From Cystobacter ferrugineus (lineage in GTDB: Bacteria > Myxococcota > Myxococcia > Myxococcales > Myxococcaceae), in the NCBI RefSeq assembly GCF_001887355.1, contig NZ_MPIN01000013.1, forward strand, positions 68,409-132,408: a stretch of 64,000 bases of DNA. The letters are read 5' to 3'. The position numbers were made by a program, and so were the translations under genes. The notes beneath the pieces were generated by a model, which was not told where the DNA came from, searched no databases, and was given only the letters and a program-made list of their open reading frames with translations. Below are positions 1-64,000 of this stretch, in pieces (position 1 is the stretch's first letter; each line of letters opens with the position of its first letter).

Positions 1-1
1 G

Positions 2-1474
2 CGCGAGGCGAGCGTCACGGTGTGGCTGTCCACGCAGTCGGCGAATGGCCAGTCGATCGCCGTCGTCGTCCCCCGGCCGGACCTGCTCCGTGCCCGGGGC
101 GCCCTGGAGAACGAGCTGGCGCAGGAACTGGCCCGGCATGAGGTGGAGCCCCTCGCCCTCCGCGAGCCGGTGACGCTGCTGACGCTGGTGGCCGAGGCCA
201 TGGGGCAGGGCGCCAACGTGGCCGGGCGCTTCTTCGGCGCGCTGGGCGCGGTGGGCGTCAACGTGCGCGCGAGCGCCCAGGGAGCCAGCTCGCGCTCCAT
301 CTCCTGCGTCGTGGACGCGGCGGACACCGCCATCGCCGTGCGCACCACGCACGCGGCCTTCAACCTGGCGCACCAGCAGGTGAGTCTCTTCCTCCTCGGC
401 CGGGGCACCGTGGGCGGCCAGCTCCTGGCGCAGGTGCGCGCGCAGCAGGCGCTGCTCAGGGACAAGCACGGCATCTCCCTGCGGGTCGTGGGCCTCGCCG
501 ACAGCCGGCGCGCCCTGTTCGACGCGGCGGGCCTGCCACTGGAGGGACTGGAGGAGCGGCTGGCGCGCGTGGAGCCGGTGTCCCCGGAGACGCGCACGCT
601 GGTGCCGCTGCTGGACGAACTGCGCCGGCTGCCCGTGCCCATCCTCGTGGACTGCACCGCCGCGAGCGGCATCGAAGCGCTCTACACGGAGGCCTTCCGC
701 CGGGGCATCCACGTGGTGGGGGCCAACAAGAAGCCGCTGGCGCTGCCGTGGGATGACCGGGAGGCGTTGCTCGCCGAGGCCCGGCGCCACCATGTCGCCT
801 ACCACTACGAGACGACGGTGGCGTCCAGCCTGCCCGTCATCGACACGCTGGCCAACCTCGTGCGCACGGGCGACACCGTGCGCCTCATCACCGCGTCGCT
901 GTCCGGCAGCGTGGGCTTCATCTGCAACGAGCTGATGGCCGGCGTCCCGCTGTCCGTGGCCGTGCGCACCGCGAAGGAGCGCGGCTTCACCGAGCCGGAT
1001 CCGCGCGAGGACCTGAGCGGCACGGACGTGGCGCGCAAGGCGCTCATCCTCGCCCGCGAGCTGGGGCTGCCCCTGTCCCTCTCCGACGTGGCGCTGGAGC
1101 CCTTCGTCCCCGAGGACCCGCGGCCCGGCGCTTCCGTGGACGCGTTCCTCCACGGGCTGAAGGCCCTGGACGCGGCCTTCGCGGACCGTGTCACGCGCTG
1201 CCGGAGTGCCGGCACGGTGCTGCGCTACCTGGCGCGCATCGATCCGTCGAAGGTGGGCACCGGCTCGCCCGTCATCCGCGTGGGCCCCGCCCCCGTGGAG
1301 GCCGGCCAGCCCGGGTCGGACCTGCGCGGCTCCGAATCCTTCGTGTCCTTCACCACCACGCGCCACAGCGACTTCCCGCTCGTCGTGCGTGGCGCGGGCG
1401 CGGGCGGCGCGGTGACGGCCTCGGGCGTGCTGGCCGACATCCTCCGCATCTCCCAGGCGCTGCGCGGCCGCTGA
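2..1474 (+). CDS. thrA: Bifunctional aspartokinase/homoserine dehydrogenase, 3' part
   Basis: The frame is open from the left edge, so the 5' end (the aspartokinase domain) is outside the window; 490 residues are visible. The first ~110 resemble ACT regulatory repeats. A Rossmann nucleotide-binding motif follows (LLGRGTVGG), then the homoserine dehydrogenase catalytic domain with GANKKPLA and a glycine-rich segment around GSVGF. The product would make homoserine from aspartate semialdehyde and phosphorylate aspartate, feeding threonine and methionine synthesis in the cytoplasm. Two transsulfuration genes follow 40 bp downstream on the same strand, so this looks like an aspartate-to-methionine operon. 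Feedback control by threonine or methionine through the ACT repeats is known for the family but cannot be read here. Confidence 0.93.
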   Translation, partial: REASVTVWLSTQSANGQSIAVVVPRPDLLRARGALENELAQELARHEVEPLALREPVTLLTLVAEAMGQGANVAGRFFGALGAVGVNVRASAQGASSRSISCVVDAADTAIAVRTTHAAFNLAHQQVSLFLLGRGTVGGQLLAQVRAQQALLRDKHGISLRVVGLADSRRALFDAAGLPLEGLEERLARVEPVSPETRTLVPLLDELRRLPVPILVDCTAASGIEALYTEAFRRGIHVVGANKKPLALPWDDREALLAEARRHHVAYHYETTVASSLPVIDTLANLVRTGDTVRLITASLSGSVGFICNELMAGVPLSVAVRTAKERGFTEPDPREDLSGTDVARKALILARELGLPLSLSDVALEPFVPEDPRPGASVDAFLHGLKALDAAFADRVTRCRSAGTVLRYLARIDPSKVGTGSPVIRVGPAPVEAGQPGSDLRGSESFVSFTTTRHSDFPLVVRGAGAGGAVTASGVLADILRISQALRGR

Positions 1475-1513
1475 CCTCTTCCCTTGCCCTCGCCGAATGA
1501 AAGAGCCCCTTCC

Positions 1514-2641
1514 ATGAAACTCGCCACCGCGCTCGTCCACGCGGGCGTGCGCCGGGACCCCACCACCGGCGCCGTCGCCGTCCCCATCTACCAGTCCGCC
1601 ACCTACCAACACCCCGCGCTCGGCCAGTCCACCGGCTACGACTACTCGCGCACCAAGAACCCCACCCGCAGCGCGCTCGAGGACGCGCTGGCCCGGCTGG
1701 AGGGCGGCAGCCAGGGCCTCGCCTTCAGCTCCGGCATGGCCGCGCTGCACTGCGCGCTCCAGCTCTTCGGGCCGGAGGACCACGTCCTCCTCACCGAGGA
1801 CCTCTACGGCGGGACGTACCGGCTGGTGGATCGCATCCTCCACGTGCCCTTCACCTTCGTGGACACCACGCGTCCGGAGGCGGTGCGCGCCGCGCTGCGT
1901 CCCAACACGCGGGCCATCCTCGTGGAGTCCCCTACCAACCCGCTGATGAAGACGGCGGACATTCCGGCCATCGCCGACATCGCGCACGAGGCCGGGGCGC
2001 TGCTCATCGTCGACAACACCTTCCTCACGCCGTGGCTGCAGCGGCCGCTGGAGCTGGGCGCGGACATCGTGGTGCACAGCGCGACGAAGTACCTCGCCGG
2101 GCACAACGACGTGGTGGCGGGCGCGCTGGTGGCGCGCGACGCGGCGCTGGGCGAGCGCCTCACGTATCTCCAGAATGGCATTGGCGCGATCCTGGGACCG
2201 CAGGACGCGTACCTCGTGATTCGTGGGCTGAAGACGCTGGCCCTGCGCATGGAGAAGCACCAGGCCAACGCGCGCGAGGTGGCCGCGTGGCTGGCCGCGC
2301 ACCCGCTGGTGGAGCGCGTCTTCTACCCGGGCGTGGGGGGCATGCTGTCCTTCAACGTCACCGAGGCGGCCCTGGTGCCTGGGGTGCTCGCCTCCGTCCA
2401 GGTGTGCCTCTTCGCCGAGTCGCTCGGCGGTGTCGAAACGCTCATCACCTATCCGTCCACCCAGACCCACGCCGACATCCCCGTCGCGCGCCGGGAGCAA
2501 CTGGGCATCTCCGACAAACTGCTTCGCCTCTCCGTGGGAATCGAGGACTGTCATGACATCATCGCCGACCTGGCCCAAGCGCTCGAAGGAGCCCGCTGTA
2601 AGAACCCGCTTCGCGACGCGCCTGCTGCACACCGGGCATGA
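1514..2641 (+). CDS. metI: Cystathionine gamma-synthase / O-acylhomoserine thiolyase (MetI-like)
   Basis: A PLP fold-type I transsulfuration enzyme of 375 aa that condenses activated homoserine with cysteine (or sulfide) on the way to homocysteine. Visible signatures are the YDYSRTKNPTR substrate loop, SSGMAA, DLYGGTYR, VDNTF and the PLP lysine in VHSATKYL (about K192). I chose ATG 1514 because the protein then begins like the family (MKLATALVHAG); a TTG 30 bases upstream is also in frame. The stretch after FYPG is about 20 residues shorter than in E. coli MetB, as I recall for Bacillus MetI. The 3' end overlaps metC by 89 nt, implying translational coupling. CGS versus O-acetylhomoserine thiolyase activity cannot be settled from sequence. 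Confidence 0.88.
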   Translation: MKLATALVHAGVRRDPTTGAVAVPIYQSATYQHPALGQSTGYDYSRTKNPTRSALEDALARLEGGSQGLAFSSGMAALHCALQLFGPEDHVLLTEDLYGGTYRLVDRILHVPFTFVDTTRPEAVRAALRPNTRAILVESPTNPLMKTADIPAIADIAHEAGALLIVDNTFLTPWLQRPLELGADIVVHSATKYLAGHNDVVAGALVARDAALGERLTYLQNGIGAILGPQDAYLVIRGLKTLALRMEKHQANAREVAAWLAAHPLVERVFYPGVGGMLSFNVTEAALVPGVLASVQVCLFAESLGGVETLITYPSTQTHADIPVARREQLGISDKLLRLSVGIEDCHDIIADLAQALEGARCKNPLRDAPAAHRA

Positions 2642-3710
2642 GACCGATCCCGCCACCGGCGCGGCGGCGGTGCCCATCTACCAGGTCTCCATGTTCGACC
2701 AGCCGGGGCTGGATCAGCCCGGCGAGTTCGACTACGCGCGCTCGGGCAACCCGACGCGCAAGGCGCTGGAGGGCGTGCTCGCCGAGCTGGACGAGGCCCA
2801 CGCCGCCTTCGCCTTCGGCTCCGGCATGGCCGCCATTTCCACGGTGCTGATGTTGTTCAGCGCGGGGGACCACCTCGTCGTCACCGACGACTGTTACGGC
2901 GGCACCTACCGCGTGTTGACGCGCGTGTTCAGCCGCTTCGGGCTCAAGGCCACCTTCGTGGACACGAGCGACCCGGAGGCGGTGCGTGCCGCCATCCGTC
3001 CCAACACCAAGGCGCTGCTGGTGGAGAGCGTCAGCAACCCGTTCCTCAAGCGCACGGACATCCTCGCGATGTCCATCCTCGCGCGCACCTGTGGCGCGCT
3101 GCTCATCGTCGACAACACGTTCCTGTCGCCGTACGTCTCGCGGCCGCTCACCGAGGGCGCGGACATCGTGGTGCACTCGGCCACGAAGTACCTCGGCGGG
3201 CACAGTGACGTGGTGGCGGGGACGGTGGCGGTGAAGACCGCGGCGCTGGCGCAGGAGGTGTACTTCCTCCAGAACGCGGTGGGCGCGGTGCTGGGCCCGC
3301 AGGACTGCTTCCTGCTCCAGCGCGGCATCAAGACGCTGGGCGTGCGCATGGAGCGGCAGGTGAGGACGGCGGCGGGGCTGGCCCGCTGGCTCGCGGACAG
3401 GCCCGAGGTGAAGGAGGTGTTCTACCCGGGGGCGGGCGCGGTGGTGTCCTTCCGGCTCGCCCGCGACGAGTGGGCGGCGCCCTTCGTGGAGACGCTCCAG
3501 TTGCCCCTGCTCGGCGTGTCGCTGGGCGCGGTGGAGAGCATCGTCACGGTGCCGGCCCGCCACTCGCATGCGTCCGTGCCCGCGCCCGAGCGGCAGCGGC
3601 GCGGCATCACCGATGGTCTCATCCGCTACTCGGTGGGGCTGGAGGACCTGGAGGACCTGCAGGAGGACCTCGCGCTCGCCTTGGGACAAGCGGTGCGCGT
3701 GGCGGCGTGA
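2553..3710 (+). CDS. metC: Cystathionine beta-lyase (MetC-like)
   Basis: A second PLP transsulfuration enzyme (385 aa), clearly paralogous to the upstream gene: FDYARSGNPTRKALE, GSGMAAIST, DDCYGGTYR, VDNTF, and the PLP lysine in VHSATKYLGG (about K212). By analogy with the Bacillus metI-metC pair, it should cleave cystathionine to homocysteine, pyruvate and ammonia. The first in-frame ATG (2553) lies inside metI, giving an 89-nt overlap; recognisable homology begins near residue 20 (RFATRLLHTG), so the N-terminal ~18 residues are unusual. Like its neighbour it lacks the usual insertion after FYPG. The last step before methionine synthase would need a gene elsewhere. Confidence 0.87.
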   Translation: MTSSPTWPKRSKEPAVRTRFATRLLHTGHETDPATGAAAVPIYQVSMFDQPGLDQPGEFDYARSGNPTRKALEGVLAELDEAHAAFAFGSGMAAISTVLMLFSAGDHLVVTDDCYGGTYRVLTRVFSRFGLKATFVDTSDPEAVRAAIRPNTKALLVESVSNPFLKRTDILAMSILARTCGALLIVDNTFLSPYVSRPLTEGADIVVHSATKYLGGHSDVVAGTVAVKTAALAQEVYFLQNAVGAVLGPQDCFLLQRGIKTLGVRMERQVRTAAGLARWLADRPEVKEVFYPGAGAVVSFRLARDEWAAPFVETLQLPLLGVSLGAVESIVTVPARHSHASVPAPERQRRGITDGLIRYSVGLEDLEDLQEDLALALGQAVRVAA

Positions 3711-3722
3711 GTGTTCGCCCGA

Positions 3723-3741
3723 GCCCCCGGTCCACGGGGGC
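3723..3741 (+). terminator. Hairpin after metC
   Basis: A perfect 7-bp stem GCCCCCG / CGGGGGC with a 5-nt loop begins 13 bp after the metC stop, in the gap before a convergent gene. There is no strong T-run, so it is a candidate terminator or 3' end stabiliser of the thrA-metI-metC unit. Confidence 0.45.
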
Positions 3742-3850
3742 AGGGGAGGGTCTTCTCGCGTTTTCGGAATCGCGTCACGGCCGTCCTTGGGAGGGCCGCC
3801 TGTGGCGCTCTCTTTGGGTGCGGAGTGGGACCCAACGGCACGCGCGCCCC

Positions 3851-4498
3851 TCACGGCAGTGGACGCCACCACAGGCCCTTCAAACCCGCATGCTCACAGG
3901 CCCGCTTCGCCTCTTCCGAGAAGCAATAAAAGACCAACCCGGGGACGAAAAATACCGGAGGAAATCCTCCCTCGGGTTTTCGGAACTCGAAGTGCTGGGC
4001 ATCCTCGACTCCCAGGTACGTCTCCCCACTCTCGCGGAACGACGTCCCGCTCACCAGGGTCCGATCATGATCGAGGCAGTCCAGCCGCTCCGCGAGTTGC
4101 AAGATGACGAAGTCATCGTTGCGCAGCGAAGGATCCTGCACCTGGTACGAGGTGCGCCGCCGCGGGTAACCCGTATAGACGAGTTTCTTGACCTTGCTCG
4201 AGTAGATGACCGTCGGAATGGCGCGGTGACGAAATGATCCCACGGACTCCAGTACCCGCATCATCCTCTTGGACACGAGCAGGAGGTTCAGGGGGGAGGT
4301 GAAGACATGATCGAGCCACGCCAGGTTCTTCAGATCTCCCAGGAACTCCATGACGGGAGGGGCTCCGCACAATTGATGATAATCAATGTCCGGATCGAAG
4401 AACATCGCTCGCTCGAACCCATCGAACTCGATGATCGTGGCATCGAACACGTCTTCCTTTTCGATGTGGGATGTGTCGGCGTTCAATGCGTAGATCAT
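3851..4498 (-). CDS. Imm11-like immunity protein for AHH toxin
   Basis: A 215-aa soluble protein without signal peptide or membrane segment. Its C-terminal half has the pattern I associate with the Imm11/DUF1629 immunity family common in myxobacteria: a short beta region (VILQLAERLDCLDHD), then GLVFYCFSEEAKRACEHAGL. The start codon overlaps the toxin stop in an ATGA junction (4495-4498), so the two are translationally coupled, the normal layout of a toxin/immunity pair. Role inferred from position: it binds and blocks the upstream nuclease in the cytoplasm. The family assignment is from recalled patterns; the immunity role is better supported than the family name. Confidence 0.62.
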   Translation of the reverse strand: MIYALNADTSHIEKEDVFDATIIEFDGFERAMFFDPDIDYHQLCGAPPVMEFLGDLKNLAWLDHVFTSPLNLLLVSKRMMRVLESVGSFRHRAIPTVIYSSKVKKLVYTGYPRRRTSYQVQDPSLRNDDFVILQLAERLDCLDHDRTLVSGTSFRESGETYLGVEDAQHFEFRKPEGGFPPVFFVPGLVFYCFSEEAKRACEHAGLKGLWWRPLP

Positions 4499-5454
4499 GC
4501 GACGAGTTCGACTCCTTCGGTTCTGAATTTCAACATGGCCAGCTTGTACACGGGTTTTCCCTTGACCTCGACGTGAATGCCATCCTCGATGAGTTCTTTG
4601 ACGACCTTGTCCGGCAGGCCGCCGTTCTTGATCTGATTGCGGAGTTTGTCCTCGACCTTTTTGATTGCCCGTTCGATCAATTCGAGTTTGACGTCGCGCT
4701 GCAAGATCTTTCCGCCTTGCGTGAGACCGTTTAGCTCCTTGGTGAGCAGGTCATCCACATGGTTGCTGTAGTTCTTGTGGCTGCCCAGGTGGACGTAAAT
4801 CCCATCGTCCACATGCTCGACGGCTGAGGGCATGTCGAGCATGTTCGACCCGCGGTCGATCGTGTAGTTGCTCAGACGCTCATAGGCCTCGCGTATCAAG
4901 GGGTTCTTCTGGGCCACTCCGTCTGGAATCAGGTGATGCAGTTGGGACTTGCCCTGGCTGATTCGGGCTGCAGCTTCGGCGCACGCCGCCTCTCCATGCT
5001 CTTTCCTGACCAGCTCCAGGAAGTTCTTCCTGTAGCGGCTATACACGCTGATGCGGGTGCCTTCGCCCGTCTTGAGGGCGATCAGCCCCTTTTCCGTCAT
5101 CGTGAGCTGCGCATACTCGTTCCCCTTCGCCTTGCCCGGGAGCCTGCGCACATAGCCCAGCTGACCCTCGCTGTCCTTGACCAGCTGGTAGCCCGCCTGC
5201 TTCAGCTTTCCCTCGAACCGGGTGAACTCAGACTGGCTGACATGCGTGTCGTGGACGAGGCGGCGCGCTCGCGTGGGTGGTAACCCTGCGAGGGCCAGCG
5301 TAGTGCCGCGTCGTGTGCTTCCAAATGCTAACGGCGGCGAGCGTAGGGACGCTGGAGCGGGTGACTTGCGCGAGCGCGTGGCCCAGTTCCCCGGGGTGCG
5401 TACTGTCACCATGGCCCAGGTGCTCGCCGTGCACCTGGATCGGTGCTGACTCAC
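4495..5454 (-). CDS. AHH-family nuclease toxin, orphan C-terminal tail
   Basis: The C-terminal ~250 residues carry an AHH/HNH-endonuclease VII-type core: SQLHHLIPDG (His 173-174 of this frame), then NYTIDRGSNML, a second histidine cluster VHLGSHKNYSNHV (H222, H226) and a helical end. Such domains are normally the tips of large secreted polymorphic toxins and cut nucleic acids. No delivery domain precedes it here. Recognisable toxin sequence begins near R65 (about 5262), and the first ~60 codons run antisense through a broken Lrp gene tail, so the apparent N-terminus from ATG 5454 is probably not native. No convincing start codon or ribosome site was found between. I read it as a displaced toxin tail kept with its immunity gene. 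Confidence 0.6.
   Translation of the reverse strand: MSQHRSRCTASTWAMVTVRTPGNWATRSRKSPAPASLRSPPLAFGSTRRGTTLALAGLPPTRARRLVHDTHVSQSEFTRFEGKLKQAGYQLVKDSEGQLGYVRRLPGKAKGNEYAQLTMTEKGLIALKTGEGTRISVYSRYRKNFLELVRKEHGEAACAEAAARISQGKSQLHHLIPDGVAQKNPLIREAYERLSNYTIDRGSNMLDMPSAVEHVDDGIYVHLGSHKNYSNHVDDLLTKELNGLTQGGKILQRDVKLELIERAIKKVEDKLRNQIKNGGLPDKVVKELIEDGIHVEVKGKPVYKLAMLKFRTEGVELVA
5367..5449 (+). pseudogene. Fragment: 3' end of an Lrp/AsnC regulator gene
   Basis: These 83 bp align without gaps to the last 83 bp of the intact Lrp gene (20607-20689), with 7 mismatches, and keep the reading frame and stop (ending AVHLDRC in place of AVHLDRR). Homology stops abruptly at the left. It is a 3' fragment of that gene or of a close paralog, lying antisense to the 5' end of the AHH toxin frame. 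Confidence 0.8.
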
Positions 5455-5606
5455 CTGTCGCTGTCGGAGATGTCAAAGAACCCGTTGCGGTACCTCACGC
5501 TCCACGAGTCGTCCCTACGAGTCGTCTGCCACCTGGGGGCGGGTGTCGCGGTGCGCGTGGCGGCGTGACCTGTAGCGCTTGGGGGCCAGTTCGACACCTT
5601 CCCGCG

Positions 5607-5972
5607 CTACTTCCCGCGGTCCCGTCGGGCAACGCGGTGTTTCTGCCCCCATCTGGCAAGTTCGAGAAGGAGGGGTTGAAGCTGTTGTCCCGCCTGGCTG
5701 ATGCGGTACTTCGCAACACGGGCTCCAGGGCGGAGCGGCAGCTTTTCGACCAGCCCATCCACCTCCAGTTGTTTGAGCTGGGAGGCGAGCATCCGTTCGG
5801 AAATGCCCTCCGTTCTTGCCTTCAGCTCACTGAACCTCTTGGGGCCGGAGAAGAGATCCCAGAGGAGGTGAGGCTTCCAGCGATGACCGATGAGGCGAAT
5901 CGCATAGGCGAGGGGGCAGCTCTCGTCCAAGGCTCTCTCGTTCTTGAAGTTCGTCGAGCTTGTCTTCCTCAT
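5607..5972 (-). CDS. HxlR-family transcriptional regulator
   Basis: A 121-aa winged-helix regulator when started at ATG 5972 (MRKTSSTN). It has the family hallmarks: a Cys near residue 19 (ESCPLAYAI), IGHRWKPHLLWDLFSGPKRFSELK, the recognition region ISERMLASQLKQLEVDGLV, and a basic wing. A longer in-frame start (6080) would run through the promoter region of the divergent gene and is not supported. It is divergent from the SnoaL-like gene, which it probably regulates. Its 3' 54 codons are also found, almost unchanged, in the mosaic at 8198-8361. HxlR proteins often sense reactive electrophiles; no ligand can be inferred here. Confidence 0.85.
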   Translation of the reverse strand: MRKTSSTNFKNERALDESCPLAYAIRLIGHRWKPHLLWDLFSGPKRFSELKARTEGISERMLASQLKQLEVDGLVEKLPLRPGARVAKYRISQAGQQLQPLLLELARWGQKHRVARRDRGK

Positions 5973-6082
5973 GGAGGTTTCCACCGGGGGCACTGACGAA
6001 ATTGTAAGCGGGCGCTCGCCGGATGAGCGGGATACGATTCTTCCATGAGCGCATGAGCCTCGGAAGAGGCCGGGAGTCAAAA

Positions 6083-6487
6083 ATGGAAGCTCGAGAAATC
6101 GAAGACATCAAGAAGGCGGTCGCGGGAGTCGAGAGTGCCTTCAATCGCCACGATGCCGAGGCGCTCGTGCGTTGTTACACCCAGCAGGTCGTCTGGGTGA
6201 ATGTCATGGGCATGCGGCTCAAGGGGAAGGATGAGGTCCTCCGGTTCTCGAGGAAAGCCTTCGCGAGCGCGCTCCAGGATTCGTATGCGCGTTACGTGGT
6301 GGAGGACATCTCCTTTCTCAAGACCGATGTCGCCGTGGTGAACATCCGCCAGTTCCCGGCCACGAAGGAGGGGCTGGTCATCGAGGGGGGGCAGGGGAGT
6401 GTGGCGATCTACGTGATGACGAAGCACGACGGCGATTGGCTGGTTGCGGCTGGACAAAACTCTTTTCTTCCAAAGTCGTCCTCATAA
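6083..6487 (+). CDS. SnoaL-like / DUF4440 protein (SgcJ/EcaC family)
   Basis: A 134-aa single-domain protein with the cone-shaped NTF2/SnoaL pattern: a helix with SAFNRHDAEALVRCYT, then VVWVN, a GKDEV loop, and a C-terminal strand HDGDWLVAAGQNSF. Start ATG 6083 has GGGAG 8 nt upstream; a farther ATG (6023) lacks one. The family includes polyketide cyclases, small hydrolases and proteins of unknown role, so no reaction is assigned. It is divergent from the HxlR regulator, and PhyH follows 37 bp downstream with its own ribosome site. Parts of its coding sequence and 3' end occur in the mosaic at 8360-8469. Confidence 0.82.
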   Translation: MEAREIEDIKKAVAGVESAFNRHDAEALVRCYTQQVVWVNVMGMRLKGKDEVLRFSRKAFASALQDSYARYVVEDISFLKTDVAVVNIRQFPATKEGLVIEGGQGSVAIYVMTKHDGDWLVAAGQNSFLPKSSS

Positions 6488-6524
6488 TAGGGGAGTGGGG
6501 CACGGTTCATCGGGAGGCACTGTC

Positions 6525-7226
6525 ATGCACGGGGAAGTGGCCGCACGCATCGAGCGCGAGGGATTCGCCCTGCTCCCGGAGGCCGTACCGGACGCCGGCG
6601 TCGAGGCGCTGCTCGCGAGGCTCTCCACCCTCGCCCCCGGGACGGAGCCCCGGCGGCGCGGAGGGACCCGTCAGCTCTTCGAGGCCGTGCCCGAGGCCCG
6701 GGAGTACGCCCGCTCGGGCGCGATGCGCGCGGCGGCCGAGGCCGTGCTCGGGCCCGGGTGCTTCGCCGTGCGCGCCCTCCTGTTCGACAAGACTCCCGAG
6801 GCCAACTGGAAGGTCATCTGGCACCAGGACCTCACCATCGCCGTGCGCGAGCGCCGCTCGGTCGAGGGCTTCGGCCCCTGGTCCGAGAAGGCCGGCATCC
6901 CCCACGTGCAGCCGCCCACCGGGCTCCTGGAGCGGATGGTGGCGGTGCGCCTGCACCTGGATGACTGCGGCGCGGAGAACGGCCCGGTGCGGGTGCTGCC
7001 CGGCTCCCACCGCGCGGGGCGGCTCGGCCCGGACGCCATCGCCGCCTGGCGCGAGCGGACCGCGCCCGTCGACTGCCTCGTCCCTCGTGGCGGGCTGCTG
7101 GTCATGCGGCCCTTGATTCTGCACGCCTCCTCTCCAGCCACCGCTCCGGCGCATCGACGCGTGCTCCATCTGGAATACGCGGCGGAGTCCCTGCCGGACG
7201 GGTTGGAGTGGCACGAGCGCTGGTAG
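6525..7226 (+). CDS. Phytanoyl-CoA dioxygenase (PhyH) family protein
   Basis: A 233-aa Fe(II)/2-oxoglutarate oxygenase. The metal site is readable: HxD in WHQDLTI (about H100, D102), a distal His in LILHASSP (about H200) and a following Arg (HRRVL) that would hold 2-oxoglutarate; LPGSHR is also typical. ATG 6525 is preceded by GGGAGGCA. PhyH proteins hydroxylate very varied small molecules, so the substrate is open. It probably shares a transcript with the SnoaL-like gene upstream and ends directly against a convergent ABM gene (stop codons adjacent, no terminator space). A 23-bp internal stretch (6758-6780) recurs at 8169-8191. Confidence 0.87.
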   Translation: MHGEVAARIEREGFALLPEAVPDAGVEALLARLSTLAPGTEPRRRGGTRQLFEAVPEAREYARSGAMRAAAEAVLGPGCFAVRALLFDKTPEANWKVIWHQDLTIAVRERRSVEGFGPWSEKAGIPHVQPPTGLLERMVAVRLHLDDCGAENGPVRVLPGSHRAGRLGPDAIAAWRERTAPVDCLVPRGGLLVMRPLILHASSPATAPAHRRVLHLEYAAESLPDGLEWHERW

Positions 7227-7559
7227 TCACCGTTCCGTCGAGAATCCGTACTCCCGCTCCACCAGGCTGATGCGGGTCCGGTACGCGCGGTACCACCGCT
7301 CACGGCCAAGCCGCTGGGCCGTGCGGTGCTCAGCCACGGCCTTCCACGCGCGCACCGACTCCATGTCCCGCCAGTACGAGACGGTGATGCCCAGCCCATC
7401 CGTGCCACGGGCGCTCTCCATGCCCAGGAAGCCTGGCTGCCCTGCGGCCATGGAGACCATCTCCTCGGAAGTCACCGCGTAGCCCTCGTCGACCGGCGTA
7501 CGCACGGAGGTGAAGATGACCGCCACGTAGGGCGGCTCAGGTGTGTTGGCAATGCTCAT
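7227..7559 (-). CDS. Antibiotic biosynthesis monooxygenase (ABM) domain protein
   Basis: A 110-aa ferredoxin-like ABM/Dabb-type protein: YVAVIFTSVRT, GFLGMESARG, then ITVSYWRDMESVRAWKA with the conserved Trp and a following H(R)xAQ helix. These dimeric proteins include heme-degrading and quinone-forming monooxygenases as well as many of unknown function. I used ATG 7559, where family homology starts; an upstream in-frame ATG would add a low-complexity extension. It is convergent with PhyH. Function beyond the fold is not assignable. Confidence 0.8.
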   Translation of the reverse strand: MSIANTPEPPYVAVIFTSVRTPVDEGYAVTSEEMVSMAAGQPGFLGMESARGTDGLGITVSYWRDMESVRAWKAVAEHRTAQRLGRERWYRAYRTRISLVEREYGFSTER

Positions 7560-7739
7560 GGCCCTGGACACTGGCACATGGCATCGCCAGCCCCAAGCTT
7601 GCTTCGGAGCCCTCGGGGCGGGCACGAGGCTGGATTCCGGCGGAAATCGTCGGGAGGACCGATGATTCCGGGCGGGTCGCGCCGTCTATGGGTGCGAGGC
7701 TCCCAGAAGGAGCCTTTTTCTCAAGGAGCAGGAGCCGCC

Positions 7740-8162
7740 ATGACGATCAAATCCGCCACCCCGTACTTCATCCTCAACGGCAGGACCGAGCAGGCCATCG
7801 CCCTCTACCAGCGAGCCCTGGGCGCGAAAGTCGAAGCGCTGCAGCGGTTTGGAGACGGCAACCCGAACTGTCCCACGGCGCTGCAGAGCCGGGTCATGCA
7901 CGCGGCACTGCGCGTGGGCGACGCGCTCTTGATGATGAGCGACGGTCCCAACGATTCGGCGCCGCCCCAGAGTGGGAGCGTGAACGTCGCCCTCCAGTTC
8001 GACGATCCCGATCAGGCCCGGCGCTGCTTCGACGCACTGGCGGCGAACGGCAAGGTCGTCCAGCCGCTCATCGACGCCCCCTGGGGTGAGCTGTTCGGCG
8101 CGCTGGGCGACGAGTTCGGCATCAACTGGATGTTCAACAGCGCCCAGGTCAAGAAGCCCTGA
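7740..8162 (+). CDS. VOC-family (PhnB/glyoxalase-like) protein
   Basis: A 140-aa vicinal-oxygen-chelate protein of the PhnB/YjdN type: PYFILNGRTEQAIALYQRALGAK at the start, SRVMHAALRVGDALLMMSD in the middle, and the usual ending WGELFGALGDEFGINWMFN. ATG 7740 has AAGGAGCAGGAG upstream. Family members act on glyoxals, antibiotics or unknown substrates; many are cytoplasmic dimers of unknown role. The 3' end including the stop codon and the next few bases is repeated at 25851-25913 with three substitutions. Confidence 0.86.
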   Translation: MTIKSATPYFILNGRTEQAIALYQRALGAKVEALQRFGDGNPNCPTALQSRVMHAALRVGDALLMMSDGPNDSAPPQSGSVNVALQFDDPDQARRCFDALAANGKVVQPLIDAPWGELFGALGDEFGINWMFNSAQVKKP

Positions 8163-8168
8163 CGGAGA

Positions 8169-8191
8169 GTGCTTCGCCGTGCGCGCCCTCC
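8169..8191 (+). repeat. 23-bp copy of an internal PhyH segment
   Basis: Exact match to 6758-6780 inside the PhyH gene, directly after the VOC stop codon region. The match ends where the hxlR-derived piece is about to begin (8198). Confidence 0.7.
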
Positions 8192-8197
8192 GTTCGG

Positions 8198-8469
8198 CTA
8201 CTTCCCGCGGTCCCGTCGGGCAACGCGGTGCTTCTGCCCCCATCTGGCAAGTTCGAGAAGGAGGGATTGAAGCTGTTGTCCCGCCTGGCTGATGCGGTAC
8301 TTCGCAACACGGGCTCCAGGGCGGAGCGGCAGCTTTTCGACCAGCCCATCCACCTCCAGTTTCTCAAGACCGATGTCGCCGTGGTGAACATCCGAGCACG
8401 ACGGCGATTGGCTGGTTGCGGCTGGACAGAACTCTTTTCTTCCAAAGTCGTCATTATAGGGGAGTGGGG
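8198..8469 (+). pseudogene. Internally deleted copy of the hxlR-SnoaL locus
   Basis: Three collinear segments of the 5.6-6.5 kb locus are joined: 8198-8361 equals 5607-5770 with 2 mismatches in 164 bp (starting exactly at the hxlR stop codon), 8360-8394 equals 6314-6348, and 8395-8469 equals 6423-6500 with a few changes and a 3-base deletion. About 540 and 74 bp are missing between them. The first junction shares two T residues, suggesting a microhomology join. It cannot encode either protein. Confidence 0.9.
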
Positions 8470-8560
8470 GACACGCACCGCCTCAGCGCAACTCCAACGG
8501 ATAGCAGCGCTGGCGAGCAGCTCATCCAGCGCAGGGGGCGAGATGGGTCTACCGACTCGC

Positions 8561-8635
8561 CTTCGCCTCCGTGCGGCCCCAGTCCGGGGACGAAGTCCAG
8601 CTCACGGCCGTGGGGCTGCCCGCCCCGGGCAGGTA
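8561..8635 (+). pseudogene. Deleted copy of the TolB-like gene from 24.1-25.05 kb
   Basis: 8561-8587 matches 24411-24437 exactly and 8591-8635 matches 25005-25049 with one or two changes, so about 570 bp of the source gene are missing between the halves. The second half is the 3' end of the source gene up to its stop codon (TAG here, TGA there). The source lies about 16 kb away. Confidence 0.85.
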
Positions 8636-8773
8636 GCGCGTGGGCCAAGGTCCGCCTGAAGGTGGTGTGCGCGTCACTGCACGCCGCAGTGGTGGTCCTC
8701 GACATGAAACACTCGACTCCAAAACCAATGGTGTGCGATTCCACCGCCAGCCTTCACCGCAAAGGAGTCCGAC

Positions 8774-10978
8774 GTGTTTCGACATGCATCACGCTGGGTC
8801 ACGACGCTGGTAGTGGGTTTCACCTGGGTCCAGGCAGGCTGTGCTCCCGCGGAGCCCACGGCTCCGGAGACGCCGCGCACCGAAGAGGCCGCGCGGCCGC
8901 TGCTGCCGGGTGAGCGCTCCCTCTTCGACGCCTCCTCGGTGCCGGCCGTGGAGGCCGCGGACGACGGCGCCGCGGTGGAACTGGGCGTGCGCTTCCGCAG
9001 CGACGCGCCCGGGCGCGTCATGGGCGTGCGCTTCTACAAGGGCACGGGCAACACGGGCACGCACACCGGCAGCCTGTGGTCGGCTTCGGGGGCTCTGCTG
9101 GCCACCGCCACCTTCCAGGACGAGACGGCCTCGGGCTGGCAGGAGGTGCGCTTCGCGACGCCCGTGGCCATCGCGGCGGACACGAACTACGTCGTGTCGT
9201 ACCACGCGCCCGCGGGGCACTACGCGGCGACGAACAATGGTTTCGCCTCCGCGCTGGATGCGCCGCCCCTGCACGCGCCCGCGAGCGGGACGGGGGGCGG
9301 CAACGGCCTCTACCACTACGGCACGAGCGGCTTTCCCACGGACAGCTACCAGGCCAGCAACTACTGGGTGGACGTGGCCTTCCAGCCCAACGACACCACG
9401 CCTCCGCGCGCGCCCACCAACGTGGTGGCGACGCCCAGCTCGTCCACCGCCATCGACCTGACCTGGTACGCCTCCGTGGACGGCTCGGGCGAGATGCAGG
9501 GTAACGCGCGCGCGCATCTGGTGTACCGGGGCAGCCAGCTCGTCGCGGAGCTGCCCGGCACCACCACGAGATACCGCGACACCGGCCTGACGCCCTCCAC
9601 CACCTACCAGTACACCGTGCGCGGTCGTGACGCCGCCGGCAACCTGGGCCCCGCGTCCGCCACCGTCACCGCCACCACCCTCGCCAGCAGCGTCTGCAAT
9701 CCCTGCAGCTTGTGGAACGTGGTGACGGGCGACCCCCAGTACGAGAATGCCGACTCCACCCCCACCGAGGTGGGACTGAAGTTCCACTCGGACGTGGCGG
9801 GCACGGTGACGAAGGTGCGCTACTACAAGGGCAGCACGGACACCGGGCCGCACGTGGGCCACCTGTGGAGCGCCACCGGCGCGCTGCTGGGCACCACGGT
9901 GGAGGCTCCTGGAGAGGGCAGCTTCGGCTGGCGCGAGCTGACGTTCCCGACGCCGGTGAGCCTCGCGGCGAACACGACCTATGTCGTGTCGTACTTCGCG
10001 ACCATGGGCCGCTATGCCATCACGCCCTACTACTTCAGCAGCGCGGGCGTGGACGTGCCGCCCCTGCATGCACCGTCCACCGTCGCGGCGGGCGGCAACG
10101 GGGTGCGCCACCTCAATGGCAGCGGCTTCCCCTCGGAAGCGTGGTTGAACACCAACTTCTGGGTGGACGTCGTCTTCGTGCCGGCCACGGGGGACGCATC
10201 CCCGGTCGACGTGTCCGTGCAGCATTCCTTCCCCGCCGGGACGGGCGTCCGGGGCGAAGGGCTCGACTATGACATCACGTTGACGAACCACGGCACGAGG
10301 GCGGCCACCAACCTCACGCTCGACGTTCCCGTCCCCGCCGGGCTCGCGCCCTTCGCCTTCACCCCGAAGGCGTCGGTGGGCACGTGCGGCTACCGCACCA
10401 ATGACAACATGCACTGCGACATCACGAGCCTGCCCGCCGGGCAGAGCGCCGTCGTTCGCATGACGCTGGTGCCCTCGCTCTCCGGGACGTTCCAGTTCCA
10501 GGCGACCGTCACGGCGTCCGAGACGGACGACGTTCCGGGCAACAACACCAGCACCCTGACGATCCCCGTGGGTCCCGCGTCGAACCTGGTCACCTTCGAT
10601 ACCTTCGACGGTGCGGACGAGCCCATCACCGGCATCCACGGTCCCTTCTACTTCGTGTTCAACAAGTGGTACCTCGCGTCGCCCTGGGGCGGGTTCACCA
10701 CGAAGAGCATCTCATTCAACGGCGGGGGGGTGAACAAGGGAGAACTCAGCATCTACGGGGAGCGGACGGTCGTCGGCCTCGACGCCTTCACCTGGGACAC
10801 GGGCGCGACGCTCACCCTGAGTTGCTTCAACCAGCCCACGCGCACCTTCACCCTGACGCCGGGGGAGGTGACCCACGTCGTGACGAACTGGCAGGGCACC
10901 TGCTCGTCCGTCACCCTGGCGACATCGAACGGCTGGGACACGAACTTCGACAACATCGAGCTATCGCCGCTGCCCTGA
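8774..10978 (+). CDS. Secreted lipoprotein with two DUF4082 domains, Fn3 and DUF11-like domain
   Basis: A 734-aa exported protein. GTG 8774 is chosen because AAAGGAG stands just upstream. The N-terminus is a signal peptide ending in lipobox VQAGC (Cys23). Domains in order: DUF4082 (about 65-205; GVRFYKGTGNTGTHTGSLW and NYWVDVAFQP), fibronectin III (about 211-303; PSTTYQYTVRGRDAAGN), second DUF4082 (about 320-470; VRYYKGSTDTGPHVGHLW), a DUF11-like Ig domain (about 482-590; LTNHG..ATNLTLDVPVPAG) and a beta-rich C-terminal region. The two DUF4082 copies are tandem duplicates within the protein. DUF4082 is usually found in surface or polysaccharide-associated proteins; a role in adhesion or carbohydrate binding is inference. 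It stands alone, convergent with the next gene. Confidence 0.85.
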   Translation: MFRHASRWVTTLVVGFTWVQAGCAPAEPTAPETPRTEEAARPLLPGERSLFDASSVPAVEAADDGAAVELGVRFRSDAPGRVMGVRFYKGTGNTGTHTGSLWSASGALLATATFQDETASGWQEVRFATPVAIAADTNYVVSYHAPAGHYAATNNGFASALDAPPLHAPASGTGGGNGLYHYGTSGFPTDSYQASNYWVDVAFQPNDTTPPRAPTNVVATPSSSTAIDLTWYASVDGSGEMQGNARAHLVYRGSQLVAELPGTTTRYRDTGLTPSTTYQYTVRGRDAAGNLGPASATVTATTLASSVCNPCSLWNVVTGDPQYENADSTPTEVGLKFHSDVAGTVTKVRYYKGSTDTGPHVGHLWSATGALLGTTVEAPGEGSFGWRELTFPTPVSLAANTTYVVSYFATMGRYAITPYYFSSAGVDVPPLHAPSTVAAGGNGVRHLNGSGFPSEAWLNTNFWVDVVFVPATGDASPVDVSVQHSFPAGTGVRGEGLDYDITLTNHGTRAATNLTLDVPVPAGLAPFAFTPKASVGTCGYRTNDNMHCDITSLPAGQSAVVRMTLVPSLSGTFQFQATVTASETDDVPGNNTSTLTIPVGPASNLVTFDTFDGADEPITGIHGPFYFVFNKWYLASPWGGFTTKSISFNGGGVNKGELSIYGERTVVGLDAFTWDTGATLTLSCFNQPTRTFTLTPGEVTHVVTNWQGTCSSVTLATSNGWDTNFDNIELSPLP

Positions 10979-11091
10979 GCCGTTGACGGACGGTGAGGCC
11001 AGTCCCGTCCCCCGCGCCTGCCTCCACACCGGGGGCAGGGCCAAGGGCACGCTCGTCACCCTGACTTCGCCCAGAAGGTGCGAGCCAGCGC

Positions 11092-11490
11092 TCATCGAGG
11101 ACGTGCCAGCGCACGGTGGATCGCCGAGGTGAGCTCGGTGGCGCGGATGGCATCCAGCGCGAGCTCCCAGCGGCCCTCGGCACAAAGGCCGCTCAGGCCG
11201 GCCTCCTCATGGGCCTGCCGGGCAGCGGCCGCCAAGGCTTCGCGCACCGCCTCGGCGACCGCGTGGCCGACCTCGTCACAGCGTCTGCATTCGAGCTCGA
11301 TGCCCAGACGGCTGCGCCGCCCTTCTTCCGTGAGGACCCAGGGGCGCTCCATCCACGGTGGCTGATGGCGCACGTGTTGCCGGTGGCCGCATTCGAGTTC
11401 GGCGACCCAGTGGTTCTCACCATCGAGGTGGAATCCCGTCATCTTCTGCTTCATCGGACGTGCATCCTCATTTCTACGAGCAGACTCCAT
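11092..11490 (-). CDS. DUF3565 domain protein
   Basis: A small protein (132 aa from ATG 11490) whose N-terminal part carries the DUF3565 pattern: TGFHLDGENHWVAELECGH, then QHVRHQPPW and later a CxxC (ECRRCDEV). The histidines and cysteines suggest a metal-binding module. ATG 11490 has GGAGGTGG very close upstream; ATG 11454 would also fit and starts nearer the domain. The C-terminal helix (AVREALAAAARQAHEEAGL) is not part of the domain. Function unknown. Confidence 0.72.
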   Translation of the reverse strand: MESARRNEDARPMKQKMTGFHLDGENHWVAELECGHRQHVRHQPPWMERPWVLTEEGRRSRLGIELECRRCDEVGHAVAEAVREALAAAARQAHEEAGLSGLCAEGRWELALDAIRATELTSAIHRALARPR

Positions 11491-11761
11491 TCCACCTCCA
11501 GAGATGCACATGGCGGAGCGGGTGGACAGCCCCTCGTGGATCTTCCCGCCCTGGAACCACCTCCCCACTGCTTGGACAGGTTGGCGCGCGGAGGCGAAGG
11601 GAGAGGACGTCCGCGGCGGGAGACGCCCGGACGAGGGCGGAAACGCTCCCGGGCGCTCCTTCCCCTGGAGAAGGGGGCGGAGCTCGCTCGGCCCGACACT
11701 TGCTCGGTGCGCGCGGCGGGGGCGATTGACGCGCGCGGCGGCCCACGACAGGCTTTCGGGC

Positions 11762-12631
11762 ATGGCACAGCGCGCACAGGAGCGTGGAGAGGCCTTTCCC
11801 CGGGCGCCCACGCGGGAAGAGTGGGAGCGGATGAGTGTGGAGGAGCGGGCGCGGGTGGTGGAGTCACTTCCCGGGGAGGTGACGTGGGACGAGATGGCCA
11901 TGCCGGAGGGAGACAGGCACTCCCGGGCGAAGATACAGACGTTGGATGTGCTCCAGGGCTTCTTCTCGCGGCAGAGACGGCAGGTATACCTGGGAACGGA
12001 GCTGCCGGTGTACTACCCGGGGGAGAGGCGCTTCGCGCCGGACCTGCTGGCGGTGCGGGACGTGGAGACGCACGAGCGGGACAAGTGGGTGGTGAGCCAG
12101 GAGGGCAAGGGGCTGGAGTGGGTGATGGAGGTGCACGTGGGCGGCGACCGGAAGAAGGACGCCGAGTACAACGTGGAGCGCTACGCGCGGCTCGGCATTC
12201 CCGAGTACTTCATCTACGACCGGGCGCGGCAGCGGCTGTGGGCGTACCGGCTGCCCGCGCCCGAGGCGAGGCAGTACGAGCCCATTGCGCCGGAGGAGGG
12301 CCGCTACCGCTCGGAGGTGCTGGGGCTGGAGCTGGAGGTGTCGGAGGGGAAGCTGCAGCTGTGGGCGGGAAACGCGCTGCTGCTGGAGTCCCACGAGCTG
12401 CTGGGGCAGATGAAGGAGAAGCTGGCGCAGGTGCGGCAACGCGCGGACGAGGAAGCACGGCTGCGCGAGGAGGCGGAGCGCCGCCTGTCAGAGGAGGCAC
12501 GGCGGCGCGAGGAGGCGGAGCGGCTGCGCGAGGAGGAGGCGCGGCGGCGCGAGGAGGCGGAGCACCGCCTGTCGGAGCTACGGGCCGAGCTGGAGCGACT
12601 CCGCGGACGGGAGACGCCCCTCCCCGAGTGA
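11762..12631 (+). CDS. Uma2-family (PD-(D/E)XK-like) protein with coiled-coil tail
   Basis: A 289-aa protein. Residues ~20-200 form a Uma2-type restriction-endonuclease fold (DUF820): MPEGDRHSRA, VYYPGERRFAPDLLAV with the catalytic-type Asp, LEWVMEVHVGGDRKKD with the ExK-like position changed to EVHV, and NVERYARLGIPEYFIYD. The last ~75 residues are a charged coiled coil of repeated RREEAERL-like units. Uma2 proteins are abundant in myxobacteria and cyanobacteria, often in many copies, and their true activity is not established. The changed lysine position makes nuclease activity doubtful. ATG 11762 is the first plausible start. Confidence 0.8.
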   Translation: MAQRAQERGEAFPRAPTREEWERMSVEERARVVESLPGEVTWDEMAMPEGDRHSRAKIQTLDVLQGFFSRQRRQVYLGTELPVYYPGERRFAPDLLAVRDVETHERDKWVVSQEGKGLEWVMEVHVGGDRKKDAEYNVERYARLGIPEYFIYDRARQRLWAYRLPAPEARQYEPIAPEEGRYRSEVLGLELEVSEGKLQLWAGNALLLESHELLGQMKEKLAQVRQRADEEARLREEAERRLSEEARRREEAERLREEEARRREEAEHRLSELRAELERLRGRETPLPE

Positions 12632-12687
12632 GCGCCGACGCGGACCCGCCGGGCTCCCGGGATGAAGCGGGGGAGGCTCGGAACGCC

Positions 12688-13941
12688 TCAAGTCCTCGGA
12701 GCAAGACGAGGCGGGAAGAAGCGCTCGCGCAGGCGCAAGAAGGGCATCTCGATCCACCTGGTGGCGATAGCCCCCACCGCGATGGCGTAGCCGACATAAA
12801 TGAGCGTCTGCAGGACGAACCGCAGGCCCTGGTGCGCGACGCCTTCCGCCAGGGCGCGGTTCAACCCGGTGAAGAACGCCAGGTTCAACGAGGCCATGAA
12901 GAAGTGCCAGAGGTAGATGTTGTAGGACCAGGTACCAATCCTGGCCAGGCACGTCGCGGGGAACGTCCGCTCCAGCCGGGAGAAGACGCCGCCCACCAGC
13001 AGGAAGAGCAGAATCGCGTAGGCCACCGACAGTCCCAGGAACCCGAAGGTGAACATCGCCGCCTGGCCGCGAGAGAGGACCAGCGCGGGGCTCAGCAACA
13101 ACAGGCTGAGGCAGAGCGACGCTTTGGGCCAGGCCAACAGCTTGTCCACCGTGGACCGGCGGTAGAGCCAGAGATACTGGCAATAGACGCCGACCATCAG
13201 GGAGTCGAGCCGGAAATGGGTCTGCATGAAATCATCCGGCCGCAGTCCCGTGGCCACCCGTGCGAGCCTCGCGGCCAGGCACCCTGTCAGAAACACCCAG
13301 GTGACACGCCCCATCCACCTCCCCCAATCGTCGGACCGACGCCGGGTCCACACCGTCAAGCCCAGGAGCAGGACCGGCAGGATCAGGTAGAAGTGTTCCT
13401 CCACCGCCAAGGACCAGGTGGGCCCGTTCGGGTTCTTGTCCAGATAGTTCTGGAAGAAGAGAAGGTGCGCCAGCAGGGAGGTGAGCTTCGTGTCCCAGGT
13501 GCTGCCCTGGATGTAGCCGGTGGCACCCGTCACGCCCAGGACCAGCAAGAGCACGAGGTACGAGGGCCAGATCTTGAAGCCACGCCGCAGCCAGAAGGAG
13601 ACACAATCGAGGGTGTTGTGCTTGCGCAGCTCGGAAAACAGCAGCCCGCTGATCAAGAAGCCGCTGAGGACGAAGAACAGGTCCACCCCGGTCCACCCGA
13701 ACTGCTTCACCTTCCAGTAGACGAACCCCCACGGGCCACTCGGCTCCGGCAACCCCGGTACCGTGACGGGCTCGAGGTGATTGAGCAACACCATCAGCAC
13801 GGCCACGCCACGCAGGACATCAATCGACTTGATGCGGCGCGGGGCGGAGATGGCCTGGGAGCTGTCCTCCGGTGGAGGGGAGGACGCGGGCGCCAGGTGA
13901 GCTTCCGGTTCCGAGCGCCGTAGACGTTGCGGCTCATTCAT
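12688..13941 (-). CDS. Acyltransferase 3 family membrane protein
   Basis: A 417-aa integral membrane protein with about ten hydrophobic segments. Family landmarks: RIKSIDVLRGVAVLMVLLNH near the start with the conserved Arg/His pair, GWTGVDLFFVLSGFLISGLLF, and WSLAVEEHFYLILP. These enzymes transfer acyl groups to surface polysaccharides, LPS or small molecules from the cytoplasmic side of the membrane. ATG 13941 follows a non-hydrophobic leader; 13959 is an alternative. It stands alone with no polysaccharide cluster around it, so the acceptor cannot be inferred. Confidence 0.88.
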   Translation of the reverse strand: MNEPQRLRRSEPEAHLAPASSPPPEDSSQAISAPRRIKSIDVLRGVAVLMVLLNHLEPVTVPGLPEPSGPWGFVYWKVKQFGWTGVDLFFVLSGFLISGLLFSELRKHNTLDCVSFWLRRGFKIWPSYLVLLLVLGVTGATGYIQGSTWDTKLTSLLAHLLFFQNYLDKNPNGPTWSLAVEEHFYLILPVLLLGLTVWTRRRSDDWGRWMGRVTWVFLTGCLAARLARVATGLRPDDFMQTHFRLDSLMVGVYCQYLWLYRRSTVDKLLAWPKASLCLSLLLLSPALVLSRGQAAMFTFGFLGLSVAYAILLFLLVGGVFSRLERTFPATCLARIGTWSYNIYLWHFFMASLNLAFFTGLNRALAEGVAHQGLRFVLQTLIYVGYAIAVGAIATRWIEMPFLRLRERFFPPRLAPRT

Positions 13942-14094
13942 GGCCGTGAAGGGTAGCATTGGCCTGGCCTGAGGTGTGTCCCAAGTGCGAAGGCCCTCCC
14001 CCTCGTTCAGCAAGCTGGCGAGGAAAGAGCTGGCAGGTGTCGTTGACGTCCTCCATCAGGGACGCTCGGACTCCGGCTCCTCCCTCGTCGCGGC

Positions 14095-14751
14095 TCAGGC
14101 GGTGGGCTCGCCTCTTGTTGCCTCGGCTCTGCCCCCTTCAGGGGGGACCACGTCGCGCCGGTCGAGGTAGCGCTCGAGCAACGTCACCAGCTCGGCCTTG
14201 AAGCGCGGGGAATCGAGCAGCTCCGGTCGCTCCGATGCCGCCTCGTCGATGACGGCCTGCACCGCGGTGCGCGCGACGAAGCCGGCGAGCTCGAGGTCGG
14301 GTACGTGCCGCACCAGCGATGGATCCCACGCGGGTGCCGAGGGTGACGCGGCCGCGGCGAGGCCGAGTGCGCTGCTGCGCGGGAGCTCCTGCTCGAAGAT
14401 GCGATGGAGTTCCCCGTTGGTCTTCCGCTGGCGGATGAGGGTTCCCACGCTCGCGGAGAGCGCCTCGTGCAACGTCTTGGGCGGCGGTCCCTCGGCATGG
14501 CAACCGCGCAACTGCTCGAGGTGGCGGCGCCGTAGCTCGGCCAAGATGGCCGCCTTGTTCGGAAAGTACTGGTACAGCGAGGCGATGTTCACGCCGGCCC
14601 GCTCGGCGATGGCGTTGGTGGTCAGCCGGTCCCACCCCGAACGGGTCAGAATGTAAGTCGTCGCTTGCAATATCGCCTCGACCGTCGCACGCGAGCGCTC
14701 CTGCCGGGGCCGCTTGCGCGGCAGCAGCGCGCTTCGTCGTCGTTTCGCCAT
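14095..14751 (-). CDS. TetR-family regulator of the adjacent nitroreductase
   Basis: A 218-aa TetR protein. The N-terminal DNA-binding domain reads RSRATVEAILQATTYILTR, then LTTNAIAERAGVNIASLYQYFPNKAAILAE (helix-turn-helix and the typical YxYFxxK end). The C-terminal ligand domain is variable. It is divergent from a nitroreductase-family gene 57 bp away, and a 16-bp palindrome lies between them, so it most likely represses that gene and itself and is relieved by a small hydrophobic ligand (family knowledge). Confidence 0.87.
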   Translation of the reverse strand: MAKRRRSALLPRKRPRQERSRATVEAILQATTYILTRSGWDRLTTNAIAERAGVNIASLYQYFPNKAAILAELRRRHLEQLRGCHAEGPPPKTLHEALSASVGTLIRQRKTNGELHRIFEQELPRSSALGLAAAASPSAPAWDPSLVRHVPDLELAGFVARTAVQAVIDEAASERPELLDSPRFKAELVTLLERYLDRRDVVPPEGGRAEATRGEPTA

Positions 14752-14781
14752 GGTGCCTCGGGGGGAATGCAAGTTGCCGTA

Positions 14782-14797
14782 AAGTAACCAATTACTT
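14782..14797. promoter_or_regulatory. Palindromic operator between tetR and nitroreductase genes
   Basis: AAGTAA-CCAA-TTACTT is a perfect 6+4+6 inverted repeat in an otherwise GC-rich region, 11 bp before the nitroreductase ATG and 31 bp from the tetR start. Its size and location suit a TetR dimer controlling both genes. Confidence 0.6.
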
Positions 14798-14808
14798 ACT
14801 TCTGGTGC

Positions 14809-15528
14809 ATGACCGATGACGATGTCTGGCAGGCCTTCAAGGCCGTGAACGAGCGGCGGCGCGCGGTGCGTGACTTCGATGGGCGACCGATTCCCCTCGC
14901 GACGCTGGAGGAGGTGGTCGCCGAGGCGCTCAAGGCGCCTTCCAGCGGCAACCTCCAGCCGTATCGGCTCCACGTGGTGCACGAGCCGGAGCTCAAACGC
15001 GCGGTGGCCGAGTCATGCAACGGGCAGCGCGCGGCGATGACGGCGAGCGCGTTGGTGGTGGTGGTGAGCTCGCGAGCCATCGCCCTGAGCACCCTGGGAC
15101 AGCTCGAGGTCGCGATGGGGCCCGACTCGTCACTTTCCGAGCGCTCGGTGGCGTACCATGCGCGCACATACCTCATGTTGCGCCGCTTCTTCCGCTTCGC
15201 ACCGGCACACCTTTTCGGCGCGCTGCGCATCGCGGTGTCCTTCCTCATGCCGGTGCTATCGTTGCTACCTTTCGGGCCCTCTGGCGTGCGTCACTGGCTC
15301 GCGCGCAACAGTCTCTTCGCCGCGCAGACGTTGATGCTCGCCGCGGCCGCGCGCGGCCTCGACACCTGCCCCATGGAGGGCTTCGACGCGATGAAGGTGA
15401 GCCGGTTGCTCGGGCTTCCGTGCGGCAGCGTGGTGCCGGTGGTCATCGCCGTCGGCCACCGAAGCGCCGATGCGCGCGTGGAACCGCGGCTTCGCCGAAG
15501 CCTCGCCGAGGCGGTGGTGGTGCACTGA
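14809..15528 (+). CDS. Nitroreductase-family flavoprotein
   Basis: A 239-aa nitroreductase-like protein: RRRAVRDFDGRPIP at the start (FMN phosphate binding), APSSGNLQPYRLHVV, and near the end GLDTCPMEGFDAMKVSRLLGLP, the classical helix-loop signature. A central insertion (RTYLMLRRFFRFAPAHLFGA and following ~25 hydrophobic residues) is longer than in small nitroreductases and could contact membrane or lipid. It should be an FMN-dependent NAD(P)H oxidoreductase acting on quinones or nitro compounds. ATG 14809 has no clear ribosome site and a leaderless transcript is possible. Controlled by the adjacent TetR by inference. Confidence 0.83.
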   Translation: MTDDDVWQAFKAVNERRRAVRDFDGRPIPLATLEEVVAEALKAPSSGNLQPYRLHVVHEPELKRAVAESCNGQRAAMTASALVVVVSSRAIALSTLGQLEVAMGPDSSLSERSVAYHARTYLMLRRFFRFAPAHLFGALRIAVSFLMPVLSLLPFGPSGVRHWLARNSLFAAQTLMLAAAARGLDTCPMEGFDAMKVSRLLGLPCGSVVPVVIAVGHRSADARVEPRLRRSLAEAVVVH

Positions 15529-15741
15529 TGCTTCAGAGCGCCGGGAGGTGCCGTTCCCGACTGCGAGTTGTCTGACACCCATCTCGGACACCCATCTCGC
15601 GGGGTGGCATGGCGGACATGTGCCCCAGAAGGCGATGGAGAACTGCCTTCCTGGAGTGACAGTTCCCAGGAGGGACGGTGTTCCAGTGACGGGACTCGCG
15701 AATCAGCGCGATCGGCTGGCGTCATCTCCAGGAGAAAGAAC

Positions 15742-16572
15742 ATGTGGAAGAGCCTGTGTGTGGGTGTGGCGGCACTGACGTTCATGTTCGCTTGTGACAG
15801 GTCCGGAGAGCTGGGCAATGGCCACAAGGTCACTCAGCCGCGCGAGCTCACCGGCTTCACCCGGGTGGAAAATCGCACTCCCCTGGATGTGGAGGTGCGC
15901 GAGGCCTCCGCCGAGTCCGTCACCCTCACGCTCGATGAGAACCTGCTCCCGTTCGTCATCACCCGCGTCTCCGGGGAGACGCTCTTCATCGAGAACACCA
16001 CGAACCTGTTGTACTCGGGTGAAGGCCGCGTGGTGGCGACGCTGCCGCGCTTCCTCGGCGCTGGGAATGCTGGCTCCGGCGACTTCCTCGTCGAGGGCGT
16101 GACCCAGTCGAACGCACTCACCTTCGAGCTCTCGGGCTCTGGCGGCATGGCGTACTGCGGGCCGGCCTCCCGCCTCACCGTGAACCTCCCGGGCTCTGGC
16201 AACATGACGCTGTGCACTCCGCGGGAGCAGGTGCTGGAGGAGGTGCGTCTGGGGCTCTCTGGCTCCGGCTCGCTCACCTACGACGGCTCCACGGCGAGCA
16301 TGGTGGCCCTCCTCGAGGGTTCGGGCGGCATGAGCCTCACTGGCTCGGCGCCGCGCCTGGTGGCCCGGGTGACCAGCAGCGGGGGCCTCGAGGCCCGGGG
16401 GCTCATCAGCTCGGAGGCGGAGCTGGACCTGACCGGTTCTGGCAATATGAGCGCCACCGTCGATACCACCGCGACGGTGCACATCGATGGCTCTGGCAGT
16501 GTGGATCTCTGGGGAAACGCCACGTTGCGCGACATGCGCATCACCGGGAGCGGGAGCCTGCGGCGTCACTGA
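15742..16572 (+). CDS. DUF2807-family lipoprotein
   Basis: A 276-aa protein starting at ATG 15742 behind AGGAGAAAG. The N-terminus is a lipoprotein signal peptide ending FMFAC (Cys18). The rest is a repetitive beta structure with many glycine/serine turns (FELSGSGGMAYC, VNLPGSGNMTLC, GLSGSGSLTYDG, LTGSGNMSATVD), the adhesin-like right-handed beta repeats of DUF2807. Family members are envelope proteins of unknown role; some have been linked to stress or metal response. The 3' end overlaps the end of the convergent TetR gene by 7 bp. Confidence 0.84.
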   Translation: MWKSLCVGVAALTFMFACDRSGELGNGHKVTQPRELTGFTRVENRTPLDVEVREASAESVTLTLDENLLPFVITRVSGETLFIENTTNLLYSGEGRVVATLPRFLGAGNAGSGDFLVEGVTQSNALTFELSGSGGMAYCGPASRLTVNLPGSGNMTLCTPREQVLEEVRLGLSGSGSLTYDGSTASMVALLEGSGGMSLTGSAPRLVARVTSSGGLEARGLISSEAELDLTGSGNMSATVDTTATVHIDGSGSVDLWGNATLRDMRITGSGSLRRH

Positions 16573-17186
16573 GCCTCGGGCCTCCCTTTCGCCCTGGGCG
16601 GATGCGTGGAGAGCCCATGGATGATGAGCGTGGCCAGGGTCGCGGCGGCCTTGGCCTCCTCGACGCGCCCTCGAATCATCTCCCGCGAAATCGCCTCCGC
16701 CGCGCCGATGATTCCGACGCAGCGCAGGCGGAGCTCCTCCTTCGACAGGCTCGTGTAGGGCGCGAACGCCTCGCAATAGAGGGCCACGTAGCTGTCGATC
16801 AGTTCCCGCTGGAAGGCCTCCATCTCCTCGTCGCCCTTCAGCGCGGCCGAGATGGCATGCCACTCCGGACCCACCGATGTGTAGCAGTTCATGTAGGCGT
16901 GGCTCACCACGCGGGCGACGTCTTCCAGCCGGCGTCGTGTGCGCTCGAGCGCATCCTGCAGCACCTTGACCTGCCGGGCGTCTATCTCCGCGTAGAGCGC
17001 GATGAGCAGCCCGGAACGCGTCTTGAAATGCTCGTAGGCCACCGGCTTGCTGACGCCGGCACGCTCGGCGAGGTAGCCGAGCGTCAGCGCATCCGTCCCT
17101 TCCTCGCGCACGATGGTCTGCGCGATGTCGAGCAACTGGTCGCGCCTCTGGGCCTTCGGCAGCTTCTTGCTGGATGTCTCGCTCAT
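16566..17186 (-). CDS. TetR-family regulator
   Basis: A 206-aa TetR protein: QRRDQLLDIAQTIVREEGTD, then LTLGYLAERAGVSKPVAYEHFKTRSGLL as the helix-turn-helix with the usual end. It is divergent from two tandem paralogous oxidoreductase genes, and a 29-bp AT-richer tandem palindrome lies in the 210-bp gap (17297-17325). It probably represses those genes. Its 3' end overlaps the DUF2807 gene tail. Confidence 0.87.
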   Translation of the reverse strand: MSETSSKKLPKAQRRDQLLDIAQTIVREEGTDALTLGYLAERAGVSKPVAYEHFKTRSGLLIALYAEIDARQVKVLQDALERTRRRLEDVARVVSHAYMNCYTSVGPEWHAISAALKGDEEMEAFQRELIDSYVALYCEAFAPYTSLSKEELRLRCVGIIGAAEAISREMIRGRVEEAKAAATLATLIIHGLSTHPPRAKGRPEAQ

Positions 17187-17296
17187 GGCAACGCGGCTCG
17201 CACCTGAACCGGTGTCGAGTCACTGTAACGCGCCGCCAGGCGCGCGGCACGAGCCGCGTCGCCGCCCGTCACTTTCTCCGAAGAAATCGTGGCGAA

Positions 17297-17325
17297 CCTA
17301 CTTTTGGTAACCTACTAAAGGTAGG
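17297..17325. promoter_or_regulatory. Tandem imperfect palindromes, probable TetR operator
   Basis: CCTAC-TTTTG-GTAAC is followed, sharing bases, by CCTAC-TAAAG-GTAGG. The second unit is a perfect 5+5+5 inverted repeat and the first is degenerate; both start with CCTACT and are spaced 14 bp. They lie about 70 bp before the first oxidoreductase start, where a promoter would be. Two dimers binding in tandem would fit this spacing. Confidence 0.6.
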
Positions 17326-17396
17326 AACACGGACCGGATGGGCGTGGCCACTTCCAACCACGCCGCCGCCCCGCCATGCAGAGGAGCCCTCCCGCC

Positions 17397-18407
17397 ATGT
17401 CCACGAACACGCAGCAGCCCGTCCTCATCATTGGAGGCTCCGGCCTCGTCGGCTCCCAGGCCGCGAAGATGCTCCGCCGGCTCCAACCGGATCTGCCCAT
17501 CACGATTGGAGGACGAGACCTGGCCCGGGCCGACGCCGTCGCCAGGGAGGTGGGCGGCGCGGACACCGCGAGGATCGACCTGGAGCGGCCAGACCTGGGC
17601 CTGCCTGCTGGGAAGTCCTTCAGCGCGATCGCCATGTTCCTGAAGGACGACACCCTCAACTCGCTGCGTTACGCGCAAGCCAAGGGGGCGGCCTACCTTG
17701 GCATCTCGACGGCCCTGTTCGAAATCGGGCCGGAAGTAGGGTTCTACGTCGCCAGGCCCGGCAGTGCGCCCATCCTCATGGACAGCCTCTGGCTGGCGGG
17801 CGCCGCCACGCTGCCGGCCCTGCACTTCGCCAGGGAGTTCCGGACCCTCGAGGCCATCGAAATCGCCGCCGTTCTCGATGAGGAGGATCTGGGCGGACCG
17901 GCGGCGTATGCCGACTTCGAGCGCATGACGAAGGTCGCGGCGAGCGCTCTCCGCCTCGAGGATGGCAAGTGGCGTTGGGTCCAGGGAGAGGACGCGGCAC
18001 GCACCCTCGTGGGCGTGGACGGGGCGGAGCTGCGGGTCCAGGCCTATGCGCCGCTCGATCTCATGAGCCTCGCCGGGGCGACCGACGCCCGGTCCATCCG
18101 GTTCGACCTCGCGGTGGGGCAGTCGGCGACCCGCAAGCGCGGTGAGCCCTTCTCGACGGAGATCATCATCGAGCTGGTGGGCCAGCAGCGGGATGGAACG
18201 ACGGGCCGCGTCCGCTATGAGCTCGTCCATCCGGCGGGTCAGGCGCCCGTGACGGCCCAGGGCGTCGCCGTGGGCCTCGAGCGGTTGCTCGGCCTCGCGG
18301 GTGGCCCGCCCGTGGCACCAGGGCTCTACCTCCCGCACGTCCTCATCGACCCGGCCTACATGGTGCGGCGCCTGGAGGAGATCGGCACCCGCATCCGGCG
18401 GGTGTGA
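17397..18407 (+). CDS. Saccharopine-dehydrogenase-like NAD(P)-binding protein, copy 1
   Basis: A 336-aa protein with an N-terminal Rossmann motif VLIIGGSGLVGSQ, followed by ITIGGRDLARAD and RIDLERPD as in saccharopine dehydrogenase / trans-acting enoyl reductase relatives. ATG 17397 (MSTNTQQPVL) matches the start of the paralog next door; ATG 17376 is also in frame. The C-terminal half has no motif I recognise. It is the first gene behind the tandem TetR operator and is followed by its paralog after 38 bp, so they form an operon. True substrate unknown; the family is named for weak similarity to saccharopine dehydrogenase. Confidence 0.75.
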   Translation: MSTNTQQPVLIIGGSGLVGSQAAKMLRRLQPDLPITIGGRDLARADAVAREVGGADTARIDLERPDLGLPAGKSFSAIAMFLKDDTLNSLRYAQAKGAAYLGISTALFEIGPEVGFYVARPGSAPILMDSLWLAGAATLPALHFAREFRTLEAIEIAAVLDEEDLGGPAAYADFERMTKVAASALRLEDGKWRWVQGEDAARTLVGVDGAELRVQAYAPLDLMSLAGATDARSIRFDLAVGQSATRKRGEPFSTEIIIELVGQQRDGTTGRVRYELVHPAGQAPVTAQGVAVGLERLLGLAGGPPVAPGLYLPHVLIDPAYMVRRLEEIGTRIRRV

Positions 18408-18445
18408 GCGGCCCATTTCCAGAACAACCCAGGAGAGCATCCACC

Positions 18446-19498
18446 ATGTCAGCCCCCACGAATCCATCCGTTCTCATCATCGGAGGCTCCGGCGTCGTCG
18501 GCAGTCGCGCGGCCCGAGCGCTTCGTCGCCTCCAGCCAGCCCTCCCCATCACCCTCGGCGCGCGAGACCTCGCCCGGGCCGACACGCTCGCGAAGGAAAT
18601 CGGCGGTGCGAACGCGGCGAGAATCGACCTGGAGCGCCAGGACCTGGGCCTCCCCGCCGATGCGGCCTTCAGTGCCGTGGTCGTGTTCCTGAAGGACACC
18701 TCGCTCAACTCGATGAAGTACGCGCAGGCGAAGGGCATCCCCTATGTCGCCTTCTCGGACTTCGTCTTCGACATCGGGCCCGCGGTAGCGCACTACATCC
18801 AGAAGCCTGGCAGCGCCCCCATCCTCATGCTCGGCCACTTCCTCGGCGGAACGGTGACGCTGGCGGCCCTCCACTTCGCCAGGGAGTTCCAGCACGTTCA
18901 TTCCATCGAGATCGGCGCGGTCTTCGATGAGGAGGACGTGGGCGGGCCCGCCGCGAAAGGCGATCTGGAGCACGTCGCCCGGAGCGTGCCGCATCCGCTG
19001 ATCCTCGAGAACGGGAAGTTCCTCTGGGCCCAGGGAGAGGGAGCGACCCGCGTCTTCCGGGGCGCGGATGGAACGGAGTGGAAGGGGCATGCCTCCCCGC
19101 TGCTCGACGTCGTGAGCCTCGCGGCCGCGACGGACGCCAGGACCGTCCGCCTCGACTTCGCGGTGAGGCCCTCGGCCAGCCGCCGCCCCGGCCAGGGTCT
19201 TTCACACGAGGTCATCATCGAAATCGTGGGCGAGCGGAGGGACGGAACGACGGGACGCGTCCGTCACGCGCTCACCGACGACGACGTGCACTCCGGCATG
19301 AGCGCCCGGGGCGCGGCGCTCGCGGTGGAGCGGCTGCTCGGCCTCGCGGGCGGCCCGCCCGTGGCGCCAGGGCTCTACCATCCCGAGGGACTGCTCGACC
19401 CGGCATACGTGCTCGAGCGGCTGAAGGAACTCGGCACCCGCATCCAAGTAACCGCGCTCCCCGAGCGTCACGGGCGGCTCCAGCAGCGCATGACATAG
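18446..19498 (+). CDS. Saccharopine-dehydrogenase-like NAD(P)-binding protein, copy 2
   Basis: A 350-aa paralog of the preceding gene, collinear over nearly its whole length: VLIIGGSGVVGSRAARALRRLQP, ITLGARDLARAD, ARIDLERQDLGLP, GSAPILM, LDEEDVGGPAA-like segment, and an identical LLGLAGGPPVAPGLY near the end. ATG 18446 has CAGGAG 11 nt upstream. Two diverged copies in one operon may act as a heterodimer or have separate substrates; both are inference. A short Arg-rich C-terminal extension (LPERHGRLQQRMT) is absent from copy 1. Confidence 0.75.
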   Translation: MSAPTNPSVLIIGGSGVVGSRAARALRRLQPALPITLGARDLARADTLAKEIGGANAARIDLERQDLGLPADAAFSAVVVFLKDTSLNSMKYAQAKGIPYVAFSDFVFDIGPAVAHYIQKPGSAPILMLGHFLGGTVTLAALHFAREFQHVHSIEIGAVFDEEDVGGPAAKGDLEHVARSVPHPLILENGKFLWAQGEGATRVFRGADGTEWKGHASPLLDVVSLAAATDARTVRLDFAVRPSASRRPGQGLSHEVIIEIVGERRDGTTGRVRHALTDDDVHSGMSARGAALAVERLLGLAGGPPVAPGLYHPEGLLDPAYVLERLKELGTRIQVTALPERHGRLQQRMT

Positions 19499-19510
19499 CA
19501 GCTCGCGCCC

Positions 19511-19524
19511 GCCGAGTATTCGGC
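19511..19524. terminator. Small hairpin between convergent genes
   Basis: GCCGA-GTAT-TCGGC, a perfect 5-bp stem with a 4-nt loop, lies between the stops of the oxidoreductase operon and the cysteine hydrolase gene. Short, no T-run; weak candidate. Confidence 0.3.
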
Positions 19525-19549
19525 TCACCCCGGGTGCAAAGGCCTGGTC

Positions 19550-20122
19550 TCAGGCCGCCCTCGCGGCGAGTGCCCGGAGCACGTCCGCGGTGTCCACCAC
19601 GCGGCCGAACTCGGTCGCCAGGGTGGCCAGATGCACGCGGTGCATGGTGTCCGCGTCGAACAGGGTGCCATCGGGTGCCCGCTGCGCCCAGGTGTGGCAG
19701 GCATCAGCGACCACCGCCAGATCGAAGCCGAGGTTGGCCGCCATGCGCGCGGTGGTGGAGACGCACATGTCCGTGGCGATGCCGAAGAGGACGACCTGCC
19801 GCACGCCGGCCGCATGCAGGCGGGCCTCCAGGTCGGTGCCGATGAAGGCGCTGTTGACGGTCTTGGTGAGCAGCGGCTCGCCCGCGAGCGGCTCGAAGCC
19901 CGGCTTGAGCGCGTTGCCCGGCTGCCCCGGGCGCAGCAGCGAGGTGGGAGAGGAACTGTCATGGCGCACGATGACGAGCGGCCGCCCGGAGCGCCGCCAG
20001 GCAGCGAGGAGCTCGAGCGCGTGCGCCTCCATGTGGGGGTTGTTGCGTGGGCCCCAGGATGGGTCGTCGAAGCCCTGCTGCACGTCGATGGAGATGAGCG
20101 CCGCGCGGTCGTGGAGTTCCAT
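19550..20122 (-). CDS. Isochorismatase-like cysteine hydrolase
   Basis: A 190-aa cysteine hydrolase. The triad is visible: Asp in LISIDVQQGF, Lys in LLTKTVNSAF, and nucleophile Cys in GIATDMCVSTTARMA, which also carries the cis-peptide region. The family includes isochorismatase, nicotinamidase and N-carbamoyl hydrolases; the substrate is not clear, but the short form without carrier domain argues for an amide or small-molecule hydrolase. ATG 20122 is followed directly by typical family sequence. It is divergent from the Lrp gene 132 bp away, which may control it. Confidence 0.87.
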   Translation of the reverse strand: MELHDRAALISIDVQQGFDDPSWGPRNNPHMEAHALELLAAWRRSGRPLVIVRHDSSSPTSLLRPGQPGNALKPGFEPLAGEPLLTKTVNSAFIGTDLEARLHAAGVRQVVLFGIATDMCVSTTARMAANLGFDLAVVADACHTWAQRAPDGTLFDADTMHRVHLATLATEFGRVVDTADVLRALAARAA

Positions 20123-20254
20123 GTGCTTGCTCCCGTGGGTGGTGAAACGGCACCCTAGGGAGCACGGCCGCCGGTCGACAGGTGGCGGAGTGCCGCTCCA
20201 CCGGCGAAGTGCCGGTGGGCACCGGGGATGAGCCCGCGGGAGGAAACAACGGGT

Positions 20255-20689
20255 ATGGCGCTGGACGAGCTGGACGGGCGGATCCTGGCCCTGCTGGAGG
20301 CCAATGGGCGGGAGTCCGCCACCAAGCTGGCGGCGAAGGTGGGCCTCTCGCGCTCCGCGGTCCAGGAGCGGGTGGCCCGGCTCGAGCGCGACGGCATCAT
20401 CCAGGGCTACACCATCCGGCGGGGGAGCGGTGGGCCTCCAGCCGGCGTGGACGCCTACCTCTTCGTGCGGCTGGAGGGGGCCGCGTGCCCGCGCGTGGCC
20501 CCCCGGGTGCGCGAGCTGCCGGAGGTCCTCGGCATCGAGTCGCTCGCTGGCGAGCTCGACATGGTCATCCGCGCGCGCGTCCCCGACATGACGGCCCTGA
20601 ACACACTGCGCGAGCGCGTGGCCCACCTCCCCGAGGTGCGTACCGTCACCACGGCCCCGGTGCTCGCCGTGCACCTGGATCGGCGCTGA
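20255..20689 (+). CDS. Lrp/AsnC-family transcriptional regulator
   Basis: A 144-aa Lrp/AsnC protein: LDELDGRILALLEANGRESAT with helix-turn-helix (AAKVGLSRSAVQERVARLERDGIIQGY), then a C-terminal ligand-binding RAM domain. ATG 20255 is favoured over 20228 because a strong GGGAGGA stands about 9 nt upstream. It is divergent from the cysteine hydrolase gene, its likely target. The last 83 bp are duplicated at 5367-5449 at 92 percent identity. Confidence 0.87.
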   Translation: MALDELDGRILALLEANGRESATKLAAKVGLSRSAVQERVARLERDGIIQGYTIRRGSGGPPAGVDAYLFVRLEGAACPRVAPRVRELPEVLGIESLAGELDMVIRARVPDMTALNTLRERVAHLPEVRTVTTAPVLAVHLDRR

Positions 20690-20717
20690 CCCACTTCGCG
20701 CGCCCCCCTGCGGTGCC

Positions 20718-21500
20718 CTACATCTGCGCCAGCGCGTCCGGCGATTCGGGGAGGACCTGACCGCCATCCACGATGAGCGTCTGGCCAGTGATGTAGCCGG
20801 CCTCGCGGCTGGCGAAGAACAGGGCGGCATGGCCAATATCCTCGACCTCGCCCAGCTTGCCGAGCGGCACCGCCGCCGCCATGCCCTTCATGTAGTCCGG
20901 GCCCAGCTTCTCGAGGCCCTCGGTCACGATGTTGCCGGGCAGCACGGCATTGACCGTGATGCCGTATCTGGCGAGCTCCATGCTGGCGGTGCGCATGAAG
21001 CCCAGTTGCCCGGCCTTGCTGGCGCCGTAATGGGCCCAGCCGGGAAAGCCGGTCGTCGGGCCGGTGATCGACGAGGTGATGACGATGCGCCCCTGGCTGG
21101 ACTTCTTCAGATAGGGGATGCAGGCCTTGACCGAGAGGAAGGTGCCCTTGAGGTTGGTCGCCATCACCTCGTCCCAGGCCTCCGGCGACATGTCTTCCAT
21201 CTTCACCTGAGGAAAGACGCCGGCATTGGCGCACAGCACGTCGATTCCGCCATGGAGCTCGGCCGCGGCCCTGGCCATCTTCTCCAGGTCCTCGAACCGG
21301 GTCACGTCAGTGGAGAAGCCGCTGGCCGTGCCACCGGCCGAGACGAATTCCCGCGCCGCCGCCTCGGCGGCCTGGAGCTCCCGCCCGACCACCAGCACCT
21401 TGGCGCCGTGCCGCGCGAAGACCCGGGCGATTCCCTTGCCGATGCCCTTGCTCGCGCCGGTGACGATGACCGACTTCCCCTTGAGCGATTCCGCCAACAT
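20718..21500 (-). CDS. SDR-family oxidoreductase (FabG-like)
   Basis: A 260-aa classical short-chain dehydrogenase: TGASKGIG (14-21), CANAG, Ser about 143, YGASK (Tyr158, Lys162), and the C-terminal IVDGGQ. NADP preference is suggested by an Arg (VVGRE) after strand 2. ATG 21500 has GAGGAGG just upstream. It resembles 3-oxoacyl-ACP reductases but has no fatty-acid neighbours, so a detoxifying or secondary-metabolic role is equally possible. It is convergent with Lrp. Confidence 0.86.
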   Translation of the reverse strand: MLAESLKGKSVIVTGASKGIGKGIARVFARHGAKVLVVGRELQAAEAAAREFVSAGGTASGFSTDVTRFEDLEKMARAAAELHGGIDVLCANAGVFPQVKMEDMSPEAWDEVMATNLKGTFLSVKACIPYLKKSSQGRIVITSSITGPTTGFPGWAHYGASKAGQLGFMRTASMELARYGITVNAVLPGNIVTEGLEKLGPDYMKGMAAAVPLGKLGEVEDIGHAALFFASREAGYITGQTLIVDGGQVLPESPDALAQM

Positions 21501-21641
21501 GATGTGCCTCCTCGTGTCGTCTGACACCCATCGGAGCCTATGCGCGGGTCCGAGGTTGGCGCCAGAACAGGTGGGGGCCGACGCCATTGCCTCGCCCGAG
21601 GGTCATGCTTAAGCGGAAGGCTTCCAACCCGGAGGACTTCC

Positions 21642-22721
21642 ATGCTGCATGCTCCGCTCCTCGGTCGTGTCCTGCTGCGCTTCGATTCCGGCAAGGAGGA
21701 GCTCCACGAGGATCTCTCCGCGGCGGTGTTCTCCGCGGATGGCGGTCTCTGGGTGGCCTCGGACGAGCATCATTCGCTCGAGCGCTTCGCCCCGGTGAGC
21801 CCGCGCGTCTTCGGAGAGCACCGGCACTTCGCCATGGCGGAGCTGCTCGGGGAGGAGGTCCGCGAGGAGGTGGACCTCGAGGCGCTGGACTTCCAGGACG
21901 GGCACCTGTGGTTCGTGGGCTCGCACAGCGCGAAGCGGAAGAAACCCAAGGGCAAGGCGATGGTGAAGGATCTGGAGCGACTGGCCACCGTGGAGCACCA
22001 GCCCTGGCGCTTCCTGCTCGCCCGGGTGCCGCTGCCGGAGAATGCATCGGGCTCGGCCCGCCCGGCGAAGCTCATGCGCGCGGAGGGCCGACAGGACTCG
22101 GGGGTGAACGTGCTGGTGGAGCTGCTGCGCCAGGATGCCCATCTGGGGCCCTTCCTCGCGCCGGCCTCGCCGGACGATCCGGATGGGGCCCTCGCCATCC
22201 CCAGCAAGGACAATGGGCTGGACATCGAGGGGCTCGCCGTCCACGGGGACCAGGTCTTCCTCGGGCTCCGGGGCCCCGTGCTGCGAGGCTACGCCGTCCT
22301 CCTGCAAATGGAGGTGGAGGAGGTGGGCGATGGCCTGCTCGCGCCCCGGCGGACGAAGAAGGGCGGCGCCTACCAGAAACACTTCCTGGACCTGGATGGC
22401 CTGGGCATCCGCGAGCTGTGCCGTCATGGGGAGGATCTGCTCATCCTCGCGGGGCCCACCATGCCGGTGGATGGCCCCATCCGGCTGTTCCGGCTGCACA
22501 AGGGCCTGCTGCTCTCGGGAGACACCCTCCACTCGCAGGAGCCGGGCGTGCTGGAGCCACTCTTCGACTTGAAGAACGGGAGCAGGGACGACAACGCCGA
22601 GGGGGTGGCCGTGTTCTCCTGGTTCGCGCCGAACGACTCCGTGCTCGTCGTCTACGACACGCCCTCGCCGCAGCGCCGCTACGGGCCGGACGGCGTGCTC
22701 GCGGACGTGTTCCGGCTCTGA
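21642..22721 (+). CDS. DUF3616 domain protein
   Basis: A 359-aa beta-rich protein matching DUF3616: a propeller-like repeated pattern (SADGGLWVASDEHHSLERF, LDFQDGHLWFVGSHSAK, GLDIEGLAVHGDQVFLGLRG, DNAEGVAVF). ATG 21642 has CGGAGG 8 nt upstream. No signal peptide, so it is probably cytoplasmic. These proteins are of unknown function; the repeated D/N-G and W motifs suggest a sugar- or nucleotide-binding propeller, which is inference. It stands alone between a divergent SDR and a sigma-factor operon. Confidence 0.8.
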   Translation: MLHAPLLGRVLLRFDSGKEELHEDLSAAVFSADGGLWVASDEHHSLERFAPVSPRVFGEHRHFAMAELLGEEVREEVDLEALDFQDGHLWFVGSHSAKRKKPKGKAMVKDLERLATVEHQPWRFLLARVPLPENASGSARPAKLMRAEGRQDSGVNVLVELLRQDAHLGPFLAPASPDDPDGALAIPSKDNGLDIEGLAVHGDQVFLGLRGPVLRGYAVLLQMEVEEVGDGLLAPRRTKKGGAYQKHFLDLDGLGIRELCRHGEDLLILAGPTMPVDGPIRLFRLHKGLLLSGDTLHSQEPGVLEPLFDLKNGSRDDNAEGVAVFSWFAPNDSVLVVYDTPSPQRRYGPDGVLADVFRL

Positions 22722-22759
22722 GGGCCTCGAGGTGGCGGGCTACAGACCCCCGGGGGAAG

Positions 22760-22849
22760 GAGCGCGCACCGGATGATCCCCGGCGCTGGGGACTCAACGC
22801 CTTCAACCGCGAGAAGATTCTCGAGCTCCTGGCGGGGCGCTCCGGCTGA
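22760..22849 (+). pseudogene. Possible 3' remnant of an unknown gene
   Basis: A short open reading stretch ends in AFNREKILELLAGRSG-stop (stop 22847-22849). It looks like a natural protein C-terminus with no 5' part and no ribosome site. I do not recognise the family. The rest of the 22722-22963 gap shows nothing else. Confidence 0.22.
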
Positions 22850-22963
22850 CGGCGAAGGGCGAGCCCCGCCACGGGCAGCGGGAACCGCGTGCCGGGTGTC
22901 ACGCTTCGCCGGCATCGGCCTATTCGGCCTATAGAGGGCAGGGCGGTACGGACCGAGGACACG

Positions 22964-23512
22964 ATGCGGGTGGACGACAGCGCGCGGGAACAGCTCCGGC
23001 GGTGGATGGCGCGGCTCGCGGAGGGCGACCGGGAGGCCTTCACTCCCGCCTTCGCCTGCCTCCAGCCGCTGCTGGAGCGTTTCTGCTCACGGCTGCTGCC
23101 GTGCCGCGAGGACGCCGAGGACGCGGCCCAGGCGGCGCTGCTCAAGGTATTCGCCCGGGCCTCGGAGTACGACGCGACGCGCGAGGCCCTGCCGTGGGTG
23201 CTGGGCATCGCCGCCTACGAGTGCCGCACCGTGCTCAAGGCGCGGGCGCGCCGGCGCGAGGCCCCCGAGACGGAGGGCTCGGAGGAGGTGGACGGGGCGG
23301 CGGGGCCCGAGGCGCGGTTGCTCGCGGAGGAGTCGCGGCACGCGCTGGCGGAGGTGATGGGCGGATTGCGGCCGGAGGACGTGGAGACCCTGGAGGCGGC
23401 CATGGGCGAGCGGGAGCGGCCCGCGATTCCTGGCGCCACCTTCCGCAAGCGGCTCGAGCGGGCGCTCGGGCGGCTGCGCGAGGCCTGGAGGATGCATCAT
23501 GGTGTCGAGTGA
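22964..23512 (+). CDS. RNA polymerase ECF-type sigma factor, unusual region 4
   Basis: A 182-aa protein. Residues ~10-85 are a good sigma-70 region 2: RLAEGDREAFTPAF, DAEDAAQAALLKVFARASEYD, then LPWVLGIAAYECRTVLKARARR. The C-terminal part should be region 4, but the canonical LSYEEIA-type helix-turn-helix is not recognisable; instead there is RPEDVETLEAAMGERERPAIPGATFRKRLERALGRLREAW. It overlaps a membrane-protein gene by 14 nt. I read it as a diverged ECF sigma or sigma-like regulator whose partner is the overlapping membrane protein. Promoter recognition may be altered. Confidence 0.75.
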   Translation: MRVDDSAREQLRRWMARLAEGDREAFTPAFACLQPLLERFCSRLLPCREDAEDAAQAALLKVFARASEYDATREALPWVLGIAAYECRTVLKARARRREAPETEGSEEVDGAAGPEARLLAEESRHALAEVMGGLRPEDVETLEAAMGERERPAIPGATFRKRLERALGRLREAWRMHHGVE

Positions 23513-24044
23513 AGGGGTGCGGCTCCAGCGTCGTGCGCGCCGGGCCTATGAGTGGGGACGTCTGCGCTCCGCCATACCCGGGGCCCTGCCCGCGGTGGGG
23601 CTGACGGGGATGGTGGTCCTGCTCCGGCACCACATGAAGCCCTCCCTGCTCGTTCTGGGCGGCCTGCTGACGCTGCTGTGCCTCGGGCTGGGCTGGTGGG
23701 GGCGCCGGTGGGGAAGGGCGGTGGCTCCGGGGCTGCTCGCGGGGCTCTTCCCGCTGCTGCTGCCCTTCGTGGTCAGCGGGGCGGGGCACGTCTGCTACAC
23801 CGGCGGCTGCCGGGCCTTCTGCCTCATGACGTGCGTGGGCGGAGGGCTGGCCGCCGGGGCCTTCCTGTCGCTCGCGGCGCTCCGGCTCCCCGAGGGACGT
23901 GAGCGCTTCCTTCTGGCCTCGGGCTCGGTGGCCACGCTGTGTGGGGCCCTGGGCTGCGTTCTCTATGGCCTGAGCGGAGTGCTCGGGCTGGTGGCCGGTC
24001 TGGCCCTCATCTCGATGCCCGTGCTCGTCCTGCGCCGGGCCTGA
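23499..24044 (+). CDS. Membrane protein coupled to the sigma factor
   Basis: A 181-aa protein with a basic N-terminal ~22 residues (VRLQRRARRAYEWGRLRSAI) followed by about five hydrophobic segments, and a Cys cluster in the middle (HVCYTGGCRAFCLMTC). It overlaps the sigma-factor gene by 14 nt and so is translated with it. Anti-sigma factors often pair with ECF sigmas this way, but this one has no cytoplasmic anti-sigma domain that I recognise; the Cys-rich loop could bind metal or sense redox. Function is inferred only from context. Confidence 0.65.
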   Translation: MVSSEGVRLQRRARRAYEWGRLRSAIPGALPAVGLTGMVVLLRHHMKPSLLVLGGLLTLLCLGLGWWGRRWGRAVAPGLLAGLFPLLLPFVVSGAGHVCYTGGCRAFCLMTCVGGGLAAGAFLSLAALRLPEGRERFLLASGSVATLCGALGCVLYGLSGVLGLVAGLALISMPVLVLRRA

Positions 24045-24074
24045 AGCTCCCTTCAACCCTGGTCGTCACCGACT

Positions 24075-24094
24075 GCCCGGACGTGTGTCCGGGC
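24075..24094 (+). promoter_or_regulatory. 8-bp hairpin just before the TolB-like gene's ribosome site
   Basis: GCCCGGAC-GTGT-GTCCGGGC is a perfect 8-bp stem with a 4-nt loop, ending immediately before the GGAAAGGAAT ribosome site of the 24109 gene and 30 bp after the stop of the membrane-protein gene. It could end the upstream transcript or act as a leader element; no T-run follows. Confidence 0.45.
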
Positions 24095-24108
24095 GGAAAG
24101 GAATCCCC

Positions 24109-25050
24109 ATGTCTTCGCTCCTGTCCCTTCCTCTGGCGCTGTGGCTCCACGCGGCTCCCGCGGCCGCCCCCGAGCCGGTGCTCTTCGCCCCTGGTGTGGT
24201 GTCCACCGGCAACGAGGAGTTCGGCATCACCTTCTCGCCGGATGGGCGCACGGTGGTGTTCAACCGGGCGGATCCCACGCGCTTCGAGTTCCAGCTGCTG
24301 ATGGTTTCCCACTGGCGGGATGGCCGCTGGACGGCCCCCGAGGTGTTGCCCTTCTCGGGGCGATACCGGGACATCGACCCGGCCTTCACCTCGGACGGCA
24401 AGCGGCTCTTCTTCGCCTCCGTGCGGCCCCAGTCCGGCGCCGAGGCGGAGCACGCGGACTTCGACATCTGGTTCGTCGAGCGCACCGACAAGGGCTGGGG
24501 CACGCCGCGCCTGGCCGAGGGCCTCAATACTCCGGACACCGAGTCGAACACCTCCGTGACGCGCGAGGGAGCCGTCTACGTGACCCGCAGCGCGAAGGAC
24601 GGCAAGCGGCGCATCTACCGGCATGCGCCCCAGGGGGCGGGGTGGGGCCCGGGCGAGCTGCTGCCGGACGTCATCAACTCGGGCCACGGGGATGGCAACC
24701 ACTTCGTGGACGCGGACGAGCGCTACCTCGTCTTCTCCTCGCGGCGGCCGGGGGCCCTGGCACCGGAGTCCTTCGACCTGTACGTCAGTGAGCGCGAGGA
24801 GGGGCAGTGGGGCGCGCCGCGCAACCTCGGACCGGCCGTCAACCGCACCGATGGGGCGCTCACCCCGACGGTGGTGCCCGCGCGCGGGACGCTCGTCTAC
24901 GCCCAGCGCAGGCCCTTCCTCACCACGCCGCCCGAGCGCCCGCTGACCACGAAGGAGTTCGCCACGAGGCTGGAGTCACCGGGCAACGGAAATGGCGACT
25001 TCTACGAAGTCCAGCTCACGGCCGTGGGGTTGCCCGCCCCGGGCAGGTGA
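24109..25050 (+). CDS. TolB-like beta-propeller protein (PD40/WD40-like repeats), exported
   Basis: A 313-aa protein. ATG 24109 has GGAAAGGAAT upstream and starts a signal-peptide-like N-terminus (SSLLSLPLALWLHAAPAAA). At least four PD40 repeats follow: FGITFSPDGRTVVFNRAD, DIDPAFTSDGKRLFFASVRP, ADFDIWFVERTDKGWG, and DERYLVFSSRRPG with FDLYVSEREEGQW. Such proteins bind ligands or partner proteins in the periplasm; nothing indicates a Tol-Pal role. Two separated parts of this gene, including its 3' end, recur at 8561-8635. Confidence 0.82.
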   Translation: MSSLLSLPLALWLHAAPAAAPEPVLFAPGVVSTGNEEFGITFSPDGRTVVFNRADPTRFEFQLLMVSHWRDGRWTAPEVLPFSGRYRDIDPAFTSDGKRLFFASVRPQSGAEAEHADFDIWFVERTDKGWGTPRLAEGLNTPDTESNTSVTREGAVYVTRSAKDGKRRIYRHAPQGAGWGPGELLPDVINSGHGDGNHFVDADERYLVFSSRRPGALAPESFDLYVSEREEGQWGAPRNLGPAVNRTDGALTPTVVPARGTLVYAQRRPFLTTPPERPLTTKEFATRLESPGNGNGDFYEVQLTAVGLPAPGR

Positions 25051-25190
25051 TCTGTTCCGAAGCCCGTAGGCGGAAAAGAGAGCTCGCTCGAGCACCTCGT
25101 CACCTTCACCGTGACCGAGACCTTCAAGGGGAAGGCGCGGGCGCAGCGGACCGTCACCACGAGCGTGTTCGGCGCCTCGTGTGGCTCCTC
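25051..25190. other. Gap with a coding-like scrap upstream of the HNH tail
   Basis: No intact gene. 25098-25170 reads as a plausible protein segment (LVTFTVTETFKGKARA). The 26 bp from about 25109 match 30980-31005, just past the P450 coding end, in 24 of 26 positions; both read V-T-x-T-F-K-G. The source gene is not in the window. The reading runs into the toxin tail frame only after a shift. Confidence 0.4.
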
Positions 25191-25382
25191 ATGCGCAATG
25201 GGTACGCGCCCTACGTCGTGGAAGGGCAAAAGTTGGGGGACAGGGCGGTCTATGAACTCCATCATATGGAACCGATCCACCAGGGCGGTAGCGTCTATGA
25301 CTTGAGCAACCTCATGATCATGACGCCTCGGTTCCACAAGGACGTGCTCGACAGGACCTACCACTATTCCTCGGAGATCTGA
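25191..25382 (+). CDS. HNH/colicin-type nuclease toxin, truncated C-terminal tail
   Basis: A 63-aa frame from ATG 25191. It contains the colicin/pyocin DNase HNH core: VYELHHMEPIHQGGSVYDLSN, then MIMTPRFHKDVLD with the last metal histidine. This is the tip of a much larger secreted or phage-tail-like toxin; the rest is missing and the upstream bases belong to another scrap. It overlaps the next gene by one base (TGATG), so toxin and immunity remain coupled. Whether the short remnant is made is doubtful, since no ribosome site is obvious and the finger is incomplete upstream. Confidence 0.6.
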   Translation: MRNGYAPYVVEGQKLGDRAVYELHHMEPIHQGGSVYDLSNLMIMTPRFHKDVLDRTYHYSSEI

Positions 25383-25597
25383 TGGAGACCCTGCACGACG
25401 ATGAGGTCCTGGAGATCGTTCGAAGACTACAGTCCGGTGGCTTCGCGACGGAGGCCGAGACGGGCGAGAAGGCGCAACGCATCGTCTTGCGCTACCCCGG
25501 AATCCTGGACTTGATCTTTCACGACCGCAGGAATCTGACGCCTGAACAGATTCTCGCCGAAGTGAAGAATCGGAAGCCGATTCTGCTCGGTCCTTGA
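25382..25597 (+). CDS. Small immunity-like protein next to HNH toxin tail
   Basis: A 71-aa acidic-to-neutral protein starting in the TGATG overlap. The layout (DDEVLEIVRRLQSGGF at the start, YPGILDLIFHDRR in the middle, LTPEQILAEVKNRKPILL at the end) resembles colicin/pyocin-type DNase immunity proteins as I remember them, where a helix II-III region and a D-L-I-F/Y segment bind the HNH domain. Family assignment is tentative; the role as immunity follows from its coupling to an HNH toxin tail. It is intact although the toxin is cut down, the usual fate of orphan immunity genes. Confidence 0.6.
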   Translation: METLHDDEVLEIVRRLQSGGFATEAETGEKAQRIVLRYPGILDLIFHDRRNLTPEQILAEVKNRKPILLGP

Positions 25598-25631
25598 GCG
25601 TCGCCCTCACCCCCATTTCAAGAGAGATTCC

Positions 25632-25850
25632 ATGTCAATGCTGAATTCCAGAGCAGGTCTTGTCGTGCTCGTTGCCGTGGCCCTCCTGGTTCCGCGATGG
25701 GCCGAGGCCGCTTGTAAGCACTACGACAACGCCTCTGCGGCGGTTGCTCCACTGCCACCAACGGATCCTCTCGTCGCATGTCAATCTGAATCAGGCCCAC
25801 GACACCGTCGTGCAGGAGAATGGTGAGAATCTGCCCACCCAGCTCGCGGT
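25632..25850 (+). pseudogene. Broken gene for a small secreted protein
   Basis: ATG 25632 with AGAGAG upstream starts a good signal peptide (SRAGLVVLVAVALLVPRWAEA) followed by CKHYDNASAA. After about 40 residues the frame loses sense, while another frame reads NLNQAHDTVVQENGENLPTQLA, which looks like the protein's continuation. Then the sequence changes to a VOC-gene tail at 25851. This suggests a frameshift plus 3' replacement. The original family is not recognised. Confidence 0.5.
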
Positions 25851-25913
25851 GCGACGAGTTCGGCATTCACTGGATGTTCAACAGCGCCCAGGTCAAGAAG
25901 GCCTGACGGAGAG
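25851..25913 (+). repeat. Copy of the VOC-gene 3' end
   Basis: 63 bp match 8107-8169 with 3 substitutions, covering the last 18 codons, the stop and a few downstream bases of the VOC gene. It abuts the wrecked secreted-protein gene on the left; the source lies 17.7 kb away. Confidence 0.85.
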
Positions 25914-25956
25914 CACCTCCAGGAGAGGAGGTGTCTGACGCCTCATCCAGCGGTGC

Positions 25957-26781
25957 ATGGACGGCGCGCGGCCCTCGCTCGGAGATCCGAGCTGTGCTAC
26001 CGATTTCCTCGTGAGCGACTCAAGAACAGTGGTCCACGAGGCCGACTCGCCCTTCGGGCCCGTGTACGTCGTGGACACGGGCGACCAGCGCTCGCTGTGT
26101 TTCGACAGACCGGATGGCACCGTCCAGAGCGCCATTCTCAAGAGCGATCCGCTGGCGGTCCCAACCAGCTACGTGCGCGTGGCCACCGCCGGGCTCGCGC
26201 TCACCCAGGGCCGCTCTCGAATCCTGGTGGTGGGCCTCGGCGGAGGCTCGTTTCCCATGCTTCTGCACCGGCTCCTGCCCCGCAGGGCACGGCTCGACGT
26301 GGTGGAGATCAACCCGGTGGTGGTGGATGTGGCCCGGCGCTTCTTCGGCGTCCGCGAGGACCACCGGCTCCTCATCCATGTGGATGACGGCTCCCGCTTC
26401 GTGACGCGGCAGGGCTCACGTTACGATCTCATCTTCCTCGATGCCTTCTCGGACAGTGGCACTCCGGACCACCTGAAGGAATCGCGCGTCTTCGAGGATG
26501 TCCGGCACAGACTCTCGTTCGGGGGCGTGGCGGTGATCAACATCGCGTTGGAGGAGCCGCGGGACGTGGCGCGGCGAATCGAGACCTTCGCCAGCGCCTT
26601 CGAGGACTGCGCGATGCTGCGAGGCGCCTCGCAGTACAACAACCTCATCCTGGTGGGCACGCTGGCGCCCCTTCCCCCCGAGCCCCTGTTCCGGCATCAA
26701 CTCTGGCGGCTCGCACGCGAGCTGGATTTCCCAGAGCTGACGGAGAGCGTGGTGTCCTTCAAGCGGGTCTCGGGCGCATAG
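25957..26781 (+). CDS. Spermidine-synthase-like methyltransferase-fold protein
   Basis: A 274-aa protein of the spermidine synthase-like (SpeE/methyltransferase) group: VPTSYVRVATAGLAL, the nucleotide-binding glycine loop VVGLGGGSFPMLLHR, acidic VEINPVVVDVARRFFG, then DGSRFV and FLDAFSDSGTPDHL with the D-A-F/Y motif. It lacks an obvious polyamine gate, and many relatives are of unknown role. ATG 25957 has no ribosome site and the gene begins just past duplicated scraps, so its true start may be GTG 26011 or its original 5' end may be lost. Confidence 0.78.
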   Translation: MDGARPSLGDPSCATDFLVSDSRTVVHEADSPFGPVYVVDTGDQRSLCFDRPDGTVQSAILKSDPLAVPTSYVRVATAGLALTQGRSRILVVGLGGGSFPMLLHRLLPRRARLDVVEINPVVVDVARRFFGVREDHRLLIHVDDGSRFVTRQGSRYDLIFLDAFSDSGTPDHLKESRVFEDVRHRLSFGGVAVINIALEEPRDVARRIETFASAFEDCAMLRGASQYNNLILVGTLAPLPPEPLFRHQLWRLARELDFPELTESVVSFKRVSGA

Positions 26782-26790
26782 GGCGAAGTT

Positions 26791-26810
26791 CTCGGCACCT
26801 CCGGTGCGAG
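26791..26810. terminator. Bidirectional hairpin between convergent genes
   Basis: CTC-G-GCACC-TCC-GGTGC-GAG forms an 8-bp stem with one bulged G and a 3-nt loop between the stops of the spermidine-synthase-like gene (26781) and the amidase (26821). Position suits a shared terminator. Confidence 0.45.
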
Positions 26811-26820
26811 GTGACAAGCA

Positions 26821-28254
26821 TTACACGGCGGCGTGGATCAACGGCCGGCGGCTGGCCCACGGGCGGGCGCGTTCGAGCTGCGCCGCCAGGCGGAACAGCG
26901 TGGCCTCATCACCCCAACGGCCGGCGAACTGGACCCCGATCGGCAGGCCCGCGCTCCAGTACAGCGGCACCGACATGGCCGGCTGGCCGGTGGCGTTGAA
27001 CAGCGCGGTGAACGGGCACGCCGTGAAGATCCGCTTCACCCACTCCTCGGCCGTCATCCGGGCGTTCGCGTCCATCACGCCCAGCTTGAAGGGGGGCAGG
27101 GCCACGGTCGGGGTCAGCAGCACGTCATGGCGGGTGAAGAAGCGACCCACCGCGCGCGAGATCTGGTTCAACTCCAGGAGCGCGCGTTGCAGCTCCATCG
27201 CCTTGAGGGTCCGGCCGTGCCGCGCCGTCGCCCAGACGGTCGCCTCCAGGGTCTCCTCCGGCGAGCGCCCCGTCGCGGCGGCCAACCCGTCCACCCAGAC
27301 CGCGAGGTTGGAGCTCCAGAGCGCCACATTGGCCTCGTCGAGCTTCGCATGGTCGTACTGGGGCGAGGCCTCGACGACCTCGTGCCCCAGCTCCAGGCAG
27401 AGCTTCGCCGCGTCTTCCACCGCGGCGATGCACTCGGGACTGACGGGCACACCGGCCGCGAGCGTCCGGGAGAAGGCGATGCGGAGGGTGCCCGGTGGGC
27501 GCTCCAGCTCCGCCAGGTAGGGCCGCTCGGGGGCTTGGATCTGGTACGGATCCCCCACATCCGGGCCCAGCGTGGCGTCCAGCATGGCCGCGCTGTCGCG
27601 CACCGAGCGGGAGACGACGTGCTCGATTCCGAGCCCGTTCAACCCGTCCGCCACGTCGGGCCCGACAGGAGTGCGGCCCCGCGTCGGCTTGAGGCCGAAC
27701 AAGCCGCAGAACGATGCCGGGATGCGGATGGAGCCGCCGCCATCATTGGCGTGCGCGAGTGGGACGATGCCCGCCTGGACGGCCGCCGCCGCGCCCCCGC
27801 TCGAACCGCCCACGCTGTGCTCCGGATTCCACGGGTTGCGGGTGGGCCCCCGGAGGAGCGGCTCGGTGGTGACGTTGAAGGCCATCTCGGGCGTGTTGGT
27901 CCTCCCCACGGGGACGATGCCCGCCTTGCGGTAGCGGGCCATCAGCTCGGAGTCGTGCGGCATGACCGCGCCCACGGCCAGCCTGCTCCCCATCTCGCAG
28001 GGGACGTTGGCCGCGTGGAGGACGGCATCCTTGATGAGGAAGGGCACCCCGGAGAAGGGACCTTCCGGCACACCTTGCTCCAGCGTGGCCCGCGCCTCCT
28101 CTTCCAGCGTACCGATGACGGCGTTGATTCTCGGGTTCACGCGCTCGATGGCGGCGAGCGCTGTCTGGACGAGCTCACCGGGCGTGACCTCCTTCCGGCG
28201 CACGAGTTGCGCCAGTCCCAGTCCGTCGTGCGCCGTGTATTCCTTCAGATGCAT
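26821..28254 (-). CDS. Amidase (amidase-signature family)
   Basis: A 477-aa amidase with the complete Ser-cisSer-Lys triad readable: Lys75 in PFLIKDA, Ser152 in [10 protein letters not shown] and nucleophile Ser175 in [11 protein letters not shown]. The C-terminal half has normal family length. ATG 28254 ([10 protein letters not shown]) begins as relatives do; the frame stays open far upstream but has no support there. No signal peptide, so a cytoplasmic hydrolase of small amides or aryl acyl amides; the substrate is unknown. It is convergent with the spermidine-synthase-like gene and divergent from the glycosyltransferase. Confidence 0.92.
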
Positions 28255-28506
28255 GGGCAGAGGCTTCCTTCGCTTGCGAGTGATCGAACGTCGTGGGGAG
28301 TATCTTGGCCTCGCCCGGGGAGCCGATCGGTGAAGCCCCGCTTCCGGCACGTGAGTGGGCCGAGGCGTTGGAAGATTACACCGCGCCAGCGGGTTTCCGC
28401 GAACTGCTGGCGAGAGGCTCATGGGGCTCGAGCACGTATAACCGTGGTGCCCGAACGCGTTTCCCGCCTTCGCTCCGCTCTCGCACGATACACTCCCGCG
28501 GAAACC
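28255..28506. other. Divergent promoter region, with a possible remnant
   Basis: This 252-bp gap should hold the promoters of the amidase and the glycosyltransferase. On the + strand one frame reads EWAEALEDYTAPAGFRELLARG (about 28349-28414), protein-like with no start or partner sequence. I see no hairpin or repeat. Confidence 0.3.
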
Positions 28507-29661
28507 ATGTTCCTCCTCCTGTTCCTCCTCACCGCGGCCAGCGCCCTCTATTCGCTCAACATCGCCGTTCAACTGATCCGGGTCATGCGTGCCATGCCCC
28601 GGATCGAGCGGTTGAATGCGCCGCCGCCCGCGCGCTGGCCCCGGGTGTCGCTGGTCATGCCCGCGCGCGACGAGGAGCGCACGTTGGAGTCCGCCATGCG
28701 CTCCAAGCTGGGGAACACCTATCCGGAGCTCGAGCTGGTGCTGGTGGATGACCGCTCGACGGATGGGACGGGAGCCATCGCCGACCAGTTCGCCCGGACC
28801 GAGCCCCGGCTCCAGGTGGTGCACGTCGAGCACCTGCCGGAGGGCTGGCTCGGCAAGGTCCACGCCCTGCAACGGGGGCTGGAACGCGCGAGCGGCGAGT
28901 GGGTGCTCTTCAGCGACGCGGACGTCCACCTGGCCCCGGGAGTCCTGGAGAAGATCATCGCCCACGCGGAGCAGGAGGGGCTCGGCCATGTCACCGTGTT
29001 CCCCCAGTTCACCTGCTCCGCATTCGCGCTCCAGATGACGCTCGTCTCCATGTTCCGGCTCGTGTGCGTGAGAACCCGGATGTGGGAGGTGTCCGATCCG
29101 AGTTCGTCCACGGCCATGGGAATTGGTGCCTTCAACCTCGTGCGCCGCTCGGCCCTGGAGCGCACTCCCGGGCTGGAGTGGCTGAAGATGGAGATCGCCG
29201 ACGACGTCATGTTCGGAACGATGCTCAAACGCTCCGGCGCGAAGCAGGCCGTGCTCAACGGCCGCAACAGCGTGAGCCTCGAGTTCTACCCCTCTCTTGG
29301 CGCCTTCACCCGAGCCATGGAGAAGAGTGGGGCCTCCTTTCCCTTGTCCGTGCTCGTCCTGGGCAACCTGATCCAGGTGGTGCTCGAGTGCGGATTCCTC
29401 GCGGGAGTGTTCTCGGGACATCCGGCGCTCGTGCTCCTGGGGGGAGGCACATGGGCGCTGGGCGCCGTGATGACCTGGGCTTTCAGTGTCTGGGCTGGCT
29501 TTTCCCGATGGACCGCGCCCCTGGCCTTCCTGGGCATCCTGCCAACCGCCTGGGTCTCGATCCGCTCGGCCGTGCTGGCGCGCGTGCGAGGGGGCGTCTT
29601 CTGGCGAGGGACGTTCTACCCGGCGTCCGTGGTGCGCGCCGGACAGCGCCTGGGGCGCTGA
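28507..29661 (+). CDS. Family-2-like glycosyltransferase, membrane-anchored
   Basis: A 384-aa protein. An N-terminal membrane helix (~1-25) is followed by a GT-A catalytic domain: RVSLVMPARDEERTLE, DDRSTDGTG (81-88), SDADVHLAPG with DxD (137-139), and IADDVMFGTMLKRSG as the acceptor-site D/E-D region. Several hydrophobic segments at the C-terminus (about 295-370) suggest a membrane-embedded end as in hopanoid or ceramide glycosyltransferases. The donor and acceptor are unknown. The P450 gene follows 62 bp downstream on the same strand with its own ribosome site; a joint pathway is possible. Confidence 0.88.
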   Translation: MFLLLFLLTAASALYSLNIAVQLIRVMRAMPRIERLNAPPPARWPRVSLVMPARDEERTLESAMRSKLGNTYPELELVLVDDRSTDGTGAIADQFARTEPRLQVVHVEHLPEGWLGKVHALQRGLERASGEWVLFSDADVHLAPGVLEKIIAHAEQEGLGHVTVFPQFTCSAFALQMTLVSMFRLVCVRTRMWEVSDPSSSTAMGIGAFNLVRRSALERTPGLEWLKMEIADDVMFGTMLKRSGAKQAVLNGRNSVSLEFYPSLGAFTRAMEKSGASFPLSVLVLGNLIQVVLECGFLAGVFSGHPALVLLGGGTWALGAVMTWAFSVWAGFSRWTAPLAFLGILPTAWVSIRSAVLARVRGGVFWRGTFYPASVVRAGQRLGR

Positions 29662-29723
29662 CGTCCGGGTGTCCACGGAATCGGCGCAGTCCCCCCCTTT
29701 GACTTTCGAGAAGGAGTACATCG

Positions 29724-30983
29724 ATGTCCGACCACCAGACGAACCCGAGTGAGAACCGGCCCGCGGTGCAGTTCAATCCCTACGCGCCCGGGTATGACGT
29801 GAATCCCAATCCCGCGCTCGAGAAGCTGCGAGCGCAGGCGCCGATCTTCTACTGGGAGCAGGGTCGCTGCTGGGTCGTCAGCCGGTATGAGGATGGCCTC
29901 ACCGTGCTCCGCGATGACAAGCGTTTCTCACCCAACCGGGACGATTGGGAGTTCGCCTCGGTGCTGGGCTCCGACGCGCTCATTCCCGAGATGGAGGAGC
30001 TGAACAAGAACGGGCTGTTCGCCCTGGGCGAGCAGAACCATGCCCGTGTGCGCAGGCTCGTCAGCCCGGCGTTCACCCCGCGCGCCACCGAGCGGCTGCG
30101 TCCGGAGATCCAGGCCACCGTCGATGAGATCCTCGACTCCATGGCGGCGAAGGGCCGGGTGAACATGGTCCATGAGTTCTCCGAGCGCATCCCGGCGCGG
30201 GTCATCGGCTCCATGCTGAAGATCCCCAAGGGGAATGAGGAGCTGTTCGTGGACTTCACCAACGCGGTGGCCAAGAGCGTCTTCGCCAGTGCGCTCGCGC
30301 CCGAGGAGCTGGCGCCCCTGCGCCGGCAGATCCGCGAGGGGATCGTCCTGGTGACGGAGACGATCGAGGAGCGGCGCCGCAACCCTCAGGAGAACGACAT
30401 CCTGACGACGCTCATCCAGACGGAGGAGCAGGGAGACAAGCTCAACAAGCAGGAGCTGCTCGCGCTGGTGTCGTCGCTCATCGTGGGAGGCTTCGAGACC
30501 ACCGTCCACCTGTTCTCCTTCTGCGTGTACAACCTGTTGCAGTACCCCGAGGCCTTCGCCGAGCTGAAGACCCGGCCCGAGCTGACCAAGAACCTGGTCG
30601 AGGAGGTCCTGCGCTTCGACAACTTCGTGAAGATGGGGCCCGCCCGCTACGCCCTGGAAGACATGGAGCTGGGGGGGATGCGCATCAAGAAGGGGCAGAT
30701 GCTGGTGGTCCTGGTCGGCAGCGCGCTGCGCGACGAACGCGCGTTCGACAAGGCCGATGTCTTCGATATCCAGCGCAACGCGAGCGCGGGCATCGCGTTC
30801 GGACACGGGGCGCACTACTGCCTCGGGGCGAACCTGGCTCGGCTCATGGGACAGATCTCCATGGGGACCCTGGTGCGCCGGTTCCCGGAGATGCGGCTCG
30901 TGAAGCAGCCCTCGTTCGGGCCGCACTCCCTCATGCGCAAGATGGAAGTGCTCGAGGTCGACCTGGGCTCGCCCTCGGCGTGA
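29724..30983 (+). CDS. Cytochrome P450 monooxygenase
   Basis: A 419-aa soluble bacterial P450. All key motifs are present: I-helix GGFETT (255-260), ExxR as EVLR (294-297) and the heme loop FGHGAHYCLG with Cys366. The A-G-x-x-T threonine is retained. ATG 29724 has AAGGAG upstream. No ferredoxin or reductase gene is nearby, so redox partners must be shared. Substrate unknown; the neighbouring glycosyltransferase and SDR would fit modification of a lipid or secondary metabolite, but this is inference. Confidence 0.94.
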   Translation: MSDHQTNPSENRPAVQFNPYAPGYDVNPNPALEKLRAQAPIFYWEQGRCWVVSRYEDGLTVLRDDKRFSPNRDDWEFASVLGSDALIPEMEELNKNGLFALGEQNHARVRRLVSPAFTPRATERLRPEIQATVDEILDSMAAKGRVNMVHEFSERIPARVIGSMLKIPKGNEELFVDFTNAVAKSVFASALAPEELAPLRRQIREGIVLVTETIEERRRNPQENDILTTLIQTEEQGDKLNKQELLALVSSLIVGGFETTVHLFSFCVYNLLQYPEAFAELKTRPELTKNLVEEVLRFDNFVKMGPARYALEDMELGGMRIKKGQMLVVLVGSALRDERAFDKADVFDIQRNASAGIAFGHGAHYCLGANLARLMGQISMGTLVRRFPEMRLVKQPSFGPHSLMRKMEVLEVDLGSPSA

Positions 30984-31031
30984 CCGGGACCTTCAAGGGG
31001 AGGGCCCACGCCGTCCCCGCGATGAGTTCGC

Positions 31032-31841
31032 TCAGAAGGGCATGCGCTGGGACAGCCTCGCGGTCACTGCCTGAGACATCTCGGGGGACAGCCGGGCCAT
31101 CCAATCGACGAGATGATAATCGAGTCCCACCAGGACCCGCGCGGACTCGCGCTGGATGCCTCGGACGATGCGGCTCGCGACCCGCGAGGCCGGGATGGCG
31201 CGGCCGGTGATGAAGCGCGCCTCGGCCTCGCGTTGCGCGTCGCTCACCGCTCGTCCCGTGCGCACGATGTTCGTATCCACCGCGCCGGGATAGACGACGG
31301 TGAGACCTACCGGACTGCCGAGCAGTTCGGCCCGGAGTGCCTCGCTGAAGCCTCGCACCGCGAACTTGGTGGCGCTGTAGCCTGTCTTGCCGGCGAAGCC
31401 CAGCAGCCCGAAGGAGCTGCACATGTTGACGATGTGCGCCTCGGGCTCGCGCCGTAGGTACGGCAGGAATGCCTTGCACCCATGGACCACGCCCCAGAAG
31501 TTCACGCCGAAGATCCAATCCATATCCTCGAGCGGCACGTCCTCGAACCGGCCCGCCACCGACACCCCCGCGTTGTTGACGATCAGGTGCACATGCCCGT
31601 GGGCGGCGAGCACTTCCTCGGGCAGTGCGAGCATGCGGAGGCGATCCGCGACATTGGCGACGTGAAGGGAGACGGTTCGCCCGGTGGGGGCCAACTCGGC
31701 GCGGACGCGCTCCAGCGCCTCTCCATCGATGTCCACGAGCGCCAGGTGGCAGCCCTCCTCGGCGAGACGCTGCGCCAATGCCTTGCCAATACCACTGGCC
31801 GCGCCTGTCACCACGGCAGTGCGATCCATGAGAGTATTCAT
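31032..31841 (-). CDS. SDR-family oxidoreductase
   Basis: A 269-aa classical SDR: TGAASGIG (12-19), an acidic LVDID after strand 2 (NAD preference), NNAG (89-92), catalytic Ser about 142-143, YSATK (Tyr155, Lys159) and PGAVDTNI. The C-terminus (VGLDYHLVDWMARLSPEMSQ) is like long-chain or steroid-type dehydrogenases of the DHRS7/DltE group. It is convergent with the P450 gene. Its own 5' region is AT-richer than its neighbours. Confidence 0.88.
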   Translation of the reverse strand: MNTLMDRTAVVTGAASGIGKALAQRLAEEGCHLALVDIDGEALERVRAELAPTGRTVSLHVANVADRLRMLALPEEVLAAHGHVHLIVNNAGVSVAGRFEDVPLEDMDWIFGVNFWGVVHGCKAFLPYLRREPEAHIVNMCSSFGLLGFAGKTGYSATKFAVRGFSEALRAELLGSPVGLTVVYPGAVDTNIVRTGRAVSDAQREAEARFITGRAIPASRVASRIVRGIQRESARVLVGLDYHLVDWMARLSPEMSQAVTARLSQRMPF

Positions 31842-32012
31842 GGAGTGATTGTAATTTCCCTCAGGACAAAATCCTCAATATTTCTTCTAGAAGCTCGGTG
31901 ATGTATAAGAAAAACAGAAGGGCCGGGAAAGCGGCCAACCAGCTTCTGCGGCCTCCGCTGTTGTTGGCGCCATCGCCGGTGCCGTGAAACGGCCCGCCGC
32001 GCCCGTGAGCCG
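31842..32012. other. AT-rich promoter gap with no gene
   Basis: The first ~70 bp are AT-richer than most of the window and should hold the SDR promoter. The remainder shows no confident feature; the stretch before 32013 is open in short pieces only. Confidence 0.4.
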
Positions 32013-32099
32013 TCCGACTTCGTCAATGGCCAGATCATCGCCGGGGCGCGGCCGCTGAGCGTCTTCGAGCAGACCATCGACGCGGCGCTCGCGCGCTGA
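32013..32099 (+). pseudogene. 3' end fragment of a DsbA/thioredoxin-fold gene
   Basis: The frame reads DFVNGQIIAGARPLSVFEQ, then IDAALAR and a stop at 32097-32099. This resembles the end of DsbA-type oxidoreductases (strand with x-F-x-N-G, then a helix with I-D-x-x-L). The CxxC domain and all upstream sequence are missing. The source gene is not in this window. Confidence 0.55.
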
Positions 32100-32103
32100 C
32101 GGA

Positions 32104-32559
32104 TCAGGCCCGCATCGCGGCGGTGACCGGATCCACATACGACACCACGGCGAGCGGTGCCCAGGTGTCGTGGAGCCCGTCGAGGTACGTGATCTGGATG
32201 CCGGAGAGGTTGGCCCCATCGAGGCAGTTCGCGTTCACGCCGTAGTAGTCCCCTCCCATCTCCGGGATGTTTCCGTGCCCGAACGCATTGATGCCGCACA
32301 CCTTGCAGAACCGGGCATGGGAGGCCTCGGACCGCGAGTAGTCGCCGAGGACCTCCTTGCCCGAGAGGAGACGGAAGGCGTCCGGCTTCACGTTGATGCC
32401 CCACCACGCGGTCTTGGTGCAGATGGTGCAGTTGCACCGGGTCGTCCCCTGGCTCGGGTCGAAGTCCACTTCGAAGCGCACGGCACCGCACTGGCAGCTT
32501 CCCTTGTACGTCCGGAGGCCAGGAGTGATGGAGGTCTGCACGGAGGCGGAGTTGCTCAT
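32104..32559 (-). CDS. GFA (CENP-V) family zinc protein
   Basis: A 151-aa GFA-domain protein with its zinc ligands readable: GSCQCGAVRFEV (CxC), CNCTIC in the next segment and FCKVCGIN near the middle. ATG 32559 begins the protein (MSNSASVQTS). The family was named for glutathione-dependent formaldehyde-activating enzymes, but most members have unknown substrates. The WYL regulator is divergent from it, 112 bp away, and may control it. Confidence 0.86.
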   Translation of the reverse strand: MSNSASVQTSITPGLRTYKGSCQCGAVRFEVDFDPSQGTTRCNCTICTKTAWWGINVKPDAFRLLSGKEVLGDYSRSEASHARFCKVCGINAFGHGNIPEMGGDYYGVNANCLDGANLSGIQITYLDGLHDTWAPLAVVSYVDPVTAAMRA

Positions 32560-32671
32560 GGCTGGATGCTCCTGGGTTCTGGGCGGGACCTCTTCCGGAC
32601 TCGCCCGTGTGATGAGTAGAAGGTAGGGAGGGTCGCGGACAGGTTCGGTCCGCGATGAGAGGAGACGTACC

Positions 32672-33628
32672 GTGGTTCAGACATCCGCCCGGCTGCTGAG
32701 GGTCCTGTCGCTGTTGCAGTCCCGGCGCTTCTGGGGAGGCGGGGCGCTGGCGCGCGAGCTGGGAGTGACCGAGCGCAGCGTCCGCCGGGACGTGGACCGG
32801 CTGCGGAGCCTGGGGTACCCGGTGCATGCGGCCGGGGGGGTCGGCGGCGGTTATCAACTGGGCGCTGGGAAGGAATTGCCGCCGCTGCCGCTCGAGGACG
32901 AGGAGGCGGTCGCCGTCGCGGTGGGGTTGCGCGTGGCGGCGAGCGGGCCGGTGAAGGGGCTGGAGGATGCCGCGGTGCGGGCGCTCGGGAAGCTGGAGCA
33001 GGTCCTGCCGAAGCGGCTCCGGCGGAGGGTGAACGCGCTCCAGGCCGTGAGCGTGCGGCTCGGCGACACGGCGCCCAGGATCGACGCGGAGGCGCTGGCG
33101 GTGATCGCCAATGCGTGCCGCGACTCCGAGCTCCTTCGGTTCGACTACAACAGCCGCGAGGGCGCGGCGAGTGCGCGTTCCGTCGAGCCCTACCGCCTCG
33201 TGCACACCAGCTCCCGCTGGTATCTCCTCGCCTACGACATCGACCGGGAGGCGTGGCGGACCTTCCGCGTCGACCGCATCGGTCCGAAGCCGAGGACCGG
33301 ACGGTCCTTCAAGCCCCGCCCGCTGCCGTCCGAGGACGTGGCCGCCTACGTCTCGCAAGCGGTCTCGACGGACGCGTACCGGTTCCGCGCGCGGGTGACG
33401 GTGCATGCCCCCGCGAGCGTGGTCTCACGGCAACTGTCCGGAGTGGCGGGCCGCATCGAGGAGCTGGATGAGGAGCGCTGCCTGGTCCACGCCGGCGCCG
33501 ACAGCCTCGAGTCGCTCGCGTTCTACCTGGCGTGGCTGGGGTTCGAGTTCGAAGTGCACGAGCCGAAGGAGCTCATCGAACACCTTCTCCGCCTGTCCGA
33601 TCGGCTCGCCCGGGCCGCCCGGCGGTAG
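32672..33628 (+). CDS. WYL-domain transcriptional regulator (YafY family)
   Basis: A 318-aa regulator: HTH_11 at the N-terminus (RLLRVLSLLQSRRFWGGGAL, ELGVTERSVRRDVDRLRSLGYPV), a long linker, then the WYL domain with SRWYLLAYDIDREAWRTFRVDRI and a C-terminal extension. WYL domains bind nucleic acids or nucleotides and control DNA-damage, phage-defence or metabolic genes in other bacteria. GTG 32672 with AGAGGAG upstream is the start. It is divergent from the GFA gene. No defence genes are nearby. Confidence 0.88.
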   Translation: MVQTSARLLRVLSLLQSRRFWGGGALARELGVTERSVRRDVDRLRSLGYPVHAAGGVGGGYQLGAGKELPPLPLEDEEAVAVAVGLRVAASGPVKGLEDAAVRALGKLEQVLPKRLRRRVNALQAVSVRLGDTAPRIDAEALAVIANACRDSELLRFDYNSREGAASARSVEPYRLVHTSSRWYLLAYDIDREAWRTFRVDRIGPKPRTGRSFKPRPLPSEDVAAYVSQAVSTDAYRFRARVTVHAPASVVSRQLSGVAGRIEELDEERCLVHAGADSLESLAFYLAWLGFEFEVHEPKELIEHLLRLSDRLARAARR

Positions 33629-33685
33629 TCGTACTCACCCTGCTGGCGAGGGCCTTGGCTCGGGGAGCGGGCTCGTGCGCGGCCC

Positions 33686-36600
33686 TCATTCTCCGGCCTT
33701 CGCCGCCCGCTTCTCCGGCACCACCTGCTCGCCGCGCAGCAGCAGCGCGGCTTCGGACTTCGGCAGGATGCGGAGCTGGAACTGCCGCTGGTACCTGTCA
33801 TCGCGGGAGAAGACTCCCCGGTCCGTCACCAGCAGGAGCGCCGTGGGAACCACGTAGCGTGCCGAGTTGTTGCCGAAGTAATGCACCGCCACCTGGTACG
33901 AGCCGCGTGCGGCCTTGCGCGCATGGTACAGCTCGGGCCCCAGGCCATTCGTGGTGTCCCAGTGCAGCTCTCCACCCAGCCGCGTTCGCATCCGCCGGTA
34001 GGAGCACCGCTCGCCGTTCGGCTCCACCACCCACAGGTCGATGTCCGTCGAGTCCGAGTTCCAGTGCAAGGTGAGCTGATAATCGATGGGCCCCGGCCCC
34101 GCGAGCTTCGCCAGCTCGCGCCGTCGGGTCTCCAGTATCTCCACCTCCGCGCTCGAGAGCCGGGCCTGCTTCGCCAGCGCCATCAGCATCCGGGCATAGT
34201 GGTACGCCGCCACCGTCCGGGTCTCCTCCTCATGCCGGGCCCAGCCCCGCGCCAGGATGATCTCCCAGTCGCGCGCCGCCTCCGCGGGCCGTCCCGCCGC
34301 GTCCAGGGCCAGGGCCTCTTCCAGGAAGGCTTGCGGCTCGAAGGGGCGGTTGAGCCGCACGAGCTCGAAGAGCTCCGTGGCGGCCGTGTACTGGCCGAGC
34401 GCCAGCAGCCCATAACCCACCATCCGCAGGGCCTCGGGGTCCTTCGGCCGCAGCTCCACGGGTGACGCGAGGGCCCGCACCGCGCCCCACGTGTCTCCCG
34501 CGAAGGCCCGCTTGCGAGCCACCGCCTCGTACACCATCACATCGTCCTTGTTCGCCCGCCGCGCCCGCCGGTACTCCAGCTCCGCCTGGAGCCGCTCCTC
34601 GCCTCCCGCGTAGGGCTCGTCCCGCAGGGGTTGGGCCTTCAGCCGCGAGCCGAGCTCCGCCTGCCTCGCGCCCAGCACTCGCAGCACCTCGCGGCCCGAG
34701 TCCGGCACGTCGTCCAGCGCCAGCCCCTCCAACCGTTCGCGCGCCTGGTCCTGTTCGCGCCGCCGCAGTCCCTCCAGCTCGGAGAGGTCCACCTGCTCGT
34801 CACGTACCGCGTAGCGCACGTAGTCTTCCTCCGACTCCAGCACCAGCATGGAGGCGCGCGCATTGGCCAGCCGGTAGTGCTGACTGAGCGCCACCACCAT
34901 CCGGTCCACCCGCGGATCCTCCAGGGCCACCAGCCGGGCCACCCATCCCTCCGCCCAGGCCCGCGGAGCGAAGGCACTGTCCCGGTCTCGTGGCAGCGGC
35001 ACCCGCATCGTCCGCTCCTGGCCGTCCGAGCGCACCACCACCGCCAGCTCCGCGGTGCCCTCGTCCACCAGCCGTCCGGCCACCAGCAACTCCTGTCCCG
35101 GGAAGACGAGATGGGGCCGGCCCGCCACCACCAGGTCCTTCACCTTCGTGCCTCGCACCTCCACCCGTGCCAGCACCGCCGAGGGCGCCCGGTGCGCACG
35201 AGCCGCCGCCGGAACCTCCGAGCCGGAGAGCACGCTCACCACCCGGCCGCCGCTCGCCCGGGCCAGCGCGTCGAAGAGGTCTCTGTTCACCGCCGACTCG
35301 CCAAAGCGGTAGCTCACCCACCGCAAGGTGTCCGAGGCGGGGTGGTGCGAGATGAGCGCGTCCACCTGTCCACGTCCCCAGGTGACGTTGCCGTCCGAGA
35401 GCAGGAAGGCCGTCACCCGGCCACTGCCCGCCGCCGGCTTCAGCCAGTCGCGGCTCGCCCGGTCCAGCTCGCCCATCATCCCATCCACATGTGAAGCGCC
35501 TTCGAGGAAGACCCGCTCCAGCTCGCCCAGGGTCTCCCGGCGCGCCTCGGGCGTATTGCGCCGGAATCCAGGGCCATGCAGCCAGCGCGGCCGCACATCG
35601 AAGAGGAGCACCGCGTACTCGGTGAGGCTGTCGTCCCGCTCCAGCAGTGCGCGCAGCAGGGCGCCCTGCAGGGCCCACGCGTTGCCGTCCTCCGCCGAGA
35701 GCGAGGTGTCCACCACCAGCACCGCCCGCCCGGTGGGCGCGGCCCCCTCGCCCGCGATGAAGCTCGAGGGCATCCGCACCCGCGCGAAGAAGGCCTGCCC
35801 GGCCAACCCCGCGGGGTCCGAGCCCACCAGCACGTCCGCGTCCGGGCGCAAGGGCGCGAGGGCCACCTGCAGCGCCCCATCCCCCGTCAATCGCGGCCAA
35901 TCCCATACCCGCCAGGGCCCCAGGTCCCGCGGGCCACCCGCCGCGGGCAGGACCGTCATCGCGCGTGCGTGCCTCGGGTCCACGTGGACGCGCGCCGACA
36001 CCTGGAGCGAGCGGCCCGCGTCGGGCGGCAGGGGCCACGTGTAGCGCAGGTGCTGACCATCGAAGAGGAGCGTCTGCTCGTAGGCGAGCACCACGCGCTT
36101 GAGGGACTTCGGGGGCAGGGGAAAGACGCGCGCACTGAAGGTGGAGGCTCCCGCCCACTCCAGGAGCGCCGGGTCCACGTTGTGCCGCACCACGTCCTCG
36201 TACACCTCGCGGGCGCGCTTGTGCTCGACGACCCGGGCTTCCTGCGGCTGGCCCCACGAGTGCTTCGCGTTCCCAGGGCTCGGCGGGGCCGCTGCCACCA
36301 ACTCCTCCGCCCTGCCCGAGTCCCCCAGCGGGGGCAACAGCTCCGCCGACTGGAAGAGCGAGGGCGAGTCCACCGCCACCGCCCCCGAGTACAGCGCGAA
36401 GCCCGCCACCGTCGCCCCACCCGGCAGCGGGTAATAGAAGGTGCCCTCCAGGGAGCGGGAGGTGTCGTTCTCGAAGAGGTAGTCCACGACCGTGCGTGCG
36501 CGAGCTCCCTGGATGTACGTCACCACGCGCACCGCGCGGGCCTTCAGCGGCTGGTAGCGGCCCTGCTCGTCCTGCACCAGCACCTTGGCCACGCGGGGTG

Positions 36601-37210
36601 CGGACTCCACCTTGGGCAGCAACGGCCGGGGCGCTTGGGGCTCGCCGGGCTTCGTCTGTCCGGAGGGCTCTTCCTCCTTCGCCTCTTCTTCGGCCGCTTC
36701 CCACTCGGACGCGGGAGCGGGCATCAACGGTGCTCCCGCTGACTCGGAGGCGTCTTCCGCCACGCCACCCAGCACGCCCCCCACCACGCCTCCGATGACG
36801 CCCCCCACCACGCCGCCCTCGACGCGATCCTCGCGCGTCCGGTCCCGCTCCTCCCACCGCCGGACCAGCGCCTCGGGAATGGGCTTCGGGTCGGCGACGG
36901 CATCACGCAGCGCCGCGATGTCCACCTTCCCCGTGTCGGGGAGCCCCGGGGCGGTGGTGGGCGCGATGAGGCCCGCCTCGGCGAAGGAAGCGGGGACATT
37001 CGCGGGCACCGGGAGCGGAGGGTTGCCGGAGGGGAGGGGCTCGGGTTCTGGAAGGGGAGGGGGTTCCGGGACGGGCCGAGGCGGCTGGGCCTGGGGCGCG
37101 GGCGAGGCCGTGTCTTCGGGAGCGGGTGGCGTCGTGGCACCACGCATGCAGCTCACGGACGCGAGGGCCACCAACAGGAGACCAGGGAGGAAGGCGCGCG
37201 GAAGGGACAT
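33686..37210 (-). CDS. VIT/vWA-domain lipoprotein with TPR and DUF2135
   Basis: A 1174-aa exported protein. The N-terminal signal peptide ends [11 protein letters not shown] (probable lipoprotein Cys21). Next come a Pro-rich stretch (~27-72) and a helical piece, then a tandem [14 protein letters not shown] element (132-149). A VIT domain follows (~205-410; [20 protein letters not shown]), then a von Willebrand A domain (~490-680; [13 protein letters not shown] with a DxSxS-like site, [13 protein letters not shown]). TPR-like helices (~900-1050) lead to a C-terminal DUF2135/YfaP domain ([22 protein letters not shown]). The family is envelope-anchored; an adhesion or stress-assembly role is possible. 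Not in an operon. Confidence 0.85.
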
Positions 37211-37361
37211 GTGAGCGGAAGCAAATCATTTTCATCCCCGCCTGGGTGTCATGGTTGAGTCATGCGGGTTCCCTGTTCGCGTCACGGCCCTCTTCGTACC
37301 GTTCTGGGGGACGATAGGATGGGGCTGGGCCGCTGCGCGCTCACCGGAGTTCAGGACGACC

Positions 37362-37877
37362 ATGCTCGACACGACGCTCTCCGCATTGGCGGAGTTTCCC
37401 TCGCAGTTGGAACAGTTCTATCACGCGTTTCCGCGCGAACTGACGCGCTGGATACCCGATTCCTGGGAGGGTTGTCCTAGCGAGAACCTGACGGCCCTGG
37501 AGCAGATCTGCCACGTGCGCGACATCGAACTCGAGGGCTATCACGTGCGCTTCGGCCGACTGTTGAAAGAGACCGGGCCGGTGCTGGCCTCGCTGGATAC
37601 CTACGCCCTGGTCAAGGAGCGCGACTATGCCGCCGCGGAACCCTCGGCCGTATTCGCCACGTTCCGCGCGGCGCGCCGAGCGACGGTGGAGATGCTCAGG
37701 CCGTTGAGCGACGAGCAACTCGCCCGCGCGGGAACGTTCGAGGGCTATGGCCCGGTGACGGTGCGCGGGTTGATCCACTACCTTTGCAGCCACGACCAAC
37801 AGCATCTCGCGGGACTGCAGTGGCTCATGGGCAAGGCGGAATCGGCGCGTCCCCCCGCGCGGTTCACGCCTGCCTAG
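37362..37877 (+). CDS. DinB-superfamily metalloprotein
   Basis: A 171-aa four-helix protein with the DinB metal triad: His51 (EQICHVRDIE), His144 and His148 (LCSHDQQHLAGLQWLM). ATG 37362 fits the family length. Members include mycothiol/bacillithiol-type S-transferases, maleylpyruvate isomerase-like proteins and many of unknown function. No thiol or detoxification gene is adjacent to refine the call. It is convergent with the Cys-rich lipoprotein gene. Confidence 0.85.
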   Translation: MLDTTLSALAEFPSQLEQFYHAFPRELTRWIPDSWEGCPSENLTALEQICHVRDIELEGYHVRFGRLLKETGPVLASLDTYALVKERDYAAAEPSAVFATFRAARRATVEMLRPLSDEQLARAGTFEGYGPVTVRGLIHYLCSHDQQHLAGLQWLMGKAESARPPARFTPA

Positions 37878-37930
37878 GTAATCGAGACGTAGAGGAGGGA
37901 AGGGGGACGTGTTGAGGGAGGAGAGCTGAA

Positions 37931-37971
37931 GCAGGGATACGGCCCTGCCGCGACCGCTCCCGCCCCGGTCG
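37931..37971. terminator. Two hairpins between convergent genes
   Basis: GCAGGG-ATACGG-CCCTGC (37931-37948) is followed by CGACCG...CGGTCG (37951-37971), both perfect 6-bp stems, in the gap between the DinB stop and the convergent lipoprotein gene. A bidirectional terminator is likely. Confidence 0.5.
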
Positions 37972-38003
37972 TGTGGGGAGGGAGCCCTCGCGAAGAGGTG
38001 TGC

Positions 38004-38390
38004 TCAGCAGGTCCAGTTGCAGGTGGTCCCGCCGTTGACCGCGTTGCAGCGGTCGGCGGAGATCGCGTACGGATTGCAGTAGTCCCAGTTCACCGCGCTG
38101 CCGCTCTTGGGCTGGCAGCACGTCACCGGGCAGTTGGCATTGTTCCACTGGCACGCCCCGCCGCTCCACACCTGGTTGCAGCGTCCCGGCGAGTACGCCA
38201 CCGAGTCGCAGAACGCCTCCGTGTACCCGGAGTTCGGAATGGCGGAACAACACTCGGGGTATGTGGTCAGCGCGGCCGTGTCCGTCCCCAGCGACTCCGT
38301 GCCCGGGTCCGCGGCCTCGCTCTCCGCCGGACCACAGCCCGCCGCCAGCACCAGCGTCAGCACTCCCGCCACCAGCGTCAGCTTCTTCAT
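38004..38390 (-). CDS. Cys-rich lipoprotein with duplicated six-cysteine module
   Basis: A 128-aa lipoprotein: signal peptide with lipobox LAAGC (Cys19), then a ~27-residue Asp/Glu/Thr-rich spacer, then two copies of a Cys motif with nearly the same spacing. Copy 1: C47-C48, 12 residues, C61, 9, C71, 8, C80, then C87. Copy 2: C91-C92, 12, C105, 9, C115, 8, C124, then C128. Each has six cysteines and shares patterns such as ...DRCN or GRCN. This could be a small disulfide domain at the cell surface, duplicated within the protein. I do not recognise the family. It precedes a glucuronan-lyase-like gene on the same strand. Confidence 0.72.
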   Translation of the reverse strand: MKKLTLVAGVLTLVLAAGCGPAESEAADPGTESLGTDTAALTTYPECCSAIPNSGYTEAFCDSVAYSPGRCNQVWSGGACQWNNANCPVTCCQPKSGSAVNWDYCNPYAISADRCNAVNGGTTCNWTC

Positions 38391-38573
38391 CCCGACTCTC
38401 CTTTGTGGGTGGGTTTACCCGGAGAGCCTGGAATGGCTGGTGGTTTCAGGTCAAGCGGCTTTTCACTCGGGGTGTGGGTGTCTCTCCCCCTCGGAAGGTT
38501 CCCGAGAGCGTGGCGCCCACGCCATCCGGCCCCGCCATGACCGCCTCGAGCTGCCGCCCGGGACGTCCCCTCA

Positions 38574-39338
38574 TCACTGATCGGGGTCGGCGTCGGCGAA
38601 GGTCGTGCCCGCGCCAATCTCGTCGAACCAGATGCTGCGCGTCCCCTGGCTGCCCTGCATGTACCCATTGTCGTGCCAGCCGTTGGCGTAGAGGCCGACG
38701 CGGAACTGGAAGTACCGGTCGTCGGACACGGTGGTGCTCAGGTTGTACTGCTCGAGGACCTTCTGGCCATCGAACCAGAGCTTGTAGAAACCCGTGCCGT
38801 CGCTCGCCCACTTCGCCTGGATGACGATCTTGTGCCACACCCCGGCGGTGACGGTGGCGAGGTTGCCGAACGTGACGGTCTTCTGACTGCAGACCGAGCC
38901 CTGCTTGACGCGCGTGAAGAGCTGGTTGCCCGAGAGCCAGATCATGCTGGACGGCATGTAGTCATCGCAGCCGGTGTTGGAGAAATCCGCGATGAACTGG
39001 GCGAGGTTGAACGACTGGGGTTGGAACTGCCAGTCCTGCTGCAGGCGGAACGCGAAACCGTAGAAGCCGGTGTCGCCGCGGCGGTACACGTTGTTCTTCA
39101 CGACCTCCGAATGGTAGCGGCCGCTGTACGAGGAATCGTAGATCTGGGTCACCTTGATGGCGGTCGGGCCCGAATAGGTGACATTCGTCACCTCGTTGAC
39201 AGAACCCTTGTGCTCCCTGTTGATGGAGTTCCAGCCAGAGAGGGTGCCGGTGTTGTGGAAGAGTTCTTCGGCCCGCGCCATCGAGGAAAGCGAGAGCAGG
39301 GCAACGCCGACAGTCATTCCGATGTTTTTGATTTTCAT
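38574..39338 (-). CDS. Secreted glucuronan/heparin-lyase-like polysaccharide lyase
   Basis: A 254-aa exported protein: signal peptide to about Ala23 (LLSLSSMARA), then a jelly-roll lyase domain with ELFHNTGTLSGWNSIN, GRYHSEVV, DTGFYGFAFRLQQDW, FIADFSNTGCDDY, FTRVKQGSVCSQ and GLYANGWHDNGYM. It resembles the heparin-lyase-I-like family and, as I remember them, fungal glucuronan lyases (PL20). It should cleave uronic-acid polysaccharides by beta elimination outside the cell, with a His/Tyr pair not assigned here. Resemblance to fungal enzymes would suggest transfer; not testable without a search. The Cys-rich lipoprotein gene follows on the same strand with 183 bp between. Confidence 0.78.
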   Translation of the reverse strand: MKIKNIGMTVGVALLSLSSMARAEELFHNTGTLSGWNSINREHKGSVNEVTNVTYSGPTAIKVTQIYDSSYSGRYHSEVVKNNVYRRGDTGFYGFAFRLQQDWQFQPQSFNLAQFIADFSNTGCDDYMPSSMIWLSGNQLFTRVKQGSVCSQKTVTFGNLATVTAGVWHKIVIQAKWASDGTGFYKLWFDGQKVLEQYNLSTTVSDDRYFQFRVGLYANGWHDNGYMQGSQGTRSIWFDEIGAGTTFADADPDQ

Positions 39339-39497
39339 TGAACTCGGGGGATGTGTGGATGGAGGGGTAAGGCGGGTCCCTGTCGCGGCCGGGACATGCC
39401 CCGCATCACCACCAGGGACTCGAGCAAGCTAACGGACAAACGTTTAACCCGGTATCCCCATTTAGAGGGAGTTCCTTAGATGTCTCGTGTCACCTGC

Positions 39498-40400
39498 TCA
39501 GCGGCGTGGGAGGATGTCTCGGGCCATGTCGATGAACGCGCGCAGCGGGCGGGAGGCTCGCGTCCGGTTGGGGAAGTACAGGAAGAGGCCCGGCACGATG
39601 GGCGCCCAATCTTCCAGCACGGGCCGCAGCGCACCGGTGCGCAGCCAAGGAGCGGCTTGGTGCTCAGCCACGTAGGCGAGGCCCAGGCCCGCGGCGGCCA
39701 TGCTCAGCACCAGCGGCGCGTGGTCCGAGGTGAGCGGCCCCTTTACCGGCACGCTGAGCTCCCGCCGCCCCTGCTCGAATTCCCAGTGGTATGGCAGCCC
39801 CGTCGAGGGCGAGCGGTAACCCAGGCAGGCGTGGTGGGCCAGGTCCTTCGGCCGCCGCGGAGTCCCGTGCCGCTCGAGGTACGAGGGGGCCCCCACGACG
39901 AGGAACCGGATGGCGGGCGTGAGGCGCACCTGGACCATGTCACGCTCCACCGCCTCCGACAGACGAATGCCCGCGTCGAAGCCTTCCTCGACGATGTTGA
40001 CGAACCGGTCCTGCACGGACACGTCGACGTGGACGTGCGGATGGAGCTCGAGGAACTTCGCCAACACGGGATCGATCACGAGCGGCAGCGAGAACGCGGG
40101 CACCGACAGGCGAAGCGAGCCCGTGAGCTGCGTGGTGTCGGCGGACAGGTGCTCGAGCGCCGCCAGCGCTGATTGGAGACCCGGCGCGGCGTCTTCCATG
40201 AGCCGGCGCCCGGCCTCGGTGAGCGACACGCTGCGCGTGGTGCGGGCGAGCAGCGCTCGTCCCAGCTTCTCCTCCAACTGGCGGACGGCCTGGCTCACCG
40301 CGGAGGAGGAGACCCCGAGCTCCTTCGCGGCCTGGGTGAAGCTGCGGCGCCGGGCGACGGTGACGAACACGGACAGGGCATTGAGGGGGGTGAGGGCCAT
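39498..40400 (-). CDS. LysR-family transcriptional regulator
   Basis: A 300-aa LysR protein: winged-helix N-terminus (NALSVFVTVARRRSFTQAAK, SSSAVSQAVRQLEEKLG), then the substrate-binding domain (LRLSVPAF, VEEGFDAGIRLSEAV). It is divergent from an aldo/keto reductase gene and two 10-bp direct repeats sit right at its start, so it most likely regulates that gene and itself. The effector is unknown. Confidence 0.9.
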   Translation of the reverse strand: MALTPLNALSVFVTVARRRSFTQAAKELGVSSSAVSQAVRQLEEKLGRALLARTTRSVSLTEAGRRLMEDAAPGLQSALAALEHLSADTTQLTGSLRLSVPAFSLPLVIDPVLAKFLELHPHVHVDVSVQDRFVNIVEEGFDAGIRLSEAVERDMVQVRLTPAIRFLVVGAPSYLERHGTPRRPKDLAHHACLGYRSPSTGLPYHWEFEQGRRELSVPVKGPLTSDHAPLVLSMAAAGLGLAYVAEHQAAPWLRTGALRPVLEDWAPIVPGLFLYFPNRTRASRPLRAFIDMARDILPRR

Positions 40401-40420
40401 TTCTAAGAGATTCTAAAGAG
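40401..40420. promoter_or_regulatory. Tandem 10-bp repeat at the lysR start
   Basis: TTCTAAGAGA directly followed by TTCTAAAGAG (8 of 10 identical) begins one base from the lysR start codon, in the lysR/aldo-keto-reductase divergent region. Direct helical-turn spacing suggests regulator contact, possibly autoregulation; not a classic LysR inverted repeat. Confidence 0.35.
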
Positions 40421-40491
40421 TGTGTGCGGATTTCGCGTCTTCATTCCGTGGCCCCGGGAAGGCAGGTTGTAGCCATCCACAGGGGAGACAC

Positions 40492-41613
40492 ATGACGACG
40501 ACGCCTCGAATCGACTCGCTGGCGCAGTACCACCTGCTGGGCCGCAGCGGCCTGCGCGTGAGCCCGCTGTGCCTGGGCACCATGACCTTCGGCACCGAGT
40601 GGGGCTGGGGCAGCCCGAAGGAAACCGCCCACCGCATCCTGGCGCGCTACCTGGAGGCGGGCGGTAACTTCCTGGACACGGCGGACGGCTACACGGGCGG
40701 CACCAGCGAGCAGCTCATCGGCGAGTACTTCGCGCAACACGGCGGGCGGGACGGCGTGGTCATCGCGACGAAGTTCACCATCAACACCTCGCCGGGGGAC
40801 CCCAACGCGGGCGGCAATGGCCGCAAGAACATCTACCGCGCGCTGGAGGGCTCGCTGCGGCGGCTGAAGACGGACTACGTGGACCTCTACTGGCTGCATG
40901 CGTGGGACGGCCTCACGCCCGTGGAGGAGGTGATGCACACGCTCACCGGCCTCGTGCGCGAGGGCAAGATCCGCTACATCGGCCTGTCCGACGTGCCAGC
41001 CTGGTACTTCGCGCGCGCGCAGACGCTCGCGGAGCGCGAGGGCCTGGAGCGCATCGCGGCGCTGCAACTGGAGTACTCGCTCGTCGAGCGCAACATCGAG
41101 CGCGAGCACATCCCCGCGGCCCTGGCGCTCGGAGCGGCCATCACTCCCTGGAGCCCCCTGGCGTCGGGGCTGCTGTCGGGCAAGTACACGCGCGAGGGCG
41201 TAGGGGTGAAGGGGGACGGCCGGCTCCCCTCCATCTCCACCTCCGGCAACCCGGGGTTCCTCAAGCTCTTCACCGAGCGCAACTGGGGCATCGTCGACGC
41301 GCTCAAGGACGTGGCCCGCCAGTTGGATCGGCCTCCGGCCCAGGTGGCGCTCGCGTGGGTGACGCGCCGGCCCGGTGTGGCGTCCACCATCATCGGCGCG
41401 ACGCGGCTGGAGCAGCTCGAGGCCAACCTGCGCGCCCTCGACGTGGAGATTCCGGCCCCGCTCGCCGAGCGCCTGGAGGCCGCCAGCCGCCCCGAGCTCG
41501 TCCACCCGTACCACTTCTTCGAGGAGGCCTTCTTCACCGGCGGCATGTTCACGGGAGGCACGACGGTCCGGTCCGAGCCCACGTGGTTCCGGCCGAGCCC
41601 GGGCCGCCGGTAG
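40492..41613 (+). CDS. Aldo/keto reductase
   Basis: A 373-aa AKR with the catalytic tetrad in place: Asp62 and Tyr67 (NFLDTADGY), Lys94 (VIATKF) and His136 (LYWLHAWD), plus the NADPH end GATRLEQLEANL. ATG 40492 has AGGGGAG upstream. It reduces aldehydes or ketones with NADPH; the substrate is unknown. Divergent from LysR, its probable regulator. Confidence 0.91.
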   Translation: MTTTPRIDSLAQYHLLGRSGLRVSPLCLGTMTFGTEWGWGSPKETAHRILARYLEAGGNFLDTADGYTGGTSEQLIGEYFAQHGGRDGVVIATKFTINTSPGDPNAGGNGRKNIYRALEGSLRRLKTDYVDLYWLHAWDGLTPVEEVMHTLTGLVREGKIRYIGLSDVPAWYFARAQTLAEREGLERIAALQLEYSLVERNIEREHIPAALALGAAITPWSPLASGLLSGKYTREGVGVKGDGRLPSISTSGNPGFLKLFTERNWGIVDALKDVARQLDRPPAQVALAWVTRRPGVASTIIGATRLEQLEANLRALDVEIPAPLAERLEAASRPELVHPYHFFEEAFFTGGMFTGGTTVRSEPTWFRPSPGRR

Positions 41614-41671
41614 ACCCACGCCGTGAACCAGGCCGGGCAAAGCGCACGGGTGCTCGTTAGGCAAGAGAACC

Positions 41672-42310
41672 GTGCGGGACTCCGACGCCACACCCATCCG
41701 CCTCACCCTGGTCGCCGAGGACCCGCTCGCTCGGGGTGCGCTCTCCCGCGCCCTCTCGGAGCAGGGGAGTGACCTCGTGGTCACGGCGTCCGGGACCCTG
41801 GCGGAGGTGGAGTCCTCGAGTCCCGAGGCCGCTCCCGACGTCGTGCTGTGGGACGTGGGCCTGCACCCGGCCGGGTCCGGAGGGCAGCTCGAGGCCCCGG
41901 ACCTGGGGGCGCCCGTGCTCGCGCTCGTGCCCGATGAGGCCGCGGGAGAAGGCGCGCTCTCCGCGGGGGCCCGGGGGTTGCTCTTCCGGGACGTGGCTCC
42001 CGCTCCGCTGCTCGCCGCGCTCCGGGCCGTGGCTCGAGGACTCACCGTGTTCGACCCGGCCCTCGCCGCGCTGCGAGCCACACCGCGTGCCTCGGCGCCC
42101 TCCTCGACGCCCGAGGGCCTGACCCCCCGGGAGCGCGAGGTGCTCACGCTGCTCGCCGAGGGCCTGTCCAACAAGGCCATCGCCGAACGGCTCGACATCA
42201 GCGAGCACACCGCGAAGTTCCATGTGAACGCGGTGCTCGCCAAGCTCGGCGTGCAGCGGCGAACCGAGGCCGTCGTCCGGGCGGCGCGCCTGGGGCTCGT
42301 GACGATCTGA
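41672..42310 (+). CDS. NarL-type response regulator
   Basis: A 212-aa protein with a receiver-like domain and a LuxR-type DNA-binding domain (LTPREREVLTLLAEGLSNKAIAERL, EHTAKFHVNAVLAKLG). Asp61 in VVLWDVGL is the likely phosphorylation site; the acidic pair ED is at residues 16-17. The receiver is shortened and contains Gly/Ala-rich stretches, so phosphorylation may be weak. GTG 41672 is the start. There is no kinase gene next to it; a histidine kinase with a NarX-type core lies 3.6 kb away on the other strand. The protease genes downstream are possible targets. Confidence 0.82.
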   Translation: MRDSDATPIRLTLVAEDPLARGALSRALSEQGSDLVVTASGTLAEVESSSPEAAPDVVLWDVGLHPAGSGGQLEAPDLGAPVLALVPDEAAGEGALSAGARGLLFRDVAPAPLLAALRAVARGLTVFDPALAALRATPRASAPSSTPEGLTPREREVLTLLAEGLSNKAIAERLDISEHTAKFHVNAVLAKLGVQRRTEAVVRAARLGLVTI

Positions 42311-42416
42311 CCGGAAGGAGAGGGGGACTACCCATTCGGCCAGGTCGAGGCCCATCCGTCTCGCCGATGTGCCGCGCGGGCGAGGTCTTTAGCTTTCGAG
42401 CGAAAGGAATCGCTCC

Positions 42417-43313
42417 ATGTCCGCCGATCTCAGCGCCTTCTCCGAGTCCCTCGCCTCCCTCGTCGAGCGCATCGCCCCCGGCATCGTCCGGGTCGAGGCC
42501 CGTCGCCGCCACGGTGCCACCGGCATCGTCTGGGACGCGGAGGGACACATCCTCACCACCCACCATGCCATCGAGCAGGAGGGCTCCATCACCGTGGGCC
42601 TCGCCGATGGCCGCACCGTCCCAGCCGAGCTCGTCGGGAGGGATCCGTCCACGGATCTCGCCCTGCTCAAGGCGGACGCCTCCGGACTCACGCCGCTGGC
42701 GCCCGGGCCGCTCGAGGGCCTCAAGGTGGGTCACCTGGTGCTCGCCCTGGGCCGTCCCGGCCGCACCGCGCGCGCGACGCTGGGCATCGTCAGCGCGTTG
42801 GGCGAGAGCTGGCGTACCTACGCGGGAGGCCGCATCGACCGCTATCTGGAGACGGACGCGGACCTGCCTCCCGGCTTCTCCGGAGGGGCGCTGGTGGATA
42901 CCCGGGGGCGCGTCCTCGGCATGCCGACGGCGGCCTTGTCGCGCACGGCGGCGGTCGTCATCCCCGGGGAGACGCTCGGCCGGGTCGCCCAGGCGTTGAG
43001 GCAGCACGGAGGCATCCGCCGGGGCTACCTCGGCGTGGGCGCGCACCCCGTGCGACTGCCCCAGGTCCTCTGGGAGCGCGCGGGCGGAGAGCACGGGCTC
43101 ATCTTCCTCACCGTCGAGCCCGGGGGCCCCGCCGACAAGGCCGGGCTGATGATGGGGGACGTGCTGGTGAGTCTCGGAGGCCAGCCGTTGGGGAGCCTCG
43201 AGGAGCTGCTCGGCTACCTCGGCGACGAGAAGGTGGGCACACAGGTGCAGGCGAGGGTCCTGCGCGCGGGTGAGGTGCGCGAGGTGCCCCTCACGCTTGG
43301 CAAGCGTTCGTGA
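42417..43313 (+). CDS. Trypsin-like serine protease with PDZ-like C-terminus, cytoplasmic
   Basis: A 298-aa S1C/HtrA-like protein without signal peptide. The triad is His50 (LTTHHAIEQ), Asp80 (PSTDLALL) and Ser155 (PPGFSGGAL; the usual N of GNSGG is F here). A PDZ-like region (~200-290) has GLMMGDVLVSLGG. ATG 42417 follows AAAGGAAT. The oxyanion loop change (GFSGG) may alter activity or make it a binding protein. Tandem with a second protease 15 bp on. Confidence 0.85.
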   Translation: MSADLSAFSESLASLVERIAPGIVRVEARRRHGATGIVWDAEGHILTTHHAIEQEGSITVGLADGRTVPAELVGRDPSTDLALLKADASGLTPLAPGPLEGLKVGHLVLALGRPGRTARATLGIVSALGESWRTYAGGRIDRYLETDADLPPGFSGGALVDTRGRVLGMPTAALSRTAAVVIPGETLGRVAQALRQHGGIRRGYLGVGAHPVRLPQVLWERAGGEHGLIFLTVEPGGPADKAGLMMGDVLVSLGGQPLGSLEELLGYLGDEKVGTQVQARVLRAGEVREVPLTLGKRS

Positions 43314-43328
43314 AGGGAGAGTGAAGCC

Positions 43329-44243
43329 ATGAAGTTCCTCCAACAGTTCTCCGACGAGCTCGAGTCGCTCGTCGCCAAGGCGAGGCCCGCGGTGGTGGCG
43401 GTGCAGCACGCGCAGGGCCACGGCACGGGCCTCTTCCTGACACCGGACGGCTACGTCCTCACCAACCGGCACGTGGTGCGCAGCCAGGGCCGAGTCACGC
43501 TGGAACTGCACGACGGCCGCGAGGTGCGCGCCGAGCTCGTGGGCGCGGATGCCCCCACGGACCTGGCGGTGGTGCGCGCCGAGGATGGCGCGAAGTTCCC
43601 CACGCTGCCGCTGGCGGATCCCCACGACGTGCGCGTGGGGCAATTGGTGATGGCCATCGGCAATCCCTTCCGCCTGGAGCAGTCGGTGTCGATGGGCGTG
43701 GTGAGCGCCATCAACCGCACGCTGCCCCTGCCGGACGGAGTGATCCTCGAGGGCCTGTTGCAGACGGACGCGGCCATCAACCCGGGCAACTCGGGAGGGC
43801 CGTTGCTCAACATGCACGGGCAGGTGGTGGGCCTCAACACGCTGGTGCTTCCGTACGCGCAGGGCATCGGCTTCGCGGTGAGCGCCACCACGGCGGCCTG
43901 GGTGGCCAGCCTGCTCATCCAACGCGGCAAGGTGGAACGGCGCTTCCTCGGCATCGCCGCCACGGCCATCACCCTGCCGGTCCAGAGCGCCCAGGAGACG
44001 GGGCAGCTTCGCGCGGTACGCGTCATGAAGGTGGGCCAGGGCACGCCCGCGGCCGACGCGGGACTCGAGGCGGACGACCTGCTGCTGGGCATCGACGAGT
44101 GGTCCGTCACGAGCGTGGACGACGTCCAGCGCCTGCTGGCGCTCGCCACCGGGCCGGAGGTCCGCCTGGAGGTGTTGCGCAAGGGTCGGCGCCGCACCTT
44201 GCGAGTCCGCACCACGCCTCGCGAGCACAGCAAGGCGGCGTGA
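43329..44243 (+). CDS. HtrA-like trypsin-family serine protease with PDZ, cytoplasmic
   Basis: A 304-aa S1C protein with no signal peptide: His48 (VLTNRHVV), Asp78 (APTDLAVV), Ser155 in the canonical NPGNSGGPLL, then a PDZ region (DAGLEADDLLLGID). It is about 300 aa, shorter than DegP and with one PDZ. It follows the upstream protease by 15 bp with a GGAGAGTG ribosome site, so they are co-expressed. Two related proteases in the cytoplasm is unusual, as HtrA types are normally exported. A quality-control role for cytoplasmic or nucleoid proteins is possible but not shown. Confidence 0.88.
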   Translation: MKFLQQFSDELESLVAKARPAVVAVQHAQGHGTGLFLTPDGYVLTNRHVVRSQGRVTLELHDGREVRAELVGADAPTDLAVVRAEDGAKFPTLPLADPHDVRVGQLVMAIGNPFRLEQSVSMGVVSAINRTLPLPDGVILEGLLQTDAAINPGNSGGPLLNMHGQVVGLNTLVLPYAQGIGFAVSATTAAWVASLLIQRGKVERRFLGIAATAITLPVQSAQETGQLRAVRVMKVGQGTPAADAGLEADDLLLGIDEWSVTSVDDVQRLLALATGPEVRLEVLRKGRRRTLRVRTTPREHSKAA

Positions 44244-44303
44244 GCGCCCGCGAGTTCGGGTCGCACTGGGATGCGGAGGAACCAGGCCCTATGCTCCGCG
44301 CCC

Positions 44304-45245
44304 ATGCGATTCTCCATCGTGGGTTCCGGGGCCGTGGGCGGTTATTTCGGCGCGAAGCTGGTCCAGGCGGGCCATGAGGTCACCTTCCTCGCGAGGGGTG
44401 CGCACCTGGAGGCGCTGAGACAGAGGGGGTTGGAGATCCGCGGCCCGGCCGGAGACGTGCGCGTCCCGGTGCGCGCGGAGTCGGACCCGGCGCGGGTGGG
44501 CCCGGTGGACGTGGTGATGTTGGCGGTGAAGACATACGACATCGCCGGGGCCCTCCCCACGGTGAAGGCGCTGCTGGCGGGCGGGGACAAGGCGGTGGTG
44601 CTCACCCTGCAGAATGGCGTGGACAGTCCCGACGAGGTGGCCTCCGCCGTGGGCCAGGAGGCGGTGCTCGGCGGCTCGGCCTACATCTCCGTGGCCATCA
44701 CCGCGCCCGGAGTCCTCACCCAGACCGGGATGCACCATCGCATCACGTTCGGTGAGTTCTTCGGGGACACCACGCGCATCTCTCCACGCGTGGGCGCCCT
44801 GCGCGACACGCTCGCCAGTGCTGGCATCCACACGGACGCGGTGCCGGACGCGCGCGTATCGCTCTGGGACAAGCTCGTCTTCCTGGGGCCCTTCGCCGGA
44901 CTCACCGGCTCCACCCGCCTGCCCATCGGCCTGCTGCGGACGTGTCAGCCCGCGCTCGACACCTATACGGCGGCGGCGTCGGAGATCATCCGGGTCGCCG
45001 CCACCGAGGGGGTGACCGTTCTCCGGAATCCAGAGTCACTCGTCCGGGAGTTGCAGGGCCTGCCTCCGCAGACGCGCGCGTCGCTGCTGGTGGACCTGGA
45101 GCAGGGCAAGCGGCTGGAGGTGGAGGCCCTGATGGGCTCGGTGGTGCGCCGGGGCCGGGCGGCCGGAGTTCCCACGCCGGTGATGGCCACCCTGTACGGA
45201 GTGCTCGCGCCCTACGCGAGTGGACGTCCATCGGCTTCGTGGTGA
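44304..45245 (+). CDS. panE: 2-dehydropantoate 2-reductase (ketopantoate reductase family)
   Basis: A 313-aa Rossmann protein: IVGSGAVGGYFGAKLVQAGH (NADP binding), LAVKTYDIAGAL, QNGVDSPDEV, and the C-terminal SLWDKLVFLG with the catalytic Lys, followed by QGLPPQTRASLLVDLEQGK with the substrate-binding region. It reduces ketopantoate in pantothenate synthesis, though PanE-like proteins of other 2-keto acids have the same pattern. ATG 44304 fits the family start (MRFSIVGSG). Convergent with the SRPBCC gene; no other pantothenate genes are near. Confidence 0.85.
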   Translation: MRFSIVGSGAVGGYFGAKLVQAGHEVTFLARGAHLEALRQRGLEIRGPAGDVRVPVRAESDPARVGPVDVVMLAVKTYDIAGALPTVKALLAGGDKAVVLTLQNGVDSPDEVASAVGQEAVLGGSAYISVAITAPGVLTQTGMHHRITFGEFFGDTTRISPRVGALRDTLASAGIHTDAVPDARVSLWDKLVFLGPFAGLTGSTRLPIGLLRTCQPALDTYTAAASEIIRVAATEGVTVLRNPESLVRELQGLPPQTRASLLVDLEQGKRLEVEALMGSVVRRGRAAGVPTPVMATLYGVLAPYASGRPSASW

Positions 45246-45279
45246 ACGCGGGCCTTGCTTCGGGGCGGTTCCTCCTCTG

Positions 45280-45774
45280 TCATCTCGCGGCTTCCAACTG
45301 CTGGAGTTGCGTGGCGAACCGCGAGAAGAACGCCGCGTGGATGCGATCCAACCCCAGCAACTGGGTCTCGGAGCCGAAATATTCGCCCTGCCAGAGCAGC
45401 GTGGCCCCTCCCTCGGACGCCTCGATGGAGACCGTGGCGCTCGCCGCCAGGGGATGGCCCTGGAGCGAGGCGTACCGTAGCTGCTTCGGGGGGGAGAACT
45501 CCATCAGGCGGTAGTGCAACACGGCGCCCGTGGGCTCCATGCGCTCGGCGAGGACCGTGCCCTCCCGCAGGGGGGCATTCAAGGCATGTATCCAGGAGAT
45601 GTTGTTCGCCCACAGGACTCCCTCGCGCGAGTCCGACAGGGTGCGCGTGAACTCCGTCCAGAGCACCTCGGGCGGGAGCTTCGTGGGGAACGTCTTGGTG
45701 AAGCGCCGCACGCTGGAGTCAGGCGCGATCGGCTGCAGCGGAAGCGAGGTCGGGTCGAGGGGGGTATCCGTCAT
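45280..45774 (-). CDS. SRPBCC (START-like) domain protein
   Basis: A 164-aa SRPBCC protein when started at ATG 45774 (MTDTPLDPT). Features: FTKTFPTKLPPEVLWTEFTR at the start, LHYRLMEFSPPKQLRYASLQGHP, and the amphipathic last helix DRIHAAFFSRFATQLQQLE. These proteins bind hydrophobic ligands or act as cyclases; function unknown here. Convergent with panE. Confidence 0.8.
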   Translation of the reverse strand: MTDTPLDPTSLPLQPIAPDSSVRRFTKTFPTKLPPEVLWTEFTRTLSDSREGVLWANNISWIHALNAPLREGTVLAERMEPTGAVLHYRLMEFSPPKQLRYASLQGHPLAASATVSIEASEGGATLLWQGEYFGSETQLLGLDRIHAAFFSRFATQLQQLEAAR

Positions 45775-45873
45775 GGCGGACACCACCATAGCCCGACAAA
45801 TTCGGGTGGGTGCGGCGGGTGGAGTAGCCAGCAGCCCACGGCCGCGGCCGTGGGGCGTTGCCCGGCGTGCGGG

Positions 45874-48800
45874 TCATTCAGGCCTGGCTGCCTTGAGCCG
45901 TTTCATCCACCGGTGCAACAGACCGGATGCGCGGCCGGATGAAGTTTCCGCGTAGGCGGATCCCGCGTGGATCCTCACGTCCACCTCCGTGCCACCCTCC
46001 GGCGCATTGCGTATGCGCAGTGCTCCACCCAGGCGCCTGGCTCGCTCGAACATGCCCTTGATGCCGTAGCGGCCCGGCTTGCCGTGGTGGTTGGCATAGC
46101 CGGGGTCCAGGCCCATGCCGTCATCCTTCACGCACAGGCTCAAACGGTTCTCGTCATAGGTCAGGGACACGGCGATGGACTGGGCCTTCGCGTGGTGCAC
46201 CGCGTTGGTCATCGCCTCCCGGGCGATCATGAGCAACTCGTCGCGGACGGCGGCGTGCAGCGGCCGTTCGTCGCCAGTGACGGAGACGGTGACGAGGATC
46301 TCTCCGTCCGTCAGTTCCCGCACCGCACCAGCGAGCGCCGTGCCGAGCGGCCCGTTCGTCACGCGCAGATCGGAGACCCGGTCGCGCGCGGCGACGATCA
46401 GGCCCTCGGCCTTCACGATCGCACGCTCCATCATCTGGTTGATTTCGGGGTCGACGATGCGCCTGGCCACGCTGTCGAACTGAAGCACCAGGCCTTGCAC
46501 CCCCTGGAGCAGCGTGTCGTGCAGTTCCCGGGCAATCCGCTCCCGTTCGCGGTGGCGCTCTTCCAGTCGCAACTGGACCTGTTTTTCGATGGCGCGGGCC
46601 CGCATCCGGTACGCGCTCCAGGCGATGGCCAACAGAGCGATCACGCAGGCGACGGCGAAGGCCTTCGTCTGGACCAGGGTGGGCTCGATGGTGAAGTCCA
46701 GCGTGGCGCCGGTTTCGTCCCACACGTCGTCACCGTTGGAGGAGACAACGCGGAAGCGATAGTGGCCGTGGGTGAGATGGGCGTAGGTTGCCTCGCGCAG
46801 CGAGCCGCCGTCGTGCCACTCGCCGTCCACACCCTCCAGCCGGTAGCGGAAGCGTGCCCGGTCCGCCGCCGCGAGCGTGATCGCGGTGTAGCGCAGCGTC
46901 ACGCTGTGGGTGCCTTCCGGCAGATGCAGGTCGTCCCCGGCGAGGTAGATACGGTCTCCGGCTCGCACGCTTTGAATCTCGGTCCGGGGTGGGCGCTCGT
47001 TCCTGAGCAACGCGGCCGGGTCCAGCCACGCGACGCCGCGATTGGTGGCGAACCACAACCGACCGCGCTGGTCCCGCACCGCCGTGGGGACCGGGCCCGC
47101 CTGCAAGGCGATGCCGGGCAGCCCGTCACGCCAGTCGAGCAGGCGGTAGTTCAGCGCACCGCCGGGTTGCGAGAACATCCTTTCGATGTCGCCAGTCTTC
47201 ACCTGGACCACGCCCCGCCCGCCGTTCATCCACAGAGCCCCGTCCAGTGACTCGACGATGCCGGTGATGAAACCAAAGGCGCTGTCCCGGCTGTCCAGGA
47301 TCGTCGCGAAGCGCTGGCCGTCGAAGCGCGCGACCCCACTTTCGCCGGCAACCAACAGGTTCTTGTCGGTCGCGTGGATCGCGGTGGCGCGGCCGATCGC
47401 CAGCCCATCGTCCGTGCCGTATCGGGTCGGGTGGCCGTCGGACCACCGGACCACTTCGTCCTCGAACGCCAGCCAGACCACGTTGCCGGGACCGAGCGCC
47501 ATGGCGTTGGGGGCGGGGCTGTCGCCAAACCGCCTTTCGGGATGGATGCCCTCGGGGGTGGCGATGAAGATTCCATGGCCGACGATGGACAGCCACATGC
47601 CGTCCTCGCCGTTCGGCAGGAAGGCCACCACATGCGAATCAACGGTGCCGGTGGGGAGCTCGAACTTCCGCGACGTGTCGCCTGCGCGGCGAAATACCTC
47701 TCTTCCACTGAACCACCACAGCGCACCATCGGCGGCGAAGTTGGCCGTGCGGGTCGGCACCGGACCGCCGTAGGCACGAGGTGGGGCGGGAGGGTCCACC
47801 ACCAGCGCGGTCCGCTGATTGCCCGCCATCACCCGGGTATCCAGAACCGCGAGCGTGAAGCCCCCTTGAGACGTTGACGACAGCTCGGGGATTTCCCGCA
47901 GGCGCTTCTTCTGGAAACTCGTCAGCCCGGCATTCGTACCCACCCATACGGTGCCCTCGGTGTCCTCGATCACCGGCACCACCACCGGGGAGGCCAGTCC
48001 ATCGGGCTGCTCGAACTTCTCCAGCGGGTCCGAGGGGCGCAGACCGCGCCCGGTCGGAATGCTGGCCGGGGAGGGCAGTCGCCAGACGCCGGCACCCCAG
48101 ACGGTGAGCCAGAGGCTGCCGTCGCTGGCGAACAGCATCTGCTTGGCCCGTGCGAAGACAGGCGCACCCGCCGTCGAAGAGGCGCCGGACGTCGGCGGAG
48201 CCGCTGAAGACGCGGGTGCGGTGCCAGGCGGGACGGACCGGGCATGGTCCGGCAGAGGACGTGTCCCTTGGAGATCCTCGCTCAGCCAAAGCCGGCCGTC
48301 GGGGTCCTCCGCGAGCACGGCATCCCGGGAGATCGTTTCTCCCGTATCCTGGAACCGCCGCTCCCCCGGACGGAGGAAGACCAGCCTGCGTGGCGTGCAG
48401 ACCCAAAGTACGCCGCGCCGATCGACGTAGACATATTCGGCGGCGCCGTCGTCGTAGCCCCATTCCGGGCCCACGACATGCCATTGCCCCTCCTCATACC
48501 TGGCCAACCCACCCGCGGCGGCGGCCCAGAGCGCACCGTCCGGGGTGCCGGCGAACCTCAGCACACGGCCGGGCGGCATCCCCTCGCGGGGGCCGAAGAC
48601 GGTGGAGCGGCCATCGCGCAGCCGCGCCGCACCTCCGGCGAAGAAACCCAGCCAGATGTCGCCGTTGGGCAGCACCTTCAGCGCGTTGATGTTGGAGGAG
48701 GGCACCCGCTGTCCCTCCCGCAGCGGATAGCGGTCGAAACGGACTCCATCGAATCGATAGAGGCCCATGCCGGTGCCGAGCCAGAGGTATCCCGTGGGCG

Positions 48801-48954
48801 CCTGCTCCAGCGTCCAGATGTCGGCGGGCGCGCCGTCGTTTACCGAGAGCTGGGAGGAGGCGTAATGGTCGAGGGACGTGGCCGCGGCTTCGCGGGCGCG
48901 CAGCGCAACGGCCAGTGCGAGCAGGAGGGGGAGGATGGACGACCGGGGACGCAT
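45874..48954 (-). CDS. Reg_prop propeller sensor histidine kinase
   Basis: A 1026-aa hybrid sensor. The N-terminus has a signal peptide (LLLALAVALRAREAAA). A two-bladed-repeat region of Reg_prop units follows (GYLWLGTGMGLYRFDGVRF; VWVGTNAGLTSF; LWFATNRGVAWLD), then the Y_Y_Y domain (~670-760), a transmembrane helix (AFAVACVIALLAIAWSAYRM), and a HisKA_3/HATPase_c core with phospho-His812 (ELHDTLLQG). It should sense an external sugar-like or surface signal. No response regulator is coupled; the NarL-type gene at 41672 is 3.6 kb away and on the opposite strand. Confidence 0.88.
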   Translation of the reverse strand: MRPRSSILPLLLALAVALRAREAAATSLDHYASSQLSVNDGAPADIWTLEQAPTGYLWLGTGMGLYRFDGVRFDRYPLREGQRVPSSNINALKVLPNGDIWLGFFAGGAARLRDGRSTVFGPREGMPPGRVLRFAGTPDGALWAAAAGGLARYEEGQWHVVGPEWGYDDGAAEYVYVDRRGVLWVCTPRRLVFLRPGERRFQDTGETISRDAVLAEDPDGRLWLSEDLQGTRPLPDHARSVPPGTAPASSAAPPTSGASSTAGAPVFARAKQMLFASDGSLWLTVWGAGVWRLPSPASIPTGRGLRPSDPLEKFEQPDGLASPVVVPVIEDTEGTVWVGTNAGLTSFQKKRLREIPELSSTSQGGFTLAVLDTRVMAGNQRTALVVDPPAPPRAYGGPVPTRTANFAADGALWWFSGREVFRRAGDTSRKFELPTGTVDSHVVAFLPNGEDGMWLSIVGHGIFIATPEGIHPERRFGDSPAPNAMALGPGNVVWLAFEDEVVRWSDGHPTRYGTDDGLAIGRATAIHATDKNLLVAGESGVARFDGQRFATILDSRDSAFGFITGIVESLDGALWMNGGRGVVQVKTGDIERMFSQPGGALNYRLLDWRDGLPGIALQAGPVPTAVRDQRGRLWFATNRGVAWLDPAALLRNERPPRTEIQSVRAGDRIYLAGDDLHLPEGTHSVTLRYTAITLAAADRARFRYRLEGVDGEWHDGGSLREATYAHLTHGHYRFRVVSSNGDDVWDETGATLDFTIEPTLVQTKAFAVACVIALLAIAWSAYRMRARAIEKQVQLRLEERHRERERIARELHDTLLQGVQGLVLQFDSVARRIVDPEINQMMERAIVKAEGLIVAARDRVSDLRVTNGPLGTALAGAVRELTDGEILVTVSVTGDERPLHAAVRDELLMIAREAMTNAVHHAKAQSIAVSLTYDENRLSLCVKDDGMGLDPGYANHHGKPGRYGIKGMFERARRLGGALRIRNAPEGGTEVDVRIHAGSAYAETSSGRASGLLHRWMKRLKAARPE

Positions 48955-49032
48955 GGAGTCTTGGGCAGGCGGAGCATAAGGCGGGTAAGGGTTCTGTGTT
49001 GGTCTTTGCCCAGCGGTTCGACCTGCCCCGCG

Positions 49033-51675
49033 TCAGGTGCGACCCTCCACCGTCCGGGCGAGGATGTTGGCGATCATGCCGCCAGCACGCAGCAGGTCGG
49101 CCTCGGCCTTCGTCTCGATGAACGCCTGGGCCATGCCGCGTTCGATTCGCCCGTCGGCGCGCCGCAGCGTCGTCGCGATCTCCAGGCGCGGTGCCCATGC
49201 TTCCGGTGCCCAGTCGATCTCCAGCACATCACCGGGGCGAAGGCCGAGCGTCTCTGGGCGCCATCCCTCGGGCAGGCGGAGCGGCAGCACGCCCATGCCG
49301 ATCAGGTTGGACCGGTGGATCCGCTCGAGGCTGTTGGCGAACAGCACCTTGGCGCCGAGCAGTTGCACGCCCTTGGCGGCCCAGTCGCGTGACGAGCCCG
49401 TGCCATAGCGTTCGCCGGCGACGATGCAGACCGGCTGGCCCAGCTCGTGGTAGCGCGCGGCGGCCTGCCAGACCGGGAGCCGCTCGCCCGTGACGGAGAA
49501 GACACTCGCGCCGGCTCGCAGTCCGTCGCCCAGATGGTTGACGACGTTGCGATTGGTGAACAGCCCGCGCAGCATCACCTCCCAGTTGCCACGACGCGAC
49601 GAATAGACGTTGAGGTCGGCCGGGTTCTCGCCTTGCTCGATGAGCCACCGCCCGGCGTCGCTGCTCGCCGGGATCGCGCCGGCGGGCGAGATATGATCGG
49701 TGGTGATGTCGTCGCCGACCACCATGATCGGGTGCATCGAGACGGCTCCGGCATCGCCGCGCGGCCCGGCCAAGGCGACGAACGGCGGTGGTCGCAGATA
49801 GGTGGAGGCCGGGTCCCAGGGGAACAGCGGGGTCTCCGGTGCCGAAAGTCGCTGCCAGACGCGCGACGCTTCCGCCGCGCCATACGCCTGGTCCATATCT
49901 CCCGGCTCCCAGGCTTCTCGGGTCAGTTGCTCCACCTCGGCGGCGCCAGGCCACAGCTCGTGCAGCGTCACCGGCCGGCCGCTCGCGTCGGTGGAGATCG
50001 GATCGCGCGCGATGTCCATCGCGGCATGCCCCGCCAGTGCATAGGCGACCACCAGCGGCGGCGACGCGAGCAGCGCGTGGTCCACCTGCGTGTGGACGCG
50101 GCCCGGGAAGTTGCGGTTGCCCGAAAGGACGGCGATCGGCTTCAGTCCCTGCTGCTCGATGGCCTCGGCCACCGGCTCCGAAAGCGGTCCCGAATTGCCA
50201 ATGCAGGTGGCGCAGCCATAGCCCGCCACGCCGAAGCCGAGCGCCTCGAGCTCCTCGAGCAGGCCGACCCGTGCCAGCCGACGCGCGGTCGCGGGCGAGC
50301 CCGGCGTCATCGACGTCTTGACCCAGGGCGGTGTCCGAAGGCCGAGCGCGCGGGCCTTGCGCGCCACCAGGCCCGCCGCGACAAGCAACCCGGGATCGGT
50401 CGTGTTGGTGCAGGAAGTGATCGCCGCGATCGCGAGCGCATCGGGCGGCAGCGGACCCTCGCGCACCTCCGCCAGCGCTGGCGCCAGCACGGCCGGCACA
50501 TCGGCGGTCGTGAGCAGATCCTGCGGTCGCTTGGGCCCGGCGAGCGACGGCCGGAGCTGACCGAGGTCTACCTCGAGCAGCCGGGTGTAGCGCGGCCGCG
50601 CATCGGGATCGAACCACAGCCCTTGCGCCCGAGTCTGCGCGGCGACCAGGGCGACCTGCTCGTTGGCGCGGCCGGTCAGGCGCAGATAGTCCAGCGTGTG
50701 CTCGTCGACGGGGAAGAAGCCCGTGGTCGCGCCATATTCGGGCGCCATGTTGGCGACGACCGATCGCTGGCCCACGGTCAGCGTCGACACGCCGGGGCCG
50801 AAGTATTCGACGAACTCGCCCGCGACCTTCATCTCGCGAAGCCGGTGGGTGACGGAGAGCGCGAGGTCGGTGGCGAACACGCCGTCGGGCAGGCGGCCCG
50901 TGAGTCGTACGCCGATCACGTCGGGCAGGCGGAGGGAGACGGGCAGGCCGAACATCACGCCCTCGGCCTCGATGCCGCCCACGCCCCAGGCGAGCACACC
51001 CATCGCGTTGACCATCGGCGTATGACTGTCGGTGCCGACCAGCGCGTCGGGAAAGCAGGTGAGGCTTCCGTCGCGGCCGGGCGCGGTCGCCGTGACCGTG
51101 GCGAGCCGCTCCATGTTGATGGTGTGCATGATGCCGGAGCCCGGCGGAAAGACGCGAAAGCCGGTGACGGTTCGCGACGCCCATTTCATGAAGCGGTAGC
51201 GCTCGGCATTGCGCTCCAGCTCGCGCGCCATGTTGCGGTCGAGCGCGTCCTCGCGGCCGAAGAAGTCCACCGCCACCGAGTGGTCGGTCGAGGTCGCGAC
51301 CGGCAGCACCGGGTTGAGGCGAGCGGGATCAACGCCCTTGCTCGCCACCACGTCGCGCATCGCGGCGATGTCCGTCAGCGCGGGACCGCAGGTCGTGTCG
51401 TGCATCAGAATGCGGTTCGGAAGAAAGCGGATCTCCTCGTCGCTGCGCCCATGCTCCTGCCAGTCCGTGAAGTGCGCGATCGCGGTCCTCGTGTCATCCG
51501 GCGACTGGGTGCGCACGATGTTCTCGAGCAGGATGCGATGCACCACGGGCATCCGCCGGAAGGCGGCGCCGACCATGGCCGCGACATCGATACAGGATGG
51601 CTGGCCCGGCACGTCGAGCACGATGGCCGGAGAGACGGGCGAGAGTACTGGGGAGTGGGTGCTGCCACGAGCCAT
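49033..51675 (-). CDS. acnA: Aconitate hydratase
   Basis: An 880-aa aconitase (AcnA/IRP type). The three [4Fe-4S] cysteines are visible at the expected spacing: Cys422 (TSCTNTTDPG), Cys488 and Cys491 (GYGCATCIGNSG). VKTSMTPGS, DSHTPMVNAMG and the C-terminal GTGSSRDWAAKG (swivel domain) are also present. ATG 51675 begins MARGSTHSP. Converts citrate to isocitrate in the TCA cycle. It stands alone and may be a second copy in the genome. The amino-acid usage reminded me of alphaproteobacterial aconitases, which is only an impression. Confidence 0.93.
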   Translation of the reverse strand: MARGSTHSPVLSPVSPAIVLDVPGQPSCIDVAAMVGAAFRRMPVVHRILLENIVRTQSPDDTRTAIAHFTDWQEHGRSDEEIRFLPNRILMHDTTCGPALTDIAAMRDVVASKGVDPARLNPVLPVATSTDHSVAVDFFGREDALDRNMARELERNAERYRFMKWASRTVTGFRVFPPGSGIMHTINMERLATVTATAPGRDGSLTCFPDALVGTDSHTPMVNAMGVLAWGVGGIEAEGVMFGLPVSLRLPDVIGVRLTGRLPDGVFATDLALSVTHRLREMKVAGEFVEYFGPGVSTLTVGQRSVVANMAPEYGATTGFFPVDEHTLDYLRLTGRANEQVALVAAQTRAQGLWFDPDARPRYTRLLEVDLGQLRPSLAGPKRPQDLLTTADVPAVLAPALAEVREGPLPPDALAIAAITSCTNTTDPGLLVAAGLVARKARALGLRTPPWVKTSMTPGSPATARRLARVGLLEELEALGFGVAGYGCATCIGNSGPLSEPVAEAIEQQGLKPIAVLSGNRNFPGRVHTQVDHALLASPPLVVAYALAGHAAMDIARDPISTDASGRPVTLHELWPGAAEVEQLTREAWEPGDMDQAYGAAEASRVWQRLSAPETPLFPWDPASTYLRPPPFVALAGPRGDAGAVSMHPIMVVGDDITTDHISPAGAIPASSDAGRWLIEQGENPADLNVYSSRRGNWEVMLRGLFTNRNVVNHLGDGLRAGASVFSVTGERLPVWQAAARYHELGQPVCIVAGERYGTGSSRDWAAKGVQLLGAKVLFANSLERIHRSNLIGMGVLPLRLPEGWRPETLGLRPGDVLEIDWAPEAWAPRLEIATTLRRADGRIERGMAQAFIETKAEADLLRAGGMIANILARTVEGRT

Positions 51676-51735
51676 GTCGTCCTCCGGGGGTGCACTCTAG
51701 GAGAGTGGCCCCGGAGTGACGACGCACCCGGAGTC

Positions 51736-52227
51736 TCAGCTCAGCGGCGCCGCCTCGCCGATCTCGCGGGGGACCTGCATGCGCGGCTGGCTCTGGATGA
51801 GCTCGGAGAACATGGCCTCGAGCTGCTCGCCCATGACGGTCAGCTCCTCCTTGGTCAGCAGCTTCTTCACCTGCTTGAAGAGTTCCTTCTCCTCTTCCTC
51901 GACGTGATGCTCGACCAGCTCCTGGAGCACCTTCACCTTCGCCCTGAACTGCTCGTCGGAGGGGTCCATGTCGAGCAGGTCCGCGATGACTCGCTTGGCC
52001 GCCAGATGCTCCTCCACGGCCTCCTGGAGCTTGTCCGCCGTGGGCCCGACGTAGACGCTGGGATAGAAGAGCTTCTCCTCGATGGTGGCGTGCGCCGCGA
52101 GGTTGTCCGCGATGCGCACGAACAGGTCCATCAGCAACTCTTCCTTGCCCTCACCGGCCTTCTCGAACTTCTCGAACAGTTCCTCAACCTCGCGGTGCTG
52201 CTGCGTCAACAGTTCGATGGCGTCCAT
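51736..52227 (-). CDS. Hemerythrin (HHE) domain protein
   Basis: A 163-aa HHE cation-binding protein from ATG 52227 (MDAIELLTQQHREVEELF). The metal ligands appear in order: His in QQHREVE, HATIEEKLFYP, EHLAAKRVI and EHHVEEEEKELF. The rest is charged helix. It may store or carry oxygen or iron; related RIC-type proteins respond to nitrosative stress. Farther in-frame starts lack support. Divergent from the zinc-ribbon gene. Confidence 0.87.
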   Translation of the reverse strand: MDAIELLTQQHREVEELFEKFEKAGEGKEELLMDLFVRIADNLAAHATIEEKLFYPSVYVGPTADKLQEAVEEHLAAKRVIADLLDMDPSDEQFRAKVKVLQELVEHHVEEEEKELFKQVKKLLTKEELTVMGEQLEAMFSELIQSQPRMQVPREIGEAAPLS

Positions 52228-52499
52228 GGTCTCGTTCCCGTCCTGTGTGAGTCGCGTGAGGCGTCCCTGGAACCAACATCGGCACGGCTTCCGGGGACGC
52301 CAACTGCGAGGCTCCTTCTCCGCCGTGCTCCCGGGGAACTTGACTCCGCGAGTGCACTCCGCCCAGGGACTTCTCCCGTGGTGTCCGAGGCCCCTGGAAG
52401 CATGCCTGCTCACCGGCATGGCGGGCGCTGCTCGGACGTCCGGGATGGACATGCTGGAGAGCATGGACGGGTGCTTCCGGCTGCGCTTCACTGCGGCCG

Positions 52500-52877
52500 A
52501 TGACTCCTCACCAAGCAGAGAAGGCCCTGGCGGACGCGGAAGTGGTGCCGTGCGCGGAGATGCAACTTCCGGAAGCTCGGAAGCTGGTGGAGGCCTGCCT
52601 GGCCGAGGGCGTGCCGGCCCTCGTCCACCGCGAGGCGTGTGGCAAGCCGAGCTGTTCCCCGAAGTTCCAGGTGCTCGTGCGTCCCGAGGACGTGCCCCGG
52701 GTCGCCGGCCTGCTCCAGCAGCGCTGGGTGGACAGCCTCCAACGAGAGGGGCTCGTCCCCGAGGGCCAGGTTCCCCGGGCGATACCGGAGGATGGAGAGT
52801 TGCCGTGCCCCGCGTGCGGCACGGCCGCCCCGCTCGTCGAAGGCGCGTGCAGTGACTGCGGACTGCAGCTCGAGTGA
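52500..52877 (+). CDS. Small protein with C-terminal zinc ribbon
   Basis: A 125-aa protein. The last ~28 residues are a zinc ribbon (LPCPACGTAAPL, GACSDCGLQLE). An N-terminal DUF2007-like part (VPCAEMQLPEARKLVEACLAEGVPA, FQVLVRPEDVPRVAGLLQQR) is reminiscent of signal-transducing or tRNA-modifying adaptors, but I do not recognise it firmly. ATG 52500 is the earliest start. It ends in an overlap with a possible GTG start of the MarR gene. Confidence 0.65.
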   Translation: MTPHQAEKALADAEVVPCAEMQLPEARKLVEACLAEGVPALVHREACGKPSCSPKFQVLVRPEDVPRVAGLLQQRWVDSLQREGLVPEGQVPRAIPEDGELPCPACGTAAPLVEGACSDCGLQLE

Positions 52878-52900
52878 GCCGCCACCAGAGGGGGAACCCA

Positions 52901-53407
52901 GTGCCGTACTACAACGAGAAGAACTACAGCATCGAGCGAAGCCTCGGCTATCTGCTCAACGCGCTCGCCAAGCTCATCAACGAGGATCTGGACGTGCGTC
53001 TCAAGGATGAGCTCGCGGTGAGCTTCGCGCAGTGGCGAGTGCTCGTGGCGATTCTGCAGTGCGACGCCGAGCCAGAGCCCGCGTCCGCGGCCATCCTCTG
53101 TTCCAAGATCGACTATGACTCGGGTGCGATGACGCGTCTGCTCGACAAGCTGGAGGCGCTCGGCTTCGTCACGAGGGAACGCGACGTGTGGGACCGCAGG
53201 GCCTACACGCTCAAGCTGACGAAGAAAGGGCGCCTCGTCGCGACCAAGGGCCTGGTGATCGCCCGGGACAACCTCAATCGCTCGATGGCGGATTTGACCG
53301 AGCAGGAGGGCGACATGCTCCTGTCGCTTCTGCAACGGGTGAAGCAGACGAACCTGGCGTCGAAGGCGACGCGGCCACCCGCCCAGAAATCTCCGAAGCG
53401 GGCATAG
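52901..53407 (+). CDS. MarR-family transcriptional regulator
   Basis: A 168-aa winged-helix regulator: SIERSLGYLLNALAKLINEDLD, AILCSKIDYDSGAMTRLLDKLE (recognition helix), RRAYTLKLTKKGR (wing). GTG 52901 is preferred because GAGGGGG stands 6 nt upstream and the protein then begins MPYYNEKNYS; an upstream GTG (52874) overlaps the zinc-ribbon stop. It should respond to a phenolic or drug-like ligand. No adjacent divergent target; it may regulate itself or distant genes. Confidence 0.83.
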   Translation: MPYYNEKNYSIERSLGYLLNALAKLINEDLDVRLKDELAVSFAQWRVLVAILQCDAEPEPASAAILCSKIDYDSGAMTRLLDKLEALGFVTRERDVWDRRAYTLKLTKKGRLVATKGLVIARDNLNRSMADLTEQEGDMLLSLLQRVKQTNLASKATRPPAQKSPKRA

Positions 53408-53887
53408 TCCCCAAAGGGGATGGACGTGCCGGTGGACGACGCCCACGGCCCCGGTCGCGTCCGGTGGCTTTGACTGCTCCGGTGAGGTGCTCCGTTGCGC
53501 GGCTCCGGGCGCGAGCCCAGCGAGGACTGTCTGTATTTGAAGGTCTGCTGACCCTCGGCGGACGGGAGCAGGTGCCCGGTCCGGCAATGGAGCCACGACC
53601 GCGCCCATGGCGGCTCGTGGTCTCGGACATGGGCTCTACCGGGCGCACGGTGCCTCTTGTCCGGGTCGTCACGGCCCCCGTGCTCCTGGCGGGCCTCGTC
53701 TCACCCGTCCCGCCAGAAAATGCAACCGAGTTGCATGAGAAACGGAGTGGCGATAAGAAAGTGCCATCATGCCCACGGCAACCGGCGCGACGACGAGGAA
53801 CGAGCGTTTCCCCCAGGAGAAGAGGGGGAAGAAGAGGAAGGACGACCCCCGCGCGCCTGAGCAGGGGCCATACCGGGAGGGCAGGCC
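53408..53887. other. 480-bp gap before the COG0523 gene
   Basis: No gene is supported here. It contains a 17-bp palindrome (listed separately) and, near its right end, a purine-rich stretch. The first ~300 bp show no hairpin or repeat worth noting. Confidence 0.6.
53720..53736. promoter_or_regulatory. 17-bp palindrome, probable Zur/Fur-family box
   Basis: ATGCAAC-CGA-GTTGCAT is a perfect 7+3+7 inverted repeat in the promoter zone of the COG0523-DUF1826 pair. Size and spacing suit a Fur-family dimer, and in other proteobacteria this gene pair is reported to be regulated by Zur. Identity of the regulator is inference. Confidence 0.55.
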
Positions 53888-55123
53888 ATGAGGGATGGAC
53901 GCCTGCCCGTCACCGTGCTCTCGGGCTTCCTGGGAGCGGGAAAGACGACGCTGCTCAACCATGTTCTCAACAACCGAGAGGGCCGCCGGGTCGCCGTCAT
54001 CGTCAATGACATGAGCGAGGTGAACATCGACGCCCGGCTGGTGAAGGGCGGGGCCTCGCTGTCGCGCGTGGACGAGAAGCTGGTGGAGATGAGCAACGGC
54101 TGCATCTGCTGCACGCTGCGCGAGGATCTGCTGGTGGAGGTGGGCCGGCTCGCGCGCGAGGGCCGCTTCGATCACCTGCTCATCGAGTCCACCGGCATCT
54201 CCGAGCCCATGCCGGTGGCGGAGACGTTCACCTTCGCGGACGAGCAGGGCCGCTGCCTGGGGGACGTGGCCCGGCTGGACACCCTGGTGACGGTGGTGGA
54301 TGCCTTCAACTTCCTGAAGGACTGGGAAGACACCGAGGAGCTGCGGGCGCGGGGGCTCGCCGCGGGCGAGGAGGACGAGCGCACGGTGGTGGACCTGCTG
54401 GTGGAGCAGGTGGAGTTCGCGGACGTGCTGGTGCTCAACAAGACGGACCTGGTGACGCCCGAGCAGGTGGGGGAGTTGGAAGCCATCCTTCGCCAGCTCA
54501 ATCCGGGCGCACGGCTCGTGCATGCCCAACAGGGCCGGGTCGCGCTGTCCGACGTGCTGGAGACGGGGCTCTTCGATCTGGAGAAGGCGCAGCGCGCCCC
54601 CGGCTGGCTGCGGACGCTGCGCGGCGAGGCCGTTCCCGAGACCGAGGCGTATGGAATCGAGAGCTTCGTCTTCCGCGCCCACCGTCCCTTCCACCCCGGG
54701 CGGCTGTGGGAGTTCATTCACGGGAGCTGGAAGGGTCTGTTGCGCTCCAAGGGCTTCTTCTGGTTGGCCACGCGCATGGAGGTGACGGGCGTGTGGGCCC
54801 AGGCCGGTGGGGCCTGCTCCTTCGAGCCCGCGGGGCTGTGGTGGGACGCCGTGCCCCGGGAGGAGTGGCCCGAGGAGCCCGAGGTCCGCGCCGAGCTCGA
54901 GCAGCACATGCGGGAGCCCTGGGGTGACCGGCGGCAGGAACTCGTCTTCATCACCCGCCAGGTGGATCAGGCGCTGCTGCGCGGGGCGCTCGAGGAGTGC
55001 CTGCTCACCGACGAGGAGCTTGCCTTGGGTCCATCGGCATGGAGCCAGCTCGAGGATCCCTTCCCGCCCTGGGTGATGGTGGGTGAGGGCGAGGATGAAC
55101 CGTCCGCCGACGAGGCGGCCTGA
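53888..55123 (+). CDS. COG0523-family GTPase (CobW/ZigA-like metallochaperone)
   Basis: A 411-aa G3E GTPase: Walker [12 protein letters not shown] (~13-23), the metal motif CICC (Cys72, Cys74, Cys75), GTP-specificity NKTDLV and a C-terminal CobW_C domain ([14 protein letters not shown]). These proteins insert or mobilise zinc and cobalt during limitation; the partner DUF1826 gene and the palindrome upstream make a zinc-limitation role the best reading. ATG 53888 gives a normal N-terminus. No cobalamin genes are near, so CobW proper is unlikely. Confidence 0.9.
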
Positions 55124-55142
55124 GCCGCTGAAAGGAGCCGTC

Positions 55143-55784
55143 ATGCCGCTGGTCGCACGCCGCCGTGAGCCGCCCTCCTGCGTCACCGTGGAGGAAGTCG
55201 TGGGCCTCACCGCCATCTTCGAGAAGCACGTCAACGTCTGTGTCTGGGAGCGCCCGGAGGACACGGTGCTGGCCTCCTGGTTGCGGGAGGTGTGTGCCAC
55301 GCGTGACTTCAGCTCGGTGCGGGAGGCCGAGGTGGGGGAGGCGGAGCTGGGCGGGCTGCTGCTGCCGCTGCCGGAGGGCCCCGGCCTGGAGCGCTTCCGC
55401 GAGGAGGTGGCCGGGCTGGTGGAGCTGTACGCGGACCTCTTCGGCGCCGAGCGGGTGGGACTGCGGCTCAACGTGCTCGAGGCGCCCATGTGCCCGCGCT
55501 TCCACGTGGACAAGGTGGGGGTGCGCCTGTTGTGCACGTACGTGGGGGCTGGCACCGACTACGTGGACGAGGCCGAGGTGCGCCGGGCCCGGCTGGGGGT
55601 TCCCCTGGCCACGGGAGAGGAGGATGGGGCGGTCCGTCCCGGCGCGGGCCTCTGGCGCATGCCCGCCTTCTCCGTGGGGCTGCTCAAGGGTGAGGCGTGG
55701 CCCGGCAACGAGGGCCGTGGCGTGGTGCACCGCTCACCGCCCGGTCATGAGCGGCGGATGCTGTTGTCGATCGATCTGCTCTGA
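55143..55784 (+). CDS. DUF1826 protein
   Basis: A 213-aa protein of the DUF1826 family, recognised by CPRFHVDKVGVRLLCTYVG with a conserved His and Asp and the C-terminal RSPPGHERRMLLSIDLL. ATG 55143 has GAAAGGAG upstream. It follows the GTPase by 19 bp, a pairing reported in zinc-limitation gene sets; its molecular role is not known. The pair should be co-transcribed. Confidence 0.85.
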   Translation: MPLVARRREPPSCVTVEEVVGLTAIFEKHVNVCVWERPEDTVLASWLREVCATRDFSSVREAEVGEAELGGLLLPLPEGPGLERFREEVAGLVELYADLFGAERVGLRLNVLEAPMCPRFHVDKVGVRLLCTYVGAGTDYVDEAEVRRARLGVPLATGEEDGAVRPGAGLWRMPAFSVGLLKGEAWPGNEGRGVVHRSPPGHERRMLLSIDLL

Positions 55785-55811
55785 GAAGGGACGGGAGAGG
55801 AGATCGGATTC

Positions 55812-55982
55812 ATGGATGACGCTCCACGCAGGGCTTATCACACCCCGGCCCTCACGACCCTGTTCCTGCTGGCCCTGGTTCTCGCGATCTGGGGCGATGT
55901 CGAGCAGCAGCGGTGGGCGCTCGGCGCGCTGATGACGATCCTGGGTTCCATCCTGGGCTTCCTGGTGGGCCAGAAAGCCTGA
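55812..55982 (+). CDS. Small two-helix membrane protein
   Basis: A 56-aa frame with two hydrophobic stretches (ALTTLFLLALVLAIWG, then ALMTILGSILGFLVGQ) separated by DVEQQRW. ATG 55812 has GAGGAG about 10 nt upstream. It follows DUF1826 by 27 bp on the same strand, so it may share the zinc-limitation transcript. A tail such as this could be a small helper of a transporter or simply a holin-like peptide; no family recognised. Confidence 0.6.
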   Translation: MDDAPRRAYHTPALTTLFLLALVLAIWGDVEQQRWALGALMTILGSILGFLVGQKA

Positions 55983-55985
55983 CGC

Positions 55986-56002
55986 GCGGCGGGACACGCC
56001 GC
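55986..56002. terminator. Hairpin between convergent genes
   Basis: GCGGCG-GGACA-CGCCGC, a perfect 6-bp stem with a 5-nt loop, lies between the small membrane protein stop and the convergent Hpt gene. Confidence 0.45.
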
Positions 56003-56015
56003 CGTGAGTGGCTCC

Positions 56016-56381
56016 TCAGGGAGTGGACAGCTCGGCCATCACGAGCGGACCGGCCTCCTCGAAGGCGCGCTGCACCGCATCCAGCAAGGTGCCGGCCTCG
56101 TCCAGCCGCTGATCCCGGGCGTGCGTCTCCAACGCCAGGGAGAAATGCCGCAGCCGGGGCAGGGCGTACACGGCGCTGCTGCCCGCCAGCCCGTGCGCCT
56201 CGCTCGCCAGCACCGCCGTGTTGCCCTCGGCGAGCGCCTCGCGCATGCGCGCGAGCTGGGGTGGAACGCTCTCGAGGTAGCGTTCGAACATCCCCCTCAA
56301 CATCTCACCCGCGTCTTCCTGTCCCAGCTCGCGCAAGCGCGAGATCTGCTCCACATCGAGCACCGAGGGAGTGTCGTCCAT
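56016..56381 (-). CDS. Hpt (histidine phosphotransfer) protein
   Basis: A 121-aa helical Hpt domain with the phospho-His at His63 (SEAHGLAGSSAVYAL). ATG 56381 starts it. It passes phosphate between response regulators or hybrid kinases; no kinase is next to it. It starts 10 bp downstream of the topoisomerase IB stop (56392), on the same strand. Confidence 0.85.
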   Translation of the reverse strand: MDDTPSVLDVEQISRLRELGQEDAGEMLRGMFERYLESVPPQLARMREALAEGNTAVLASEAHGLAGSSAVYALPRLRHFSLALETHARDQRLDEAGTLLDAVQRAFEEAGPLVMAELSTP

Positions 56382-56391
56382 GGGGTCCAGT

Positions 56392-57423
56392 CTACACGGC
56401 GGGCCGCTGGCAGCCCCCCAACATCTCCAGGAGCGCTTTTTCCGCCCCGTGCAGCCCGGGCTTCTCGTGCTGGGCCAGCTCCTCCACCGACTCGAAGTAG
56501 CGCTCCACCACGTGCCCCTGCTCGAACATCGCCAGCACCGAGGGGTAGATGTACGAGGCGCGTGCCACCGCCGGGGTATTGCCCAGGTGCTGGGCGGCCT
56601 CCTTCACCGCCGCCACCATGGACTTCTTCACTCCCCGTGCGCCCGCCTCCCGGGCCACCCGCTCCTTGGCCCGCGCCAGCGCGCAGGCGCAGATGAGCGT
56701 GCCCGCCCAGGTGCGGAAGTCCTTCGCGCTGTAGCGCTCGCCCATCACCTCGCGGATGTACTCGTTGATGTGGCGCCGCCGCACGTCCACCACCAGGCCG
56801 TCGTCCAGCACGAACTTGAAGAGATCCCTGCCCGGCACCTTCATGCACTCGCGCACCACCCGCGCCACCTGCCGATCCTTCAGCTCGCGGTGCTGGTGCT
56901 GGCCGCTCTTGCCCGGGAAGTCGAAGATGACCGTGTCGCCCTCGAGCTTCACGTGCCGGGCGCGCAGCGTGGCCAGGCCATAGCTGTGGTTCTCCTCGGC
57001 GTACTGCTGGCTGCCGGGCCGGATGAAGCACGTGCCCAATATCCGCAACAGGCACGCCATCACCCGATCCCGCCCCAGGCCGCGCTTGCGCAAGTCTTGC
57101 GCCACGCGCCGCCGCAGCTTCGGCAGCGCCCGGGCGAAATCCACGACGCGCTCGAACTTGCGTGCCTCCTGTTGCCGGGTGAAGGACTCGTGGTAGCGGT
57201 ACTGCCACCGGCCCGCGCTGTCCTTGCCCATGGCCTGCAGCCGCGACTTGCCCGAGGGGCTGATGAGCACGTCCCTCCACGCCGGGGGCAACTTCAGCGC
57301 CTCGATGCGCTCGACTTCCTTCGCGGGGACCGGCTTCCCGTCCGCCGTCCGGTAGCGGAACCCCCGCTGGGGCGTGCCCAACCGGTGGATTCCCACCTGT
57401 TGCAACCGCTCGATGTGCGTCAT
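56392..57423 (-). CDS. DNA topoisomerase IB
   Basis: A 343-aa poxvirus-like type IB topoisomerase. The N-terminal domain (FRYRTADGKPV) is followed by the catalytic domain with RVVRECMKVPG, RRHINEYIREVMGE, DFRTWAGTLICA and nucleophile Tyr291 (ASYIYPSVL). It relaxes supercoils by nicking and closing one strand. Bacterial copies are patchy and probably acquired. ATG 57423 gives the family start. The Hpt gene lies 10 bp downstream on the same strand. Confidence 0.9.
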   Translation of the reverse strand: MTHIERLQQVGIHRLGTPQRGFRYRTADGKPVPAKEVERIEALKLPPAWRDVLISPSGKSRLQAMGKDSAGRWQYRYHESFTRQQEARKFERVVDFARALPKLRRRVAQDLRKRGLGRDRVMACLLRILGTCFIRPGSQQYAEENHSYGLATLRARHVKLEGDTVIFDFPGKSGQHQHRELKDRQVARVVRECMKVPGRDLFKFVLDDGLVVDVRRRHINEYIREVMGERYSAKDFRTWAGTLICACALARAKERVAREAGARGVKKSMVAAVKEAAQHLGNTPAVARASYIYPSVLAMFEQGHVVERYFESVEELAQHEKPGLHGAEKALLEMLGGCQRPAV

Positions 57424-57615
57424 GTCCGCGTCACGGCTCCCCGGTCACGTGCCGTGCACGCGGCCTCCTCTATGGCTGTGCAGCCGGTAGCGTCGCGTCA
57501 ATGCGCCCCTCCTTCCCTTGGACGGGGGGCGAGCAGGCGGAAAATCGACCGGGGGGGTGTTCGTGGGCTTCTTGTCCTGGAATAAACTCCCGCCACCTCT
57601 TTCTCGCTGGCTGAG

Positions 57616-58356
57616 ATGACCGACTTCCTGGCCGCCGTCCTGGCCTTCCCCACCGTCCTGTTCACCATCCCCCTCGGCGTGGTGGTCGGCTACTGGCTGA
57701 CCGTCATCGTGGGCGCCGTGGGCATCGACGTGCTGGACGGGGATGTGGGTGGGGCCCTCGAGGGGGGTGCCAAGGGAGCGGTCGAGGGCGGAGCCAAGGC
57801 GGCCCTGGAGGGGCACGCCCACGGCTCCTTCCTGGACGTGCTCGGGTTCGGCGGGGTGCCGACCACGGTGTCGGTGAGCTTCGTCGTCTTCCTCTCCTGG
57901 CTGCTGTCGCTGGCCGTGGGCCGTCCGCTCCAGGCGCTGCTCGGCGCGCTTCCGGGAGCGCTCGTCACGGGGGGAATCGCCACGCTGTGCCTCGGGGTGG
58001 GGGCGGTGCTCGCGGGGCTCGCCGTGCGGCCCCTGCGTCCGCTCTTCGCCGTGCAGCAGGCCCCGCGTCGCGCGGAGCTGATGGGCCGGGTGTGTGTCGT
58101 CGCCAGTGGCCGGGTGGATGGCCGCTTCGGCCACGCCACGGTCGAGGACGGCGGGGCCGGCCTCATCCTCAACATCGTGTGTGACAAGGCCAATGAGCTC
58201 AAGCGCGGGGAGAAGGCGCTCATCCTCTCCTACGACGCCACCCGGGACGCCTACGAGGTGGAGCCCGTGGACTGGCTCCTGCCTCAAGAAATCGAGCACC
58301 TGAAGGATCCGCTCACCGCCGCGGCCATGGCCCGGGACAGGGCCCGCACCCGGTAG
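57616..58356 (+). CDS. YqiJ-like membrane protein with OB-fold domain
   Basis: A 246-aa protein: N-terminal membrane segments (~5-35 and ~85-140) with a Gly/Ala-rich GGALEGGAKGAVEGG linker, then a C-terminal OB-fold part (AELMGRVCVVASGRVDG, GHATVEDGG, LILSYD). This matches YqiJ, which stands before the flotillin YqiK in E. coli, and the flotillin here begins 112 bp later. OB-fold (NfeD-like) proteins associate with flotillins and stabilise membrane domains. ATG 57616 is near GGCTGAG, a weak site. Confidence 0.78.
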   Translation: MTDFLAAVLAFPTVLFTIPLGVVVGYWLTVIVGAVGIDVLDGDVGGALEGGAKGAVEGGAKAALEGHAHGSFLDVLGFGGVPTTVSVSFVVFLSWLLSLAVGRPLQALLGALPGALVTGGIATLCLGVGAVLAGLAVRPLRPLFAVQQAPRRAELMGRVCVVASGRVDGRFGHATVEDGGAGLILNIVCDKANELKRGEKALILSYDATRDAYEVEPVDWLLPQEIEHLKDPLTAAAMARDRARTR

Positions 58357-58468
58357 CCCGCTCCTCTTCTTCTATCTTTCCTCGTACCGCGCCGGAGTCG
58401 TTTCAGGGGGAACCGGCCGCGTCTTCCTCAAGCACCCCCGGTCTACTTCGTTCGGGAAAAGCACCGAC

Positions 58469-60673
58469 ATGGAACTGCCAATCGTCGCCTCCGGAATCGC
58501 GGGAGGACTCTTCTTCCTCTTCTGCTCCGCGTTCGTCGTCTCCAGGTTCTACCGGCAGGTGGACCAGGGCCGCGCGCTCATCATCAACCCCTTCAAGGGC
58601 GAGCCCGTCGTCACCTTCACCGGTTCCATCGTGTGGCCCATCATCAACCGGGCCGAGGTGATGGACATCTCCCTGAAGACGGTGGAGATCGATCGCCGGG
58701 GCAAGGAGGGCCTCATCTGCAAGGACAACATCCGCGCGGACATCAAGGTCACCTTCTTCGTCCGGGTGAACAAGACGCGCGAGGACGTGCTCAAGGTGGC
58801 CCAGTCCATCGGCTGCGCGCGCGCCAGTGACGAGCAGACGCTCGAGCACCTCTTCGAGGCCAAGTTCTCCGAGGCCCTCAAGACGGTGGGCAAGAGCTTC
58901 GACTTCGAGGAGCTCTACACGCACCGCGAGGCCATCAAGGATCAGGTCGTCCACGTCATCGGCAAGGACCTGAGCGGCTACATGCTCGAGGACTGCGCCA
59001 TCGACTTCCTCGAGCAGACGCCCGTGGACATGCTCGACAAGCACAACATCCTCGACGCCCAGGGCATCCGGAAGATCACCGAGCTCACCAGCGTGCAGAA
59101 CGTCCACACCAACGAGTTCCGCCAGAGCGAGCGCATGGCCATCACCAAGCGCAACGTGGAGGCCGACGAGGCCATCTTCGCCCTGGAGCGCCAGCGCACC
59201 GAGGCCGCCGCCAAGCAGAAGCGTGAGATCGATTCCATCCAGGCGCGCGAGACGGCCGAGGCCGAGCGCGTGAAGTCCGAGGAGTTCGCCAAGCAGCAGC
59301 TCGCGCGCATCAAGGCCGACGAGGAAGTGCAGATCAACGAGCAGAACAAGCAGCGGCAGATCGAGGTGGCCCAGAAGAACCGCGAGCGCGTGGTGGGCGT
59401 GGAGGCCGAGCGCGTGGAGAAGGACCGCGCCCTGGAGGCCATCAACCGCGAGCGCGAGGTGGAGCTGTCGCGCATCGGCAAGGAGAAGCAGCTCGAGGCG
59501 GAGAAGAAGGCCATCGCCGACGTGGTGCGCGCGCGCATCGCCGTGGAGAAGACGGTGGCCGAGGAGGAGGAGCGCATCAAGGATCTGCGCGTGAAGGCCG
59601 AGGCCACGCGCCGCAAGGACGCGCTGCTCATCACCGCCGAGGCCCAGGCCCAGGAGAAGCTCGTCAAGGACATCAAGGCCGCCGAGGCCAGCAACGAGGT
59701 GTCCAAGTTCTCCGCCAAGGAGAAGCTCACCCTGGCCGAGGCCGACCTGCAGGCCTCGGATTTGACGGCCAAGGCGAAGATCCGTCTGGCCGAGGGCATC
59801 CAGGCCGAGGAGGCCGCGCTGGGACTCGCCGCCGCGCGCGTGAAGGAGGCGGACGCGCTCGCCCAGGAGAAGCAGGGCCTGGCCGCGGTGCGCGTGAAGG
59901 AGGCCGAGACGGCCGTCATCGAGAAGCAGGGCCTGGTGCAGGCGTCCGTCATCGAGAAGAAGGGTCTGGCCGAGGCGGCCATCGCCCGCGAGAAGCTCGT
60001 CGCCGAGGCGGCGGGTGAGAAGGAGAAGGGGCTGGCGCACGCGAGCATCGGCGAGGCCGAGGCCATTGCCATCCAGAAGCGCGGCGAGGCCGAGGCCATC
60101 GCCACCCGCGAGAAGCTGCTCGCCGAGGCGAAGGCCATCGAGGAGAAGCTGCTCGCCGAGGCGCGTGGCCTCGCCGAGAAGGCCGAGTCCATGAAGGCGC
60201 TCCAGGGCGCCACGCGCGAGCACGAGGAGTTCCGCCTGCGTCTGCAGAAGGAGCGCGACGTGGAGCTCGCCGCCATCCAGGTGCGCAAGGACATCGCCGA
60301 GCACCAGGCCAAGGTGCTCGCCGAGACGATGGGTCACGCGAAGATCAACATCGTCGGTGGCGACGGTCAGTTCTTCGAGCGCTTCATCAAGGCCATCTCC
60401 GTGGGCCAGTCCGTGGACGGCGCGCTCGATCAGAGCGAGACGCTCAAGCAGGCCTTCGCCGGCTACCTCAACGGCCAGAAGGATCTGTCCGCCGACCTGA
60501 AGGACATCCTCTCCAAGCCGGGCCTCACCAGCGACGCGCAGAACCTGGCCATGGCCGCCCTGCTGCACCGCATGGCGCCCGCGCCCACCACCGCCGCCGC
60601 CTCCAACCTCAAGTCGCTCGTGGAGGCCGAGCCCGCCGTCCGGGCCTCCGCTCCCGAGCGGACCCAGGGCTGA
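58469..60673 (+). CDS. Flotillin/YqiK-like protein
   Basis: A 734-aa flotillin-type SPFH protein. A single membrane helix (~5-25) precedes the Band 7/SPFH domain (~28-190; RALIINPFKGEPVVTF, DIKVTFFVRVNKT). The middle (~215-600) is a long coiled coil of AEA/EKxL repeats, unusually long even for a flotillin. The C-terminal ~80 residues are proline- and alanine-rich. E. coli YqiK is shorter as I recall. ATG 58469 is supported. It forms the core of the module with YqiJ and the downstream ATPase. Confidence 0.9.
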   Translation: MELPIVASGIAGGLFFLFCSAFVVSRFYRQVDQGRALIINPFKGEPVVTFTGSIVWPIINRAEVMDISLKTVEIDRRGKEGLICKDNIRADIKVTFFVRVNKTREDVLKVAQSIGCARASDEQTLEHLFEAKFSEALKTVGKSFDFEELYTHREAIKDQVVHVIGKDLSGYMLEDCAIDFLEQTPVDMLDKHNILDAQGIRKITELTSVQNVHTNEFRQSERMAITKRNVEADEAIFALERQRTEAAAKQKREIDSIQARETAEAERVKSEEFAKQQLARIKADEEVQINEQNKQRQIEVAQKNRERVVGVEAERVEKDRALEAINREREVELSRIGKEKQLEAEKKAIADVVRARIAVEKTVAEEEERIKDLRVKAEATRRKDALLITAEAQAQEKLVKDIKAAEASNEVSKFSAKEKLTLAEADLQASDLTAKAKIRLAEGIQAEEAALGLAAARVKEADALAQEKQGLAAVRVKEAETAVIEKQGLVQASVIEKKGLAEAAIAREKLVAEAAGEKEKGLAHASIGEAEAIAIQKRGEAEAIATREKLLAEAKAIEEKLLAEARGLAEKAESMKALQGATREHEEFRLRLQKERDVELAAIQVRKDIAEHQAKVLAETMGHAKINIVGGDGQFFERFIKAISVGQSVDGALDQSETLKQAFAGYLNGQKDLSADLKDILSKPGLTSDAQNLAMAALLHRMAPAPTTAAASNLKSLVEAEPAVRASAPERTQG

Positions 60674-60705
60674 GACGCGGCCCGCCTCATCCGAGCATGA
60701 CCTGG

Positions 60706-60737
60706 CGCCGCGCCCCCCATGTACCCGGGGCGCGGCG
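60706..60737 (+). promoter_or_regulatory. 11-bp hairpin between flotillin and ATPase genes
   Basis: CGCCGCGCCCC...GGGGCGCGGCG is a perfect 11-bp stem with a 10-nt loop, in the 111-bp gap between the two genes and about 47 bp before the ATPase ATG. No T-run follows at once, so it may reduce read-through (a lower ATPase level) or protect an RNA end rather than stop transcription. Confidence 0.55.
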
Positions 60738-60784
60738 TCCGCGGTTCGACGCACCCTCTCTTCGTTTCTTCCGGTGAACTGACG

Positions 60785-63700
60785 ATGGCAACTGAAAGCC
60801 CCACCCCCGCTGGCGAGGCCACGCTGGAGGGCGGCAGCTACGAGGTCATCCGCGCGCGCCTGCTCACCCAGGCGGAGGCGCTTGGCACCCAGGCCGCGGC
60901 TCTCAACGAGCGGCGCAAGAAGCTCTTCGGTGGCACCGAGCTCACCGTCATCGGCAACGAGCGCGTGCGCACGGAGAACAACTGCGTGGCGCGCGACATC
61001 GTCGGCGTCGGCAAGTACCTGCTCTTCGGCTACAACGTCTTCATCGGCCTGAAGAAGGGCACGTCCGTGGCGGACGTCTTCTCGCTGCACAAGTTCGAGA
61101 AGACCGACGAGGGCTTCGACTTCTCCGAGGTGCCCCCCACCGAGGCTGGCGGCTTCCTGGTGGATCCGCGCTTCGTCAAGGACTTCGGGGAACTCTACAA
61201 GTACTACAAGGACGCGCGGCTCATCCAACTGCGCCGCAACGAGTCGCGGCTGCTGGCCATCTTCCAGACGGGCCAGTCCGAGCGCGACATCAAGGTCTTC
61301 CGCTTCTCGCTCGACGTGGAGGGCAACGCCACCTACCTGGACAACCAGGGTGATCGCGACCACGTCTTCCCCGCGGCCCAGGACTTCGAGTGGACGGTGG
61401 CCACGCGGGACCACTACGTGTTCGGCCAGCATCCCCACGTCAACATCCTGGATCAGGTGTTCGTGGAGACGGTGAAGGGCGACCTGACCATCAAGGTGGA
61501 GAACAACACCGCGGACGGGCAGGGCATCTACCGCGAGCCCGTGGACGATCCGGACCAGTCGCTGGACGACGCCGAGTTCGCCTACGCGAAGGTGGGGGGC
61601 CTCATCCTCCTGCGCGTGCTGCCCTTCCGCGAGCAGAAGCACCGCTACCTGGTCTTCAACACCCGCACCCAGCACGTGGTGCGCATCGACGCCGTGGGCC
61701 AGGCGTGCGTGCGCCTCCCCGAGGACCAGGGCATCGTCTTCCCCGGCGGCTACTACCTCCAGACGGGCGACTACAAGGTCTTCGAGGGCATTGGCGAGGG
61801 CCTGCGCTTCAAGCGCGCCATCCGCTCGCCCAATGGCGAGGACGTCCTCTACGTCTTCTTCCGCGGCGACGACGGCTCCTACGTGCTGTTTCCGTACAAC
61901 CTCGTGCGCAAGGAGGTGCAGAACCCGTTGCAGTGCCACGGCTTCAGCCTCTTCGCGGACGGGCGCATGGTCATCTTCCGCTCGACGAGCAACGAGCCCA
62001 CGCGCGTGCACCCCATGCAGGTGTGGCAGACGCCCTTCGTCTCCGCCGAGCACGCCGCGAAGATGCCACCCGCGCCCGGCTACCTCGGCAAGGTGGGCAA
62101 CGCGGAGCTCGTGCGCGGCATCTCCGACGCGCTGACGCTCGTGCGGCTGGCCCGCTCGGACAAGCCCTCGCGCCGCACCTACGAGGACCTGGCCGCCGCC
62201 GCCTCGCGCATGCTCGATGCCTTCTACTGGCTCGGGCACGAGGAGACGCGGCTCAAGGAGGGCATCGAATCCCTGCGCCGTACCTCCGAGCTCATCATCG
62301 ACGAGTTCGAGAAGGTGCTCGCCCTGCGCAAGCGCGCCGAGGACGCCATCGCCGAGGCGCTCGCGGCCCAGGAGCAGATGCTCCTGCGCGTGCGCCCCGA
62401 GGAGCTCCAGAACGCCGAGGGCTTCATGAGGGCGCTGGGAGATCTGCGCAAGCAGCGCGGCCACCTCATCACCCTCAAGGAGGTGCGCTACATCGACGTG
62501 GCCCGGCTGGAGTCCCTGGAACAGCAGGTCATCTCCGAGACGGACCGGGTCAGCGCCGACGCCGTGGGCTTCCTCCAGGGCGACGAGGCGCTGCGGCCCC
62601 TCGCCACCCGCCTGGATGATCTGCTGGCCCGACTGGAGCCGGTGCGCACGACGCTGGAGCTGGCCCCGCTCGGCGAGGACATCGAACAGGTGGGCAAGGG
62701 GCTGGAGGTGCTCAGCGAGACGGTGGGTGGACTCCAGGTGGGGGATCCGCTCGCGCGCGCGCGCATCCTGGAGGGCATCTCCGAGCTGTTCAGCCGCCTC
62801 AACCGCGTGCGCGCGGGGCTCGGCGCCCGGCGCAAGGAGCTGGTGGGCCGCGAGAAGCGGGCCGAGTTCGGTGCCCAGTTCAAGCTGCTCGGCCAGGCGG
62901 TGGAGAGCGCGCTGAGCGTGGCGGACTCGCCGGAGAAGTGCGACGAGGGCCTGTCGCGCCTCACCGTGCAGCTCGAGGAGATGGAGGGGCGCTTCGGCGA
63001 GTTCGACGAGTTCCTCGGCCAGCTCACCCAGAAGCGCGAGGAGCTGCTGGAGGCCTTCGGGCAGAAGAAGCAGGCCCTGGTGGACGAGCGCCAGCGCCGC
63101 GCGCAGAACCTCTTCGGCGCCGCCGAGCGCATCCTCACCGGCGTCAACCGCCGGGCGAAGTCCTTCAAGGCCGAGGACGAGCTCAACGCCTACTTCGCCT
63201 CCGACTCCATGGTGCTCAAGCTGCGGCAGCTCGCCGAGCAGCTCCTGGAGTTGCAGGACAGCGTGCGCGCGGACGAGGTGCTCAGCCGCGTGAAGACGGC
63301 GCGCCAGGACGCCCTGCGCGCGCTGCGCGATCGCAATGACTTGTACGAGGAGGGCTCGGGCGCTCCCGTCATCAAGTTCGGCAAGCACCGCTTCAACGTC
63401 AATACCCAGACGTTGGACCTGACACTGGTGCCGCGCGACGGCGCGCTCTACCTGCAACTGACGGGCACGGACTACGCCCAGAAGCTGGAGGACCCCGAGC
63501 TGGCGAAGTACCGCGAGCTGTGGGAGCAGCACCTCGTGTCCGAGACGCCCGAGGTGTACCGCGCCGAGTACCTCGCCGCGCAGGTGCTGCTGGACGCGGA
63601 GGAGGGCAGGGGAGGGGTGAATCTCGTGGCGCTGCGGCAGGCGGCGCTGGAGCCGGGTGGGCTCCTGGAGAAGGTGCGCGCGTACTCGGCGGACAAGTAC

Positions 63701-64000
63701 GACGAGGGTTACGAGCGGGGCATCCACGACGCGGACGCGGTGGCCATCCTCGAGAAGCTGCTGCCCATGTACACGGGCGCGGGGCTCTTGCGCTTCGCCC
63801 CCACGCCGCGCGCCTGGGCCGCCCTGTACTGGGCCCTGGGGGGGGAGAACGAGGAGAAGGCGCTCCTGCATCGCCGGGCGCGCAGCCTGCACCGCCTGCG
63901 CGCGGCCTTCGGCGAGGGCGCGGAGCTGCTGGTGCTCGGCGACGAGGCCGGTGAGCGTATCGGCGCCTTCCTCACGGCGGTGGGCGTGACACCCGGTCCC
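60785..64000 (+). CDS. DUF3686-domain AAA-type ATPase, N-terminal part
   Basis: The frame is open from ATG 60785 to the right edge; 1072 residues are visible without stop, and the ATPase motor presumably lies outside. The N-terminal ~470 residues read like DUF3686 (annotated in other genomes as DNA repair ATPase): FGGTELTVIGNERVRTENNC, VGKYLLFGYNVFIGLKKG, then VRRG-free beta stretches such as VFPGGYYLQTGDYKVFEG. A long coiled-coil helical part follows (~470-900; LEQQVISETDRV, EKRAEFGAQFKLL). Start codon has only a weak ribosome site. It completes a three-gene module with the YqiJ-like and flotillin genes; a role in membrane-linked DNA or protein remodelling is inference. Confidence 0.82.
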   Translation, partial: MATESPTPAGEATLEGGSYEVIRARLLTQAEALGTQAAALNERRKKLFGGTELTVIGNERVRTENNCVARDIVGVGKYLLFGYNVFIGLKKGTSVADVFSLHKFEKTDEGFDFSEVPPTEAGGFLVDPRFVKDFGELYKYYKDARLIQLRRNESRLLAIFQTGQSERDIKVFRFSLDVEGNATYLDNQGDRDHVFPAAQDFEWTVATRDHYVFGQHPHVNILDQVFVETVKGDLTIKVENNTADGQGIYREPVDDPDQSLDDAEFAYAKVGGLILLRVLPFREQKHRYLVFNTRTQHVVRIDAVGQACVRLPEDQGIVFPGGYYLQTGDYKVFEGIGEGLRFKRAIRSPNGEDVLYVFFRGDDGSYVLFPYNLVRKEVQNPLQCHGFSLFADGRMVIFRSTSNEPTRVHPMQVWQTPFVSAEHAAKMPPAPGYLGKVGNAELVRGISDALTLVRLARSDKPSRRTYEDLAAAASRMLDAFYWLGHEETRLKEGIESLRRTSELIIDEFEKVLALRKRAEDAIAEALAAQEQMLLRVRPEELQNAEGFMRALGDLRKQRGHLITLKEVRYIDVARLESLEQQVISETDRVSADAVGFLQGDEALRPLATRLDDLLARLEPVRTTLELAPLGEDIEQVGKGLEVLSETVGGLQVGDPLARARILEGISELFSRLNRVRAGLGARRKELVGREKRAEFGAQFKLLGQAVESALSVADSPEKCDEGLSRLTVQLEEMEGRFGEFDEFLGQLTQKREELLEAFGQKKQALVDERQRRAQNLFGAAERILTGVNRRAKSFKAEDELNAYFASDSMVLKLRQLAEQLLELQDSVRADEVLSRVKTARQDALRALRDRNDLYEEGSGAPVIKFGKHRFNVNTQTLDLTLVPRDGALYLQLTGTDYAQKLEDPELAKYRELWEQHLVSETPEVYRAEYLAAQVLLDAEEGRGGVNLVALRQAALEPGGLLEKVRAYSADKYDEGYERGIHDADAVAILEKLLPMYTGAGLLRFAPTPRAWAALYWALGGENEEKALLHRRARSLHRLRAAFGEGAELLVLGDEAGERIGAFLTAVGVTPGP

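Follow-up and report, generated by a model that had tools for sequence, protein, structure and literature searches.

The interval examined here (8163-8773) lies in a window of 64,000 bases, the whole stretch of DNA that was analysed, which corresponds to bases 68409-132408 of contig C13 in a draft genome of 12.05 Mb (the query genome). Open reading frames and Pfam matches place a VOC/glyoxalase gene, whose stop lies at 8162, on the left of the interval and a DUF4082 gene (8774-10978) on its right. Positions refer to the window unless a congener or another contig is named. Two congeners, G002 and G003, mostly 94–97% identical to the query genome, were used for comparison; according to passages of PMC5658505, G002 is a finished genome of 12,349,744 bases, obtained as a PacBio assembly closed with Illumina reads.

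The mosaic between the VOC and DUF4082 genes

Between 8169 and 8634 the interval consists almost entirely of pieces of genes that lie 2–16 kb away (Table 1); over 370 aligned bases there are five mismatches, along with a single gap of 3 bases. The resulting divergence of approximately 1.4% compares with 3–6% for most homologous blocks between the query genome and its congeners. All pieces are in direct orientation and mostly follow the order of their sources, with internal deletions. No source was found for bases 8192-8196, 8470-8476, 8588-8589, and approximately 8635-8690. One clear overlap, of two bases (8360-8361), is present at the junctions, the others showing no overlap or small gaps.

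Table 1. Position, strand, and basis of assignment of the features in the window.
Feature	Position	Strand	Basis
Shuffled zone (zone 1): blocks homologous to G002 and G003, order changed, orientation kept	3794..56015	.	comparison with G002 and G003
Scar: 3' end of AsnC/Lrp-type gene 20228-20689	5367..5454	+	91% over 88 bases; Pfam AsnC
Dispersed palindromic element, ~66 bases (GGTGTCA...TGACACC), group II intron home site in G003	5463..5540	.	alignment of copies and empty site; copies in three genomes
Source genes HxlR (-), SnoaL-like (+), PhyH-like (+), ABM (-), VOC/glyoxalase (+)	5607..8162	.	open reading frames, Pfam
Scar: internal piece of PhyH-like gene	8169..8191	+	exact 23-base match to 6758-6780; 97% over 28-29 bases in query-genome search
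Scar: 3' end of HxlR-type regulator gene	8197..8361	-	source 5606-5770, 2 mismatches in 165; intact gene 5607-6080 (-), Pfam HxlR
Scar: internal piece of SnoaL-like gene	8360..8394	+	exact 35-base match to 6314-6348; 2-base overlap with HxlR piece
Scar: 3' end of SnoaL-like gene	8395..8469	+	source 6423-6500, 2 mismatches and 3-base gap; intact gene 6023-6487, Pfam SnoaL_2/DUF4440
Group II intron fragment, stopping before the part matched by Rfam RF00029	8477..8560	+	88-89% identity (84-86 bases) with repeats at six loci of G003
Scar: internal piece of PD40 gene	8561..8587	+	exact 27-base match to 24411-24437
Scar: 3' end of PD40 gene	8590..8634	+	source 25004-25048, 1 mismatch in 45; intact gene 24085-25050, Pfam PD40
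Upstream region of DUF4082 gene 8774-10978, conserved with the gene	8691..8773	+	alignment start: G002 at 8691, G003 at 8708, 10 of 15 Corallococcus or Myxococcaceae loci at 8705
Scar: 3' end of VOC/glyoxalase gene (intact copy ends 8162)	25851..25921	+	95% to 8107-8169; 94% to G003 VOC end

The mosaic is a confirmed observation. When the interval was masked and searched against the window, the six matches gave E-values from 2e-85 to 1e-6; when its 611 bases were shuffled 300 times with dinucleotides preserved, three of the shuffles gave any match at E ≤ 1e-3. Scoring of the best 40 of 98 candidates from the query genome returned nine matches: the interval itself, seven in the region, and, on a different contig, one of 27 bases. 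Because whole-genome searches scored the best candidates only (40 of 98; elsewhere 40 of 858 and 40 of 886), missing matches are weak evidence of absence.

An earlier note, made from the sequence alone, had described a recent intergenic mosaic of partly deleted gene copies, and this description is borne out by the matches, all six of which exist. The correspondence of 8198-8361 to 5607-5770 with two mismatches holds and extends by one base (8197 = 5606), and the two bases common to the junction at 8360-8361 are real. The word "equals" was slightly too strong for 8395-8469 and 6423-6500, which match without being identical, and the true match given as 8591-8635 to 25005-25049 was framed one base off, a shift that gives two mismatches rather than one. 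The claim that the pieces stand in source order with internal deletions applies to the HxlR–SnoaL and PD40 pieces and fails for the PhyH piece, which precedes the HxlR piece. The intron fragment and the copies of the VOC and AsnC 3' ends are additional to that note. Relatives in which an ordinary gene fills the gap, its parts having been copied out instead, were not encountered in the two congeners: left of DUF4082, G002 carries other debris and G003 carries another block.

Fifteen Corallococcus or Myxococcaceae loci were compared for ancestral neighbours of the DUF4082 gene; close sharing was confined to this gene, with additional weak matches (approximately 57–59%) in three of the 15 loci.

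Repeats resembling 8477-8560 lie in six G003 loci; in the three of these that were searched with Rfam, RF00029 follows directly, and in one RF02005 precedes. Rfam gave no call at 8477-8560 in the window, and the intron piece is only one of seven, so that group II intron mobility was rejected as the cause of the mosaic. Copies of the palindromic element and of introns were seen in the G003 loci L106, L107, and L125, and several G003 contigs end inside intron copies. The 66-base palindromic element was likewise discarded as a recombination site, as most junctions lack it, though copies at 354450 and 355986 bracket one moved G003 block.

Gene order and scars in three genomes

The mosaic lies within a shuffled zone (zone 1) whose flanks are collinear with G002 and G003 for tens of kilobases, insertions apart. 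Inside the zone, each of the three genomes has its own order of single genes and small gene groups, which are 88–97% identical. The DUF4082, DUF3565, and DUF2807 genes (at approximately 8.7, 11.1, and 15.6 kb), for example, are arranged as 8-11-15 in the query genome, as 11-8-15 in G002, and as 11-15-8 in G003. One or both congeners lack many of the zone genes in the homologous zone. The left border of zone 1 is marked at 3851-5454 by a toxin-like gene (AHH nuclease) and the gene next to it, and the G002 zone contains a Tox-REase-5 gene.

Relocated blocks were counted from matches of at least 200 bases and at least 86% identity, with overlapping matches removed; the choice of backbone decides which blocks are called "relocated". 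There were 13 for C13 against G003, six for C13 against G002, five for G002 against G003, and one for part of contig C9 against G002. None of these 25 blocks is inverted; the four comparisons share events, and the blocks are therefore not independent cases. Those of C13 represent 17 different segments, some of them one rearrangement viewed from both sides, and one relocated match of 234 bases (172875) is probably a paralogous toxin N-terminus. Since the blocks carry genes of both strands, selection for gene strand does not explain the constant orientation. A second shuffled zone (zone 2), at approximately 248–286 kb of contig C13 (180–217 kb from the window start, outside the window), likewise shows no inverted block against G003 and contains one inverted short-repeat pair (199515-199693 and 206869-206953); a smaller shuffled zone lies on contig C9 at approximately 102–124 kb.

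Two longer-range moves into zone 1 behave differently from these local ones. The spermidine-synthase-like gene (25957-26781) lies far elsewhere in G002 and G003, in opposite orientation, and the P450 gene (29724-30983) is distant in both congeners and opposite in orientation, also relative to its neighbour; moves as such are thus not bound to one orientation here. The P450 gene and a glycosyltransferase-like gene (named by eye from its open reading frame) form a pair (28504-30983) that has a distant location in G002 and G003.

Partial copies of zone genes were found in zone 1 of all three genomes and are direct in every listed pair, rows of repeat-protein arrays being set aside. Five of the six source genes in the window (AsnC, HxlR, SnoaL, PD40, and VOC, with PhyH as the exception) have a scar that reaches the 3' end of the gene. 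The VOC gene on the left flank is one instance: its last part (8107-8169) is repeated at 25851-25913 with three mismatches in 63 bases. G002 carries the 3' end of a GST gene at 5713115-5713290 (intact gene at 5720628-5721338), and its zone debris includes pieces of a toxin-like gene; a 43-base repeat there (5709110 and 5714271), considered as a remnant of the following block, was ruled out as such when gene calls identified it as a piece of that toxin-like gene. G003 carries 3' ends of PhyH (368019-368077) and of VOC (354528-354565).

Three scars sit where a sister genome holds the intact gene. The VOC 3' scar of G002, together with the spacer to the lyase gene, aligns over 116 bases (87%) with the intact VOC end and the same spacer in G003; VOC was thus lost in G002, with its 3' end retained. 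The PhyH 3' scar of G003, which starts two bases past the end of the DUF3616 stop codon, sits immediately to the left of VOC, corresponding to PhyH-ABM-VOC in the query genome, and a SnoaL 3' end lies just left of PhyH in G003, at the same place as the intact SnoaL gene of the query genome. These three cases link scars to genes formerly present at those sites.

In approximately 1.02 Mb of the three genomes, 35 local pairs were counted (at least 24 bases, no copy-number filter, repeat-protein array rows left out); 22 belong to zone 1, six to zone 2 (two of them inverted), and seven lie elsewhere. In G002, the segments 6813418-6815172 and 6815370-6817124 form a near-identical local duplication of 1,755 bases (99.7%). 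On contig C9, an 8.8 kb segment that is absent from the homologous place in G002 lies between two identical direct copies of 72 bases (195264-195335 and 204127-204198), which look like a gene 3' end including its stop codon; six proteins scanned there gave no Pfam family. In G002, two copies of a 266-base stretch (5765889-5766154 and 5780287-5780552, 98.5%) enclose 14 kb that include genes for ABC transporters and sigma-54 activators and that the query genome and G003 lack at that place; by eye, the stretch was read as a small gene resembling Lrp/AsnC.

The orientation of partial copies was determined as a function of distance in seven stretches of the three genomes (2,481,230 bases), matches of at least 28 bases and at least 88% identity being accepted and stretches with more than three matching partners being left out; the count takes in whole local gene duplications as well as debris. 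Copies 2–20 kb apart were direct in 61 cases and inverted in two, those 20–60 kb apart were direct in four and inverted in two, and those more than 60 kb apart were direct in five and inverted in 11. The inverted local pairs comprise one at 0.3–2 kb, two at 2–20 kb (both in zone 2), and two at 20–60 kb; in addition, one inverted 55-base match was found between the window and G003. In 400 kb of G041, from another genus, eight direct and no inverted copies were counted at 2–20 kb. The direct excess alone is thus not special to the genus Cystobacter, and an excess of direct local repeats may be general.

Block ends were compared with genes called from length and GC3 under a simple rule. Of the 56 3' block ends in the shuffled zones, 26 fall within three bases of a predicted stop codon, compared with two of 33 outside; the 5' ends are scattered, many of them tens to approximately 150 bases ahead of a predicted start, with some falling within genes. 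With a control matched for large indels, the suggestion that ends at stop codons are peculiar to the shuffled zones loses force: for ends beside indels of at least 500 bases, the figures are 17 of 36 in the zones and four of 20 outside (P = 0.05). The stop-codon ends are read as the outcome of selection trimming all but functional units; a precise cutting mechanism is possible.

Probable duplication and loss, and the alternatives

The mosaic is probably the residue of tandem duplication followed by loss of redundant copies. Segments of a few to approximately 20 kb would be copied in tandem in the zone, selection would preserve a single functional copy per gene, and the redundant ones would be deleted. 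Because survival of one or the other copy would be largely a matter of chance, gene order would change and orientation would not, and incomplete deletion would leave scars of the lost copies, often 3' ends. The HxlR–SnoaL and PD40 pieces, in source order with internal deletions, are as expected from the decay of longer copies.

The VOC scar could be derived from a G003-like order of DUF4082, DUF3616, PhyH, ABM, VOC, and lyase genes by a tandem copy of all but the lyase gene. If PhyH-ABM-VOC were kept from the first copy and DUF4082 to DUF3616 from the second, VOC would come to lie left of DUF4082, and its 3' scar (25851-25921) would remain right of DUF3616 and left of the lyase gene; approximately 12.6 kb of other genes now lie between this scar and the lyase gene. 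The HxlR–SnoaL scars right of VOC would stem from a second copy of the 5.6–8.2 kb block, and the PD40 scars just left of DUF4082 from a copied segment running from PD40 through DUF3616, the intact PD40 gene being the one right of DUF3616. The PhyH piece left of the HxlR piece misfits the simplest two duplications and would call for a further event. The order of genes and scars predicted from one duplication fits the VOC scar, and the mosaic requires at least two or three events.

Debris in three genomes, shuffling without inversion, and three scars at syntenic places point to repeated duplication and loss rather than to one event. No intact multi-gene tandem duplication was seen in zone 1, the near-identical local duplications of G002 lying elsewhere; the whole-segment intermediate, and with it tandem duplication as the source of the second copies, the number and order of the events, and the route of the deletions, is thus what we infer. 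As to that route, the mosaic joins share at most two bases, and a search for a Ku gene gave no match in the query genome (as a control, the same search matched one of 14 genomes, that of Bacillus subtilis). End joining by Ku was therefore rejected, and replication slippage or another short-homology deletion would be likelier than classical end joining. Duplication alone does not explain the genes missing from the congener zones; the scheme also needs external gain or the loss of every copy.

These missing genes are the point at which the strongest rival, recombination between differently ordered haplotypes, has something to offer. A zone segment would be imported from a relative of different gene order, with homologous recombination taking place in a shared gene, the second copies would be imported ones, and their ends would be illegitimate joins. 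Orientation would be preserved by such an import too, absence of genes from sister zones would be accounted for, and the rival would suit both copies that differ by 1–9% and the 14 kb that G002 alone holds between its two 266-base copies. Import itself, however, does not create the first order differences, and the near-identical local duplications within one genome need no import; as an account of the mosaic it is considered unlikely.

Template switching or microhomology-mediated repair, the route preferred in the earlier note, would have built the mosaic from short patches in one event. For the mosaic taken alone such an event is possible: two source regions are joined within approximately 470 bases, the divergence of about 1.4% is similar throughout (the uniform five differences in 370 bases being compatible with a single event as well), the junctions overlap by two bases or less, and in a genome without a Ku match classical end joining is not an obvious route. 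Against this, the pieces are all direct and represent two sources in order with internal deletions, and debris of the same class and of other ages occurs elsewhere in the zone and in both congeners, beside changes of gene order and, in three instances, where a sister genome has the intact gene. One event of this type is accordingly regarded as quite improbable.

Movement of genes by a gene-cassette or integrative-element system (integron-like, or with islands inserting at gene 3' ends) would produce constant orientation, gene-sized units, ends at stop codons, and direct copies of gene 3' ends. Yet scans of zone proteins at E ≤ 0.001 (40 from the window and 10 each from G002 and G003) detected no recombinase or transposase family, approximately 15 of the 52 zone gene calls lying outside the scan and a recombinase encoded elsewhere being conceivable; within the same scope, the earlier statement that no transposase or integrase is nearby stands, and an integron or transposon was discarded as the cause. 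The scanned proteins include nuclease-like domains (AHH, Uma2, Tox-REase-5, and restriction-endonuclease-like) and several proteins without any family. In addition, no common motif or shared recombination site was visible by eye in 45 aligned block ends (those no more than 20 bases inside or 25 bases past the predicted stop), and the scars include internal gene pieces, so that this system is a very improbable source of the pattern.

An assembly fault, named in the earlier note as the main alternative and suggested by the draft state of the query assembly (42 contigs), is very unlikely, as substitutions and a 3-base gap distinguish the copies, the mosaic is enclosed in a contig of 321 kb, and the finished genome of G002 shows the same kind of debris.

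Tandem duplication with subsequent loss could be extended to a more general proposal, held tentatively and as yet doubtful: the shuffled zones might be a regular, inversion-free engine of gene-order change, in which expression-ready units (upstream region plus gene up to the stop codon) would be repeatedly copied and culled at fixed places and in which the intergenic DNA would be a fossil record of earlier orders.

Comparison with known systems

Integron gene-cassette arrays consist of gene-sized units in one orientation and in changed order. The units of the zone are likewise gene-sized, equally oriented, and altered in order; they differ from cassettes in that no recombinase family was found among the scanned proteins, no common site was seen at the ends, and gene bodies have left scars.

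Template switching and microhomology-mediated repair yield chimeric joins with few or no common bases. The mosaic resembles their products in such joins, and its one 2-base overlap and the similar divergence of its parts may fit them; unlike these products, its pieces are direct and largely in source order, and the debris of the zone is of several ages.

Tandem duplication and amplification in bacteria are usually studied as transient changes of copy number. Direct copies of a few kilobases and the loss of spare copies are common to both, whereas a lasting change of gene order with scars sets the present zones apart.

In bacteria, changes of gene neighbours over short evolutionary times are mostly deduced from their outcome. 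In the present zones, the spacers contain pieces of what appear to be lost copies, from which individual rearrangement steps become readable. If the pattern holds, large bacterial genomes can be reordered locally by ordinary duplication and deletion, with no need of a mobile element, and annotations would be expected to contain chimeric intergenic open reading frames as a by-product. Rearrangement distances in bacterial genomes are the subject of PMC7542183.

The closest parallel is found in mitochondria. PMC3283314, PMC5745709, and PMC4223735 explain changes of mitochondrial gene order by segment duplication and loss of redundant copies, and the title of PMC5745709 points to remnants of lost copies between genes. 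Among the literature matches listed, nearly all of which concern mitochondria, there was no report of duplication-random loss with legible scars in a bacterial chromosome. As in mitochondrial tandem duplication-random loss, the order of the present blocks changes without inversion (none of 25 inverted; the two longer-range moves do flip), and remnants lie between retained genes in three genomes, three of them at syntenic places. In contrast to the mitochondrial case, the setting is a bacterial chromosome of 12 Mb, the process is confined to zones, and gain or loss of genes is added. On balance, the comparison favours the view that duplication-random loss, known mainly from mitochondria, has here occurred in a bacterial chromosome in which its scars are still legible.
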